Source: Ulota crispa
Lineage: Eukaryota > Streptophyta > Bryopsida > Orthotrichales > Orthotrichaceae
Length of the DNA: 64,000 bases
Assembly: GCA_963920765.1 (NCBI GenBank)
Contig: OY987244.1
Span: 32,929,678 to 32,993,677, forward strand
Reading direction: 5' to 3'
Under the pieces are notes generated by a model. That model did not search any database and was not told where the DNA came from. It was given only the letters and a program-made list of their open reading frames with translations. Positions 1-64,000 of the stretch are shown one piece after another. A program made the translations under genes and the position numbers. Position 1 is the first letter of the stretch; each line of letters opens with the position of its first letter.

Positions 1-3000
1 TTTTGGATCCACAAGATCCATAAGCCTTCCGTTTTGCTGCAAGTTGCGCACCTGCGCATGTCCACATAAGAAGATGTCTTATGGCAGATCAATTGCTGTT
101 CAGGTTTTCTTTTTGAAAAAGCTATATGCATTGAACGCCATATTCGTTACAAAGGGAAAAAGTGTACAAAGTGGGACTTTTGAAGGATTAAGGTGGTGGT
201 CACCTTAATCCAAGCTCCAGCGTTTTTTTTGGTACACGTGGCCTCACCTAAGAGGAGGAATTTGCGATGGAAAAAATCTTAGTGGCTCAGACTAAATCTA
301 ATACCTTTGAATCTGGTTTAAGGTGGCTATTTTGGATTAGGGTGAGGTACAAAATGGTACCCAATATTTTCCCAATTTAATGAATATGGCGTTATTGGCT
401 AGTACACTTATAATCATACAATAAATGCTCGTCTTTTCCATTTAAGTGAAGCAGATCAAACATAGCGGTAGCCTAGACCAAGTGACAGCAAAGTATTCAT
501 GTTCCAAGATCAATACCAATGCACAACCTTCATCTCCAACTCCAGCTACTTATTGTAGTTCATTATCATAGATTGTTTGAAATAGGATCAGTGTTTTTGT
601 ACAGAAAACAGCTCATATTGCTAGCAGGATTGTCTGTGGATATTGAATTTTGGAGCAGTGAAACTTTCCTTAGAATAAAAAAGGCAGCGTAGGGGATCGG
701 AGGAACTTACCGAACTCGTGAGATAATCTTCAGGAAGTGGTGCCCCTATGTTTATATTTTTCCGTCCAGCAACTATCTCGAGACATAGAACTCCAAAGCT
801 GTAGACATCAGCTTTTGAACTCAGTTGACCTAAAGTTGCATATTCAGGTGCCACGTAACCTCTGCAAGAAAGAATATATTTTGTGTTAGTAAAAACATAA
901 GGTTCCTCTATTCAATCTGCTCTGGACGAATTACGTTATGAATGAAAGCAGTATGTTACCTTAGGAAACTAGGAACAAAAGTTCCTCATTTGCAAAACGT
1001 TCAATGTTTCCAGTGAAATATATTTGTAATCCACCATATTCACATTTTTAACTCAGAAACCGAAGAAATGCTATACACTCCACACCTTGTCCCAGCAACA
1101 TGCTCAATGAGGATATGGCTCTGTTCTTCAGGAAACAATAGGGCTAATCCAAAGTCGGCAATTTTTGGTTCAAGATTTTTGTCTAGCAATATGTTGCTTG
1201 CTTTGATGTCTCGGTGGATTATGCTTGGATCAGCCAAGGCGTGAAGGTAGTGCAGGCCGTGAGCTACTCCTAAGCAGATGTTCATTCGCTTTGGCCAACT
1301 GACGTGACCACCTTTTCCTTCTGCACAATCGAAAGAAATTAGTTAGCTTACAATAAATATTACAGGTTGGCCCACACTAATTTCTTGACATTTTACACTA
1401 GAAAAATACTTAGTGATACTACAGTAATTTTCATCAATAATCACTGCAATACATAATTTTTAAAGGGCGTGGCATCAACAACAAAGCTTGTTGTAAAAAA
1501 AAAAAACACTAGCAGCATCCAAGCCGTAAACCATGTGAAATCATAGTATCTACATAGTTGCATGCGCCTCCAAGGCAGCAAACAATGAGTTATGAGGAAA
1601 CTTTCTAGGGTAAGGCAACCTAAACGCAACATTTTGTGTAGTTATTTTTAGCAAACTTAAAGGTCACAATCTTCAGAGCAAAATCATGTCCAGCATGTAC
1701 TGGAGGCCTTGAACCAGATGGGACAAGGGGGTTCAGGATGAACTGACCAAGAAGAACCCAGGCAAGGTCATGGTTGTCAGCAAAATCATAAACCAGAAAC
1801 CTCTCTTTCCCTTTCACACAGCAGCCCTTCAGTTTAATGAGGTTCCGATGCCTCATTCCAGTTATCAGCACCATTTCATTAAGGAAATCACCCATGCCTT
1901 GGTTGCTCTTGCCCATATAAAGCTGCTTCACAGCCACAGGAGTGCTATTTGGCAGAACCCCCTGCAGCAATTGTTCATTCCATCAGTTTAGAAATGCCAA
2001 GTTCATCAAATTTACGAATACTGTACCTCTAAATCTAGAGGACAATATTTTGTAACAGAATCCAAAATTTTCAAGCCAAATTTTTGCTAAACTTCAACTA
2101 AAAGGTTCTCTATCATTTCGGAAGAAAGCAGGAGCACATCTTGATACGTACAGATAAAATACGTCCACCTGGATCATTCGTCACAATTCTCTTAAATTTC
2201 AGCACAATGCTTGCACGACCTGATTTCACCTCAGTCTAAGAAGTACGAATGTTCCCACCTTATACACAGCTCCATAGCCTCCTTGGCCCAATTTCCTACT
2301 TTGATTGAAATTCGCGGTGGCATTTTGTAGCTCTCTGTAGGTGAAAATAGTGGGCTTTACGTCAAACTCTTCACATCCTGCACACCATTAGTTCACCATT
2401 TCTATTAATTTTGAAATGATCCTTCATTTTGCTTATAGTCATAAGAGCTTCATTCTTTGATGGAGCATGGAAAGAAACCTGAAACTCACTATGTTTCACT
2501 TCGCTCAAAAGGTAGCGTTGCTTGCGAGTGCTCCTGCGGTGCATCAGAGCTCCCAGAAAAAACACGAGAAATACGGGAGGCAAAATTGCTGATAGAGCTA
2601 TGGTGATGACTTGCTTCCGCATTTCGGCCATTTTATCTGCATCCGGCATAACCACATTCGCTGCTGTTGTAACTGAAGAATATTCCCGGCTCTATTAGAA
2701 CAAATACACCGATGAATCAGATTTTACAAGCAGTTCTTTCATACAGGTTTTCGGTTTCAGGGTACTGGCTGAGTCGAGTAAATCTGTGAGTGAATTGTTT
2801 CCACAACTGAATAATGTTTCGTACATTGTTGAATTCACATCTCACCAGGCATCAGGATGCACATTTGAAGACAGAAACATCTTTTGGCATCGTTTGCTTG
2901 AGCGTTCGAGCAATACGGATTTCCTTCCAGTCTGTGGTGGTCCATGAATCCACAAGCTCATCAGTTAGAGTGCAGATTCAAATACTAATTTTTAAATATA

Positions 3001-5681
3001 CGTAGGTCTGAAGAAGCTAACCGGAATTGAATGGCATTTGAATCTGAAGGACTGTAGATGACGTTGCCAATGTTGTTGTATTTCAAGCTTATGACTTGCA
3101 TGTTTGTCACGCCGGTGGTTGTGCCCAATTTCAGACTTGTTGAACCCGAGCCCGCTGTCAAGTTCTGAGTGATGGCCGTTATGTTCAGAGTTCCACTAAA
3201 GGAGTTATTATCAAGATACCTGCACAACTTCATAATAAACACAACTGAATAATTGGAAAGATGTTCCATGCTTTTAGGGCATAATTCAGACTCGTGTATA
3301 ATCCCTAAGCTTTAAGCAATTTCAATTGGAACAAACATAATTTGGCTGCAAACAAACTGAAAATAGACGCAGTCTTTGTTGGTGTTGGACAGACTCACAG
3401 TTCTTTCAGGCAGTCAAGCTCTATGCGATTGAAGGTAGGTATAGGGTTGGTGAATCCATTTCCAGACAGATCCAAAATTCGAAGCGAACGCGAAAAGGCG
3501 CAGTTGACAATGGACAAGAACTTTAACTCCGTTGTATTGAAGTTATTGTAACTCAGGTTACTGATACAAGAACATCAAATCAGACAAGTAGTTAGTATAC
3601 AGATCAATGCATGCACAATACCAGATTACACAATTTTACGAATTCATAGATTCGGAAGAACAAAACGAAATGAGTTGATAAAACCTGTGAACTCACACAC
3701 GACGTATCGCAGGCAGAGATGACAAATCTGGAAAAGATCCATTGAAACTGTTGTTGGACAAGTCCCTGCCAATTTAGCAATCAACAAATTAGATACACAA
3801 ATCAGCTCCAGTTTACATCAAAGCACCCTACATAGTTCGCTAATTCAATTGATGCGAGTTTATTGAAACAGTGGTTACTTGAATTACGTCCAGGTGATGG
3901 TGAATAGAAGCAGAGAAAGCGTGCTTATGGAAAATACTGGTTCTTACAGTTCTTGTAGCTCGGTCAATTGGCTAAAATCGTAATGAGACACGATTCCTGT
4001 AAGGAGATTGCGAGAGAATTTGATCGTTTGTAACAAGCTCATGTTGGTCCAATCCGGAAACTCTCCAGTAAGTTGATTGTCGCTTAAGTCTCTGCAAAGG
4101 TGCAAGAAAACCCTCAACAATTCATCCCAAACAGCTTCGTGCTCGAACTGCTATGACCTAGAGTTTGAGCTACCTATCACAATAAAACCATTGCTCACAT
4201 GCTTCGAAGAGTATCGATGCCAGTGAGCTCAACAGGAATCGTTCCACTGAATGCATTGCTGTGAAGGTCCCTGCCATACGGTACAAAACAACGTCAATAG
4301 CAAGTCTGTATTTTCCATCACGAACTACCACCGCAATTGCAATTTAACTAAACTAACTATGCATTGTTGCTTCATAGCCAAACATGCTCACAATGTACTC
4401 AGAGAGGAATTCAACTTCGCAAGCTCCTTCGGAATAGGACCCGACAGATTAAGGTTTCCAGTCAGGATCCTGCTCAAGACCAGAGGCAACTGTCAACGAA
4501 AAAAAGAACTCCGAACATCGAAGTGTGACGTCGACTAGAAAGCAGGTGTTATCAGTCAGGTTCTTTTTCGCTAATCAAAATAGGGAAAATTTCATGGATA
4601 CCCCTGAAGTTTGCCACATTTTCATAGATACCCCTGCTTTTTCAGAAATATTACAAATACCCTTGGACCAAATTTTTAAGCGTTTGTTTTGTTATGCATG
4701 TCTTTTCCTTCTCCCTTTGTGCGCACACTACTTCTTTCTTATTATGTGTGCGCACAAAGGAAGAAGGGAAGAGGCATGCACAACAATACAAACGCCTAAT
4801 TTTTTTGGTCCAAGGGTATTTGTGATATTTCTGAAAAAGCAGGGGTATCTATGAAAATGTGGCAAACTTCAGGGGTATCCATGAAATTTTCCCATCAAAA
4901 TATTAGATGCGGAGGTTAGAAGAAATACAGAGTGGTGAGGGGCTGAAGATCTCCGATTGCTGCTGGCAAGCCCCCAGTTAAAGATGCTTCAGAAAGACTC
5001 CTGTAGCCAATACACAATCACTGAAGCAGGTTTAGAAATGACTCCATTTGCTAATCAATCATGTGGTTCTCTCGCAAAGTAAAAAAAATCCAAATTTCTG
5101 TCAGTAGATCGCCAAAGGAAAATTTCACATTTCTCGGGGGTCTTACAAGCCAACAATTTCTACGTGATAATTTGTGCCGTTGGATTTGTCGGATGCGTTC
5201 GTACGATCTTCTCGAAGGCATTGCACACCTCGCCATGGTGCAAACGTCGGCAATTCTTCCGTCCAGCACGGATACCTGTCCGAAGCATTCCAGTATTTCA
5301 AGTTCACTTCCGGATCCGGGGTGTTGTTCCACGCTGCTTGAAGGCTGTGCAAGGCGTCCACTATCTCCAACCAAACACGACCATGCATCAAAACATGTCA
5401 AAAACCGCTTCACTACGAATTTCTAAAGCAGTCCAGAAAAAGAGCAAAAAAACAGAAAATTTTGATTAAAACGAAATTGTACAATTCTCCGATCCATCTC
5501 TCTCAACGCAGAAAAAGCATAAGATTAGAAACTCTTGCCCAAAATCTCAGAGAGCACGTATCACAATCGACTTACAAGAAGCGCTGCGATACTGGTTAGT
5601 GTAATTCGCAGACACAATATTGAATGCAGTGTACATAGTCCATAACAACTGCACCAACATGTATCTGCGAATCATCGCCAT
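1..5681 (-). CDS. LRR receptor-like kinase, 3' end beyond window
   Basis: Spliced gene read by eye. Exons in gene order: 5576-5681, 5147-5360, 4929-5000, 4392-4469, 4199-4270, 3948-4091, 3697-3765, 3399-3560, 3022-3219, 2846-2931, 2490-2672, 2259-2377, 1748-1961, 1086-1320, 711-861, 1-51. All junctions are GT-AG and the frame stays open for 718 codons. Exon 1 encodes a signal peptide (residues 1-24). A LRRNT-like region follows (about 36-107), then LRRs to about 371, several on 72- or 144-base phase-2 exons, then a LEGNPYC cysteine motif, one membrane segment (about 421-444) and a kinase: [10 protein letters not shown] loop, Lys513 in VAVK, HRD with Asp610, DFG Asp628. It has HRD and all core catalytic residues, so it should be an active plasma-membrane kinase. 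The ectodomain resembles LRR-RLK subfamily VIII-1, while the kinase reads more like VIII-2 (family memory). No malectin domain is seen. The ligand is unknown. The last exon acceptor (position 52) is the least certain. Confidence 0.88.
134..393. mobile_element. MITE, 4-bp TSD family, copy 1
   Basis: It lies in the last visible intron of the receptor kinase gene. The ends are inverted: AACGCCATATTCGTTA at the left and TAATGAATATGGCGTT at the right. ATTG flanks both ends as a probable 4-bp target duplication. Other family members are at 6578, 7452 and 15017. There is no coding capacity. It inflates a 659-bp intron without touching the splice sites. Confidence 0.75.
4583..4893. mobile_element. 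Foldback MITE with 9-bp TSD (Mutator-type), in intron
   Basis: A 311-bp near-complete palindrome begins GGGAAAATTTCATGG and ends with its inverse. The centre is TGTGCGCACA on both sides of a short AT-rich loop. A perfect 9-bp duplication ATCAAAATA lies at 4574-4582 and 4894-4902. A 9-bp duplication with long inverted ends is the Mutator (MULE) signature. It sits in intron 3 of the receptor kinase, which would be about 139 bp without it. Confidence 0.88.
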
Positions 5682-6577
5682 TGATGAATACTACGTACAG
5701 GTATTGACGATTAACTTGCTTTCTCGCATCAGATAGACTTTAACATCCTCCTCTCTACAAGCAAATAACTTCGAGGCTCACTGACACAGGTTACATAGCG
5801 CAGTTTCTAGTAAACAAAGTCCTGTTTCATAGCTGGTTACAAAGATTTCAACCATGGTCACAATGCAGCACGAATACCGGCAATGCTTGGAGAATATCGT
5901 GTCGCGGAGTGGATTTTTTAATAGAGAAAAGGAGTGAGAATATAAGCATCTTGGACGAAGCGAGGAAGGTGGATGATGAACCGCTATAACACCATATTCA
6001 TTAAATCACCTCACTTTCTTTTCCCCTCAAACCCAAAAAGTTACTTTAAACCAAATTCGAAGGTATCAGACACGCTGCGAGCTCAGTTTGACGTGATCAC
6101 CTCAAAGTCCCAAAATATACTCTTTTTCCCAATTTAATGAAACCGGATAGCATATCCGGTAACTTAGTCCGGCGGTGCTTGATGGACGGACTTTCGGTTC
6201 GGTGTAGCTTCTTGCACATGCGTGTTTGTGGAGCCAGGATGAGAATTCTCTCTGTCAGCTTTTTCTACAACAAAGCGTGTAAGTTGAAATCTGGTTGGTC
6301 AATTGCATCCTCCTCTAGTGGCTCTAGATTAAGTTAGATCGGGGTCTCTGAATCCAGATGTGACTTCTTCAAAATTCAACGATTCAATCTCCTGGTGGTA
6401 AAAACCGATTGGAAACTCTTAACATTTTCTGGCGATTGAAAAATCAGAGCTCTTCTACCCGGGCAATAGAAACACGGAAGTGCAGTAAACCGAGGCTGGA
6501 GTGGTGGACTTTGGAGGCGAGCACGAGTGTTGACGACGTAGTCCCCACCGAAGTCGGTCTCGGTTTGACGAGCAACA
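5682..6577. other. Upstream region of receptor kinase; rearranged MITE
   Basis: No gene recognised. It must include the kinase promoter on the minus strand, but I could not fix a TATA box. At about 5988-6143 there is a shortened, rearranged relative of the 4-bp-TSD MITE family: AACACCATATTCATTAAAT at the left, CCCAATTTAATGAA at the right and CTTAAACCAAATTCGAAGG inside. The rest looks like unique sequence. Confidence 0.5.
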
Positions 6578-6929
6578 AACGCCATATTCATTAAATTGAG
6601 AAAATATTGGGTACCATTTTGTACCTCACCTTAATCCAAAATAGCCACCTTAATCCAAAATAGCCACCTTAATCCAAAATAGCCACCTTAATTCAAAATA
6701 GCCACCTTAATCCAAAATAGCCACCTTAATCCAAAATAGCCACCTTAAACCAAATTCGAAGGTATCAGATTCAGTTTGAGTCATTAAGATTTTTTCCCTT
6801 GCAAATTCCTTCTCTCAAGTGAGTCCACGTGTACCAAAAAAAACGTTGGAGCTCAAATTAAGGTAGTCACTTTACTCCTTCAAAAATCCCACTTTGTACA
6901 CTTTTTCCCTTTTTAACAAATATGACGTT
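6578..6929. mobile_element. MITE, 4-bp TSD family, copy 2
   Basis: Ends are AACGCCATATTCATTAAAT at the left and TAACAAATATGACGTT at the right, with AACA on both sides. At 352 bp it is about 90 bp longer than its relatives because of an internal 19-bp tandem array (separate entry). Confidence 0.7.
6627..6740. repeat. 19-bp tandem array inside MITE copy 2
   Basis: Six head-to-tail units of CACCTTAATCCAAAATAGC, the fourth with one change (ATTCAAA), run into a seventh partial unit. The single-unit state is present in the sister MITE at 7452-7707, so the array is a private expansion in this copy. Confidence 0.9.
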
Positions 6930-7451
6930 AACAATGAGAGCCTGCAATTGAAATAAGTTAACCCTTAAACATCCTAAACATCCTCGATGGTCGTATGTCC
7001 ACCTTATACTAATTTGGTGAAATGCGTTGTTCAGCAGTTCATTTGCTAAGGTATTTTCAAAAAATATAGTCCCCTAGCTCAGCTTCCGAGGGCCATTCAA
7101 GGGTTGTCAAGGGAACCTTTCTAACATAAGTTATGTCAACTTTGAAATTGCAAACTAGATTCTGTTGACGCGTGTTTCTGCATGCAGCATGCTCACTACT
7201 GTACAGTATATTGAACGATGAATAAGAGGATGGACAAGAGGGTCCGCATCCTTATACACACTCAACAAACCATGTGCCCCCGTGAGAGCACTTGATGCGG
7301 CCGCTCCATTCGATGCGCCTCAGCGCTAAAGTCCTATTTTGTTACAGAACCCCATCTAAACAATTGTAGCATTGTTACTCCAAGCTCTTTCTTTTCTATA
7401 CTCTTGATTGAGAAGATGTATTTAAGCTTTATTATTGTGTTTCCTATCAAG
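6930..7451. other. Intergenic, nothing recognised
   Basis: This is AT-rich unique-looking sequence between two MITEs. No ORF, RNA gene or repeat recognised. Confidence 0.5.
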
Positions 7452-7707
7452 AACGCGTTATTCATTAAAGAGGGAAAACAATGGGTACCATTTTGTACCT
7501 CACCTTAATCCAAAATAGCCACCTTAAACCAGATTTGAAGGTATCAAATTCAGTCTGTGCCACTAAGGTTTTCTCCCTCGTAAATTCCTCCTTTTAGGTG
7601 AGTACACATGTACCAAAAAAACGCTAGAGCTCAAATTAAGGTGACCACCTTAATCCTTCAAAATTCCCAAAATGTACTCTTTTTCCCAATTTAACTAATA
7701 ACGCGTT
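7452..7707. mobile_element. MITE, 4-bp TSD family, copy 3
   Basis: Ends are AACGCGTTATTCATTAAAG and AACTAATAACGCGTT. The flanks CAAG and TAAG look like a decayed 4-bp duplication. It is 256 bp long with internal landmarks shared with copies 1 and 2 (GGGTACCATTTTGTACCTCA and one CACCTTAATCC unit). Confidence 0.7.
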
Positions 7708-7754
7708 TAAGGGGCTTTCATGCATTGGGAAAAGAGAGTCTTCTCTGGACATTT

Positions 7755-8100
7755 CTTGCAGTAGAAAACAGACGGCGGTTTTCTCAAGGAAAATTTTATT
7801 TTCTTATGAGAAAAATCTGAAAGCTTTGTGCACCTAGTGAGCTACACCGTACAAGCTGCAAAAGAGAGCAAGCATGGGTTCTCTTGCATAAGAGAGTAAA
7901 GAAATTGACAAGAAAAACTGCCTTGAAACCACAATGAAAATTGAGATTTTTCTCTCCAACAAGGGCCAAAGGAAAGAATTAGTTTCTAAGCTTTGAAACC
8001 CCTTATTGTCTATTTTGAATTTCTTCTTGCAATCAAGATATTTGTAAGAAATTAAGAGTCTGGCATCTTGACCTTTCACACTAGAGGCCAAATTCCAAAA
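7755..8100. repeat. Diverged dispersed repeat (pair with 18240-18570)
   Basis: Shared landmarks with 18240-18570 are a GAGAAAAATCTG-like start, CTCTTGCAT, CCACAATGAAAATT against CCACTGTGAAAATT, and a following TTCTC-rich block. Both copies are in the same orientation. No termini or target duplication could be set, so the element class is unknown. Confidence 0.45.
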
Positions 8101-9127
8101 TCCCTCATTTCCTATGACATCATCCTTTCATCAAAACAACAACCTCTCAAGAAAAGTTTGGGTCAAGCAAAAATGGAGACCCAAACTATGGTTGAGAATC
8201 CGTCAATTTTTTTTCATAAAATAGTCAAAAGCTAATAAGATCTTGGCCGTTAGATTTGGAAGGTCTAATACATGTTATGACTTTGAATTTTGGGTTTGGC
8301 ATTTGGAGGCTTCACACTATGACCATTTAAGTTGAGAGGCCATGGAACACTAGTAGAAAATTCAGCACAAAATCAACAGAATTTCAACCAAAAACTGTTG
8401 ATTTTTTCTGTAAATTTGGTCAAGTTGATTTGGGTACTTTTTTATTGATTATTTATTGTTTTTTGTTAATTTGTTGTTGATTTCTATTAGCTGCCAAAAC
8501 CCCGAGCTGCTGCCTGAACCCTTGGGCAGCTGCTGGTAATGGGGTTTGAACCCTCCACCTCTCCTCTCACACTCCACAACTTTAGCACATTCTCAAAAAC
8601 CATTAGAGAATGTGCAAATACACATGCACACATTGGTGTCTTGATTCTATTTGTACATTAAATGTTCATATCTTTAGTAATCTAGTAGACTTTGGAGGTT
8701 ATTTCCGCCCACTAAAAGACTTTTTTTCAAAAAACTTAGAACTACAAAAAGTTGGTAAATGTATTTTACTTTCACCTCTAATAACTTTTTTGGATTTCAA
8801 TCTTTTTATCAAAAGTTATGAGCTAAAATCAGAGAAGGTGTTTAGAAATTTTAAATAAATTGTTTATTTCCATCCTTTTGATTTTGATTATAAATTTTTT
8901 TTGGAATTCACAAATCTCATAAGGATTGTTGCAAGCAAAGGTTGGATTCATTAATAATAATTATTTAGTGCTAGTTTTTTTGTAAAAAGAACCTTATTTT
9001 GTTAAAATAGCCTCCATAGTTTGATAGCTTCAAATAACATAAAGTCGTGAAAAGTTACGAAATTAAATCCTTGTAATTATAAAATCAAAATTCTATAGAC
9101 TTTTGAATAGTTTTGGATATTTTTTAA

Positions 9128-9540
9128 GGGCATTAATATGTGAACCACACCCTTTGAACTATTGTACCACACCCCTGGGGTAAATTTTAGATTTCTACCA
9201 TCAAAAATTTGAGTTTGAGAATTTTGAAATCAAATTTGGACTTAGAAACCATGGTATTGTCTAGGACCATACAAAAGGTTGCAATTCAACAACACCCAAT
9301 GAAAAAGCTTATCTTTTTTTACAAACAAAAGTAAAATTAACAATTTTTTCCCTAACTAAACTTTTTCAGTGGGTGTTGTTGAATTGCAACTTTTTTTTAT
9401 GGTTCTAGACAATATCATGGTCTCTAAGTCCAAATCTGAATTCAAAATTTTCAAATTCAACTTTTTGATGATAGAAATCTAAAATTTACCTCGTGGTGTG
9501 GTATAGTAATTAAACGGATGTGATACAGATATCAATTCCC
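9128..9540. mobile_element. Foldback MITE, 9-bp TSD, 413 bp (copy 1)
   Basis: Inverted arms of nearly 200 bp start GGGCATTAATATGTG and end GATATCAATTCCC. Flanks ATTTTTTAA and ATCTTTTAA are an 8/9-matched 9-bp duplication, so it is Mutator-type. A sister of the same 413-bp length lies at 48307-48719. It is nested in the CACTA element, so it inserted later. Confidence 0.82.
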
Positions 9541-10379
9541 ATCTTTTAAAGCTTATAAAAATATTTTATAAAATTGTTTTTATTAATTCATTTGGTTAGT
9601 AATAGAAGGAAAAATACTAAAAATACCCTTTAAGTCTTTCAAAATATCAAGTTTACGCCGAAAATATGTGAAACATAAAAAATAGTCCTTATTTTTTGTA
9701 GGAATATCAATTATACTCCTATTATTTTGGAAAATTAATAAAATAACTCTTCTATTTTGAAATGTTGAATATATCCTTGTGTTATTTGAAATGTAAAAAT
9801 CACCTTTGGTTTCTTGTAAGAATTTGCATTAAACTATACACTTGGTTATCATGAAACACAAAGATATTTTTAGTACTTTTAATCCTTAAGGGACATATAT
9901 GATTTCTTCAAAGAATTGAAGAGCATCTTTTATATTTGTTTGTAAAGAAATTTTGGTATTTAAAATAACATAATGTTGTACTTTTTATATAAAATTTTGT
10001 TGAATTAGTGAAGTTGTGTCTAAAAGTGTCCAGATCAACAGAAAACTATTAATTTTTTTGTTATTATGGTCATGTTTTTACTTGACTTTAATGGCTACTA
10101 ATTTTAAATCTTACCAAATTGTGAAAAGTAAAGAAAATAAAACCAATCAATGTACACTCAAATTTCTAAAAGATTCTTTTTTTTGAAAACTTCTTTTATT
10201 TTTTAAAATTTCAAAAAAATTTAATGAGGTCCAAAAAGATTTTAGGAAGATTTCAAAAACAAACCTAAACTATTGTGATAGTTTTTTTGTTAAAAATATT
10301 TTAAAGTATTTTGATGATTTACAAAAAGATTCTTAAAGGACTCTAATTCAGTCTAAAAGATTCTATTTCTATAAGTATT

Positions 10380-11030
10380 TTGAAGTACTTTAACAAATTT
10401 CATAAAGATTTTAAAAGATTCTCAAAGATTCCAAAAAGGTTCTTGAAAATTCTCAGAGATTTTCAAAGATTTTTTGAATTTCAAAAAAGATTCTCAAAAG
10501 ATTCTCAAAGATTCTCAAAGATTCTCAAAGCTTCCAGGAATATTCCAAGATTAGTCATAAAGATTTTCAAAAATTCTCAAAAAATTTCAAAATTCCTAGA
10601 ACATTTCCAAAGATTCTCAAATATTCCAAACTATTCTCAAAGATTCTCAAGAATTCTCAAATCTTCCTAAAATATTCTCAAAGATTCCTAAAAGATTCTC
10701 AAAGATTCTCAATTGTTCTCAAACATTCTCAAAGATTCCAAAAAAACTTGAAAAGATTCCCAAAGATTCCAAAAGATTCTCAAAGATTCTCAATTGTTCT
10801 CAAACATTCTCAAAGATTCCAAAAAAACTTGAAAAGATTTCAAAAGATTTCCAAAGATTCATGAAGATTCCTAAAAGATTCTCAAAGATTCTAAAATCTC
10901 AAAAAGATTCTTAAATATTCTTAAAAATCCTAAAAAGATTCTTAATGATTCCCAAAAGATTCTTAAAGATTCTTAAAAATTCACAAAAAATTCCCAAAAG
11001 ATCTTCAAAAGATTCCAAAATTTCGATTGA
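10380..11030. repeat. Degenerate 10-14-bp AAAGATTCTC array in CACTA
   Basis: Dozens of variants of (A)AAAGATTCTC and AAAGATTCC occur head to tail with variable spacing. A longer block (TCAATTGTTCTCAAACATTC and its surroundings) is itself duplicated at about 10707-10760 and 10790-10840. The 96-codon frame across it (FSKIPKRFLKIL-like) is a by-product of the repeat. It lies toward the right end of the element, where CACTA subterminal repeats are expected. Confidence 0.85.
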
Positions 11031-11176
11031 TTTAGATAATGGTGTCCAAATCAACAGGATGTATTTAGTTTTTTATAGAATTTTGTTAAATTAGTCAATT
11101 AGCGTGGGCAAGTGCCCAAATCAACAAGAAACTGTTGATTTTCTGTTGTTTTGGAAGGAGTTTTCTACTAGTGGAA

Positions 11177-11921
11177 GTTCATTGCCAAGAGTTTGGCTTT
11201 TGGGTCTGACATTTGGAGGCTTCACACTAAGGGCGGCCAACAGTGTCAAAAACAATATTTTATTGCTTGTTTTCAGCCCATTTCGTTGACCTCTCAACAA
11301 AATTTGACCACTCAATCCCACGGCCTCTCTAACCACCACTTGCAACGTGTCTTTCCAACTTCGAATTGGATAAATTTGCTAAGAAGTTCATAACCAGCGG
11401 CCAAATGGCCTTCAAAAGAGTTGATTCTTGTATCCAAACATTTATCCAAAGCTCTATGCCGCTCACTATAAACAAGATACATGTTGGAATCCTTGTGGTG
11501 TGCCCCAAACTGTTTTACAAAGCTCTATTTCCATTTCCCCAACATTGCAATAAAAGGCTCTAATAAATTACACCTATACATATTGGGATAATGGCAATAT
11601 GTATCAGCTGAGCTGAGCTATTCTACCAAAATAGGAGGATTTTGGTCATCCCCATGATCCCCATCATTACGATGAATCTAACCCTAAAATCGTTACTTTT
11701 CTGGGAAGTTGGGGAGGTTGGAGCATGAGAGCAAACCACGTCATGAAGATGTCAATCATGGTTCAACATGGTTTATGAAGTGCGAGGTTCTCTGTGGATG
11801 TAGTTTCTGCTTTCTTGCCAGCCATGGAGGTTAGGTAGATTGTCCAGATAAAGGAGCAGCAATTGTTGAAAAACACCTACAAGTTCCACAAATGCAATCC
11901 CGGCTTAGCAATTAGGGGTAG
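11177..11921. other. Intergenic, downstream of Mpv17-like gene
   Basis: No gene recognised. At about 11206-11234 a segment (CATTTGGAGGCTTCACACTA) repeats sequence found just left of the CACTA element at about 8307-8326, in direct orientation. An AATAAA-like stretch at about 11550 lies on the plus strand and is not tied to any gene. Confidence 0.4.
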
Positions 11922-12125
11922 TCACACATTCTCCAAGAATGAAATTTTTGTGAAAGAATGAGAAGTTGTGGAGTGGATACAAGAGCCAGTGGGAGTACTT
12001 CTCCATGGAAGAAGGTGTGATTCCCCTTTTTGTGGGTAGTGGAATATGGAGAATGAGATTATCTTGAAAAATGTTGATGTAGTAAGAAAGAAAGCTGCAT
12101 TCACAAACTCAACCAAGGTTTCCAA
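11922..12125 (-). CDS. Candidate last exon of the Mpv17-like gene
   Basis: An AG acceptor at 12126-12127 is followed by an open frame in the phase left by the exon ending at 12646 (phase 0), to a TGA. It starts LETLVEFVNAAFFLTTSTFF, loosely like the last helix of Mpv17 proteins, but then runs on about 45 residues longer than the family normally does. If it is wrong, the real last exon is elsewhere in 11.6-12.6 kb. Confidence 0.35.
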   Translation of the reverse strand: METLVEFVNAAFFLTTSTFFKIISFSIFHYPQKGESHLLPWRSTPTGSCIHSTTSHSFTKISFLENV

Positions 12126-12645
12126 CTACAAGGAGGATGAGAAGCAAGAAAGAGCATGGGGACAATACTATTTTGTAACTGTAAAGTGGTGAGCCTATGA
12201 GTGGTGAGCCATGATTTTGTGAGCACTTGAGAACCAATTTTGAGCTCAAAATCAGTGAAATTTAATATTTTGATAAAAAAAAATCTAAGCTTACAACTCA
12301 CAGCTCACATATCCCTGCTCACAATGTAGCATTCCCCAAAAGCAAGATGAAAAAGAGACATGCATAGATAAAAACTTCACATATTAAATCTTCTTCATGC
12401 CCATTCTTCTCATTTAGAGATGAAGAAAAAAACTTCGCAATCCTGAAGAATGGAACATCCACAAATCCCGAGGAGAGAATGCCACGTCCCCATTCTCTGA
12501 AGAGGGCGAAGAAGGTCGGTGTGACTACCCATAATACTGCTGGTAAAACAAGTGCATTGAAATCCGCCTATTTTGACAAGCTGGAAAGAAGCACAATGGA
12601 TTTAATATGAGATTGCATTGGAGTGGGGGGGGGAGAAAAACAAAC

Positions 12646-14281
12646 CTGAAGATGAATGGGGACATAACGAAATGTGACGAAATCAAGCGGGGGCCAGTAC
12701 ATGGCTCCACTTTTCCAAGTCGGCCACAAGTCACGCTTGATTTTCTCACTGGCTTGCTCTGCGCTTTCCCCTACACAACCCCACATTCCGAGCTTTCCTT
12801 CAGATCGCACACACTTTCACAGTTGTGATCAATACGGTAGGAGAACCGAAAACCGACTCTTACTTCAGATGTGGTGACATTGAGGATCGTTCAGAATATA
12901 ATGGCATGTGCTTGTTAGGAAATATGCATAGATGCAAGCAAAATTGTTTTTGGAAGTTTTTGAGATTGTATGAATAAATTAGGAATTGTTGAGGGTAACT
13001 CCCGAGCCCTACCTGTTGTAGACACTCTACCCCATTGAAATGCTCACAACTCATGCTATGATGTGGGGTCATTAACTCCGTTCCTATGGGCTTTTGAAGA
13101 GTGAGAAAAACTTTTAGAATTCTATGAAAGAGTTTCAGGAGCCAGGATGCATGCCAGTTTATTGACCAGGCGGAGCTGCACAAGACATGCCTTTGGGCTT
13201 AAGTGAAGATATTTTTCTATTTACACAACAATTTGCTTCTCCTATTGATGAAAAAGCGACAAACAAAAAGATTGTGTCACATATGTAACTTCTCCGCCAC
13301 CTATACAATTCGTGTTCCTTACACCCCATTATTGTGACAAATTTTATGTGTCTTGTTTGCAAGCAGCAAGCCTGTGTAACTATAGGTTTGTAGATGTCGA
13401 TAAACGACTGGTGTTACATTTAGGTTCAATTTTGCGAACCTTGAAGGAGGGAGTTGACGGCAAAGAAAGCGCTGTTGACAATGGGAGATGCCAGCAGTTG
13501 GCCAGCCAGGACTTTTTTGATGGAGCTGGCGACATCCGTGTTGGGCAGAATCCTCTGCATGAGGTTGAACCACATGTGCAGGATGGGCGCGCTGAAGAAG
13601 GCGCCGATCCCCAGCATCCGCAGCGTCCGCATTTTGTCCCAATCTTGCTTGGCCTCCCCTTCTTTCAACGTCATGTTGGCCAGATACTGCCACGTACATC
13701 AACTTCACTCACAACATCAGGCATTTCCAAAACGCAGGGTTGCTGCGTTGGTATGAATTCTCTGATACTACGACAATCTGGACCTAATTGAAAGAAGAAA
13801 TCATGCCTGACATTCTTGGAAGGAAGAAGTGTTGTGGTTTAGTGTTACCAAAACTCGCTTTTTTGCTTCCGAAACGCTCTGTTACATTTGTGAGAGTTGG
13901 GGAACTGAGCCATGGCTATGTACACGAGGGACGTACTTGGGCTGTCATGTCTGCAAAGGCGAGTATGTTGGCAGCGGTGACGCTCTTGGTGGGAAGCGGA
14001 TACTGGTTGAGCATGCGCAAGTACCATGCCGTGAATCCCGAGGGCGGTGTTCCCCCGGCAGTGGAAGTGGTCCCGGTAGCCAAGCCTCTCCGGGAGAAAG
14101 ACGCTGACGGCACTTCCTGGTGCAGCCTGGAATTCTTTCCGAGGCGCCGGATGTGGGGATACCATAGTGGCAACGCCGGGATGTTGCTGCTCTTGGCATA
14201 GCTTACGATCTTTGCAGAATGATGGTGGAGATGGCGTCCTCCTCCGCTGACTGATCTGAGGTTGGCCACCAGTCTGAGCAT
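12646..14281 (-). CDS. Mpv17/PMP22 family membrane protein, organelle-targeted
   Basis: Exons 13937-14281, 13440-13686 and 12646-12770 join in frame with GT-AG introns. The first ATG is at 14281; an upstream in-frame stop excludes longer starts. Residues 1 to about 80 are basic, Ser-rich and without acidic clusters, like a mitochondrial or plastid presequence. The Mpv17 fold follows: AWYLRMLNQYPLPTKSVTAA at the exon 1 end, MLGIGAFFSAPILHMWF in exon 2, then DLWPTWKSGAMYWPPLDFV and FRYVPIHLQ in exon 3, the family's most conserved stretch. Mpv17 relatives are small four-helix inner-membrane or peroxisomal proteins, probably channels; the exact role here is inferred only from family. The last exon is uncertain: 11922-12125 follows a good AG, joins in phase and ends in TGA, but its tail is unlike the usual LVNSSFSFLW-type end. 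An alternative acceptor lies at about 12584. Confidence 0.82.
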
Positions 14282-15016
14282 GCTGAAAGGCCGGTTTTCT
14301 GTAGCAAGCACATCTCCAGCAGTGGTTGCAACTTATATGGCTCAATCACATGTCACAACCTATGCGAATTAATTGTTTGTGTAAACTTCAATGAGGATTT
14401 ACTGTCTTTCTGTGAATGAACTATTTGCAAAAGGATTGCACGTGTTTGGCGAAGACTGTGCAGTGCTTCTATGATTGAGCTCGAATGGTAGTGCAGGAAC
14501 AACGGAAACTGCTCTTGGACGGGTGCTCTTTTATTTGATTCCACGTGGTGGATGTTTGATTAAGTTTAGCATTGCTAACTACCTACCTGCCTTTCAGAGA
14601 AAAAAAACCCTAACTTAACCACCTTCCCTCATCACTTTTCAGAGTCGAAACAGAATTATACTCTATGTAATAATTAATATCTGAATGGTCGATAGGCCTA
14701 AGAAATATATATACATGTCTAATGGCAAGATTAATCACACACAATTTCCACTGCTGGCAGTTGTATAGTGACAAATTGCTTGCAACATCACCACCAAGAT
14801 TAGAGCCCGTTTCCAATAAGGTGTTTTGGCTTGCAGGAACGGGGGAAACCGAGTGGCATGAAGTACCTGCATGGACACTGGCGAACATTGGCGGACATTG
14901 GCTCTTAGCCCTAAACAGTTGAACAAATCAAGACTTCAGTGCTACATGGTAAAACTTTAATTCATTGAAATAGTTGACCTGGTGACGCGGTGTTTGAAAT
15001 GTATCCAAACGTTATC
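14282..15016. other. Intergenic, upstream of Mpv17-like gene
   Basis: No gene recognised. The part next to 14281 should hold the Mpv17-like promoter and 5' UTR. The rest is unique-looking, with only short incidental ORFs. Confidence 0.4.
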
Positions 15017-15306
15017 AACGGCATATTCATTAAATTGGGACAAAACATTCATTTTGGGACTTTTTGAAGGTCATTTTGGGACTTTTTGAAGCTTTGGGGT
15101 GATCACCCCAAAGCAGGCCCCAATCGAGCTCCAGTGTTTTTTTGGTACACATGTCTTCACCTGAGAGGAGGAATTTGTGAGGGAAAAAATCTTAATGGTT
15201 TACACTGAATTTGATACTTTTGAATCTGGTTTAGGGTGACTATTTTGAATTGAGCTGGAGTACAAAATGGTACCTTTGTTTTTCCCAATTTAATGAATAT
15301 CCCGTT
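15017..15306. mobile_element. MITE, 4-bp TSD family, copy 4
   Basis: Ends are AACGGCATATTCATTAAAT and ATTTAATGAATATCCCGTT. A perfect TATC lies on each side (15013-15016 and 15307-15310), the clearest target duplication in this family. The interior is diverged, with a doubled CATTTTGGGACTTTTTGAAG block at about 15044-15090. Confidence 0.8.
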
Positions 15307-16086
15307 TATCGTACGCTGTTGGGAGTTTTTCCTGTCACATTGTGAGAAAGCTGCAATCAAAACCAGTAACTCTAATCAGCAAAATGTTCGACACATGTCA
15401 CATGGAGTGAATTGTATTTGTTGAATGCAAAGTGTGAAAACTGCACGAGGTTTGCAAATTAATGTTCCTCTAACAAACTGACGGTTTTTATGCTTACTTA
15501 TCGACCCGGTTTCAATGAGTGTTGACTTGAGAAGTGAGTAGTTTAGAAGACCTAACTTGCTCAAACCTGGCATGCATTCCGTAGGGTATGGAAAGTGACG
15601 AACTCTTCTATGAAGCATTGAGAATCCCTGCTGTCGTTTTAGAACCTGGAGGTTAATGAGATCCACTCGTATCAAGGAATCTCTATTATAAACCTATTAC
15701 AAACTCTGCTCACTATATACTCCCAAAGCTTTGAAATTGAGGGTCGGTAGAACATGTCGAAGTCGGAATTTGGAGTCGGTATTCAAAGCAAGCCTGGAAG
15801 AAAGCACTACAGAGTCTTTGTAAAGAAGAACTTCTTTCCTAGAGCAGAAATAAAACTTATTCTCGAAGAAAGGAGGAGGCGATTTGAGTGACGCAATCCC
15901 CATGTTTATTCTGAGGGCCTTGTACTTTGAGAGGAGAGATTCTGGAGCTCGTTTTCACACAAAGTCAGATTGGTGCTCAAGCCCCTTGCCAACTTGGATA
16001 CATGTTCCATCCTGGTCTTTAATTATGCAGACATGGATTCCAAACTTGCAAGGTTTAGTTACAAAAAGAGGTCGAAGATCTGTACA
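15307..16086. other. Probable 3' flank of the 16.1-16.8 kb gene; nothing else
   Basis: No separate gene recognised. Several short minus-strand frames exist without domain content. Part of this stretch may be 3' UTR of the gene at 16087-16773. Confidence 0.35.
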
Positions 16087-16773
16087 TCAGAGCCTGGTAT
16101 CACAATTCACGTCGTCGTTGGCGTTCATCATCGTCCAGTCGTCGTCGTCGTTGTCATCGTCGTCCTCCGTGTCTGATTCTGAAAGCTCAACATCCGACCA
16201 GCTGTCCTCGCTCAAAACGGATTCCCAGCTCGAACCATCCACAGCACCTGAACCAAAAACCCCCAAATCTCTGTGGAATGCCTCGTCAACGACAGAAACT
16301 GTATCTGTGCCATCGCTCGAAAGCTCGAATGGCGTGCAAGCCATGGCCGTCGTCTCGTCCATGATCTCCAAGTCATCGTTGTCGTCGCCAGAGCCGCCGG
16401 GCATGCTCGCAAAGGCAGCGTCAATCACGCTATTCACAGTGGCAACCAGAATCCCCACCTCCACGACGGCATTCTCGTGCTCATGACGACGACAGGCATT
16501 ATTAAACCGCTCATCAGTTTCACGATCCACCACGTCACGAAGAGACGATGAAACTCGAAGTTGTTTCAGCGATGGCTGCAGGCAGAAGTCACCGAGAGAA
16601 GGGTTGACGTGCACGTCGGTGGCGAAGCGCTTGTACCTGCCCATGCGCTTCGGCCGAGACTTCTCCACGGGATGATCCCGGCATGCCCGGCATCGTGTCT
16701 TGCCCGACCTGCATCTCCCCGTGCTCCTGCTCTTGCTGGTGGGCTGCCCTCGCACTCGACCTTCCCGTCTCAT
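16087..16773 (-). CDS. Hypothetical protein, basic N-terminus, acidic C-terminus
   Basis: One uninterrupted 228-residue frame starts at an ATG at 16773. It is GC-rich compared with its surroundings, which supports real coding use. Residues 1-50 are strongly basic and include a CRACRDHP cysteine pair followed by KSRPKRMGRYKRF. The middle (about 70-125) is mixed. The C-terminal third is acidic and Ser-rich, ending in a run of Asp (SDTEDDDDNDDDDW), encoded by a GTC/GTCATC-type trinucleotide tract on the plus strand. No membrane segment or signal peptide is seen. The layout suggests a nuclear protein that binds nucleic acid or protein through the basic part, but I do not recognise the family. No intron is needed. 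Confidence 0.55.
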   Translation of the reverse strand: MRREGRVRGQPTSKSRSTGRCRSGKTRCRACRDHPVEKSRPKRMGRYKRFATDVHVNPSLGDFCLQPSLKQLRVSSSLRDVVDRETDERFNNACRRHEHENAVVEVGILVATVNSVIDAAFASMPGGSGDDNDDLEIMDETTAMACTPFELSSDGTDTVSVVDEAFHRDLGVFGSGAVDGSSWESVLSEDSWSDVELSESDTEDDDDNDDDDWTMMNANDDVNCDTRL

Positions 16774-17123
16774 CTCGATGTCGATGTCGATCGATTACTT
16801 GCGCTCCCCCCACTTGCTCTGATCGAACTTCCCAAAATACTGCACTAAAGTTGCAATCACGTAGACTTCGATCGATCTCCTCCAATCGACGCAATTAAGT
16901 ATCCAATTGATCAAGCCAAGAGAGTGGGTTCAAGTCCAGTCCAGTTCTATTCCCTGCGCAAATGAGTTCGACCGTACGTCACGGCCGGGGCTGTGGATGC
17001 ATATTTCGAGAGGAAGATGAGTGCACCAGATGTTGCTTGGGCAACAAGACTGAAGCTTCTCGGTCACGTCAGAAATGGGTTGTCAAATTCCATTTTCCTA
17101 AAGAACCGTGATGAGGGATTTAA
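16774..17123. promoter_or_regulatory. Upstream region of the 228-residue gene
   Basis: This stretch is moderately GC-rich with no ORF of its own. By position it should carry the promoter and 5' UTR of the minus-strand gene that starts at 16773. I could not assign a TATA box or other element. Confidence 0.3.
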
Positions 17124-17364
17124 CCCCTGAGCGCGTAGAGTTTTTCCATGCTTTTGAGGAGACCAACTAGGTCTTTCCAATATAATTCCACGCGTTTATC
17201 CAAAAAGTACATCCACAATATTTGTGATTTCTCTCAATTTTATCACAACCCCATTCTCAAAAGTTCGGGTACACCCTAGTCCTTAACACGAGTACACATG
17301 CACTCAAAGTGAACTCTTTTCCCACTCCCCATCGACAGTATACTGTCAATGGGGCGCTTAGGGG
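17124..17364. mobile_element. TTAA-flanked short element, 241 bp (isolated member)
   Basis: Left end is CCCCTGAGCGC and right end GCGCTTAGGGG, with TTAA immediately outside both (17120-17123 and 17365-17368). The ends match the large family at 20-29 kb and 36-52 kb. The interior is unrelated to the longer members, and there is no ORF. Confidence 0.75.
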
Positions 17365-17368
17365 TTAA

Positions 17369-19315
17369 GCTACAATGAGCATTTTGGTGTGACAGTGAAG
17401 CATGAGCCGGGACTCCATTTTGCAAACCTATGCTTCTACCGAGATTTTGAACCCACATTAGCCTGATTTAGTAAGCTCAAGTCTAGAGATGCAGATTGTG
17501 AAAAAGTCCCTTGCAGGGAACAAGATGCAAATTGTGTAACTTGACTTGGCTCATATCTGTGAACGACTGCAATATCTGCTACAATGTTCATGGGTGTAAC
17601 TAAATTCTAGCAAAGCTTAAGCTTTAAAGAAACCATGGTCGATTGTAGATTAGGTCACAATTTTTGTCAACTTTTTATAAATTCAACCATGATTTCCTTA
17701 TAGTGAGCTTCTACCAATTTTTTTTCTTATTCCTACTCAAAATGTGAACGCCAGTGTTAAATTTGAAGTTTTTAGTACATCTAGCACTTCTTTTTGCAAT
17801 CACACACCTTGAGAAATCAATCAAATGCTAATAGTGCACAAACCGGATATGAGCTTACCACTCTTTGAAATGTTCTCAAGGTGTATTAAAATATAGTCTT
17901 TAATCATTTATTAGGATTTATTTTCTTAGCAATTTCTTTATTATCTACCTTACAGATAAATTTGATGAAAAACTATATGAAAGGTAGTGATGGTCAAAGT
18001 CACTTGACTTGTATATATTTGAGGAGGTAAGTCACATACAAAAATTCCTTCTAAACTTAGGTAAAGTCCACAAATGGGGTTTGAAGAGTTAGCATCGTTG
18101 TCCATATCCAAGCCAGTGCTCGTCGAGGACTTCAACTCCTCATCCTCTCTACTCGTGACTCTGGCCCTGAACCCTCCTCAGCTGCCGTATGATTCTCTCC
18201 TGGCTTCGGGACACGTGTTGATTTAGAATTTTCAACCCTTCGGAAAACCAGCGTTTTTCTGAGTCATTTTTGTAGGAGGAAACGTCATCTTCTCAGTCAA
18301 AATCCAAGTCTACACATGAGAAACTAAAAAATCTGCACAGCTAGCAAGGTGCAGGAAAGTGCAAGCAGTAGCTCTTTTGCATGAGAAAACAAGGGAACCA
18401 CTGTGAAAATTCAAGTTCTCTCTTGGAAAAGAAAGACTAAAAGGGGAAAATTCATTTACTTGCAGAATGCACCAAGTTTTGCAACACCTAATCGAAACTT
18501 GAACTTTTCTTGAGATGAATTCTTCTATCAATTTTATTTGGATAACTTGGAATCTTGGCACCGTACTACTCAAATCTGAATCACTGTGTTGATGAAGCAC
18601 ATTGTACTTAGGGCCACCTTAGGAGTTGAGGTCTTGAAGACTTGGGACCATTTCAATCAAAATTTCAACCCAAATGGCCAAAAAAACCTAGCCTCAAGCA
18701 TTCATTATTATAAAGGTATACTGGAGGCCAATCTCTTTACATGTAGAGACATTGACGCCAAAAAGTTAAGACCATTAGTGTATAACTCAAAGTTTTCAAT
18801 GGAAAAGGGACAAAAAATATGATCAAATAGAGCCACTAAAATTACTGTTCCATCTTGGTTGCTGATTATTTCAAAACAGTTCATTTTATTCATAAACAAT
18901 AACTAATAAAAAGTCCTGAGATCAAGAACTGGTAATTGGCCTCCCATCTTCGGGGGACCTCATTTTCCAAGCGAGATCTTTTCTCTTTCACATTTTAAAT
19001 TTGCCCTTGTCTATGGTTTAATGCACTGCACATGTGAGTTTGTACGACCAAGGTGCAAAATGCGTGCATATATTACAAACAAATACAAACAAATTCAAAA
19101 GTAAGAGACTAGCTCTAAGTTTGTCAACTTGATCTCCTTCCACAGTTCTAGATTGCAACAAGGTCTTTACATCCAAAAGTGAAACACAATATCCCTAAAT
19201 TCAAATTCCTGAAAATAAACTTCTAAATTCTTTGAATTCTCTGGCAAATGTATAACAGAGCTTTTCCACACTAATCAAAATAAATGCCTTGGCACCAAAT
19301 TTAGAGAATCTAATA
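17369..19315. other. Intergenic, AT-rich; dispersed repeat at 18240-18570
   Basis: No gene recognised. Positions 18240-18570 are the diverged partner of the repeat at 7755-8100. The rest is AT-rich without clear structure. It ends at the TA target of the MLE. Confidence 0.4.
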
Positions 19316-19915
19316 TACTCCCTCCGTCCCAGAATGATCTTCCTCTTTGACAAAATGTTCTAGATTAAGGTCAAAAATCAATATTTTTCAATTCCATTTT
19401 GAGGTACAAGTAAAATGCCATGCTCTCCTGCTGTCTTCCAAATTGAAACTTTAATTTCATTATCAAATTAAAAGTATGAAGTTTTAAAATGTGGGTTTGA
19501 GGGGGCTTCAAGGAGGAGCACCGCTAGCCAATGAATTTCCAATTCCCGCTCTATCTTCTGCCTTCCCAGGGTGTGAGCTGTAAGCTTAGTTCTTGCGCCT
19601 CCTTTGCACCTGCTTCAAAAAAATAGGAACTCAGCTTAAAATAGATGCTACAAAACCTTCACTGGTAACCGTGTTGGCTTCAAAGTTCAACTGATAATGG
19701 ATGCACTCGTCTTCTGCTTCAGGTCGATGCTTGAACAATAGGAGTGCAAGTTGTTACGACACTTGTTCAATGTTCAACTGGTGCACTAAACATGGAATGG
19801 ACACGGTATGAACACAGTATCACAGAGCAACACATAATGAACACGGACTTATGCAGTAACACGGAATTAACACATGGATCAAACACAATTTAAAGGCTTA
19901 GAAACTCTGAACATG

Positions 19916-20227
19916 TCAGTGCACAAAAGTTCCAGTACCGGCGTGCATCCAGTCCACATCTTCAAAACCCCACCATTTCTTCAGCAAAGTACATGTGTGC
20001 AGACTCACTCTCTCGAATAGTAGCAACGCCAAATCGCCACCTTTAGCAGCAACACTGTCAATGACAGCATCTGAACGTAGTTGAGCATCTGAATGTAGTT
20101 GAGAGTTCGTCCTGTCATCTGGAGATAAGTCGACAAGTAGCCAAGAGTCTAAGGCCGGTGGTGTTCCAAGAAGTGAATCAACATTCCCAGGTGAGAGGAC
20201 AATTTTATTGAGTACCTTGCTAGTCAA
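19916..20227 (-). other. Unexplained ORF inside MLE, possible captured gene fragment
   Basis: A 103-residue open frame runs antisense to the transposase. It includes a Ser/Asp-rich stretch (LLVDLSPDDRTNSQ) and a tail KKWWGFEDVDWMHAG before a stop. It is more GC-rich than the surrounding element, and MLEs normally carry one gene only, so it may be a captured host exon. No homology recognised. It is preserved unchanged in copy B (61875-62186, plus strand). Confidence 0.35.
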
Positions 20228-20526
20228 AATAAGAAGATAGGTTGATTTTGGTGCGGGTTAAAACATCTCAAAAAATTTTGATCAATGTTTGGGCCTGCAG
20301 TATGCTTTGAGCTTTTGACCTTCATGACTAGCCATTATTTCTTCCTTTGGGCGATGCTTGCAACTTTTCTAGACTGCATGCGGAGTATTATCGAGAATCT
20401 CTAATTTCAAGAAGTCAAAGTTAGATTTCAAGCCTCTATGAATGAATGAGCATGCAGTGTATGTTGCATTTAGTATTGTTATTGATGACATTGCAAGAAA
20501 GGGAGAGATGTCACATTAGAGCTTCA

Positions 20527-20860
20527 ATAGGGGGCTTTAAATATAGAATTTGGTCTACGAGTTTCTGACCTCACAGGGTTCCCCGCTCAGTAGTGAATTA
20601 TTTCTGTTCACTCGTATGTCCAAAGTTTGACATACCCGTGAGTTTGCGGTTAGGGTTTTGTGCATAAGTCGGCCGTCTAAGCATCTGAGACACCTGCGAG
20701 GTCATGCCTCACAAAAGTGAGTTTATGAAGTTCACTCCTCACATGAATCACGTTAGGTGTGAATTCCAGAGGTGAGGCACCTCATTGTTCACTAGTGAAT
20801 TCACTGAGGTGAATCGCGACTCGATTCACCTGAAAAACTTTATGTTTGAAGCCTCCTAAT
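20527..20860. repeat. Palindrome-rich block with imperfect inverted ends
   Basis: It opens AGGGGGCTTTAAATAT and closes TTTGAAGCCTCCT, an imperfect inverted pair. Between them lie several short perfect palindromes: GTGAATTCAC, TCACTAGTGA, and AGGTGAATCG / CGATTCACCT around CGACT. It could be a small MITE with AAT or TA duplication, but class and borders are uncertain. Repeated in copy B at 61242-61575. Confidence 0.45.
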
Positions 20861-21123
20861 AATTAGCATTTACATGTTCAACTGACCGTGTTTTCAGTTT
20901 GTCAACCTCAAAAATTAATTTATTTTTTGTAGCAATTCTTTATCGGTCCTCCCTTTTTTTCTCTTGGTAAATTAAAGGAAGTTCCATGCACCTAAGAATG
21001 TGACATTTAGATACTGTATGCAAAAGTTAGGAAGAGCAACTTTTTTTTGAAGATGTTCTAAAATCGTTCCTTCCATACTGATTTTGAAGACGGTGTAATT
21101 GCTCCAAGATTGGCATGGTTTAA

Positions 21124-21754
21124 CACCTAAATGCCTGCGGCACCAAATTTCGGTGTCAACAATACTGTGAAGCTCAATAAACATGACTAAGCTTCTATTT
21201 TAGTAGTTTACATTTTGGATTTATTCTTTGTGAAGTTTAGTTTTAGGATCAAAAATCTGATTTTGAAAATAATTGATTATGAGTTCTCTAATCAAGCTTT
21301 TGTGCAAGGGTCTTGACTTTCTCTAGTGTTGAGAGCTCTTGGAAATAAGCCTCACATACGCTAGATATTGGAGAAAAATTTACATTAAAAATTCACTTGA
21401 AAAATTTGTAGAAGAGCTTTTGAAAAGCTATAAAGTCTTTGGGGTTATGTATGTTATTTCCTTCAACCTTATAATTTGTGGTGACCAATTTTTAGATCCA
21501 ACATGTGAAAAGATGATTCAAAGACTTCAAGTCATTTTTGTAGTTTTAACACCCTCATGATCAAACATTATAATCTTTCAATCCATAAGTGACATTGTTG
21601 TGTTTTCTTTTCCTATGTGACTTCTAACATATCTAATTTGAATTTGTATGGTTATAATTTAAAAGAACTTGATGCAACTTATTAAAATGTTGCTTTTTTG
21701 TTTAATTTGAAGCAAATTCCTCAAAGCTCAAAAAAGGCCTCAAGCATTTAGGGA
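21124..21754. mobile_element. TTAA-flanked element T1 (631 bp, family A)
   Basis: Left end CACCTAAATGCCTGCGG, right end CCTCAAGCATTTAGGGA, with TTAA at 21120-21123 and 21755-21758. The interior matches the 25798 and 49582 members in opposite orientation (for example the CACCCTCATGATCAAACAT region). It is non-coding. Mirror copy at 60348-60978. Confidence 0.82.
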
Positions 21755-22042
21755 TTAAGAGTTCCGACTCTATTCCACATACAACTAATGTAGCATATGT
21801 GATTTTTTATTACTTTGTATATAATCATATTTCAATCTTAATCCTAACCAGAGTAGTACATCAAATAGGAATGGTGTGGTATTTGATTGAAGTCCAAAGC
21901 ATAATCAACTTTAAAAATCATATTCCGCCCTCTTTTCTTCATTTGTCTAAGTATGGATAGATTAGTGCTCTTAATATGTGATTCTCGTGTTGACCTTTAA
22001 AACAAAGCTTTATTATTAAGGTCATTTCATTTTCATGCAGGG

Positions 22043-23498
22043 ATGGAGGGCGAACAGCAACGCACATTTGCTCCACATGTCCAAAAGGCGAATATGACTG
22101 AATCTCAACGTGGATCATGTTACAAATTCTTACTAGCTCAAAGCTACAATGGAATCTTGAAAAAATGATTGATTACAACTGCGGCACATCGATTTGGATT
22201 TACCACTCAAACAATTTGCAATGTTTGGGCAAGGAGCAAAGCCTCTATATCAAATGGGAATGACTTTGCAAATGTTTCTTCTCGCATTCAAGAAAATTCA
22301 AGACAAAAAAGGAAGGAGATTGACATAGCCGCAATGAAAGATATTCCATTGAGGCAACGTAAAAACATTCACTCCTTGGCGTTTGCCATGAATATCTCCA
22401 AATTGACGCTATATTGACGCATAAAGGAAGGGAAGCTCTATCGCCATTCGAGTGCGCTGAAACCATTTCTTACTGAAGCAAATAAGAAATCCAGGCTTCA
22501 GTACGCATTGTCTATGATTGAACCATCCTCTTTGAATATAGAGATGTTGACATTCAAGGGTTCATTTGATTGTGTTCATACAGATGAAAAATGGTTTTAT
22601 CTCACTAAAAAAAGCGGCAACTTCTATCTATTGCCCGATGAAGAAGAGCCACAACGTACTGCTAAAAGTAAGCAATTCATTCTCAAGGTCATGTTCCTTG
22701 CCGCCATTGCGCGCCCTTGCTTTGATTACTTGAGGAATCGTTTTTTCAGTGGCAAGATTGGAATATATCCTCTTGTACTTCAAGAACCTACCAAACAATC
22801 TAGCAAGAATTGTCCAGTCGGTACAATGGAGACAAAGCCAATTGCAGCAATTGCAAAGGAGGTCACAAAACGCTTTTTGATAGAAAAGGTGTTTCCGGAC
22901 ATCAGATCAATTTGGCCACAAAGCTCAAAACCGAGACCAGTTGAAGTCTTTGTTCAACAAGATAATGCAAAACCACATCCAAGTCCAGATGACCCAATTC
23001 TAGTTGAAGAGGGCAACAGGATAATGCAAAACCACATCCAAGTCCAGATGACCCAATTCTAGTTGAAGAGGGCAACAGGATAATGCAAAACCACATCCAA
23101 GTCCAGATGACCCAATTCTAGTTGAAGAGGGCAATAAAGATGGACTTAAAATCCGTTTGGTGTGCCAACCGCCAAACAGTCCAGATACAAATGTGTTGGA
23201 CCTAGGTTTTTTTCAAGTCATCCAATCATTACAGCATCGAAAGGCACCTACTGGAATTGACGAGTTGGTTAGTGCAGTAGTCACCTCATTCAATGAGATG
23301 ACAAAGGAGAAATTGAATGATGTCTTTCTTTCTCTTCAAAATTGCCTCATTAGTGTCATGAAAGTTCATGGAGGTAACAACTACAAGGTCCCTCACATGG
23401 GCAAAGCAAGATTAGCAAGATTAGGTCGTCTTCCTATAAATCTAAAATGCCCTGCCGACATATTACAAGGAGCCTTAGATGCTAGTTTTGATGTATAG
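22043..23498 (+). pseudogene. Mariner-like DD39D transposase, broken (copy A)
   Basis: A frame starts at the ATG at 22043, just after an AG acceptor. The N-terminal part carries helix-turn-helix-like text (AHRFGFTTQTICNVWARSK). The catalytic part shows HTDEKWFY (first Asp), VFVQQDNAKPH (second Asp), then PPNSPDTNVLDLGFF (third Asp). Without the repeat insertion, 39 residues separate the last two Asps, the plant MLE spacing. It is dead: TGA stops at 22166 and about 22416, and a 59-bp tandem triplication at 22961-23137 right after the second Asp shifts the frame and stops it. The same lesions occur in copy B, so they predate the duplication. Normal role: cut-and-paste of elements with CTCCCTCC ends. 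Confidence 0.93.
22961..23137. repeat. 59-bp tandem array, 3 units, inside transposase
   Basis: Three head-to-tail 59-bp units begin GATAATGCAAAACCACATCC; the last ends in a variant AATAA. The unit length is not a multiple of 3, so each extra unit shifts the frame. Copy B carries four units. Confidence 0.95.
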
Positions 23499-23671
23499 AT
23501 CATTGAATTGAGAAAATTGTGGTGCAATAAGCTAGAGTTTTAGTTTGGTGGGTTGAGGGGGAAAATCCAAGAACTTGAATTGTTTTTTAAAGCTTGGGTC
23601 TTATACATTGTACTTTCATTTACATAAAAGCCTTTGTTTGGATTAGTAATTTGACAGTTGTGAAAAATCTC

Positions 23672-24113
23672 ATTAGCAAAGTTTTGAGCCCTCCAAGAGC
23701 CCCCTCAGGTTTGACAAACCAAGCTATTAATTGGCTAGCATGAGTACAACAAAAGGGCACTCATACCTTTTGCAACCTTATATGAAGGACCTAAGCCACA
23801 TGCACAATCCAAAACAATAAAAAAAGGGCATTGTACTCATAAAATGTGTAAATGTACTCACTACTCACTATCCAAGTACTTCACTCATCTATTCAAGTAG
23901 AATACAGTAGAGTTTATGGCCCTATTGTGCATTTGTACCCATAGTTTTTGACCAATAGGGATAACATAATAGTATAGTTTTTGTGATTGCATTGAATTCA
24001 AAGGGTGAGCGGAAATAGGGAATTAGTGATTTGTTTGTTGTAAGAAGTACATGCCTTGGGTTCCTTTTTGGTGTTTTGGAGAGGGCTCTTGGAGGGCTCA
24101 AAACATTGCTAAT
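23672..24113. mobile_element. MITE with about 31-bp inverted ends, in MLE
   Basis: Left ATTAGCAAAGTTTTGAGCCC and right GGGCTCAAAACATTGCTAAT are inverted with one mismatch, extending into CTCCAAGAGCCC on each side. About 442 bp, no ORF; no target duplication could be fixed. Mirror copy at 57930-58371. Confidence 0.7.
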
Positions 24114-24474
24114 GTTCTTTCTTAGGCAACCAAGACATATCTTGAAAAAAAAAACTTATGGAATTGATTTTTTTAATGCAATTTTAACAAATTCTCAAAA
24201 AAATAATATTAGTGAGGATTAACTTTGTTAGGTAGAGTAGTCTCACCATTGGGATTATTGTGTATCATTTCCATCTTAGGAAATACAAGTGTAGGTACCC
24301 ATTTTACCAACGGAGGTAACAAGAATGTCCTTGTAATAAGAAAATTTTGGGCTAGCAATCTTATTACAAAATGTGGCTAATTTTAAGCATGAGTGATTGG
24401 TTAACTCACAAATGCCACTAACTTGATTCAAAGTAAAGCCTCATTTTAACCACTTGATGCATGTACCCCTCTCC

Positions 24475-24600
24475 CCACTTTATGCATATACCCATCTTTC
24501 CACTTTATGCATGTACCCATCTTTCCACTTTATGCATGTACCCATCTTTCCACTTTATGCATGTACCCATCTTTCCACTTTATGCATGTACCCCTTTCTC
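24475..24600. repeat. 25-bp tandem array in MLE
   Basis: About five units of CCACTTTATGCATGTACCCA plus TCTTT, the first and last slightly varied. The unit has no stop in the overlapping frames, which creates spurious His/Phe/Pro-rich ORFs. The same number of units occurs in copy B (57443-57568). Confidence 0.9.
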
Positions 24601-24796
24601 ATCTCTAAAAAAACAAGCAGGTCATTGGAAGTTGCACCATGACACTTTCTCTCAACCAATCTCTATTTGGAGTTGTGTATTTTATTCTTGGTTGTATTTT
24701 TCTATATATAGAAAAGGTTGTAATTTTTATTCTATTATTCATCAATTCAATTTTTTGTTCAATATTATATGTACTTCTATTTTTTTTTTAAATTAA

Positions 24797-25070
24797 CCCC
24801 TAAATGCTAGAGTCACCAAATTCCCGTGTCAACAATACTTTGAAGTTAAATAAAACATTACTAAAATGCTATTTGTAGTAGTTTGTATCTTTGAAAAATT
24901 CTATATGAAGTCTAGTTTTAGCATCAAAAATCTGATTAAAAAAATGAATGATTATGATTTCTCTATCCAAAATTTTGTGCAAGTTAGTGTGTCCATTGCA
25001 AATCTAAATTTTCTAGTGTTGAAGGCTATCGGACATGAGCCTCAAATACACTAGATCTTGGAGAAAAAAT
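24797..25070. mobile_element. TTAA element fragment T2 (family A, one end)
   Basis: It starts CCCCTAAATGCTAGAG after TTAA at 24793-24796 and follows family A (CAACAATACTTTGAAG, then CCTCAAATACACTAGATCTTGG) for about 270 bp, then diverges. The opposite end is missing. Mirror at 56973-57246. Confidence 0.6.
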
Positions 25071-25797
25071 CACATTCTTCAATAGAATTACCTAGAAATA
25101 GTGAGGAGTCTCTTAGAAATTCTTAACATATTCACACATTGTCCAAAAAATAGACAAAGTATATAGTATAACTATACTAAGATAACGTGAAATCCTTACC
25201 ATGAAGACCTAATTGAGACAAAGACAATGTACTGCAGAGTATATTTAGGAATTGTCCTCAAATGCTAATGTGGTCGTTTTTTGTTGTATTTACGATAACT
25301 AATGTGGAACAATTCATTTCAATTTCCTTGGTAGCAATGACAATGTGCACCCTAAAATACAAGCAAGTCTAACAAATTATAGTTATTTCCATCCATCCAT
25401 CACTTATATATTTTTCATCCATGTTGTATTCAAAATGTCAATGTTGTCATGAAAAGTGTATGTTGTATGTAAACTATTAATGAAGTAAGTTCATTTTAGA
25501 GTATTTTATGGATGAAAAAATAAGAAAAAATTGGAATACTATTTTCAAAAAATAGGTAAGATTTTTGCAAAAAAATGACCTAACTAAATTTCATTGTTAT
25601 CTTACATGTTTTCAAAGTAATTCCTCTTCCTCCTATGTTTAGAATTTGTTTGACCTTTGAATCTTTGATACCAAGCATCAAAAGTGTTCGATAGATGAGT
25701 TCATTGTTCAATGTAGAAACAAAAAGAATGTACTTATCGGTCCAGTAATTAGATCATTTTGGTGACTACCTTGGTCATGGAAGGCCACGTCCCTTAA

Positions 25798-26442
25798 CCC
25801 CTAAATGCCCAAGGCCTTTCTAAACTTCTTGGTATTTTTAGGAAAGTGAACAATCAATCAACCTTTTCATAAATCTCATCAAGTTATTTTAAATTGTAAC
25901 CATACAAATTTAAACTTGACATCTTAGAGATTACATGGAAAAAAATAACAAAAAAATATTCCTTATAGTTTGAAAGATTATAACGTTTGAACATGAAGGT
26001 GTTAAAATTGCAAAAGTGACTTGAAGTTTTCTAATCCTCATTTCACATTTCAAATCTAAAAATTTGGTTATCAAAAAAATATGAGGTTTAAGGTCATTAC
26101 ATGTTTAACCTCAACCAATTTATGGCTTTCAAAATCTACTCTTGTATTTTTTTTAAATGGATTCCTAATGCGGATTTTTCTCCAAGCTCTAGTGTATTTG
26201 AGGCTCATTTTCAAGATCTTCCAACACTAGAAAACTCAAGATTGCAGTGGACACCCTTGTACAAAATCTTGAGTAGAAAAATCATGAACATTCATTTTCA
26301 AAATCAGATTTTTGTTGTTGAAAACAGACTTCAAAACAAGCTTGTGTTCAAAAGAAAATACCAAAAATAGTGAGTTGATAAGATTTTGTTCATCTTCAAA
26401 GTTTTGCAAACACCCAAATTGGGTGCCTTGGGCATTTAGGGG
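25798..26442. mobile_element. TTAA-flanked element T3 (645 bp, family A)
   Basis: Ends CCCCTAAATGCCCAAGGC and GCCTTGGGCATTTAGGGG are near-perfect inverses, with TTAA outside both. It is almost the same length as and closely similar to the 49582-50225 member outside the MLE. Mirror at 55601-56245. The 89-codon frame inside has no domain content. Confidence 0.9.
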
Positions 26443-26454
26443 TTAAGGCATTAA

Positions 26455-27172
26455 CCCCTAGAGGTCCAAGTTTCCCCTTGGGGGACAAATGGGATCTCGG
26501 GCATGTAATTGTGGCTAAACTACTTAGTGTGATTTTTTGAAACTTTTATGGAAGATGTGGAATTCAAAGATTTGTGTAGACATCTAATTTTTTCTTCATT
26601 CCGACATGTATTGAAGAAGTTAAAAATGAACTTTTGAAAAACAAGGGTGGGCGGGCATCCCAAAAACTTCTTCAAAAATTTCATTTTTTAAAATAAAAAT
26701 CTACTGTTGGTTCTTTAGACTCACGTATATATGGGAAGTTTTGAATCATTCAGTTTTGATTGATGAGATGAAATTTATGAGAAGTTTTATTTTGCGGGTA
26801 GGCATGGTTTTGAGATTTTCTACACCTACTTGCAAACTACAGCTTCTCATAACTTTCATCTCATCAATCAAAATTGAATGAATCAAAGCTTCCCACATAT
26901 ACGTAAGTCTAAAGAATCAAACTTAGATTTACATTTTTTAAAAACGCAATTTGTGAAGAAGTTTTTGGGCTGCCCGTCAACCCCTGTTTTTCAAAAATTC
27001 ATTTTAAACTTATTTAATGAATGTTGGAATGAAGGAAAAACTAGATGCCCACACATATATTTGAATTCTCCATCTTCCATAAAAGCTTCAAAAAATTACA
27101 CAAAGTAGTTTAGCCAGAGGTACATGCCCGAAATCCCATTTGTCCCCGAGGGGACACTTGGGCCTTTAGGGA
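26455..27172. mobile_element. TTAA-flanked foldback element T4 (718 bp, family B)
   Basis: Ends are CCCCTAGAGGTCCAAG and ACTTGGGCCTTTAGGGA, with TTAA outside. Almost the whole element is inverted on itself around about 26820, with arms near 340 bp (for example CTTCCATAAAAGCTTCAAAA against TTTTGAAACTTTTATGGAAG). It lies 4 bp from T3's TTAA. Mirror at 54871-55588. Confidence 0.88.
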
Positions 27173-27411
27173 TTAAGGGTTAACCGAGGAACAACGGTAT
27201 AGATTTGAAGTGTCTAACTGATGACTCTGTGGTTTTTAACCTTGTGGATTTTCACATTTTTTGGCCTTGCATTTGGGCAAATTGTGGAGAGCTTTCCTTC
27301 AACCCAGTGAATACTGTTGTGTTTTTGTAAATGAAAAGATTTTACAATACAACTACCGCGTACTAGCCAACCACATGGTTACTTCGTACAATTTTTTTTT
27401 TCTTCTATTAA

Positions 27412-28176
27412 CCCCTGAGCACCCAGGCCGTATCCACCAAAATCAGGGTTTTGGAGACCGACGACTTTGATGCATTGTATCTTGGTCAATCGGATGATCC
27501 ACAAAAAATGACCATTGAAAATAATGGAACACCTACTTAGAAAATGGCTTGCAAATTTTGGGAACAATCCACCACAGGAGATGGGAGATTATAACATTTG
27601 ATCAAATAACATGTGATGACAAAATCTCATTTTTTGGTAGGTAGTTACTATTTGGTGATTTTTACAAAATTCTTTTAAGCCCCGGATTCATCTCAAATTT
27701 TGTGAGCAGCAAGATTAGATGTGAATGCACACACTTGTAAATTATTGAAAACTGCACTTCTTTTTATGTCAAGTTTTAGGGCTTCAAATTGCTAATGCAC
27801 GGAAAACAATGACCGGCACGATTGGTGACGGTTGCCATAATAAGGGTTTAGAACATGCTTGAACCCTTGCCAACAACTTTCCCGCTACCACAAAACTTAC
27901 ACAAGGAAGCTTGCATGGGGTATTGACCGGTTGCAGCATGTAAAACGTTGCTTGCTAACCCGCCTCCGCTGCCCCATATGGTGTTTCACCAAATCAAATC
28001 TCTTGTAGCGCTTATACAACAATTTGACTTTCCTCCCCATTACTCCATTGACATGAACAACTTGAATGCTTTCACAATTGTAGTTTATAGCAAGACCAAA
28101 AAGTTAGATCCAATGCCTCAAAACAAGGCTTTAAAATCTGGAGCGACCAAAATCGGGTCGCTGGGGCACTTAGGAA
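27412..28176. mobile_element. TTAA-flanked element T5 (765 bp)
   Basis: Left CCCCTGAGCACCCAGGCC, right CTGGGGCACTTAGGAA, TTAA at 27408-27411 and 28177-28180. The right TTAA is shared with T6. The interior differs from families A and B. Mirror at 53867-54631. Confidence 0.8.
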
Positions 28177-28180
28177 TTAA

Positions 28181-29141
28181 CCCCTAAAAGACCAAGTGGT
28201 TGTTCAACAACCACTTGAGAACTCGAGTAGGGTCATATGGAGTCAATTTTTATTGGATGTTCTCAAAATTGTTACACAAGGTGCAAATATGTATCCCCCA
28301 AGTGGAAATCTAGTTTTTTTTCCCAATCAGATGCCCAATTCAAAAGTTATGTTGCTCAAAAGAAATTGGGCAATTTGGGCAGTTTGAGCATCTTTGGAGA
28401 ATCTTATGCTAAAACTCTCATCAACTTTTGAAATTTGGCAAGTATGTAACTTGAAAAACATGGTGTACAATTGCCAAAAAAAAAAAAAAAAAAAAAAAAA
28501 AGAGCTCTCACATCACATTTTGAAGGGAGTCAAACTTTGTTAACTATGTTTGGGCAGTTTCAATACAAAAGAATTCCTTTAACTTCAAGCCCTATTATCT
28601 TTCAATCTATACATCCAAAGCTCTTGAAACTTTTTTTCACACATTCCAAATGTTTGTCTCCAATCTTTCGTAGTTTAGATTTCAAGTGAAAGACTTCCAC
28701 ATTGCACAAGAAATCATGGAAGAATGACTAATGTGTTGCCAAGTCACTAAACCTCCTTACATTGCAGGGTGATTTAGAATAACCTAAATTATATTTTTGC
28801 ATATGAAATTTCATGAGTGAATGTAACATCATATACTTGTGAATGGTCAAAATGCTCAAATTTGTGTAGAGTAAAAATTTTACTCTAGGAAGGCTCAAAG
28901 TCCGTTGACCTTGTTTTGCAAGAATGAAAAAAAGTTGTTTTTCTCACTTCAAACGTTATAATCTTAAAATCATCGCTGTCAAGTGGGCTGAAATTCTTTG
29001 CACATGTTGGTTTAGTGATTTTACAAACTTTTGTATGGTTGAAATTGAGAAAAATGGTTTTGATTTTTGATTTTGGGCAATGCACTAAAAGTTGGTAGTT
29101 TCTGAGATTTTTTCTCAAAAACACCCTTGGTCCTTTAGGGG
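28181..29141. mobile_element. TTAA-flanked element T6 (961 bp)
   Basis: Left CCCCTAAAAGACCAAGTGG, right CCTTGGTCCTTTAGGGG, TTAA on both sides. It contains a pure A tract of about 27 bases near 28476. Mirror at 52902-53862 with the same tract length. Confidence 0.85.
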
Positions 29142-29529
29142 TTAACACAAATGAAACAGAATTTTATTGCAAAATAAGAATTTCAATTCTTTTTAGTGCA
29201 ACAAGTTAAATTACCTCCAACCACGAGTGGCCAAACCACAAGGAAATCACATCGACCTCTGAACCCATGACCTTCAGAGACTTCAGGGTAATTGCCAACC
29301 CATGAACTTCAAACCCGTCTCCTGTGGTTGAAGCTGCCATGGAGCTTCCCAATGTCATGCTCATTCAATTATTAGTTCATTCTCTGGGCCCAGCTATTGT
29401 AGCTTTTGTCATAATGTTCATTACAAAGGGATTCATTTTGCAGGCTATTTGTCCTAGTCACAGTAGGAAAATCATTTTGGGACAAGACTCTAAGGCCATC
29501 CGGAAGATCATTTTGGGACGGAGGGAGTA

Positions 29530-30615
29530 TAAAAAAAGGATCCCATATTGGATGAAAAGGAGAGAGTTTTGGTGCAACTATGTTTTGCATTCCGTACATG
29601 TAGCAATAAACAAGAGTTTAACAAGTATACACCTAAAAATAGAGTGGAGGTACTTTAACAAGTAGAGCAGAGCAATCTTGACTAAAGTAAAATTTGAACG
29701 TTGCTGAAAAATACGAACATAGTAGAGTAAAGGTTTAACTACACATTAAAGTTTTACTTACTAGTGGCATGAGGAGATGGCATTGGGCATGGGGGGCACA
29801 TTTTGGGATAAGGTTGCTATTACACAATTTGTCTATATCAAGGATGTTTTGGTTGCCTCCGTTGGTATAACGGGTACATAAACTAGTCGGTCAATAAAGA
29901 GGCCTGTATTGGCAGTAGCAGAGGCTCCAAACCAGGTCTCGACTTGTGAAGCCACCCTTATTCTCTTGTTCACTACTAATTCCATAATCTAATTCTGATA
30001 ATTGCTGATTCTCACAACTTCAATATCCTCTACAGTAATCGAAGCTGAATACACAAAGCCGAAACAAAAAGAAAACGAAGGCAACTCCCATTGCACACCT
30101 AGCATGGTCAAACACCACAGCAATTCCTCCAACAAACCTCCTAAAAGAAATTTACCATTAAGAAAATGATACACAAAAACTACTACTCTCGATTGGAAAA
30201 AACCCACGTCCCTGTAAAATTAAAACTACTATACAGATTGGTAGGAAAAGAAACCCACGCTCGCCACAATCACAGTGGCACAAGCTGTACAATTCCTATA
30301 CACAGCAGTAGCCCTCTCTTCCTTCTGAGCAACACAGCTTTCACGAGGAAGACGACTACGACGACGTGTCTAGTAAATGACCTGCAAATGGGTCTAAAAC
30401 CCTAAACCCTCGTATACCCACGTGAAAAAACCTCAGCTCGGCTACAATTCTCCAGATGCAAATCCACAATATCTGCGCAGAAAACCTTGCACAGCCTCCT
30501 TCAAGATGCTCATTGATCTTAGGACCACGTACATCACAATTCGGAGACACGAATGAAAAAACCCATGTATGGTACAAACAAATATTCCTCAAATCATATC
30601 ACCCTGTTTGTTATA
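29530..30615. other. Intergenic between MLE copy A and the bHLH gene
   Basis: No gene recognised. The right part should hold the 3' UTR and poly(A) site of the minus-strand bHLH gene; I could not pick the site. Short frames on both strands lack domain content. Confidence 0.4.
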
Positions 30616-33600
30616 CTAGTGCGTCTCCAGCTTTGGCCTCTTCAAAGATGGTTCAGGCTCCGCAAGTGATGGTCGTGTCCTTCCTTGCGATTGATGACTC
30701 TGCGCAGAAGACTCCGGTGTTGTGGCAACCTGCTATCAACACCACAAATCCCTACCTACCGTTATACCCCACAGGAATCTCAAATTTCGAAACATTCATC
30801 GTTTGTCTTTGAAAACTGTAGGGCGTGATTTCTATTTCTGTTGAAATCAATCAATTGGTTCATAAAATATACCAACTGTAAATATCATAATTGTTTACCT
30901 TGACTGAAGTATCAGCGGCAGCTACTGTAGCGTTTTGTCCAAGATCAATTTGGACAGATATATTTGCTTTGCTCAAGTCCACCCCGGAGCTCTGCAATGC
31001 TCGTGTCAATGTGTCCAGTAACCTGCCAATTGCAAAACGTAGCAGTTTCGGCACATGTGTATTATTATCCTCTTCCATAGTACACGAAACCAATAACTAT
31101 CAAGATACTGCCAAGCACAAGCCATTGACAAATGGCACCACTCTATACAAGCCTGGACAATCACTTTACAAAAATGGCTATCAACGTTTAACCTATTCAA
31201 TGACTAAGAGGTCAAATTTGGGGCCTGCTAGTTAGGAAGTGTTGAGTGGGTGACATGAGCAGTTTCATCAGCAGAGAAGTCTAGAATTGAAAAAAAATTG
31301 TAGTAAACTTGCACAACACTGGTCACAGACAACTCAATCATGCGATTCAGACGCAAGGGTGGCAGACTACAAGAGCAATTGCGTGGACAAATATAAGGCC
31401 ACACCGCAATGAGACTGAAGCACGAGGGATTTCTTACCCTTGAGAGTACACAGAAGACACATTGATGACCCCGCTTTGGATACGAGGCGAAGGTTGTGCA
31501 GGTGAAGCAGCAGATCCGTCACCAGGAGTTCCATACTCCATTTGTTGCGACTGCGGATGCCTTACTTGCTTGTCATGCGGCAGAGGTGCTCCTTGTGGTT
31601 GCCTAGCAGTACTAGCACTGGGTGCTCGGGTCCCGTCTTTTCGACCTATAAACGTCGCAGCAGACCTCTGTGGCTCTGATTTTGATTGCTGGCCAGTAGG
31701 CATGTGGTCAGCTTGACTAGCAAGGGAGAATCGCGGCCTCACTTCAAACTGGTTATCTGGAGTGACAGCGCGAGCATAGCTCGGGTTGTATCCATTTTCC
31801 AGCGAGCTCACAGTGTCTGGATCCCTCAACTTTTCTTTTGCAGGGGAGTTAGAGGCAGGCACTTCGTGACCATAATCCTGCATCTCAAAAAACTCCCTAT
31901 TAGGATTGCAGTGCTGGTAATGGTATCATGGCTTAGTGTCAACCTAATAGAACACAGAACACCACTTGTACTACACCAACACTAGCTTAGTATAAAGTAT
32001 CAACAGAAAAACCGTGGGAGTCTTTGTAATGAGTACCTTGGAGAGCACAATGGGCAAGGCGTAGGGTAACGGAATGGCCTGTTGAAGAGACTGCAGTCCT
32101 ACAGCCAAAGGCTGCGCAGTCAACGCAGTCGCATTCTCTTTCTCACCCTCTAACGACGACACGCAGCTGTGAATGCTGCATGCTGGACGGCTGGAGCCCT
32201 GCTGCTGCTGCTGCTGCTGTGTGTTGACACCAACAGTCGATCGAGCTTCCGAAGCTAGTGCCGCCGCGGCTTGTTCAACGGACCGTGGTGCTGCGTTCAC
32301 ATCCGTCGCCGGTTTAACGTCTACCGGAGTCACTCCTGAACCGAAATCCTTGGCGAACACCAGTGCATTGATTTGTGACATCTGTTCACCTGATCCTGCA
32401 GCGCCTCGCTGCAAAGTAGAGCAGATCGTGCACATGTTTAAGTCATTGAAATCGACTATAAAGAAGAGGAAACCAAATGAGTCCAGCTATAGTATGTGTT
32501 AGTCAAAAGGTTAATACAAACCGATACAAAAAAAAGTCCATGTATGACCCTTCTTAGAACAATGGTTGGAAAAAGACACCTCATTTGAAGATTAATAGGT
32601 GACGGGTGAACATTCTCACCTTACAGAGATCCCAAACCATGGACTTCAGTCTTTCCTGATGCCGCCCTTGCTCCACGTTTTCAAACTTCCGTACTTTATC
32701 CTGAAGAACTTGGATATACTCAATAACCTGCAAGCAGATACAATTTGTTAAAGCAATGTCATAACACATTCGATGTGAGAATCTTACGAGTTTTGATGCA
32801 AGTGTGGACAGGCATCATATCCCTAAATACCTGAAAACAGAACTGTCATAGGATTAACTAGGTGAATTTTTCAGTGATTACCTCGAGTAAGAAGGACGCT
32901 TTATCTCGCTTCTGATCACTGTGAGGAACCAAATCTCGCAACATTTGAAACCTGTCGTTGATTTTGCTGCGCCTCCGCTGCTCAGTGGCAGAATGCTTGG
33001 ACCGTGGAGTGCATGCTCTCATTTCCGCATTCTTGGAATCAATTCTCTGTGCAGAGTCCCCTGAGAACGACAAAGACAAACAGAGGTGTTGAGAATAATA
33101 ATCTTCTTCGATGTACACAACATGTATATCTCTGTTGTCTAATTGCAATGCACCAGACCTACCTTTTTGTGACATTGGATCTTTCCGACCTCCTTTAGTT
33201 CGCTCAGACAAATTATCATCATCATCGTCATCGTCCTCCTCAGATGGTGGTCGTGCCGGTCTCTTCGAAACCTCCATCATACTTTGGGCCGCTTGTGCCC
33301 ACTGCCTGCAAATCCAGGTCACAGTCCGTAAGTCCGGATTAACCCGACCTACAAAAATCTAGAAAACAACATCGAATCCCTCTATAATTAGGGGAAACAA
33401 GTGGAACTAAATCGAAGAATTCGCAGAGTTTCAAACTGAAGCTCACTTGGCCATAGGTGGTATCGCCTGATGACCATTCTCAACAGAAGTTTTGACTGCT
33501 GGAATGCCTGCAGGAAACGTCAAGTCTGACGGCATACCAAACTTGAATCTCACTCCTGGCCAACATGCAATAGTCTCTGCCAATTACACGACAAAAAAAC

Positions 33601-35048
33601 CCAGTTCAGTTAACACAAAATCTTTACAGCCATGAACCAGAAAATGCGCCAGAAAGCTCATTACAAGTACTTGCAACTCCAAATAAGTACACTCAAACCT
33701 CTGTATTATAACCTAGTCTGAGATAACAATCTAGAACATCCAGCCCACGTGCTACACTACCATTGACTGTAACACTCTTGAACCAATTTAAACCATGTCC
33801 TTCTAGAAATAGTTGTGATCACACGTGGCTGGATTGGAGAGATTTGAGTGGAACATTTTGCTGGGCGAAAACGAGCTGAACTCAAGCAATGGAAGAGTGA
33901 TTTGATTCCGGTACAACAATGCTCAATATCCTGGGAAAAACCTCTACTGATACGTAACCTCGAAATCACGGAGTGAAAGGGAGTATATCTGAGACGCTAA
34001 CCTCGGGCATTAGCAGCAGCTTCAGGATCCTCGGCGACCTCCACGCCCCGTAAGGATTCAGGGCCACTGTGATCCTCCCGCGAGGAGAGAGTGGCCACGG
34101 GGTAGCCCCGGCTATGGCGCAAGGCCTCAGCCTCGCCCACCATGCGAATCATCGAGTTCGAGGGCACCGCGTACGGGACCTGAATGGCGGCGAAATTCGA
34201 CAGCGCTCCGGGGTGGATCCGATCGCCCGCACCGGGGGTCGATTGGCGGGACTGCACGGTACTCGCGGGCTTGTCTCGTGGGGTGGGCACGTCTCTGTAG
34301 GTTGATCGAGCTCCATTCCGTTCCAGAGGTTGCAGAAAATCATGCGTGGTAAGAGACGAAGATAATCCTGCATAGCAGAAATCACACCTTCAAGGTCAGA
34401 TAATTCAGCAATTTTCAATGCGTTACAAAAACAGGATGAATTCGCCATTCATGTGTCGCTTATGGAGATGCAGGAGAAACTAGCTTGCAAACGTGAACTA
34501 ACCCGCCCAAAATCCTAGAATTTGGCACAATTACGGTGAGGGGATGTGACAAGGTGAATCTTTACCAGTGTTTGAACCGTTTTCCGCTTGGTGGGTACCT
34601 TTATCGTAAAGAGAAAGAAAATCGTGGGTAGAAGGTTTTGTGTCTGCAAAAGAGATGACCCACAATCAATTCGCTGTAACCAAAATCCAACGATGCTATG
34701 AAGTTCAAGCACCACGAGCATTTTTTTCTAATAAAAGAAGAAAACTTTGGCCCCCGAAGGCACCACAAAAATTGGACACCAGCATTGAGTAAGAACCTAA
34801 CAGACTTCGAGGCGGAGAAATCCAGGTGACAGGAAATGCGGACCTTCGCTGACAACGAAATGGTGGGGTGACCTGTCAGCCTGATGCTGCTGGTGCTGCT
34901 GCGCCATAGCCGCGTTGTATCTGTGCACCACGTGAAACTCGCGTTGCTCCTGCTGCGCGGTGGAATCTCCGAAGTTGTTCCGGAAAGAGGAGGAGGATCT
35001 CTCTGGCCCTTGCTGCTTTTTTAGTTTCGCTGTGGCCACAAACGCCAT
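30616..35048 (-). CDS. BIM: BIM-type bHLH transcription factor (BES1-interacting Myc-like)
   Basis: Ten exons read by eye: 34844-35048, 34002-34367, 33447-33576, 33163-33305, 32882-33060, 32620-32727, 32037-32408, 31438-31877, 30899-31022, 30616-30729. They join in frame to 726 residues ending in TAG. Residues 75-83 show THDFLQPLE, a motif I know from BIM1. An acidic run ([10 protein letters not shown]) precedes the bHLH at about 301-352: [20 protein letters not shown], with His304, Glu308 and Arg312, the G/E-box-reading triad, and [12 protein letters not shown] as helix 2. A poly-Gln run lies in exon 7. The C-terminal [20 protein letters not shown] block is BIM-specific, and the end is basic (LKRPKLETH). 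BIM proteins dimerise and act with BES1/BZR1 at E-boxes in brassinosteroid and related responses; function here is inferred from family. The exon 1 donor (AAG then GTCCGC) is the weakest junction. Confidence 0.93.
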
Positions 35049-35105
35049 CTAACTCACACTACAGCCGCGACCACAACACCAGCAAGCGCACGCGGACGGC
35101 TGCAT
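35049..35105 (-). promoter_or_regulatory. Possible uORF abutting the bHLH start codon
   Basis: An ATG at 35105 opens an 18-codon, Cys-rich frame whose TAG directly precedes the main ATG (TAGATG). If the transcript starts upstream and is unspliced here, this would be a termination-reinitiation arrangement. It is not shown that this stretch is transcribed. Confidence 0.35.
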
Positions 35106-36715
35106 GAAAATAACACCACAAATTATCCAGTTCTCGCACCCAAATCCTGGTCTCAAATCTGAAATAATTCGGAGTCGAGGTTTATGCACCACAACGACAA
35201 CCAAGCCCAGCTAGTCAGATTACTCTTCGGCGCTATATCCCTCGCAAATGCCGTCAGATTATTTCCCAGCCACAACTCCAACCTGCTATCCGAAGTCTGG
35301 CAGACGCCACCGGAAAAATCTTCGGTACAAAACGAAGGCTTTGATCCTCGGTATTATCGTCTTAAGGCTAACTGCCTGTAATATCCTCTTACTACATAAT
35401 AAGCTTGGTCCTGCGACCACAACCAGCGTGCGCACGACGAAGAGCCTCCCCGTTTGCCCAGTTGGGAGATGTCAACATCAACCATGCGTCCTGCTCGTCG
35501 TCGTAGTCGTGGTCGTGGTCGTTGTCGTCCTCATCTCATCATCATCATCACAGCTGCCCCAACGCCACAACAGCGGCCCGTCCAGCACCATTTGTGTGAG
35601 AAGCGTGGCCCCAGCAGGCGTGGTGCCCCTGGTGGGGACCCGGAACGAATTCACGTGTCCGTCGCGTCCACAACATGCGCATGCACGGACAACCAGGCGC
35701 AATCCCAGGGAATCACGCGGGGGGGGCGTTATGTCGCCACTCCCTTCGCACTGCCTTGTTTTAGCCCTTCCCTTCTTTCTTCCTCACACACAATCACACA
35801 TCACCACCATGAATAACCACAACGCCCAACCTGCTGCTAGCAACAAGCTACTTCATACTCAGCCCCCGAGCGAGCACGCCACCAATGGACGATGAGTGCT
35901 GGCGCAAAGACCGAGAAACTAATGCGTAAAAACCAGAGAACAACATAAAGAACTGAAACATGACGCTCGGGTCACGAGTAGTGGCAGTGGTGGTGGGGCG
36001 GTACCTGTCAAGAGGGACGGGCCCCCGATTGGGCGACGAACTGAGCTTTAGCCCTTTCTGACATGCGAGCAGGGCGAGGCCCGTGATGGGAATTGATGAC
36101 ATCGGGGAACCAGGGGTGGGCTGCACCTGCTGCACTGCAGGCGACCTGCGTCAGCAGACGGGGCGTGGCGGGGCGTGACGGTCGCATCCGCTCGCAAAGC
36201 ACGGCGACAGAGGCGCGGGGGCTGCGGGAGTGCCGGTGCCGCGAAGGGCGGCGGTATGGCTCATGGATTCCATGCCAAGTGTGCTGCTGGCCTAGCCAGC
36301 CGTGACTCGTGAGGAGAGACGCGGCTCCTTTTCTTTTTCGTTTTCTTCACCTTTTCCTTATCTTTTGCGGGCGTGACGGAGGGGTGGCCCTGCGGCCCCT
36401 CCGCCCCGCCTCCTTGCCCATTCTCCGCTTAACCAATGGCCGCCACGATCGCTCCGTCCGTGCTAGCGGCTGCCCGCCCGCCTGCCTGCCCGGTATCTCT
36501 GGGTACCAGTTGGAACTTGGAAGAGTCCAAGTTTTTACTGATAACTTACTCTGTAACTTACTCTGTATCCAGTAAACTGGAGAGTCATTGCCATTTCCAT
36601 GCATTCAACTTGAACTTCTCAACTCAACCCCTATGCAGCCTCGCAATTAATTCCTCCATATCTCACGGTTCCAAAATACACTGAAAAAGTCAGCGCCAGA
36701 AGCCTTGTGTGACGA
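35106..36715. other. Upstream region of bHLH gene, GC-rich with trinucleotide tract
   Basis: The richest GC stretch in the window, and presumably the promoter and 5' UTR of the bHLH gene. At about 35490-35560 an imperfect (GTC/GTG)n run passes into (ATC)n. A 215-residue plus-strand frame over it is judged spurious. No core promoter motif could be fixed. Confidence 0.45.
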
Positions 36716-36719
36716 TTAA

Positions 36720-37607
36720 CCCCTGAAGGACCAAGCACAGTTTTTTTCAAAAAATACTCAAAACCGTCAAATCTAACGATTTGATCTCAAAAACATTTTT
36801 TTCAGAAAAGTTCAAATCTTACCATGGGATCTTGTAGTAGACTCCTTCAAGAACATACTCTAAATACTTTGTTAGATCTGACCATATGGTTTGAGAGATA
36901 TGATCATCTAGAGGTATTGTAGTAAATTTATATTATCCTTGCCTAAAATTATCAGGTGTGTTTGACCACATGTGGTGGACAATTTTTGCACTATAGGTGC
37001 TGAAGAGATTTATCCAACATGCTCTAAATCATGTTAGGAATATCTCTCCAAGTTTTTGTGATCAACCAAGACATGAAACACACCATTCATGGCCCTGCAT
37101 TGCAAACATGTGTTTGAAATTCACACTACACTAAGGTTTTTTGCCAACCAAGTTTTCTAAAGATATGTTGAAGAAAATGAAAATCCAAGCTGTAGATTGG
37201 AAGAGTTTAGCTTTATTGCCAATCTCAAGAAAGCAAGTTGGAAAAAGAATCAAATCTCTAATAATTATTGCAATTCAAAGGTTAATGTATTTATCAAATA
37301 CACTAATGTATTTACTTTGTACACTATTACTTTGGATAGATTCCAATGAAGGGTCATCCCTTCATTGGTTCCCCTTGGGAGAAGTCAACAAAAAAGGCAT
37401 GCCCAAGCTGCCCCTCCAACTAAAATTCACATGTTTATCCTTATAACTTGTGAACCATAGATCAAAATTCAGTAAAAGTTGTTCTTGCACATAGCTCTTG
37501 CAAAGCTCTACCTATGAAGAAAAATTTATAAAGTTTGGTCATAAATCGTAGTAGCATGACCCTACCCAAAATCCCATCCCTCGAAAGGATAAATGATCCT
37601 TTAAGGG
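36720..37607. mobile_element. TTAA-flanked element U1 (888 bp)
   Basis: Left CCCCTGAAGGACCAAG after TTAA; right GATCCTTTAAGGG followed by TTGA, a one-base-decayed TTAA. The interior is AT-rich and non-coding. Confidence 0.65.
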
Positions 37608-40600
37608 TTGAAGAGATCTATAATTTTTTGAGAAATAATCGTGAGACCCACATAAGGGTATCAAAGGAATTCTCCTTTCATATCAGAAAAATAAATCAAT
37701 AAATAAGTAAAAATCTCTAAAGTAGGTCTATTTTTGCCCTCACTTGATACCCTTAGTTATTGTTTCAAAATTACATGTTTCGTTTGAAATTGGTAGTTGA
37801 TTTCCGTTTTTTTGTTAAATTTTGTTGAATGGAGCTCTAGGAGGTTCTGGTAAGGTTTGAGGTTTCGTTGGAGTTTATTGCACCTCTAAACATGCAAGGA
37901 ACTTGTTTATTATATTGTGACAAAATCCACATTATGCATTAAAAAAGGTTGATATTTTCTTGCAAAAAATTCAATTTTGCATGTGATAACGCATAGAGAA
38001 AAATTTGTATCCTTGACTTTTGAAACCTCATGTTGTCTTCATATATTTTTGTGGATTATAAAATCCATAATAATTTCAACTGAAACCAATTCAAAATGAT
38101 CAAAACCATAAAAAAATCTATATCAACGTTGGAGAGTTTCTATCATTATAATTTTTTGGAACGTGAAATTCTCTATCACTTTGTCAAATTTGTCATTGGT
38201 TTCTTGTGAGTTATTTCACCCCATGTATTTAAAAAGGAATTTCAACTTCTCGAACGAGACTACGGAAACAAAACTTCTGTATGATGGGGAAAATTTGTTA
38301 AAGTGACTGAACCCAAAGGTTATAATTCAACACCTTTTGGAGTTTGTAAACAGCAATCAATTCAATTAGATGATTTAAATTGGATAGTTGTAGGGACATA
38401 CAATTGTGTCCTCCTCTTTTGTAGTATATGCATTTTCTCTTATCAAAGAGTGTAAATGTTATTATGAGTCACTATTTTCTTATAGTTGAATACATTGTTG
38501 TTGAATCCAAGTTTTATAATATTCAAGTTTTTTTTTCAATTTTGTTAAGTTTCTTAAACCACTTATTATTTGATAAGTTTTTGCTTGTGTAGCACCATTT
38601 TAGTTTGTAAAAGACTTGAAATTAACTCCAATATGCTAGTAAGAAGGGTTATTTTTCAAGAGGCCCTTATCTAAAGGACCATTACACCAACCCATTAAAT
38701 TTTCTAAACTTCCATTACTTATCTAATCGCCAATGGCGGGTCCAAGGATGTGGCCCCACAAAGCCCTAGAAAATATTTATTCTCATCCAAAAGATAATGC
38801 TGACCTTTCATATAATGCCCATAACTTTGGTTGTGTAATTTTTTTTTGTTTTTCATGTTTTGAATGGCTCTAATTGGAATATCTCAAAATTAATTGGATA
38901 AATAAAAAATGCAAAACAACAAAAACTCTCATTGAACTAAAATGATAAACTAGAGTTCCTTTCTATTAATAGGACATTAAAAGCTAGATAAGCATTGTTT
39001 TGAAGACAAACATGGATTTCAAAGTTAGAAATCACCCCAATTAAATGCTCATTGTTAAAAGAGTTTTCTCAATAAATATTGACATTTAAGGGAAATTTAC
39101 AAGTCAATGCATATGGTCAAATCTAAGATTTTACACCCCAAGTCATTTTTCTAGCTTTAACAAGGCTAAAATGCTTCTTAGACTTGCCAAAGGCAATTTT
39201 GATGATTCATCAAAACATACTCTTATACTGTTATTGTTACGTTGTAATCCTACAATTTATTTTTTATTATTTGCCAAACAAGAAATGTGAATGATGATTT
39301 ATTATCCAACAACCATCCTTGATTCAAGACAAAGAAGAGGTTGCAAACATTTATTTTATTTTTTCTTGTGAAGTGGGTGCATTGAATTTTTTTGCTAATT
39401 TCATGAATCTTTTAGAATGCTCATGAAATTGGGAGCAACATGTAAATTGTATAGGCACTGACTTTTTCTAAGGAAAATAACTTGTATGATGTGTTGCATA
39501 GATTGATCATATGTTGATAAGAAACACAATTGTGACTTTTCAGAAGCAATTTTCTACAAAAATTGTAGATCTTTGAAGAAGGTATTAACACCTTTAATTG
39601 CAAGCAATAGAAAATGCATATTATTTTTCTAAACAAAACACATCTAAACATAGATCGCACAATTTGATGCAAAACCAAGCACCAATTTTCCAAATCTTCA
39701 TCAACATTCAAATCAAGGTTTGAAATTTCTTACAAACTTTATATAACTTATTCAATTAATTCAATCAAAAGTTAAGTAAAAAAAAAACTCTCAAGTTGAT
39801 GTGAACATGAAAATTACAGTTTCGAAGCATTGAGTAGGAATGATATTAAACGCTCCATGTCACATGCCTAAGTTTAAATGGAAACAATAGCAACATACTA
39901 AAATAGACGGACTTAACTTAAAATCTATATATAAATAACCATTCTCAAAAAGCTTGGAGACTTGGCAATACATGCAAATTTATCCTATTCAAAGGTATCA
40001 AAACTCAATTATTTCATAATTTGTAGACTAGTTTTGTCACTTGTGTGTTCAAAGTTTGAACAATTGGAGAAAGTAAAGTATATCTCATTCTTATAGGAGT
40101 TTGATTTTTCATCTATTCATATATTAGTAGAGTCTTAAGTACATTTTTTTAGTGTTTCTTTGATATCAATCTCTAAAACTTTCTTTGTGATTGTATGTAG
40201 TTCAAAGAGCACAAGTTTATTTCACATTAAAATTAAAAAATTAAACTCAAAAGATGATCATTTACAAAAAAACGCCCCTGTAAATTTAGTTTTAAAAAAC
40301 CATTTTTAAAAGTCACAAAAATTAGGATTTCTAACACAAAAGTAAATACAATGATGAATCATTACTTTGGTCCCATAATCAAAATATGGTGGACTTTTGA
40401 ATCAATTGTTTCAAATATTTCAAATATTGTTGATATATGCTAGTTAGTGCAACCATAAATCCAACCTTAAACATATGATCTACTGCTCATTATCTATAAA
40501 CCTTGTTCTGAAATTTCGATTATTTATTATCCCAAATTGCGCTTTCTAATTCTTGGTTGCATTTTGGATAATCAAAAGTATCTCTTAGTTCTGAAAGCAA

Positions 40601-42248
40601 CATACTTGTACTATAGTGCATAACTATTTACATGGAATGTAGATGAAAATCAATAGATTCATGAAAATCCATTCAAATAAAAGTAACTCCTAGCTTTGAT
40701 CGACATATTCTTCTTCCCTAATGCTCAACTCATTTATCTAGTGAAGTTTCACAAGCTGCTGAAAAAATGGGTCCATTTTACTTTGGCCTGCTATCTCATA
40801 CTCCAGTCTTAACTGATGATTAACAAAAACTGATACCTGTTGAAACATTCAACTGCACATCAATTCCCAAGTTTTGATGGAACAATTTTGCAAAACCAAG
40901 ATATAGAGAGGTTAAGCACATCAATCGTGGTCTACAAACCATTGAGTGCATATAGCTCAAAATCAAATGAAAGAGGCTGGTTAAAATTAAGACAAAGCTA
41001 AGTTTAAGGAGAAACAATGAATGCGTACACATTATACATTATAAGCTTAATCAATAAACCAACAAAAAACTCTCCTTTTTTCAAAAATTGGAAGTTTTTC
41101 TAAATTAAATCAGTTGGCCAACATAATTGGTCAACACAAATGATCAAACATGATTGGGACTTTTCTACTCAAAAAGGTTCACCTATTCATGGAGTTAGTA
41201 AAAATTTGGTCAAAAACTTGTTGACCGTGTTAATCAAATTGTGAAAAAAGCAATTACATTTGATGTGACGTTTGGAATTCAAAAAAGGGGTATTAGAGAA
41301 CCTTTACCGGTTGTCTCCAGCCGGTTAGTTGGCGTGGACGGAGGGAACTTTTGGCATTTTCATTCATCACCAATGAAATGCTAGAGCGGCCTCGTCAAAT
41401 AGTTCACGGAAGACGATGACCTCGCAAGGCTCATCTTTTGCATAGCATACTTGATTTACGGTGTATTTGGATCCCACCCCTCAAATGTGCCTATGTGGCA
41501 CCTCTCCTTTGCAAAGTAAACCCACATTAACTGCAATTTTTATCCACTACTCCTGTAGCGGTTTGTGGTACAAGACAAGTTTCTGGTTGGAGTACCCAAA
41601 AAAGCTGTCCAATTTACAATGTCACTATGTGTTGGTGTGTCAAACACATTCAGTTTTTAATTAGAATAAAGTAAGACTTCATCAAATGTGGTTTTAATTT
41701 TCTACACCTATAACGTATCAAGAAAAAAAGTTTAATTACAACCAAAGATTTTTAAGTAATTTTATTTGATTTTTTAGTTTAAAAAATAAGTTTTGTCACA
41801 CTTACCTAGAATCCCCAAAATCAAGCATTTAAAATATCAAAAAAATTATTTTAATATCATTTTTGAATATGACCTACAATTACTTGTGTAGAGTACAAAA
41901 TAATTTATTTTATCAATAAAAATTTAATAAATTGTGCACTATAATTCTTGCAAATCCCAAAATTCAGGATTTTTTTTTACACCTATGAATGGATCCAAAA
42001 ATTTAATAAATTTAATAAAAATTCTTTAGACATATAAATCTTGATTCCATTGAGATGCACAATTTATTTTTTCTCATTTTAGGGTCTTTTTACTTGATCA
42101 AAATGAACAAATTAGACAAACTTTGGAGGTTTTAAACAAAAATAACCTAATTAGTGTGTTTAGAAAGTGATACCCCAACCGGATGCTTACCCTGCAGCTG
42201 GTGGAGATTGTACCCTTTGCCCAAGCAGTTCTGCTTTTGAGGCCCCTA
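37608..42248. other. Intergenic, AT-rich, no gene seen
   Basis: The longest stretch without recognised genes. A short inverted pair TAAGGGTATCAAAGG / CTTGATACCCTTA at about 37653-37758 may be a small MITE. A GC-richer patch at about 41280-41420 has no coding signal. Nothing else recognised. Confidence 0.45.
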
Positions 42249-42252
42249 TTAA

Positions 42253-43435
42253 CCCCTAAATGCCCAAGGCTCTTTTTGAGCTTTTAGGAATTTGTTCTAA
42301 GTTGAACAAAAAGCCAAAATTTTGATAAGTTATATATATTTTTTAAATTGTAACTGTACAAAATCAAACTACATATATTAGAGATCACAAAGGAAAAGAA
42401 AACGCAACAATATCATTTATGGATTGAAATTTTATAATGTTTGATCAAGAGGGTGTTAAAACTCTGAAAATGACTTGAAGTCTTTCAATCCTCTTTTCAC
42501 ATGTCAAACCTTTAAAAAATGGTCACATGACAAATATGAGATTAAAGGAAATAACATACATAACTCCAATCAATTTACGGTTTTTCTAAACCTCCTCTAC
42601 AATTTTTTTTTATGAATTTGTAGTGTATATTTTTCTCCAATGTCTAGTATATTTGAGGTTCATTTCAAAGAGCTAGCAACACAAAAAAAAGTCAAGACTG
42701 CAATGGACACCCTTGCACAAAATCTTGAATAGAAAAATCATAATTAATCAATTACAAAATCAAATTTTTGATGCTAAAATTAGACTTTAGAAAGAATAGT
42801 TGGATAATAAAATCTACTAAAAATAGCAACTTAGTTAAGTTTTATAGACGTTCAAATAGTGTTTTTTTTTTCTTGGCAAATTTTGCCAAAATCTTGCCTC
42901 AAAGTTCTTGTGGCTAATGATACACTAAAAAACTAAGGTGAAAAAGTGGATGAAATAGCCAGATCCATACTTCCACACACACATGATTTGCCAAATTTGG
43001 ATAAAATCAGCTTATAATAGTAAAATTTTGGATGAACATGCACATATTGTTCATACTTTCTAATTTCAGCAAAATTTTCCTTACCTTCGTGCATTCTAGG
43101 GCAAGGTCTGGGAAGAACCGAGTGCTAATTCAATGCTAGCCGATTGAAATCAGAAAAAACCGTTTGCAATTTATAAACTTTGGCTAAAAACCTGTCAAAA
43201 ACATTTTAAAATTTTATATACAGTATGAAATAGATAAAATAACAAAGAGAGCTCTTTGATAAACCGATTCAATATAGGAATTGAAGGAAATCTACCAAAA
43301 ATTCTCAAATATTTATAAGACCCTATTTTGAGTGTGGGTTACTCTACCTCCACAATTTTTTTTTTTAAGAAAATTTTGCGTTCAAAATATTGTCAACACC
43401 ATAATGTGGTGCCTTGTGCATTTAGCATTTAGGGA
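42253..43435. mobile_element. TTAA-flanked element U2 (1,183 bp, family A with insert)
   Basis: Left CCCCTAAATGCCCAAGGC after TTAA at 42249-42252; right GCATTTAGGGA before TTAA. The first 590 bp and the last 50 bp follow family A. About 500 bp between (42865-43376) is foreign and lacks TTAA borders, so it is either another insertion or a recombinant. Confidence 0.75.
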
Positions 43436-43439
43436 TTAA

Positions 43440-43995
43440 ACAGCTTCACCGAGTCCGTTGTTGGCCGGCATGGTGGAGATGCTCTCATATCCTTGCCATT
43501 TGGTCTGGTCTTGTAACTTACATTGTGGTGGACAAATGCTCGAACCCCATGCATATGATCATATAAATGTACCTCCGCGTAAGATTCGTTTTTTGTCATT
43601 TGATTTGAGCAGTGCAGAAAGTAATATTTCTAGAATGAAAATCCGTTTACGTTCATGCTTATCGCTGTCACTTGCAAATCATGTATAAAATCTTATTTCA
43701 TTATTAATAAAAAAGCTGCATTCATCCAACAATAGCAATTCTTAGTAGAAATATTGTTGCGTAGGTTAACCTCTAAGTGTCTGAAAATGCCTTTGCAGCC
43801 AATACAATATAACGTATTTTTCTTGTATTTGGAATGGATCCACATTTTTGTTATATTTGAGATCAACAAAGAAGTTGAAATATTGATCAATGCATTTCTA
43901 GTGAGCTATTTAAGATCTTAAATTAAAAAATTTTATTGATAACAAATGTCAATCATATGGCAATATATCTACTATTCCCATGGAACGTGCAAGGA
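43440..43995. other. Short intergenic gap, nothing firm
   Basis: A GC-richer patch at 43440-43600 has no recognised coding content. At about 43766 TTAACCTCTAAGTGTCTG resembles a lone TTAA-family left end without a matching right end. Confidence 0.35.
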
Positions 43996-43999
43996 TTAA

Positions 44000-44749
44000 C
44001 CCCTAAAGGACTATTGTCCCCTTATGGGACAATTGGGACCTTGGGCATGTACCTATGACTAAGCCAATTTTTATAATTTTTTTGAAACTCTTCAAACTTA
44101 CATATATGTGGGAAGCTTTTAATCATTCAATTTTAATTGATGAGTGAGAAGTTTTAGCTTGCGGGTAGATGTGGGACTCCCAAACCTCAATTTCTTTTGC
44201 CCCTTGTAAAATTTGGTGCTTTGATTTATTATTATTTTTTTCCAAGTTGTGATAGACTAAGATTCCTTAGTTTTCACCATTTGGATAAAAGTAACTCACA
44301 TTTATGAATTTTACATAAATCCTCCAATTTTGCCTAGTGTATATGCAAATTCTATGGCCTTACGTCATTGCAAGATTTTACAAAATATGATCCACACCTC
44401 CAATTCATTCAAAAATTCTCCCACCCTTACCTAACTTGGTCTTCACATGAAAAAAATAAAACTCCACTTTGTGTAGAGCAATTTTTTTGATGTAGGAGAG
44501 GTCAAATGCTTCTAAAAATTTTGGGCAATAAGGGAAAAAACTTGTTTTGCACTAAACATGTCAATATCTCACTTCTCTACATTTAGGATGACCTGCTTTT
44601 TTTTTCCACAAGTACCTCCCATAGTCTAGGGCAGAATCCTACGGTTGGAGTCATAAAGTAAAAGCAAATTTTCTACCTTTCTATTCATTGTCCAAGAAGT
44701 GACAATTTTCAATAACTTTTGCATAAAAAAGGGCTCAGACATTTAGGGG
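44000..44749. mobile_element. TTAA-flanked element U3 (750 bp)
   Basis: Left CCCCTAAAGGACTATTG after TTAA at 43996-43999; right CAGACATTTAGGGG before TTAA at 44750-44753, which it shares with U4. Its interior is related, inverted, to part of U10 (the CAAGTTGTGATAGACTAAG region). Confidence 0.82.
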
Positions 44750-44753
44750 TTAA

Positions 44754-45296
44754 CCCCTAAACGTCCAAGGGGGTAAGGGCAAAACATAGATGTATTTTAA
44801 AATGATACTTATGTAACTTTGATGAAGTTTGCTTCCAAAGAGAAAACCAAAACCATGATCTTTAGTAATTATCTATGTAGTCAGACATTCAAAAAAAGTT
44901 TTGGATTTTTATTTAATGAATTTAGAAGCATTTACCATTTAGTATTCACCAAAATTACAAATTTTATGCATAGATTTTAAAATTTGGTATGATTAGTTAA
45001 AAACAGACATTCTATTGTAAACTTCAAAAATGCAATCTTTTCAAAGGAGAGAACATAATTAATTTCCCAAAATAGTAAATTTTACAACACTAGCAAATAT
45101 TGAAGTCTTTGTCTTTGAAAAATTCTCATTGATGGAGTTCAACTTGGATTGACATGATTCAAGATGGGTTGGAAAGTAAACTTGATTTTCTATTACAAAA
45201 AAAATAAAAAATAAAAAAATAAAGTTTTCTTTTTGCCTCGGGCAGCCTGCAAAAATTGGGTAGCAATCAGAAAATGGTCGATTGAGCGCTTAGGAG
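44754..45296. mobile_element. TTAA-flanked element U4 (543 bp)
   Basis: Left CCCCTAAACGTCCAAGGGG, right GAGCGCTTAGGAG, TTAA on both sides (the left one shared with U3). It is non-coding. Confidence 0.75.
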
Positions 45297-45310
45297 TTAA
45301 GTAGCAAGAC

Positions 45311-45358
45311 CCACACTTAGTTTAACTTGTCACAAGTGATAAGTTAGACCAAGTGTGG
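45311..45358. repeat. Compact 48-bp hairpin
   Basis: CCACACTTAGTTTAACTTGTCAC pairs with the inverse of AAGTGATAAGTTAGACCAAGTGTGG over 23 positions; 20 match, and in RNA two of the three mismatches would be G-U pairs. It sits in the gap between U4 and U5. Too short for a typical MITE; a solo structure or remnant. Confidence 0.5.
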
Positions 45359-45445
45359 TATTGAAACTTAGTCTAAGGAGACAGTATTTCTACTAGCAAA
45401 TACAATCTCAAGGTTGTGAAGCATTTGAATGATATCAAATACTAG

Positions 45446-46377
45446 CCCCTAAAGGACTAAGCCTTTTTTTTCAAGTTAAAGTCACTGATAATTGCCACTT
45501 CTAGGAGAATGAGGAGAAAAGTAGGAAAAATTGTTTTTTTTAAATCTAGCCGTAGGATCTTGCTCTAGACTGGCAAAGGAACTTGTGGGAAAAAATAAAG
45601 TCAATTTAGATGGAGAGGAGTGAGATATTTACATTTAAAGTGCAAAAAAGAAGGTTTTTTCTTGCTGCCTAGAAATTTCAGAAGTCTTTGACCACTCTTA
45701 TATCAAAAAAATAACTCTATGCAAAGTTGAGGTTTACGTTTCCCATGTAGGAGATCAAGTTAGTTATATGTGGGAGAATTTTCAAATCAATTGGAACTAT
45801 ACAACACATGGGAAAAAAATAGTAAATATAAAGAAGTAGAGAATGAGTCAAAATACTAAATTGTTTAGAATTTAATTGTTGAAACAAAAAATGCAAATCT
45901 CAATGGTTGTAATGTTGTGATAAGCAATTTACTTCTTTTGGTTTAGTTTTTTTTTCCAAAATAATGAAAATTGAGTAAAATAAAGGACTTCAAAGTTTAT
46001 TTTAGAGTAGAGAACCCCTAGCTACCCGCAAACAAAAACTCCTCATAACTTTCATCTCATTGATTGAAATTGAATGATTCAAAGCTTCTCATGTATAAAA
46101 AAATCTAAAGAACCAATTCCAAAAAACAAAATTCAAAAAATGTAATTTTTAAAAAAAAATTTGGGCTGCCCAGACGGGTAGTCCTCCCCAAATTTTCATA
46201 AAATCATGCATAATTTCTTCGTCAAATGTCAAAATGAAGAAAATATTAGATGCCCACATAGATCTTTGAATTCCCCACCTACAATAAAAGTTTCAAAAAA
46301 TTGCACAAAATAGTTTAACCATAGGTACATGCCCAAAATCCATTTGTCCCCCGAATAGACAAACATTCCTTTAGGGG
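45446..46377. mobile_element. TTAA-family element U5 (932 bp), decayed flanks
   Basis: Left CCCCTAAAGGACTAAGCC after CTAG; right ATTCCTTTAGGGG before CTAA. Its right third is family B text (CATGCCCAAAATCC, ACAAAATAGTTTAACC) and its left part resembles U10. The flank bases are no longer TTAA. Confidence 0.6.
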
Positions 46378-46383
46378 CTAAGG

Positions 46384-46706
46384 TAGGAGGCTCATAAATG
46401 GAGCACACAAGGGCTAAAACTGAATTTTGGGTAGGTGAAATTTCTTGAGATATTTTTCAGTAAATCTTCCTTAAATGATAAGAAGAATTGCATCTACCTA
46501 AGTTGGTTCATGTTTTTTGAAACTTTGTGGAATTAGTTATGAAACTTTGAAGTGGAAAGACCACAGGGCTCTAAATAGAGCACCTCCTCAAATGTATAAT
46601 ACATAATGTGTACATTATTGGAGGGCAGTAAAAAACAACATACACAAATAGAGTACTTTTGAAGAGGTGCTCCATTTTAGAGCATGCTCCGAATTAGAGC
46701 CTCCTA
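46384..46706. mobile_element. MITE with TAGGAGGCTC ends
   Basis: Inverted ends TAGGAGGCTC and GAGCCTCCTA, extended by GGAGCA / TGCTCC words. An inner inverted pair GAGCACCTCCTC / GAAGAGGTGCTC lies at about 46575 and 46665. About 323 bp, non-coding; the flanking TA is compatible with a 2-bp duplication. Confidence 0.6.
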
Positions 46707-46959
46707 TATATAGGAAGAATACATAGTCAAACATTATCTCAAAATAGTTTGTATGGTAAAATTGCACAAAATTGTCCCGCCTCCCAGTAGTTATCACAAG
46801 TTTGAATTTCCATATGTAGCTCAAGAAGCCATGCCCACTGCATAAAGTGCAAATTTTTAAATTCAACAATCTGATATTCACAATTTTTTTGTAAATTCCA
46901 ATAGATATATTGCTGAATATGATGATTGGCTTTGGTGTGAAAACTGATGCAAGCGAGGT

Positions 46960-47290
46960 GCATTGTTCCGTGACTGGATCTTCATCCACACCTTTCCAGC
47001 TCATTTCAAATCCAGGATCAACAAAAGCGTTGTCAATCTAACAACCCCGGGAAACCCCAGCTGGACCACTTTCGAAGGGGTAGTCATCCTCAGCAAAGTT
47101 GACCAGACCTGGTCTTTCCCTGCATGCAACAATGTTTTCATGCTGGTAAGGAGTCGCATCAATTTCTGAAGCATGAGGCCCATATCAACTGTTCACACAT
47201 CATCACAAAGCCAGAGTCTTTGCTGAATTTCCCCACTGGACTGCAGGTGCGTTGCACGGCCAGTTCAGTGCAGTATTCAATGGCTTCTAC
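46960..47290 (+). other. GC-richer coding-like island, function unknown
   Basis: An open plus-strand frame (about 46963-47140) with balanced composition ends in FMLV just before a GTAAGG donor-like site. A GCAG acceptor-like site lies near 47246. It contrasts with the AT-rich repeats around it, so it may be a remnant or exon of a gene, but no domain is recognised and no complete gene can be built. Confidence 0.2.
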
Positions 47291-47321
47291 ACTGCATAAT
47301 CTTGCTTTTAGGTTGCCTTAA

Positions 47322-47392
47322 CCCCTACATGCCCAAGACCCCAAATTCTGGTAGTTTTTACACTATAATTTTGTGTCACAGGCATTTAGGGG
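47322..47392. mobile_element. TTAA-flanked element U6, only 71 bp
   Basis: Left CCCCTACATGCCCAAG and right CAGGCATTTAGGGG enclose about 40 bp. TTAA lies at 47318-47321 and 47393-47396. It is the smallest member, essentially two ends. Confidence 0.8.
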
Positions 47393-47396
47393 TTAA

Positions 47397-48297
47397 CAAC
47401 TATGTTGTTTTGTCCTAAGAAAGTACCTAAGAATTCATTGTTAGATCATTTGGAGACGCATGCAACTCTCTAAATAACAAGATCTCACATGATTTACAAC
47501 GTGGATGTTGTTGATTTTGTCTTTTTGCAACTTTATTGTTGTTGCTAGGTCCATTGAAATTTGTTTCTTTCAATAATTATTGATGAAATTTACTATAATA
47601 TCAATAAGTATTTATATAGTGTAAAATGTTGAGAAAGTAGTGTAGGCCAACTTAAAATACATGAATATTACATTTAGGTTGCCTAAACCTGAACAATTAG
47701 GTTGCCTTATCTTGAGAGTTACCTCATGACTCATTACTTGACCACAAGGAGATATATACAACTCTCTACATACTACAATTTTCTTTGAGTTACAACTTGG
47801 ACGATGCTAGGTTGTTATTTTTGCATTTTTGTTGTTATTCCCAAACCCTTTAAAACTTACTGTAACAAGTATTGATGAAAATGACTGAAATATCAATAAA
47901 TATTTATGTATTGTAAAATATTGAGACATTCGGGTGGGGGCAATTTAAACGCAGTATTCAGTGAGTTTTTTCTTATGATTCAGCAGGTAAGAGCTGCCCC
48001 TTTCCAGGCAGTCAGCGTCCTGCACAAAACCATCAAATACGCATGTTGCATGAAATATGCAGTCTTGCACATGCCATGGGTGCCATCGTACCATGCATGT
48101 GGCTGTACTGTGTTTTCCCACAGCTGCTGGAGTGCTGGACACTCTGACATTCTCACTTGACCTGCATCAAAACGTGCCCAAAATCTCCCCGTGCAGGAGC
48201 TCCACAAGCTGATTTGGTATGTAAGTTAGGAGCTAAGTTACCTCTCACTATGCACAAAACCATTGTCCCTTGTGTCTTAACCCCAAAGTGTCATAGG
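47397..48297. other. Intergenic, tandem-like duplicated segment, no gene
   Basis: Two related blocks (about 47397-47690 and 47690-47940) share TTAGGTTGCCT, ATGCAACTCTC/ATACAACTCTC, and ATATCAATAAGTATTTAT/ATATCAATAAATATTTAT, so this is an old tandem duplication. A GC-richer patch at 47980-48200 carries no recognised protein. Confidence 0.45.
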
Positions 48298-48306
48298 GGA
48301 CAGAAA

Positions 48307-48719
48307 GGGAATTGATATGTGTACCACACAATTTCAATTACTGTACCACACTCTCGGGGAAAATTTTAGATTTTTACAATCCAAAACTTGAATTTGAGAA
48401 TTTGGAATTCACATTTGGATTTAGAGATCATGATTTAGTCTAGAACCATAAAAAAAGTTGCAATTCAATAACACCCAATGAAAATGTTTATCAATTTTTA
48501 CAGACAAAAGTAAAAGTAACACTTTTCTCCCTAGTTAAACTTTTTCATTGGGTGTTGTTGAATTGCAACTTTTTTTATGATTCTAGACAAAATCATGGTC
48601 TCTAAGCCCAAATCTGAATTCCAAATTCTCAAATTCAGCTTTTTGATGGTAGAAATCTAAAATTTTCCTCAAGAGTGTGGTACAGTAATTGAAAGGGTGT
48701 GGTACACATATCAATTCCC
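48307..48719. mobile_element. Foldback MITE, 9-bp TSD, 413 bp (copy 2)
   Basis: Sister of 9128-9540 with the same length. Ends GGGAATTGATATGTG and CACATATCAATTCCC; flanks GGACAGAAA and GGATAGAAA (8/9). Mutator-type, non-coding. Confidence 0.85.
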
Positions 48720-48754
48720 GGATAGAAATTGTCCTTGACCAATTGTTGAACTTA

Positions 48755-49325
48755 GATAAAACCCAACCAAATTACTATTTTTAGTAGTTTATATTTTTGA
48801 AAAGTTCTTTCTAAAGCTTGGTTTTAGATTCAACAATTTGATTCTACAAATGATTGATTATAATTTTTTTATTCAAGAATTTAGTGCATAAGTGTTCATT
48901 GCTATCTTGATTTTATGTAGTGTTGATGTCTCTTGGGAATGAGCCTCAAATACACTAGATCTTTGAGAAAAAATCACATTAGAAATTCATTAAAAAAAAA
49001 TTTAGAGTAGATTTTGAGAAGTCATAAATTGGTTGGGGTTATGCATGTTAGACCCTTGAACCTCATATTTTTTTGTTGACCAACTTTCTTAAATATGACA
49101 CGTGAAAAGAAGATTGAAAGACTTCAAATCACTTTCACAATTTTAACACCCTCATGATTAAACATTATAATCTTTCAATTCGTAAGAGATATTGTTGTGT
49201 TTTCTTTATAAGGAGATCTCTAACATGTCGTTTGATTTTATACAGTTACAATTCAAAAAATAATTGATTCAGCTTATCAAAATGTTGACTTTTTGTTCAA
49301 ATTAGAGCAAATTCCTAGAAACCCC
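48755..49325. mobile_element. TTAA family A fragment lacking both ends
   Basis: Follows family A text (TTTTTAGTAGTTTATAT, CCTCAAATACACTAGATC, CACCCTCATGATTAAACAT) for about 570 bp, but neither terminal CCCCTAAA motif is present. Confidence 0.65.
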
Positions 49326-49581
49326 AGAAATGCAATGTCACTTTCAGGTTAAGAAAAAAAGTTAGACAACAAAACCATGCTCTTCAACACATCTTGACCT
49401 CACTAGGCATCCTCCTTTTAGGCACAAGTAAGAGCCCCAAAAACAATAAAAGGAGAGCCTTGTTACTCGTGCAATTCCGAAGCCCAATTAACTTTGTATA
49501 TGTTGACGAACACGTGGAGGTTGATTGCAAGTCGGGTGGAAAAATTGCAAAACGACATGTCAAAGGATCAGTTATACTTAA

Positions 49582-50225
49582 CCCCTAAATGTTCAAGGCC
49601 TTTGTGAACTTCTTGGCATTTTTAAGAAAGTGAACAATTAACCAACCTATTCATAAATCTCATCAAGTTTTTTTAAACTGTAACCGTACAAATTTAAACT
49701 TGATATGTTAGAAATTACATGGAAAAAGAAAACACAACAATATCACTTATAGTTTGAAAGATTATAACGTTTAAACATGAAGGTTTCAAAATTGCAAAAT
49801 TGATTTGAAGTTTTCTAATCCTCATTTCACATGTCAAATCTAAAAAGTTGGTCATCAAAAAAATATAAGGTTTAAGGTCATTACATGTTTAACTTTAATC
49901 AATTTATAGCTTTCAAAATCTACTCCCATATTTTTTAAAATGGATTTCTAATGCAGGTTTTTCTCCAAGCTCTAGTGTATTTGAGGCTCATTTTCAAGAT
50001 CTTCCAACACTAGAAAACTCAAGATTGCAATGGACACCCTTGTACAAAATCTTGAGTAGAAAAATCATGAACATTCATTTTTTAAATCAGATTTTTGATA
50101 CTAAAAATAGACTTCAAAACAAACTTGTGTTCAAAAGAAAATACTAAAAACAGTGATTTGATAACATTTTATTCATCTTCAAAGTTTTGTAAACATCCAA
50201 ATTGGGTGCCTTGGGCATTTAGGGG
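49582..50225. mobile_element. TTAA-flanked element U8 (644 bp, family A)
   Basis: Left CCCCTAAATGTTCAAGGCC, right GCCTTGGGCATTTAGGGG, TTAA at 49578-49581 and 50226-50229. Closest visible relative of T3 (25798-26442), one base shorter. Confidence 0.88.
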
Positions 50226-50373
50226 TTAACAACCAAGTTGATAATGTTCCGCTCTCCAAGTTTTCTCCAAGTGCCATTTAGGAGCGCAAGGCTGTGAGCT
50301 TCCAATTTAACTTTGCAAACAAATTGGGGACCATTTACTTCCATTACTCTAGTATACCTTTTTTATACCTTAA

Positions 50374-51283
50374 CCCCTAAAATTCTTTTGTATATAGAGG
50401 GCCAAAATTGTTTCAAAGTATTAGTCCCCAAACTAGGGTCAAATATTCATTGAAACTTATTTTTTCACAAATCCAACCGTAGGATCCTTTGGTTGACTTG
50501 CACAACTACATTGTCCCAAATTTTAGAATGAACATCCCCACCAATTGCAAGATCAATGTGCCTAAACTTCAAAATGTAGGCTTTTCTAATCCTTCTAGAA
50601 GGTGAAGTTTTATTTTTCAAACTTTTTAGAGAAAAACACGTATGTTGTATTTCTTGTGCAATTTTTGCAATATGTTGGAAAATGGGTTGAAAGCATATAT
50701 AAAAAAGGTCAACCAAAAAAAACTTTAGATTCATTTTTACAAAAATTGTAAAGTGAAAGGTATTGATGAATGAAAGATATAACTAATATGCTAATAAGTT
50801 TTGGAAGAATTTGAAAATTGTTAACCCTAATGGTGAGAATGCTCTAATAGACAATCAATAACTTTATTTTTCCTTTTCATTTGAAAATTTCAAAATTGAG
50901 AGTAAAAGATAATTTTATATGTTTTTTCTACCCTCTTCCTACCTTCATTGCCCGCAAAAGAAAACTCCTATTAACTCTTACCTCATTATTTGGGATTGAG
51001 TGATTCAACTTTTTTTGAGTAGATATCATTCTATAAAATTGTATAAAAATAAAAATAAAAATTTTAGAATATATTTTTTGCTGCCCGATTTGACATTGAA
51101 ATTGAAAAAACCTTATAACTTTTGCATAACTTATTGGAATGACATGAAATAAAGCTTCAAATTTAGATTATGATGAGTAGCATCCATCCTAAAAATTTCA
51201 TGAAAAAGTTCCAAATTATGAAGTCAATAGAGCCTGCCTGAGTTCTCATAAAGCCCAAAGTGGGCTGCTTGGGCCTTTAGGGG
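50374..51283. mobile_element. TTAA-flanked element U9 (910 bp)
   Basis: Left CCCCTAAAATTC after TTAA at 50370-50373; right GCTTGGGCCTTTAGGGG before TTAA at 51284-51287, shared with U10. Non-coding; the 89-codon frame at 50465-50734 has no domain content. Confidence 0.8.
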
Positions 51284-51287
51284 TTAA

Positions 51288-52229
51288 CCTCTAGAGGCCC
51301 AAGCCCTTTTTCTTGTGAAAGTCACTCAAAACTGTCATTTTGGGGAATGAGTAGAAATGAAGGAGAATTTGTTTTCTTTTTTGAAAATCCAATAGTAGGA
51401 TCTTGCCCTAGACTATGGGAGGTCTTTGTGTGAAAAAAACATCTCATTCTAGATATGGAGTAGTGAGATATTGAAATCTAAAGTGAAGTTTTTTTTTTCC
51501 CCTTATTGCCCAAAAATTTCAGAAGCCTTTGATAGCTCCTATATAAAAAAAAAAAAAAACTGCTCTACGCAAAGTTGAGGTTTATTATTTCCATGTAGAA
51601 GACCAAGTTAGGTAAGTGGGGAGAATTTTCAAATGAATTGGAGGTGTGGATCAAATTTTGTAAAATCTGGCAATGCCGTAAGGCCATGAAATTTAGATAT
51701 ACACTAGGCAAAATTGGAGGGTATGTGTAAAATTCAAGAATTTGAAAAATTGTGATCCAAATGCTGAAAACCAAGGAAATTTAGTCTACTACAACTTGGA
51801 AAAAAATGTCAAAAAATAAATACACAAATTGCTCAAGGAGGTAAAGCACAAAATTTTGCAAGGGCCAAAAGGAATGGAGGTTTGGAAGTCTCATACCTAT
51901 CCGCAAACTAAAGCTTCTCATAACTTTCATCTCATAAATCAAAAGTGAATGATTCAAAGCTTCCCAAATATATATAAATCTAAAGAGCCAATTTCATATC
52001 TAAATTTACACTTTTTCTTTTCAGCTGCCTGATTCTTCCTTGTTTTCCATTTATTCATGCATAACCTCTATAATAAATACTGGAATGAAGAAAAAACTAG
52101 ATGCCCACTTAGGTCTTTGATCTCCCTGTCTTCCATAAAAGTTTCAGGAAATCACACAAAGTAGTTTAGCTATAGCTACCTGCCCAAAACCCCACTTGGC
52201 CCCCAAGGGACCACTTGGACAATTAGGGG
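51288..52229. mobile_element. TTAA-family element U10 (942 bp)
   Basis: Left CCTCTAGAGGCCCAAG directly after the TTAA shared with U9; right CTTGGACAATTAGGGG before CTAG (decayed TTAA). The interior combines U5-like and family B text. Confidence 0.72.
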
Positions 52230-52901
52230 CTAGACCCTCAAGGCCTGTTGTCACATGGAGGGACAAATAATGTTTTGGGCAGGTACTTAAGGCTGAATTA
52301 CTTTGTGTGGTTTTCTGAAACTTTCATAGAAGATAGGGAGATCAAAGACCTAGGTAGTCATCTAACGTTTCTTCATTCCAACATTTATTGAAGAAGTTAT
52401 GCATGGATTTCAAAAACTCAGGGGAGGACCAGCAACCTGAAAACTTTAAAAAATTGCATAATTTTACATAAGATTTTGAATTCCTCACCTTCCATAAAAG
52501 TTTCAAAAAATCATACTCCCTCCGTCCCAAAATGATCTTCCGGATGGCCTTAGAGTCTTGTCCCAAAATGATTTTCCTACTGTGACTAGGACAAATAGCC
52601 TGCAAAATGAATCCCTTTGTAATGAACATTATGACAAAAGCTACAATAGCTGGGCCCAGAGAATGAACTAATAATTGAATGAGCATGACATTGGGAAGCT
52701 CCATGGCAGCTTCAACCACAGGAGACGGGTTTGAAGTTCATGGGTTGGCAATTACCCTGAAGTCTCTGAAGGTCATGGGTTCAGAGGTCGATGTGATTTC
52801 CTTGTGGTTTGGCCACTCGTGGTTGGAGGTAATTTAACTTGTTGCACTAAAAAGAATTGAAATTCTTATTTTGCAATAAAATTCTGTTTCATTTGTGTTA
52901 A

Positions 52902-55900
52902 CCCCTAAAGGACCAAGGGTGTTTTTGAGAAAAAATCTCAGAAACTACCAACTTTTAGTGCATTGCCCAAAATCAAAAATCAAAACCATTTTTCTCAATT
53001 TCAACCATACAAAAGTTTGTAAAATCACTAAACCAACATGTGCAAAGAATTTCAGCCCACTTGACAGCGATGATTTTAAGATTATAACGTTTGAAGTGAG
53101 AAAAACAACTTTTTTTCATTCTTGCAAAACAAGGTCAACGGACTTTGAGCCTTCCTAGAGTAAAATTTTTACTCTACACAAATTTGAGCATTTTGACCAT
53201 TCACAAGTATATGATGTTACATTCACTCATGAAATTTCATATGCAAAAATATAATTTAGGTTATTCTAAATCACCCTGCAATGTAAGGAGGTTTAGTGAC
53301 TTGGCAACACATTAGTCATTCTTCCATGATTTCTTGTGCAATGTGGAAGTCTTTCACTTGAAATCTAAACTACGAAAGATTGGAGACAAACATTTGGAAT
53401 GTGTGAAAAAAAGTTTCAAGAGCTTTGGATGTATAGATTGAAAGATAATAGGGCTTGAAGTTAAAGGAATTCTTTTGTATTGAAACTGCCCAAACATAGT
53501 TAACAAAGTTTGACTCCCTTCAAAATGTGATGTGAGAGCTCTTTTTTTTTTTTTTTTTTTTTTTTTTGGCAATTGTACACCATGTTTTTCAAGTTACATA
53601 CTTGCCAAATTTCAAAAGTTGATGAGAGTTTTAGCATAAGATTCTCCAAAGATGCTCAAACTGCCCAAATTGCCCAATTTCTTTTGGGCAACATAACTTT
53701 TGAAGTGGGCATCTGATTGGGAAAAAAAACTAGATTTCCACTTGGGGGATACATATTTGCACCTTGTGTAACAATTTTGAGAACATCCAATAAAAATTGA
53801 CTCCATATGACCCTACTCGAGTTCTCAAGTGGTTGTTGAACAACCACTTGGTCTTTTAGGGGTTAATTCCTAAGTGCCCCAGCGACCCGATTTTGGTCGC
53901 TCCAGATTTTAAAGCCTTGTTTTGAGGCATTGGATCTAACTTTTTGGTCTTGCTATAAACTACAATTGTGAAAGCATTCAAGTTGTTCATGTCAATGGAG
54001 TAATGGGGAGGAAAGTCAAATTGTTGTATAAGCGCTACAAGAGATTTGATTTGGTGAAACACCATATGGGGCAGCGGAGGCGGGTTAGCAAGCAACGTTT
54101 TACATGCTGCAACCGGTCAATACCCCATGCAAGCTTCCTTGTGTAAGTTTTGTGGTAGCGGGAAAGTTGTTGGCAAGGGTTCAAGCATGTTCTAAACCCT
54201 TATTATGGCAACCGTCACCAATCGTGCCGGTCATTGTTTTCCGTGCATTAGCAATTTGAAGCCCTAAAACTTGACATAAAAAGAAGTGCAGTTTTCAATA
54301 ATTTACAAGTGTGTGCATTCACATCTAATCTTGCTGCTCACAAAATTTGAGATGAATCCGGGGCTTAAAAGAATTTTGTAAAAATCACCAAATAGTAACT
54401 ACCTACCAAAAAATGAGATTTTGTCATCACATGTTATTTGATCAAATGTTATAATCTCCCATCTCCTGTGGTGGATTGTTCCCAAAATTTGCAAGCCATT
54501 TTCTAAGTAGGTGTTCCATTATTTTCAATGGTCATTTTTTGTGGATCATCCGATTGACCAAGATACAATGCATCAAAGTCGTCGGTCTCCAAAACCCTGA
54601 TTTTGGTGGATACGGCCTGGGTGCTCAGGGGTTAATAGAAGAAAAAAAAAATTGTACGAAGTAACCATGTGGTTGGCTAGTACGCGGTAGTTGTATTGTA
54701 AAATCTTTTCATTTACAAAAACACAACAGTATTCACTGGGTTGAAGGAAAGCTCTCCACAATTTGCCCAAATGCAAGGCCAAAAAATGTGAAAATCCACA
54801 AGGTTAAAAACCACAGAGTCATCAGTTAGACACTTCAAATCTATACCGTTGTTCCTCGGTTAACCCTTAATCCCTAAAGGCCCAAGTGTCCCCTCGGGGA
54901 CAAATGGGATTTCGGGCATGTACCTCTGGCTAAACTACTTTGTGTAATTTTTTGAAGCTTTTATGGAAGATGGAGAATTCAAATATATGTGTGGGCATCT
55001 AGTTTTTCCTTCATTCCAACATTCATTAAATAAGTTTAAAATGAATTTTTGAAAAACAGGGGTTGACGGGCAGCCCAAAAACTTCTTCACAAATTGCGTT
55101 TTTAAAAAATGTAAATCTAAGTTTGATTCTTTAGACTTACGTATATGTGGGAAGCTTTGATTCATTCAATTTTGATTGATGAGATGAAAGTTATGAGAAG
55201 CTGTAGTTTGCAAGTAGGTGTAGAAAATCTCAAAACCATGCCTACCCGCAAAATAAAACTTCTCATAAATTTCATCTCATCAATCAAAACTGAATGATTC
55301 AAAACTTCCCATATATACGTGAGTCTAAAGAACCAACAGTAGATTTTTATTTTAAAAAATGAAATTTTTGAAGAAGTTTTTGGGATGCCCGCCCACCCTT
55401 GTTTTTCAAAAGTTCATTTTTAACTTCTTCAATACATGTCGGAATGAAGAAAAAATTAGATGTCTACACAAATCTTTGAATTCCACATCTTCCATAAAAG
55501 TTTCAAAAAATCACACTAAGTAGTTTAGCCACAATTACATGCCCGAGATCCCATTTGTCCCCCAAGGGGAAACTTGGACCTCTAGGGGTTAATGCCTTAA
55601 CCCCTAAATGCCCAAGGCACCCAATTTGGGTGTTTGCAAAACTTTGAAGATGAACAAAATCTTATCAACTCACTATTTTTGGTATTTTCTTTTGAACACA
55701 AGCTTGTTTTGAAGTCTGTTTTCAACAACAAAAATCTGATTTTGAAAATGAATGTTCATGATTTTTCTACTCAAGATTTTGTACAAGGGTGTCCACTGCA
55801 ATCTTGAGTTTTCTAGTGTTGGAAGATCTTGAAAATGAGCCTCAAATACACTAGAGCTTGGAGAAAAATCCGCATTAGGAATCCATTTAAAAAAAATACA

Positions 55901-56245
55901 AGAGTAGATTTTGAAAGCCATAAATTGGTTGAGGTTAAACATGTAATGACCTTAAACCTCATATTTTTTTGATAACCAAATTTTTAGATTTGAAATGTGA
56001 AATGAGGATTAGAAAACTTCAAGTCACTTTTGCAATTTTAACACCTTCATGTTCAAACGTTATAATCTTTCAAACTATAAGGAATATTTTTTTGTTATTT
56101 TTTTCCATGTAATCTCTAAGATGTCAAGTTTAAATTTGTATGGTTACAATTTAAAATAACTTGATGAGATTTATGAAAAGGTTGATTGATTGTTCACTTT
56201 CCTAAAAATACCAAGAAGTTTAGAAAGGCCTTGGGCATTTAGGGG
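52902..56245. mobile_element. Nested TTAA elements T6, T5, T4 and T3 in MLE copy B
   Basis: Mirror set at 52902-53862 (T6), 53867-54631 (T5), 54871-55588 (T4) and 55601-56245 (T3), with the same TTAA junctions as in copy A. T2 and T1 follow at 56973-57246 and 60348-60978. They were therefore present before the MLE duplicated. Confidence 0.88.
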
Positions 56246-58544
56246 TTAAGGGACGTGGCCTTCCATGACCAAGGTAGTCACCAAAATGATCTAATTACTG
56301 GACCGATAAGTACATTCTTTTTGTTTCTACATTGAACAATGAACTCATCTATCGAACACTTTTGATGCTTGGTATCAAAGATTCAAAGGTCAAACAAATT
56401 CTAAACATAGGAGGAAGAGGAATTACTTTGAAAACATGTAAGATAACAATGAAATTTAGTTAGGTCATTTTTTTGCAAAAATCTTACCTATTTTTTGAAA
56501 ATAGTATTCCAATTTTTTCTTATTTTTTCATCCATAAAATACTCTAAAATGAACTTACTTCATTAATAGTTTACATACAACATACACTTTTCATGACAAC
56601 ATTGACATTTTGAATACAACATGGATGAAAAATATATAAGTGATGGATGGATGGAAATAACTATAATTTGTTAGACTTGCTTGTATTTTAGGGTGCACAT
56701 TGTCATTGCTACCAAGGAAATTGAAATGAATTGTTCCACATTAGTTATCGTAAATACAACAAAAAACGACCACATTAGCATTTGAGGACAATTCCTAAAT
56801 ATACTCTGCAGTACATTGTCTTTGTCTCAATTAGGTCTTCATGGTAAGGATTTCACGTTATCTTAGTATAGTTATACTATATACTTTGTCTATTTTTTGG
56901 ACAATGTGTGAATATGTTAAGAATTTCTAAGAGACTCCTCACTATTTCTAGGTAATTCTATTGAAGAATGTGATTTTTTCTCCAAGATCTAGTGTATTTG
57001 AGGCTCATGTCCGATAGCCTTCAACACTAGAAAATTTAGATTTGCAATGGACACACTAACTTGCACAAAATTTTGGATAGAGAAATCATAATCATTCATT
57101 TTTTTAATCAGATTTTTGATGCTAAAACTAGACTTCATATAGAATTTTTCAAAGATACAAACTACTACAAATAGCATTTTAGTAATGTTTTATTTAACTT
57201 CAAAGTATTGTTGACACGGGAATTTGGTGACTCTAGCATTTAGGGGTTAATTTAAAAAAAAAATAGAAGTACATATAATATTGAACAAAAAATTGAATTG
57301 ATGAATAATAGAATAAAAATTACAACCTTTTCTATATATAGAAAAATACAACCAAGAATAAAATACACAACTCCAAATAGAGATTGGTTGAGAGAAAGTG
57401 TCATGGTGCAACTTCCAATGACCTGCTTGTTTTTTTAGAGATGAGAAAGGGGTACATGCATAAAGTGGAAAGATGGGTACATGCATAAAGTGGAAAGATG
57501 GGTACATGCATAAAGTGGAAAGATGGGTACATGCATAAAGTGGAAAGATGGGTATATGCATAAAGTGGGGAGAGGGGTACATGCATCAAGTGGTTAAAAT
57601 GAGGCTTTACTTTGAATCAAGTTAGTGGCATTTGTGAGTTAACCAATCACTCATGCTTAAAATTAGCCACATTTTGTAATAAGATTGCTAGCCCAAAATT
57701 TTCTTATTACAAGGACATTCTTGTTACCTCCGTTGGTAAAATGGGTACCTACACTTGTATTTCCTAAGATGGAAATGATACACAATAATCCCAATGGTGA
57801 GACTACTCTACCTAACAAAGTTAATCCTCACTAATATTATTTTTTTGAGAATTTGTTAAAATTGCATTAAAAAAATCAATTCCATAAGTTTTTTTTTTCA
57901 AGATATGTCTTGGTTGCCTAAGAAAGAACATTAGCAATGTTTTGAGCCCTCCAAGAGCCCTCTCCAAAACACCAAAAAGGAACCCAAGGCATGTACTTCT
58001 TACAACAAACAAATCACTAATTCCCTATTTCCGCTCACCCTTTGAATTCAATGCAATCACAAAAACTATACTATTATGTTATCCCTATTGGTCAAAAACT
58101 ATGGGTACAAATGCACAATAGGGCCATAAACTCTACTGTATTCTACTTGAATAGATGAGTGAAGTACTTGGATAGTGAGTAGTGAGTACATTTACACATT
58201 TTATGAGTACAATGCCCTTTTTTTATTGTTTTGGATTGTGCATGTGGCTTAGGTCCTTCATATAAGGTTGCAAAAGGTATGAGTGCCCTTTTGTTGTACT
58301 CATGCTAGCCAATTAATAGCTTGGTTTGTCAAACCTGAGGGGGCTCTTGGAGGGCTCAAAACTTTGCTAATGAGATTTTTCACAACTGTCAAATTACTAA
58401 TCCAAACAAAGGCTTTTATGTAAATGAAAGTACAATGTATAAGACCCAAGCTTTAAAAAACAATTCAAGTTCTTGGATTTTCCCCCTCAACCCACCAAAC
58501 TAAAACTCTAGCTTATTGCACCACAATTTTCTCAATTCAATGAT

Positions 58545-60059
58545 CTATACATCAAAACTAGCATCTAAGGCTCCTTGTAATATGTCGGCAGGGCATTTTA
58601 GATTTATAGGAAGACGACCTAATCTTGCTAATCTTGCTTTGCCCATGTGAGGGACCTTGTAGTTGTTACCTCCATGAACTTTCATGACACTAATGAGGCA
58701 ATTTTGAAGAGAAAGAAAGACATCATTCAATTTCTCCTTTGTCATCTCATTGAATGAGGTGACTACTGCACTAACCAACTCGTCAATTCCAGTAGGTGCC
58801 TTTCGATGCTGTAATGATTGGATGACTTGAAAAAAACCTAGGTCCAACACATTTGTATCTGGACTGTTTGGCGGTTGGCACACCAAACGGATTTTAAGTC
58901 CATCTTTATTGCCCTCTTCAACTAGAATTGGGTCATCTGGACTTGGATGTGGTTTTGCATTATCCTGTTGCCCTCTTCAACTAGAATTGGGTCATCTGGA
59001 CTTGGATGTGGTTTTGCATTATCCTGTTGCCCTCTTCAACTAGAATTGGGTCATCTGGACTTGGATGTGGTTTTGCATTATCCTGTTGCCCTCTTCAACT
59101 AGAATTGGGTCATCTGGACTTGGATGTGGTTTTGCATTATCTTGTTGAACAAAGACTTCAACTGGTCTCGGTTTTGAGCTTTGTGGCCAAATTGATCTGA
59201 TGTCCGGAAACACCTTTTCTATCAAAAAGCGTTTTGTGACCTCCTTTGCAATTGCTGCAATTGGCTTTGTCTCCATTGTACCGACTGGACAATTCTTGCT
59301 AGATTGTTTGGTAGGTTCTTGAAGTACAAGAGGATATATTCCAATCTTGCCACTGAAAAAACGATTCCTCAAGTAATCAAAGCAAGGGCGCGCAATGGCG
59401 GCAAGGAACATGACCTTGAGAATGAATTGCTTACTTTTAGCAGTACGTTGTGGCTCTTCTTCATCGGGCAATAGATAGAAGTTGCCGCTTTTTTTAGTGA
59501 GATAAAACCATTTTTCATCTGTATGAACACAATCAAATGAACCCTTGAATGTCAACATCTCTATATTCAAAGAGGATGGTTCAATCATAGACAATGCGTA
59601 CTGAAGCCTGGATTTCTTATTTGCTTCAGTAAGAAATGGTTTCAGCGCACTCGAATGGCGATAGAGCTTCCCTTCCTTTATGCGTCAATATAGCGTCAAT
59701 TTGGAGATATTCATGGCAAACGCCAAGGAGTGAATGTTTTTACGTTGCCTCAATGGAATATCTTTCATTGCGGCTATGTCAATCTCCTTCCTTTTTTGTC
59801 TTGAATTTTCTTGAATGCGAGAAGAAACATTTGCAAAGTCATTCCCATTTGATATAGAGGCTTTGCTCCTTGCCCAAACATTGCAAATTGTTTGAGTGGT
59901 AAATCCAAATCGATGTGCCGCAGTTGTAATCAATCATTTTTTCAAGATTCCATTGTAGCTTTGAGCTAGTAAGAATTTGTAACATGATCCACGTTGAGAT
60001 TCAGTCATATTCGCCTTTTGGACATGTGGAGCAAATGTGCGTTGCTGTTCGCCCTCCAT
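58545..60059 (-). pseudogene. Mariner-like DD39D transposase, broken (copy B)
   Basis: Mirror of 22043-23498 with the same two TGA stops and the same three catalytic motifs (HTDEKWF, QQDNAKPH, NVLDLGFF). It holds four 59-bp units instead of three. The net insertion is then a multiple of 3, but reading still stops inside the second unit, so it is equally non-functional. Confidence 0.93.
58906..59141. repeat. 59-bp tandem array, 4 units (copy B)
   Basis: Four head-to-tail 59-bp units on the minus strand, one more than copy A. It is the only length difference between the two 10.2-kb MLEs. Confidence 0.95.
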
Positions 60060-61874
60060 CCCTGCATGAAAATGAAATGACCTTAATAATAAAGCTTTGT
60101 TTTAAAGGTCAACACGAGAATCACATATTAAGAGCACTAATCTATCCATACTTAGACAAATGAAGAAAAGAGGGCGGAATATGATTTTTAAAGTTGATTA
60201 TGCTTTGGACTTCAATCAAATACCACACCATTCCTATTTGATGTACTACTCTGGTTAGGATTAAGATTGAAATATGATTATATACAAAGTAATAAAAAAT
60301 CACATATGCTACATTAGTTGTATGTGGAATAGAGTCGGAACTCTTAATCCCTAAATGCTTGAGGCCTTTTTTGAGCTTTGAGGAATTTGCTTCAAATTAA
60401 ACAAAAAAGCAACATTTTAATAAGTTGCATCAAGTTCTTTTAAATTATAACCATACAAATTCAAATTAGATATGTTAGAAGTCACATAGGAAAAGAAAAC
60501 ACAACAATGTCACTTATGGATTGAAAGATTATAATGTTTGATCATGAGGGTGTTAAAACTACAAAAATGACTTGAAGTCTTTGAATCATCTTTTCACATG
60601 TTGGATCTAAAAATTGGTCACCACAAATTATAAGGTTGAAGGAAATAACATACATAACCCCAAAGACTTTATAGCTTTTCAAAAGCTCTTCTACAAATTT
60701 TTCAAGTGAATTTTTAATGTAAATTTTTCTCCAATATCTAGCGTATGTGAGGCTTATTTCCAAGAGCTCTCAACACTAGAGAAAGTCAAGACCCTTGCAC
60801 AAAAGCTTGATTAGAGAACTCATAATCAATTATTTTCAAAATCAGATTTTTGATCCTAAAACTAAACTTCACAAAGAATAAATCCAAAATGTAAACTACT
60901 AAAATAGAAGCTTAGTCATGTTTATTGAGCTTCACAGTATTGTTGACACCGAAATTTGGTGCCGCAGGCATTTAGGTGTTAAACCATGCCAATCTTGGAG
61001 CAATTACACCGTCTTCAAAATCAGTATGGAAGGAACGATTTTAGAACATCTTCAAAAAAAAGTTGCTCTTCCTAACTTTTGCATACAGTATCTAAATGTC
61101 ACATTCTTAGGTGCATGGAACTTCCTTTAATTTACCAAGAGAAAAAAAGGGAGGACCGATAAAGAATTGCTACAAAAAATAAATTAATTTTTGAGGTTGA
61201 CAAACTGAAAACACGGTCAGTTGAACATGTAAATGCTAATTATTAGGAGGCTTCAAACATAAAGTTTTTCAGGTGAATCGAGTCGCGATTCACCTCAGTG
61301 AATTCACTAGTGAACAATGAGGTGCCTCACCTCTGGAATTCACACCTAACGTGATTCATGTGAGGAGTGAACTTCATAAACTCACTTTTGTGAGGCATGA
61401 CCTCGCAGGTGTCTCAGATGCTTAGACGGCCGACTTATGCACAAAACCCTAACCGCAAACTCACGGGTATGTCAAACTTTGGACATACGAGTGAACAGAA
61501 ATAATTCACTACTGAGCGGGGAACCCTGTGAGGTCAGAAACTCGTAGACCAAATTCTATATTTAAAGCCCCCTATTGAAGCTCTAATGTGACATCTCTCC
61601 CTTTCTTGCAATGTCATCAATAACAATACTAAATGCAACATACACTGCATGCTCATTCATTCATAGAGGCTTGAAATCTAACTTTGACTTCTTGAAATTA
61701 GAGATTCTCGATAATACTCCGCATGCAGTCTAGAAAAGTTGCAAGCATCGCCCAAAGGAAGAAATAATGGCTAGTCATGAAGGTCAAAAGCTCAAAGCAT
61801 ACTGCAGGCCCAAACATTGATCAAAATTTTTTGAGATGTTTTAACCCGCACCAAAATCAACCTATCTTCTTATT

Positions 61875-62186
61875 TTGACTAGCAAGGTACTCAATAAAAT
61901 TGTCCTCTCACCTGGGAATGTTGATTCACTTCTTGGAACACCACCGGCCTTAGACTCTTGGCTACTTGTCGACTTATCTCCAGATGACAGGACGAACTCT
62001 CAACTACATTCAGATGCTCAACTACGTTCAGATGCTGTCATTGACAGTGTTGCTGCTAAAGGTGGCGATTTGGCGTTGCTACTATTCGAGAGAGTGAGTC
62101 TGCACACATGTACTTTGCTGAAGAAATGGTGGGGTTTTGAAGATGTGGACTGGATGCACGCCGGTACTGGAACTTTTGTGCACTGA
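61875..62186 (+). other. Unexplained ORF in MLE copy B (mirror of 19916-20227)
   Basis: The same 103-residue frame as in copy A without change. Identity says only that the copies are recent, not that it is selected. Confidence 0.35.
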
Positions 62187-62862
62187 CATGTTCAGAGTTT
62201 CTAAGCCTTTAAATTGTGTTTGATCCATGTGTTAATTCCGTGTTACTGCATAAGTCCGTGTTCATTATGTGTTGCTCTGTGATACTGTGTTCATACCGTG
62301 TCCATTCCATGTTTAGTGCACCAGTTGAACATTGAACAAGTGTCGTAACAACTTGCACTCCTATTGTTCAAGCATCGACCTGAAGCAGAAGACGAGTGCA
62401 TCCATTATCAGTTGAACTTTGAAGCCAACACGGTTACCAGTGAAGGTTTTGTAGCATCTATTTTAAGCTGAGTTCCTATTTTTTTGAAGCAGGTGCAAAG
62501 GAGGCGCAAGAACTAAGCTTACAGCTCACACCCTGGGAAGGCAGAAGATAGAGCGGGAATTGGAAATTCATTGGCTAGCGGTGCTCCTCCTTGAAGCCCC
62601 CTCAAACCCACATTTTAAAACTTCATACTTTTAATTTGATAATGAAATTAAAGTTTCAATTTGGAAGACAGCAGGAGAGCATGGCATTTTACTTGTACCT
62701 CAAAATGGAATTGAAAAATATTGATTTTTGACCTTAATCTAGAACATTTTGTTGAAGAGGAAGATCATTTTGGAACGAAGGAAGCACAAAATAGTTTAGC
62801 CAGAGGTACCTGCCCAAAATCCCATTTGTGCCCCCAATTAACAATTGTCCTATAGGGGTTAA

Positions 62863-64000
62863 TCCCGGCTAAACTGGGGAGTTGTGTTGCTTTAAGAGAT
62901 AAGGAACCAATTATGTAAAAGAAGAAGAATAGGGTAGGTAATGGGCGTGTACTATGTTTGATATCTCTCTGCAATAATTCCTAATACACAATTAGGGGCA
63001 GAACGGAGATTGGAGAAGTTGAAGTAGAAAGTCAGCATGTAATAACCGCTTCCCATGTGTGTTGTGTGGATAAAAGGACTTGTTTTGCACCTAAGCTTAC
63101 ATCAAGACAGCATTACAAGGACTTAAACAAAGGATTTATAAAGGATGAAATCAAAATGCTGTACACCGACATGTGCGACATGTTTAAAATCATACAGCAC
63201 CAAAACTTTGCACTTTTTCCCACAAGAAATTACGTGGCTAAATACTTAGACATGATAAGCTATTGTAGGAGGGATGATCTTTTAAGAACTGTGCAAGTAG
63301 CCAGAATAAAAAAAAATGGAGCAAGTATTTGGTTTCATTGCCAAGTGTTGTTTTGAGGAAAGGAGTAGATTATTCTTTACAATTAATATTGGACACATTG
63401 ATAATGCTGCTTGATATCGAGTTGGTAATTCTACGTACGATTCAAATATATGTACATGCTTTTTAATGAACACATGGTGCATGGTTCCTATTCTACAAGT
63501 TTCATCCAAATTCATGTAAGCAATTAGCATTACCGTTTCCTTGAGATAGCAACTTAGACTACCTAAAACTAGTGAATTGAAATTCTTGAGCTAACTGGTT
63601 CCTTTGTTTGTTGGCTCAGGATGAAAGAAAATAGGTTGTTTTTGTAACAAAGGTAACCGTGTGAGGATGGTTGAGCCCAATCTGTATAATTTTATTTGAA
63701 CAAAGCCTTGTCAAAATTTGACCTCATTTTTAGACTAGCTACCTAAAGTATTGAAAAAAATTGGTGATAAGTTTGTTGAAGTTGCCAAGTTTTACCTGAG
63801 AAACAATAGCTTCACAAAAAAGTGAGATGAAAATCGTTAAGATAAGAATATTTAATGAATGAACATCTACAAACAAATGATTCTATCCCTTTCTTGCCTT
63901 GCTTGCATGCATTCTAAGGTGCGTGTTTGCTTTACCAAAACCAAAACAAAAAATAGTTGCTTTCAATGATATTTGGCGATCTCAAATTGAGCTCCTTCAA
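62863..64000. other. Intergenic, nothing recognised
   Basis: No gene, RNA or repeat recognised up to the window edge. A 99-codon plus-strand frame (63057-63356) has no domain content. A gene could continue beyond the edge. Confidence 0.4.

Follow-up and report, generated by a model that had tools for sequence, protein, structure and literature searches.

The locus described here raises the question of what moves a dense population of short, TTAA-flanked elements in a land plant, Ulota crispa. PiggyBac transposons, a superfamily in use as a genome tool, have been described chiefly in animals, fungi and protists. The sequence analysed (hereafter the window) comprises 64,000 nucleotides of contig OY987244.1, for which the initial annotation had proposed at least a dozen distinct elements of 71 bp to 1.2 kb, mobilized by a piggyBac-like transposase encoded elsewhere in the genome.

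The dense element population in the window is real. The exact end CCCCTAAA occurs 21 times, against 2.33 (sd 1.39, maximum 6) in 100 shuffles, and ends of the TTAA plus CCCCTAAA type were found 45 times, a count that takes in the mirror copies within the second mariner-like (MLE) copy, against 0–5 per shuffle in 20 Markov shuffles, which were scanned only at TTAA or CCC, making this control somewhat lenient. Ends were called at a match to at least 14 of the 19 scored positions of TTAACCCCTAAAKGNCCAAG plus 9 of the first 12. Their pairing yields about 18 distinct elements of 71 to 1,183 bp, in agreement with the annotated number and size range, and the claim that about half of the region from 36.7 to 52.5 kb is filled was right, because the listed elements cover 8,286 of the 15,797 bases of 36716-52512 (52%). 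The element noted at 17.1 kb is also real (17120..17368), and each MLE copy carries six elements, one of them truncated (24793), rather than the five reported. The window contains eight families (A–H) with largely unrelated interiors, listed below with the evidence in brackets and with no strand assigned.

17120..17368, family E element, 241 bp inside the TTAAs, palindrome at the right end (ends and palindrome)
21120..21758, family A element, MLE copy 1 (ends; flanks about 0.63 kb apart in 5 of 5 MLE copies seen in the genome)
24793..25076, family A element, truncated, left end plus about 280 bp (left end; no right end located)
25794..26446, family A element, 645 bp (ends; one-TTAA empty site in another MLE copy)
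26451..27176, family B fold-back element (each half similar to the family B palindrome end)
27408..28180, family D element, 765 bp (ends; one-TTAA empty site in another MLE copy)
28177..29145, family C element, 961 bp (ends; TTAA 28177-28180 common with the family D element)
36716..37611, family F element with a degenerate TCAA right end (ends; first 50 bp match the end of a transposase-bearing element)
42249..43439, family A element, 1,183 bp, interior enlarged by extra sequence (ends)
43996..44753, family B element, 750 bp (ends; match to transposase-bearing elements)
44750..45300, family G element, tentative pairing (ends; TTAA common with the preceding family B element)
45442..46381, family B element, CTAG/CTAA flanks (ends; match to transposase-bearing elements)
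47318..47396, 71-bp element inside a host repeat (ends; single TTAC or TAAA in diverged un-inserted repeat copies)
48277..49352, family A element, degenerate, split by a 415-bp fold-back of another kind (right end by eye)
49578..50229, family A element, 644 bp (ends; further genome copies)
50370..51287, family H element, 910 bp (ends)
51284..52233, family B element (ends; TTAA common with the family H element)
52230..52512, family B element, left part, split by MLE copy 2 (ends)
62785..62862, family B element, right-hand counterpart of 52230..52512, TTAA-terminated (ends)
52898..53866, family C element, MLE copy 2 (ends)
53863..54635, family D element, MLE copy 2 (ends)
54867..55592, family B fold-back element, MLE copy 2 (ends)
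55597..56249, family A element, MLE copy 2 (ends)
56967..57250, truncated family A element, MLE copy 2 (ends)
60344..60982, family A element, MLE copy 2 (ends)

The initial annotation placed TTAA just outside the ends or one base off; flanks that deviate from it are CTAG/CTAA at 45442-46381, CTAG at 52230-52233 and TCAA at 37611. Right ends are degenerate in 36716-37611 and 48277-49352, 44750 is paired with 45300 only tentatively, and the right end of element 24793 was looked for and not found. Three abutting pairs have one TTAA in common (28177-28180, 44750-44753 and 51284-51287) and a fourth a CTAG (52230-52233). An insertion preference for the ends of existing elements is unsupported: these four shared tetranucleotides, unusual relative to all 395 TTAA sites of the window (P 0.006), give P 0.24 with the 119 TTAA sites of the dense region.

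Clean related empty sites with exactly one TTAA were found for two elements, 25794..26446 (family A) and 27408..28180 (family D), in an MLE copy elsewhere in the same genome that is 90–92% identical. The empty-site comparison suggested in the initial annotation, made on related copies within this genome, gives a single TTAA, as in the TTAA target duplication of piggyBac. Four further, diverged un-inserted copies contain one TTAA-like word (TTAC, TAAA and, twice, TCAA), and a genome search with the joined flanks of 21120-21758 returned filled copies only. The flank comparison gave no sign of a longer duplication outside TTAA; agreement past TTAA, for which no chance level was computed, is 0.27–0.38 on one side and 0.40–0.46 on the other, the latter raised by three right flanks that start another element.

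A terminal repeat of about 16 bp is conserved across families and at both ends, conservation dropping after bp 16, and its length falls within the 12–19 bp of piggyBac terminal inverted repeats, whose hallmark end motif is CC[C/T]T (PMC2872659). The ends start with CCCCT, in which CCC fits this motif but bp 4 is C in 94%, and three of the four ends of a second lineage, also present in this genome, have CCCTT. Past the repeat, and mostly at one end only, lies a palindrome centred on bp 24–25 whose letters vary between families. None of 200 shuffles reached the height of its peak at bp 25.0, which is unchanged on leaving out any of the eight families. Of 31 exact ends taken separately from contig C1, 16 have the palindrome and 15 lack it; bp 25 is the second-best centre in this set, which was selected by the terminal repeat, and the best centre (bp 14) lies inside that repeat. 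Paired changes preserve the symmetry. This position corresponds to the subterminal palindrome of piggyBac (about bp 17–33), with exceptions in one family B parent (C9), in the second lineage and in window copies 24793, 42249 and 48277, which lack the palindrome. It is probably a C-terminal-domain (dimer) site.

In the search for the enzyme, a Pfam scan of 44 of the 57 frames of at least 58 aa listed for 36.6–57.3 kb revealed no transposase and only three rows, with E 0.068–0.22, below the cut-offs; a tRNA search found none and Rfam nothing at gathering scores. The exact end pattern occurs 0 times in viral contigs and twice in prokaryote genomes, about chance level by our own estimate. The host genome (275 Mb) contains 8,118 exact 20-bp ends, with none in the reversed control. 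For element 49578..50229, scoring 40 of 4,910 genomic candidates gave 39 further copies over 650–652 bp at 91–93%. Moreover, PF13843 (piggyBac transposase) gives 120 rows at about 116 places of the host genome, all above cut-off (best E=1.3e-73), and none in 14 control genomes. Most of these transposase frames have stops, and the eight compared are 30–57% alike; an open 476-aa frame matches the solved structures of piggyBac (6x67, E=4.1e-20) and piggyBat (9c0f, E=5.8e-17).

No CCCCTAAA end was found within 1.5 kb of the top eight transposase places. Reading the 3' flanks of 20 transposase places gave a TTAA+CCC end that points back towards the enzyme in 13 cases, 5 of them with CCCCTAAA, and no TTAA+CCC end in the other 7. 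Four of these five CCCCTAAA ends lie 1,632–1,766 bp past the transposase domain; their match to family B starts at bp 1 and extends over 447–498 bp at 71–77%. For three of the four, the other end was found 5,480–5,981 bp before the domain, matching most family B copies over 170–211 bp at 78–86% (C5), 69–77% (C8) and 74–77% (C9); for the C6 element, a left end was sought and not found. The three transposase-bearing elements with family B ends measure 8.3–8.8 kb. Longer same-ended elements with a DDE_Tnp_1_7 transposase, for which a search had been recommended, are present in the same genome, three of them with family B ends; in the second lineage, two elements have this transposase between matching ends of their own. 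Since family B shares its ends and subterminal match with transposase-bearing elements, the comparison of sequences identifies it as internally deleted piggyBac elements, i.e., as deletion derivatives of enzyme-bearing ones. Among these parents, C5 (score 1.0) and C8 (0.71) have the palindrome centre at bp 24 instead of 25, and C9 has no palindrome (best 0.43). For the second lineage, scores at bp 25 of the left end are 0.71 (C3) and 0.29 (C2), and the 3' ends score 0–0.43. Some TTAA+CCC ends in transposase flanks may belong to neighbouring short elements, and L064, the last of the five CCCCTAAA ends, is similar to family G.

The elements are almost certainly non-autonomous piggyBac transposons. 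Their 16-bp terminal repeat would be recognized by a piggyBac transposase from longer elements at other sites of the nuclear genome; this enzyme would cut the short elements out and reinsert them at a TTAA, which would thereby be duplicated. The dimer of its C-terminal domain would probably also bind the palindrome just inside one end, and families A and C–H may be moved by the family B-type enzyme or a sister of it. This reading is carried by the ends, by empty sites with a single TTAA, by the same-ended enzyme-bearing elements and by the derivation of family B, and the annotated proposal of a mobilizing transposase elsewhere in the genome gains support from the PF13843 elements with family B ends.

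Other superfamilies also have to be weighed. Sola3 uses TTAA, and this duplication is all that speaks for Sola as the source, which the PF13843 transposase between family B ends makes extremely improbable. Kolobok, which duplicates TTAA as seen here and is reported from some algae, has termini 5'-RR and YY-3' (PMC9587614), whereas the present elements read 5'-CC..GG-3' and family B ends enclose a PF13843 enzyme, of the piggyBac family. Kolobok was rejected on this termini rule; for family B it is refuted by termini and enzyme together, and as the source of the elements it is scarcely conceivable. The initial annotation had allowed for ends of another superfamily, and those of Kolobok do not fit.

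It is also conceivable, though very unlikely, that family B is piggyBac while a different enzyme with a convergent end moves families A and C–H, whose interiors are largely unrelated to that of family B and for which no parent was found among the transposase flanks read; against this, they have the same 16-bp end and subterminal palindrome as family B, and TTAA empty sites exist for one A and one D element. Regarding the palindrome, a role other than dimer binding, such as a hairpin in DNA or RNA, would equally require the symmetry-keeping paired changes, but the palindrome is similar in position and in its one-sided occurrence to the sites for the C-terminal domain in piggyBac and piggyBat (PMC7351741, PMC11707139), and this alternative is rather unlikely.

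The plant elements resemble Trichoplusia ni piggyBac in TTAA duplication, C-rich ends and transposase family. In the T. ni element, the first 16 bp are bound with two-fold symmetry and followed by a palindrome (bp 17–33, middle bp 25) bound by the C-terminal domain (PMC7351741), and the plant palindrome likewise follows the first 16 bp. Unlike the T. ni element, plant ends start with CCCCT, plant transposase-bearing elements span 5.0–8.8 kb, some with nested insertions, and the palindrome stands mostly at one end, whereas in T. ni piggyBac the two ends bear identical palindromes whose depth differs (PMC11707139). Myotis lucifugus piggyBat, whose transposase is also matched by the plant frame (E=5.8e-17), has an imperfect palindrome in the left end only, at about bp 19–32 by our own reading of the spacing; the piggyBat left end has three repeated sites (PMC11707139), whereas the plant elements were scanned for one site only.

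Thousands of short, gene-less piggyBac copies thus stand in a land-plant genome in which enzyme-bearing elements are still recognizable, which gives a known superfamily a new host and a large expansion. PiggyBac extends its host range and gains plant enzymes, so that the palindrome as an enzyme specificity code and the route of the superfamily into plants are now testable. Among the literature matches listed (titles and abstract starts of openly licensed papers), there was no land-plant piggyBac study; the fern Ceratopteris richardii has repeats labelled PiggyBac (1,230 pieces, 122 kb), a repeat-table label in a passage that gives no ends, empty sites or enzyme (PMC6890710). We tentatively suggest, as a possibility with somewhat less than an even chance, that a land plant keeps old, diverse piggyBac lineages, each accompanied by a swarm of short elements specific to it, and that enzymes and palindromes changed together, the position near bp 25 persisting since the split from animal piggyBac; if so, subterminal palindromes would be a readable code of enzyme specificity. 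Coral CMITE elements, one family of which derives from a piggyBac-like element, are similar in being short and TTAA-flanked, in forming tandem arrays and in inserting at the TTAA of another element, and differ in their length of about 100 bp and conserved interiors (PMC2872659), compared with 71–1,183 bp and eight largely unrelated interiors here.

The initial annotation described a dense population of TTAA-flanked elements between about 36.7 and 52.5 kb, and this description holds: the end TTAA-CCCCTAAA(T/G)GNCCAAG, with up to five misses allowed, occurs 45 times in the 64-kb window versus 0–5 times in shuffles, and TTAA elements cover 52% of window positions 36716–52512. Paired ends delimit elements of 71 to 1,183 bp, with 28–43% G+C and with TTAA (or a motif one or two letters off) at each boundary, which were drawn up by interior sequence into eight families.

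Families of short TTAA-flanked elements in the window, named by interior sequence (members by window coordinate)
Family A: 21120, 24793, 25794, 42249, 48277, 49578 and probably 47318
Family B: 26451, 43996, 45442, 51284 and 52230+62862
Family C: 28177, seen once
Family D: 27408, seen once
Family E: 17120, seen once
Family F: 36716, seen once
Family G: 44750, seen once
Family H: 50370, seen once

TTAA elements are also carried by two inverted 10.2-kb copies (window 19318–29530 and 52513–62784, 99.2% identical) of an element considered mariner-like (MLE) from the initial annotation, its ends and a PF01498 match below threshold (E=0.0023). Their presence inside both copies had been recognized correctly, but each copy holds six of them rather than five. 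Copy 2 is inserted within a family B element and, since at least three further MLE copies exist elsewhere in the host genome, the 10-kb element seems to have transposed as one unit together with its load. Elsewhere in the window, units resembling AAAGATTCTC form a degenerate tandem array at positions 10404–11024, where open frames of 104–128 aa occur.

TTAA is the insertion target and lies outside the element. The duplication of this target, as expected under the initial piggyBac reading, is borne out by a related MLE copy (C2:20713200-20715700, 90–92% identical in aligned pieces) without two of the insertions, where both empty sites read through with exactly one TTAA: ...GGCCACGTCCC-TTAA-GGCATTAACCCC for element 25794–26446 and ...TTTCTTCTA-TTAA-CCCCTAAAGGACC for element 27408–28180. 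Adjoining elements have one TTAA in common, not two, and at the empty site of 27408–28180, the TTAA flanks the older element 28177–29145 on its outer side; therefore, the common TTAA arose by insertion into that flank. Four diverged un-inserted host copies (68–76% over most of their length) carry TTAC, TAAA or TCAA at the site, which fits a TTAA target but is weaker evidence. In 13 elements, the flanks past TTAA agree between sides at raw, uncalibrated values of 0.27–0.46.

The host genome (274,817,297 bases), in which the window occupies C3:32929678-32993677, was searched with the piggyBac transposase family DDE_Tnp_1_7 (PF13843), which gave at least 120 matches, every one above the cut-off, and none in 14 control genomes; this count is a lower bound because only 116 of 528 candidates were scored. 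Most frames contain stops, while an open frame of 476 aa (L041:1728-3155, a piece read from this genome) matches solved piggyBac (6x67, E=4.1e-20) and piggyBat (9c0f, E=5.8e-17) structures. The best eight transposases are 30–57% alike pairwise in their best stretch, so that there are several old lineages. Two places, C1:1180709-1181995 and C8:19570986-19572215, show the match in two stop-free pieces, have open frames listed at 563 and 472 aa, and are possibly spliced or domesticated piggyBac genes. Equal-scoring matches in opposite orientation, 14–20 kb apart (C2:36765124 with C2:36779670; C7:18203169 with C7:18223004), are perhaps inverted duplications.

No CCCCTAAA end was found within 1.5 kb of the best eight places, two of which belong to elements with related ends: C3:13130262-13135288 (5,027 bp by subtraction; CCCCTCATCGCCAAAG / CCCTTCATTGCCAATC) and C2:15046195-15051296 (5,102 bp by subtraction; CCCTTGACCGCCCAAG / CCCTTCACCGCCTAGC). 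Among 20 of the remaining places, the 3' flank has a TTAA+CCC end facing the enzyme in 13 and CCCCTAAA in five. Four of these five CCCCTAAA ends lie 1,632–1,766 bp past the transposase domain, and their match to family B begins at bp 1 and extends across 447–498 bp (71–77%). A partner end was found for three of the four, 5,480–5,981 bp ahead of the domain; for the fourth candidate, on C6, a search of 7 kb did not find a left end.

Transposase-bearing elements with family B ends (lengths by subtraction)
C5:24506226-24515054, 8,829 bp
C8:11097229-11105483, 8,255 bp
C9:12440860-12449389, 8,530 bp

The left ends of these parents match most family B copies over 170–211 bp (C5 78–86%, C8 69–77%, C9 74–77%). 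As both ends match, family B consists of transposase-bearing elements that lost their middle, including the enzyme; longer elements with these ends and a DDE_Tnp_1_7 domain had been predicted, and for family B three are now at hand. The fifth CCCCTAAA-type end (CCCCTAAAGACCCAAGGGGGTAAGGGC, in L064, C1:30793400-30794900) lies about 2.1 kb past the domain and resembles the left end of family G (44750), so that it may belong to a parent of family G or else to an adjacent short copy. Another TTAA family, some 0.9 kb long and bounded by ends such as CCCTTTA(A/G)AGACCAC (L049:517-1429, L051:729-1637), is perhaps the short counterpart of the lineage whose end reads CCCTTTAGCGACCATGG (C4:3591922).

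Family-weighted conservation of the ends drops past bp 16, beyond which most elements have a palindrome at one end, with letters varying by family and a mean centre at bp 25.0. This centre scored highest under six settings and was unmoved when any single family was omitted, and no equally high centre appeared in 200 shuffles under one setting. In the window, all eight families have the palindrome end in at least one copy, but it is not seen in copies 24793, 42249 and 48277. Its symmetry is kept by paired changes, e.g., GTGGCTGTTCAACAGCCAC and GTGGTTGTTCAACAACCAC. A set of 31 distinct exact ends was taken from contig C1 (its first 0.62 Mb); at bp 25, 16 of them reach at least 0.57 and the other 15 stay at or below 0.43. 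The centre at bp 14 outscores bp 25 there, but lies within the repeat by which the set was picked. In the family B parents, the centre is at bp 24 in C5 (perfect) and C8 (0.71), and the palindrome is missing in C9. This arrangement resembles that of T. ni piggyBac, in which binding to the first 16 bp is symmetrical and the palindrome at bp 17–33 is occupied by a dimer of the C-terminal domain (PMC7351741), and that of piggyBat, whose palindrome is at the left end only (PMC11707139). By analogy, the plant palindromes may be read the same way, as putative sites for such a dimer.

The host genome contains 8,118 exact copies of the end TTAACCCCTAAADGNCCAAG and none of its backwards-read control. 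This end is found at 11 places in the window beside the 45 loose ends, a ratio that, extrapolated from this one chosen window, would give as a rough guess some 30,000 ends genome-wide. A search with family A gave 4,910 first-look candidates; in the best 40, which were scored, 39 rows apart from the query extend over 650–652 bp at 91–93%, with one partial row at 74%. Judged from these best 40 of 4,910 candidates, family A looks like the product of one past burst rather than of present activity.

The superfamily is already known, and what is new is the scale and the host, taken for a land plant from the genes in the window: a kinase fragment (1.0–1.3 kb), closest among solved structures to the plant receptor kinases SOBIR1, BAK1 and BRI1, and a helix-loop-helix domain (32.9–33.4 kb). 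A 2025 paper describes the presence of piggyBac in plants as occasional and cites red algae for it (PMC12732532). In a fern genome table, 1,230 pieces bear the label PiggyBac (PMC6890710), and a grass genome table has one such entry (PMC8319324); judged by title or opening of abstract, no paper among the matches listed deals with land-plant piggyBac elements.

A different kind of fold-back, 415 bp long and with halves about 80–85% alike, is located at window 48307–48719, interrupting a family A element, and at 9126–9540. It is also found in L072, L073 and L074: of three transposase-bearing piggyBac elements, two contain it twice and one contains it once. Given this recurrence, it may favour piggyBac DNA.
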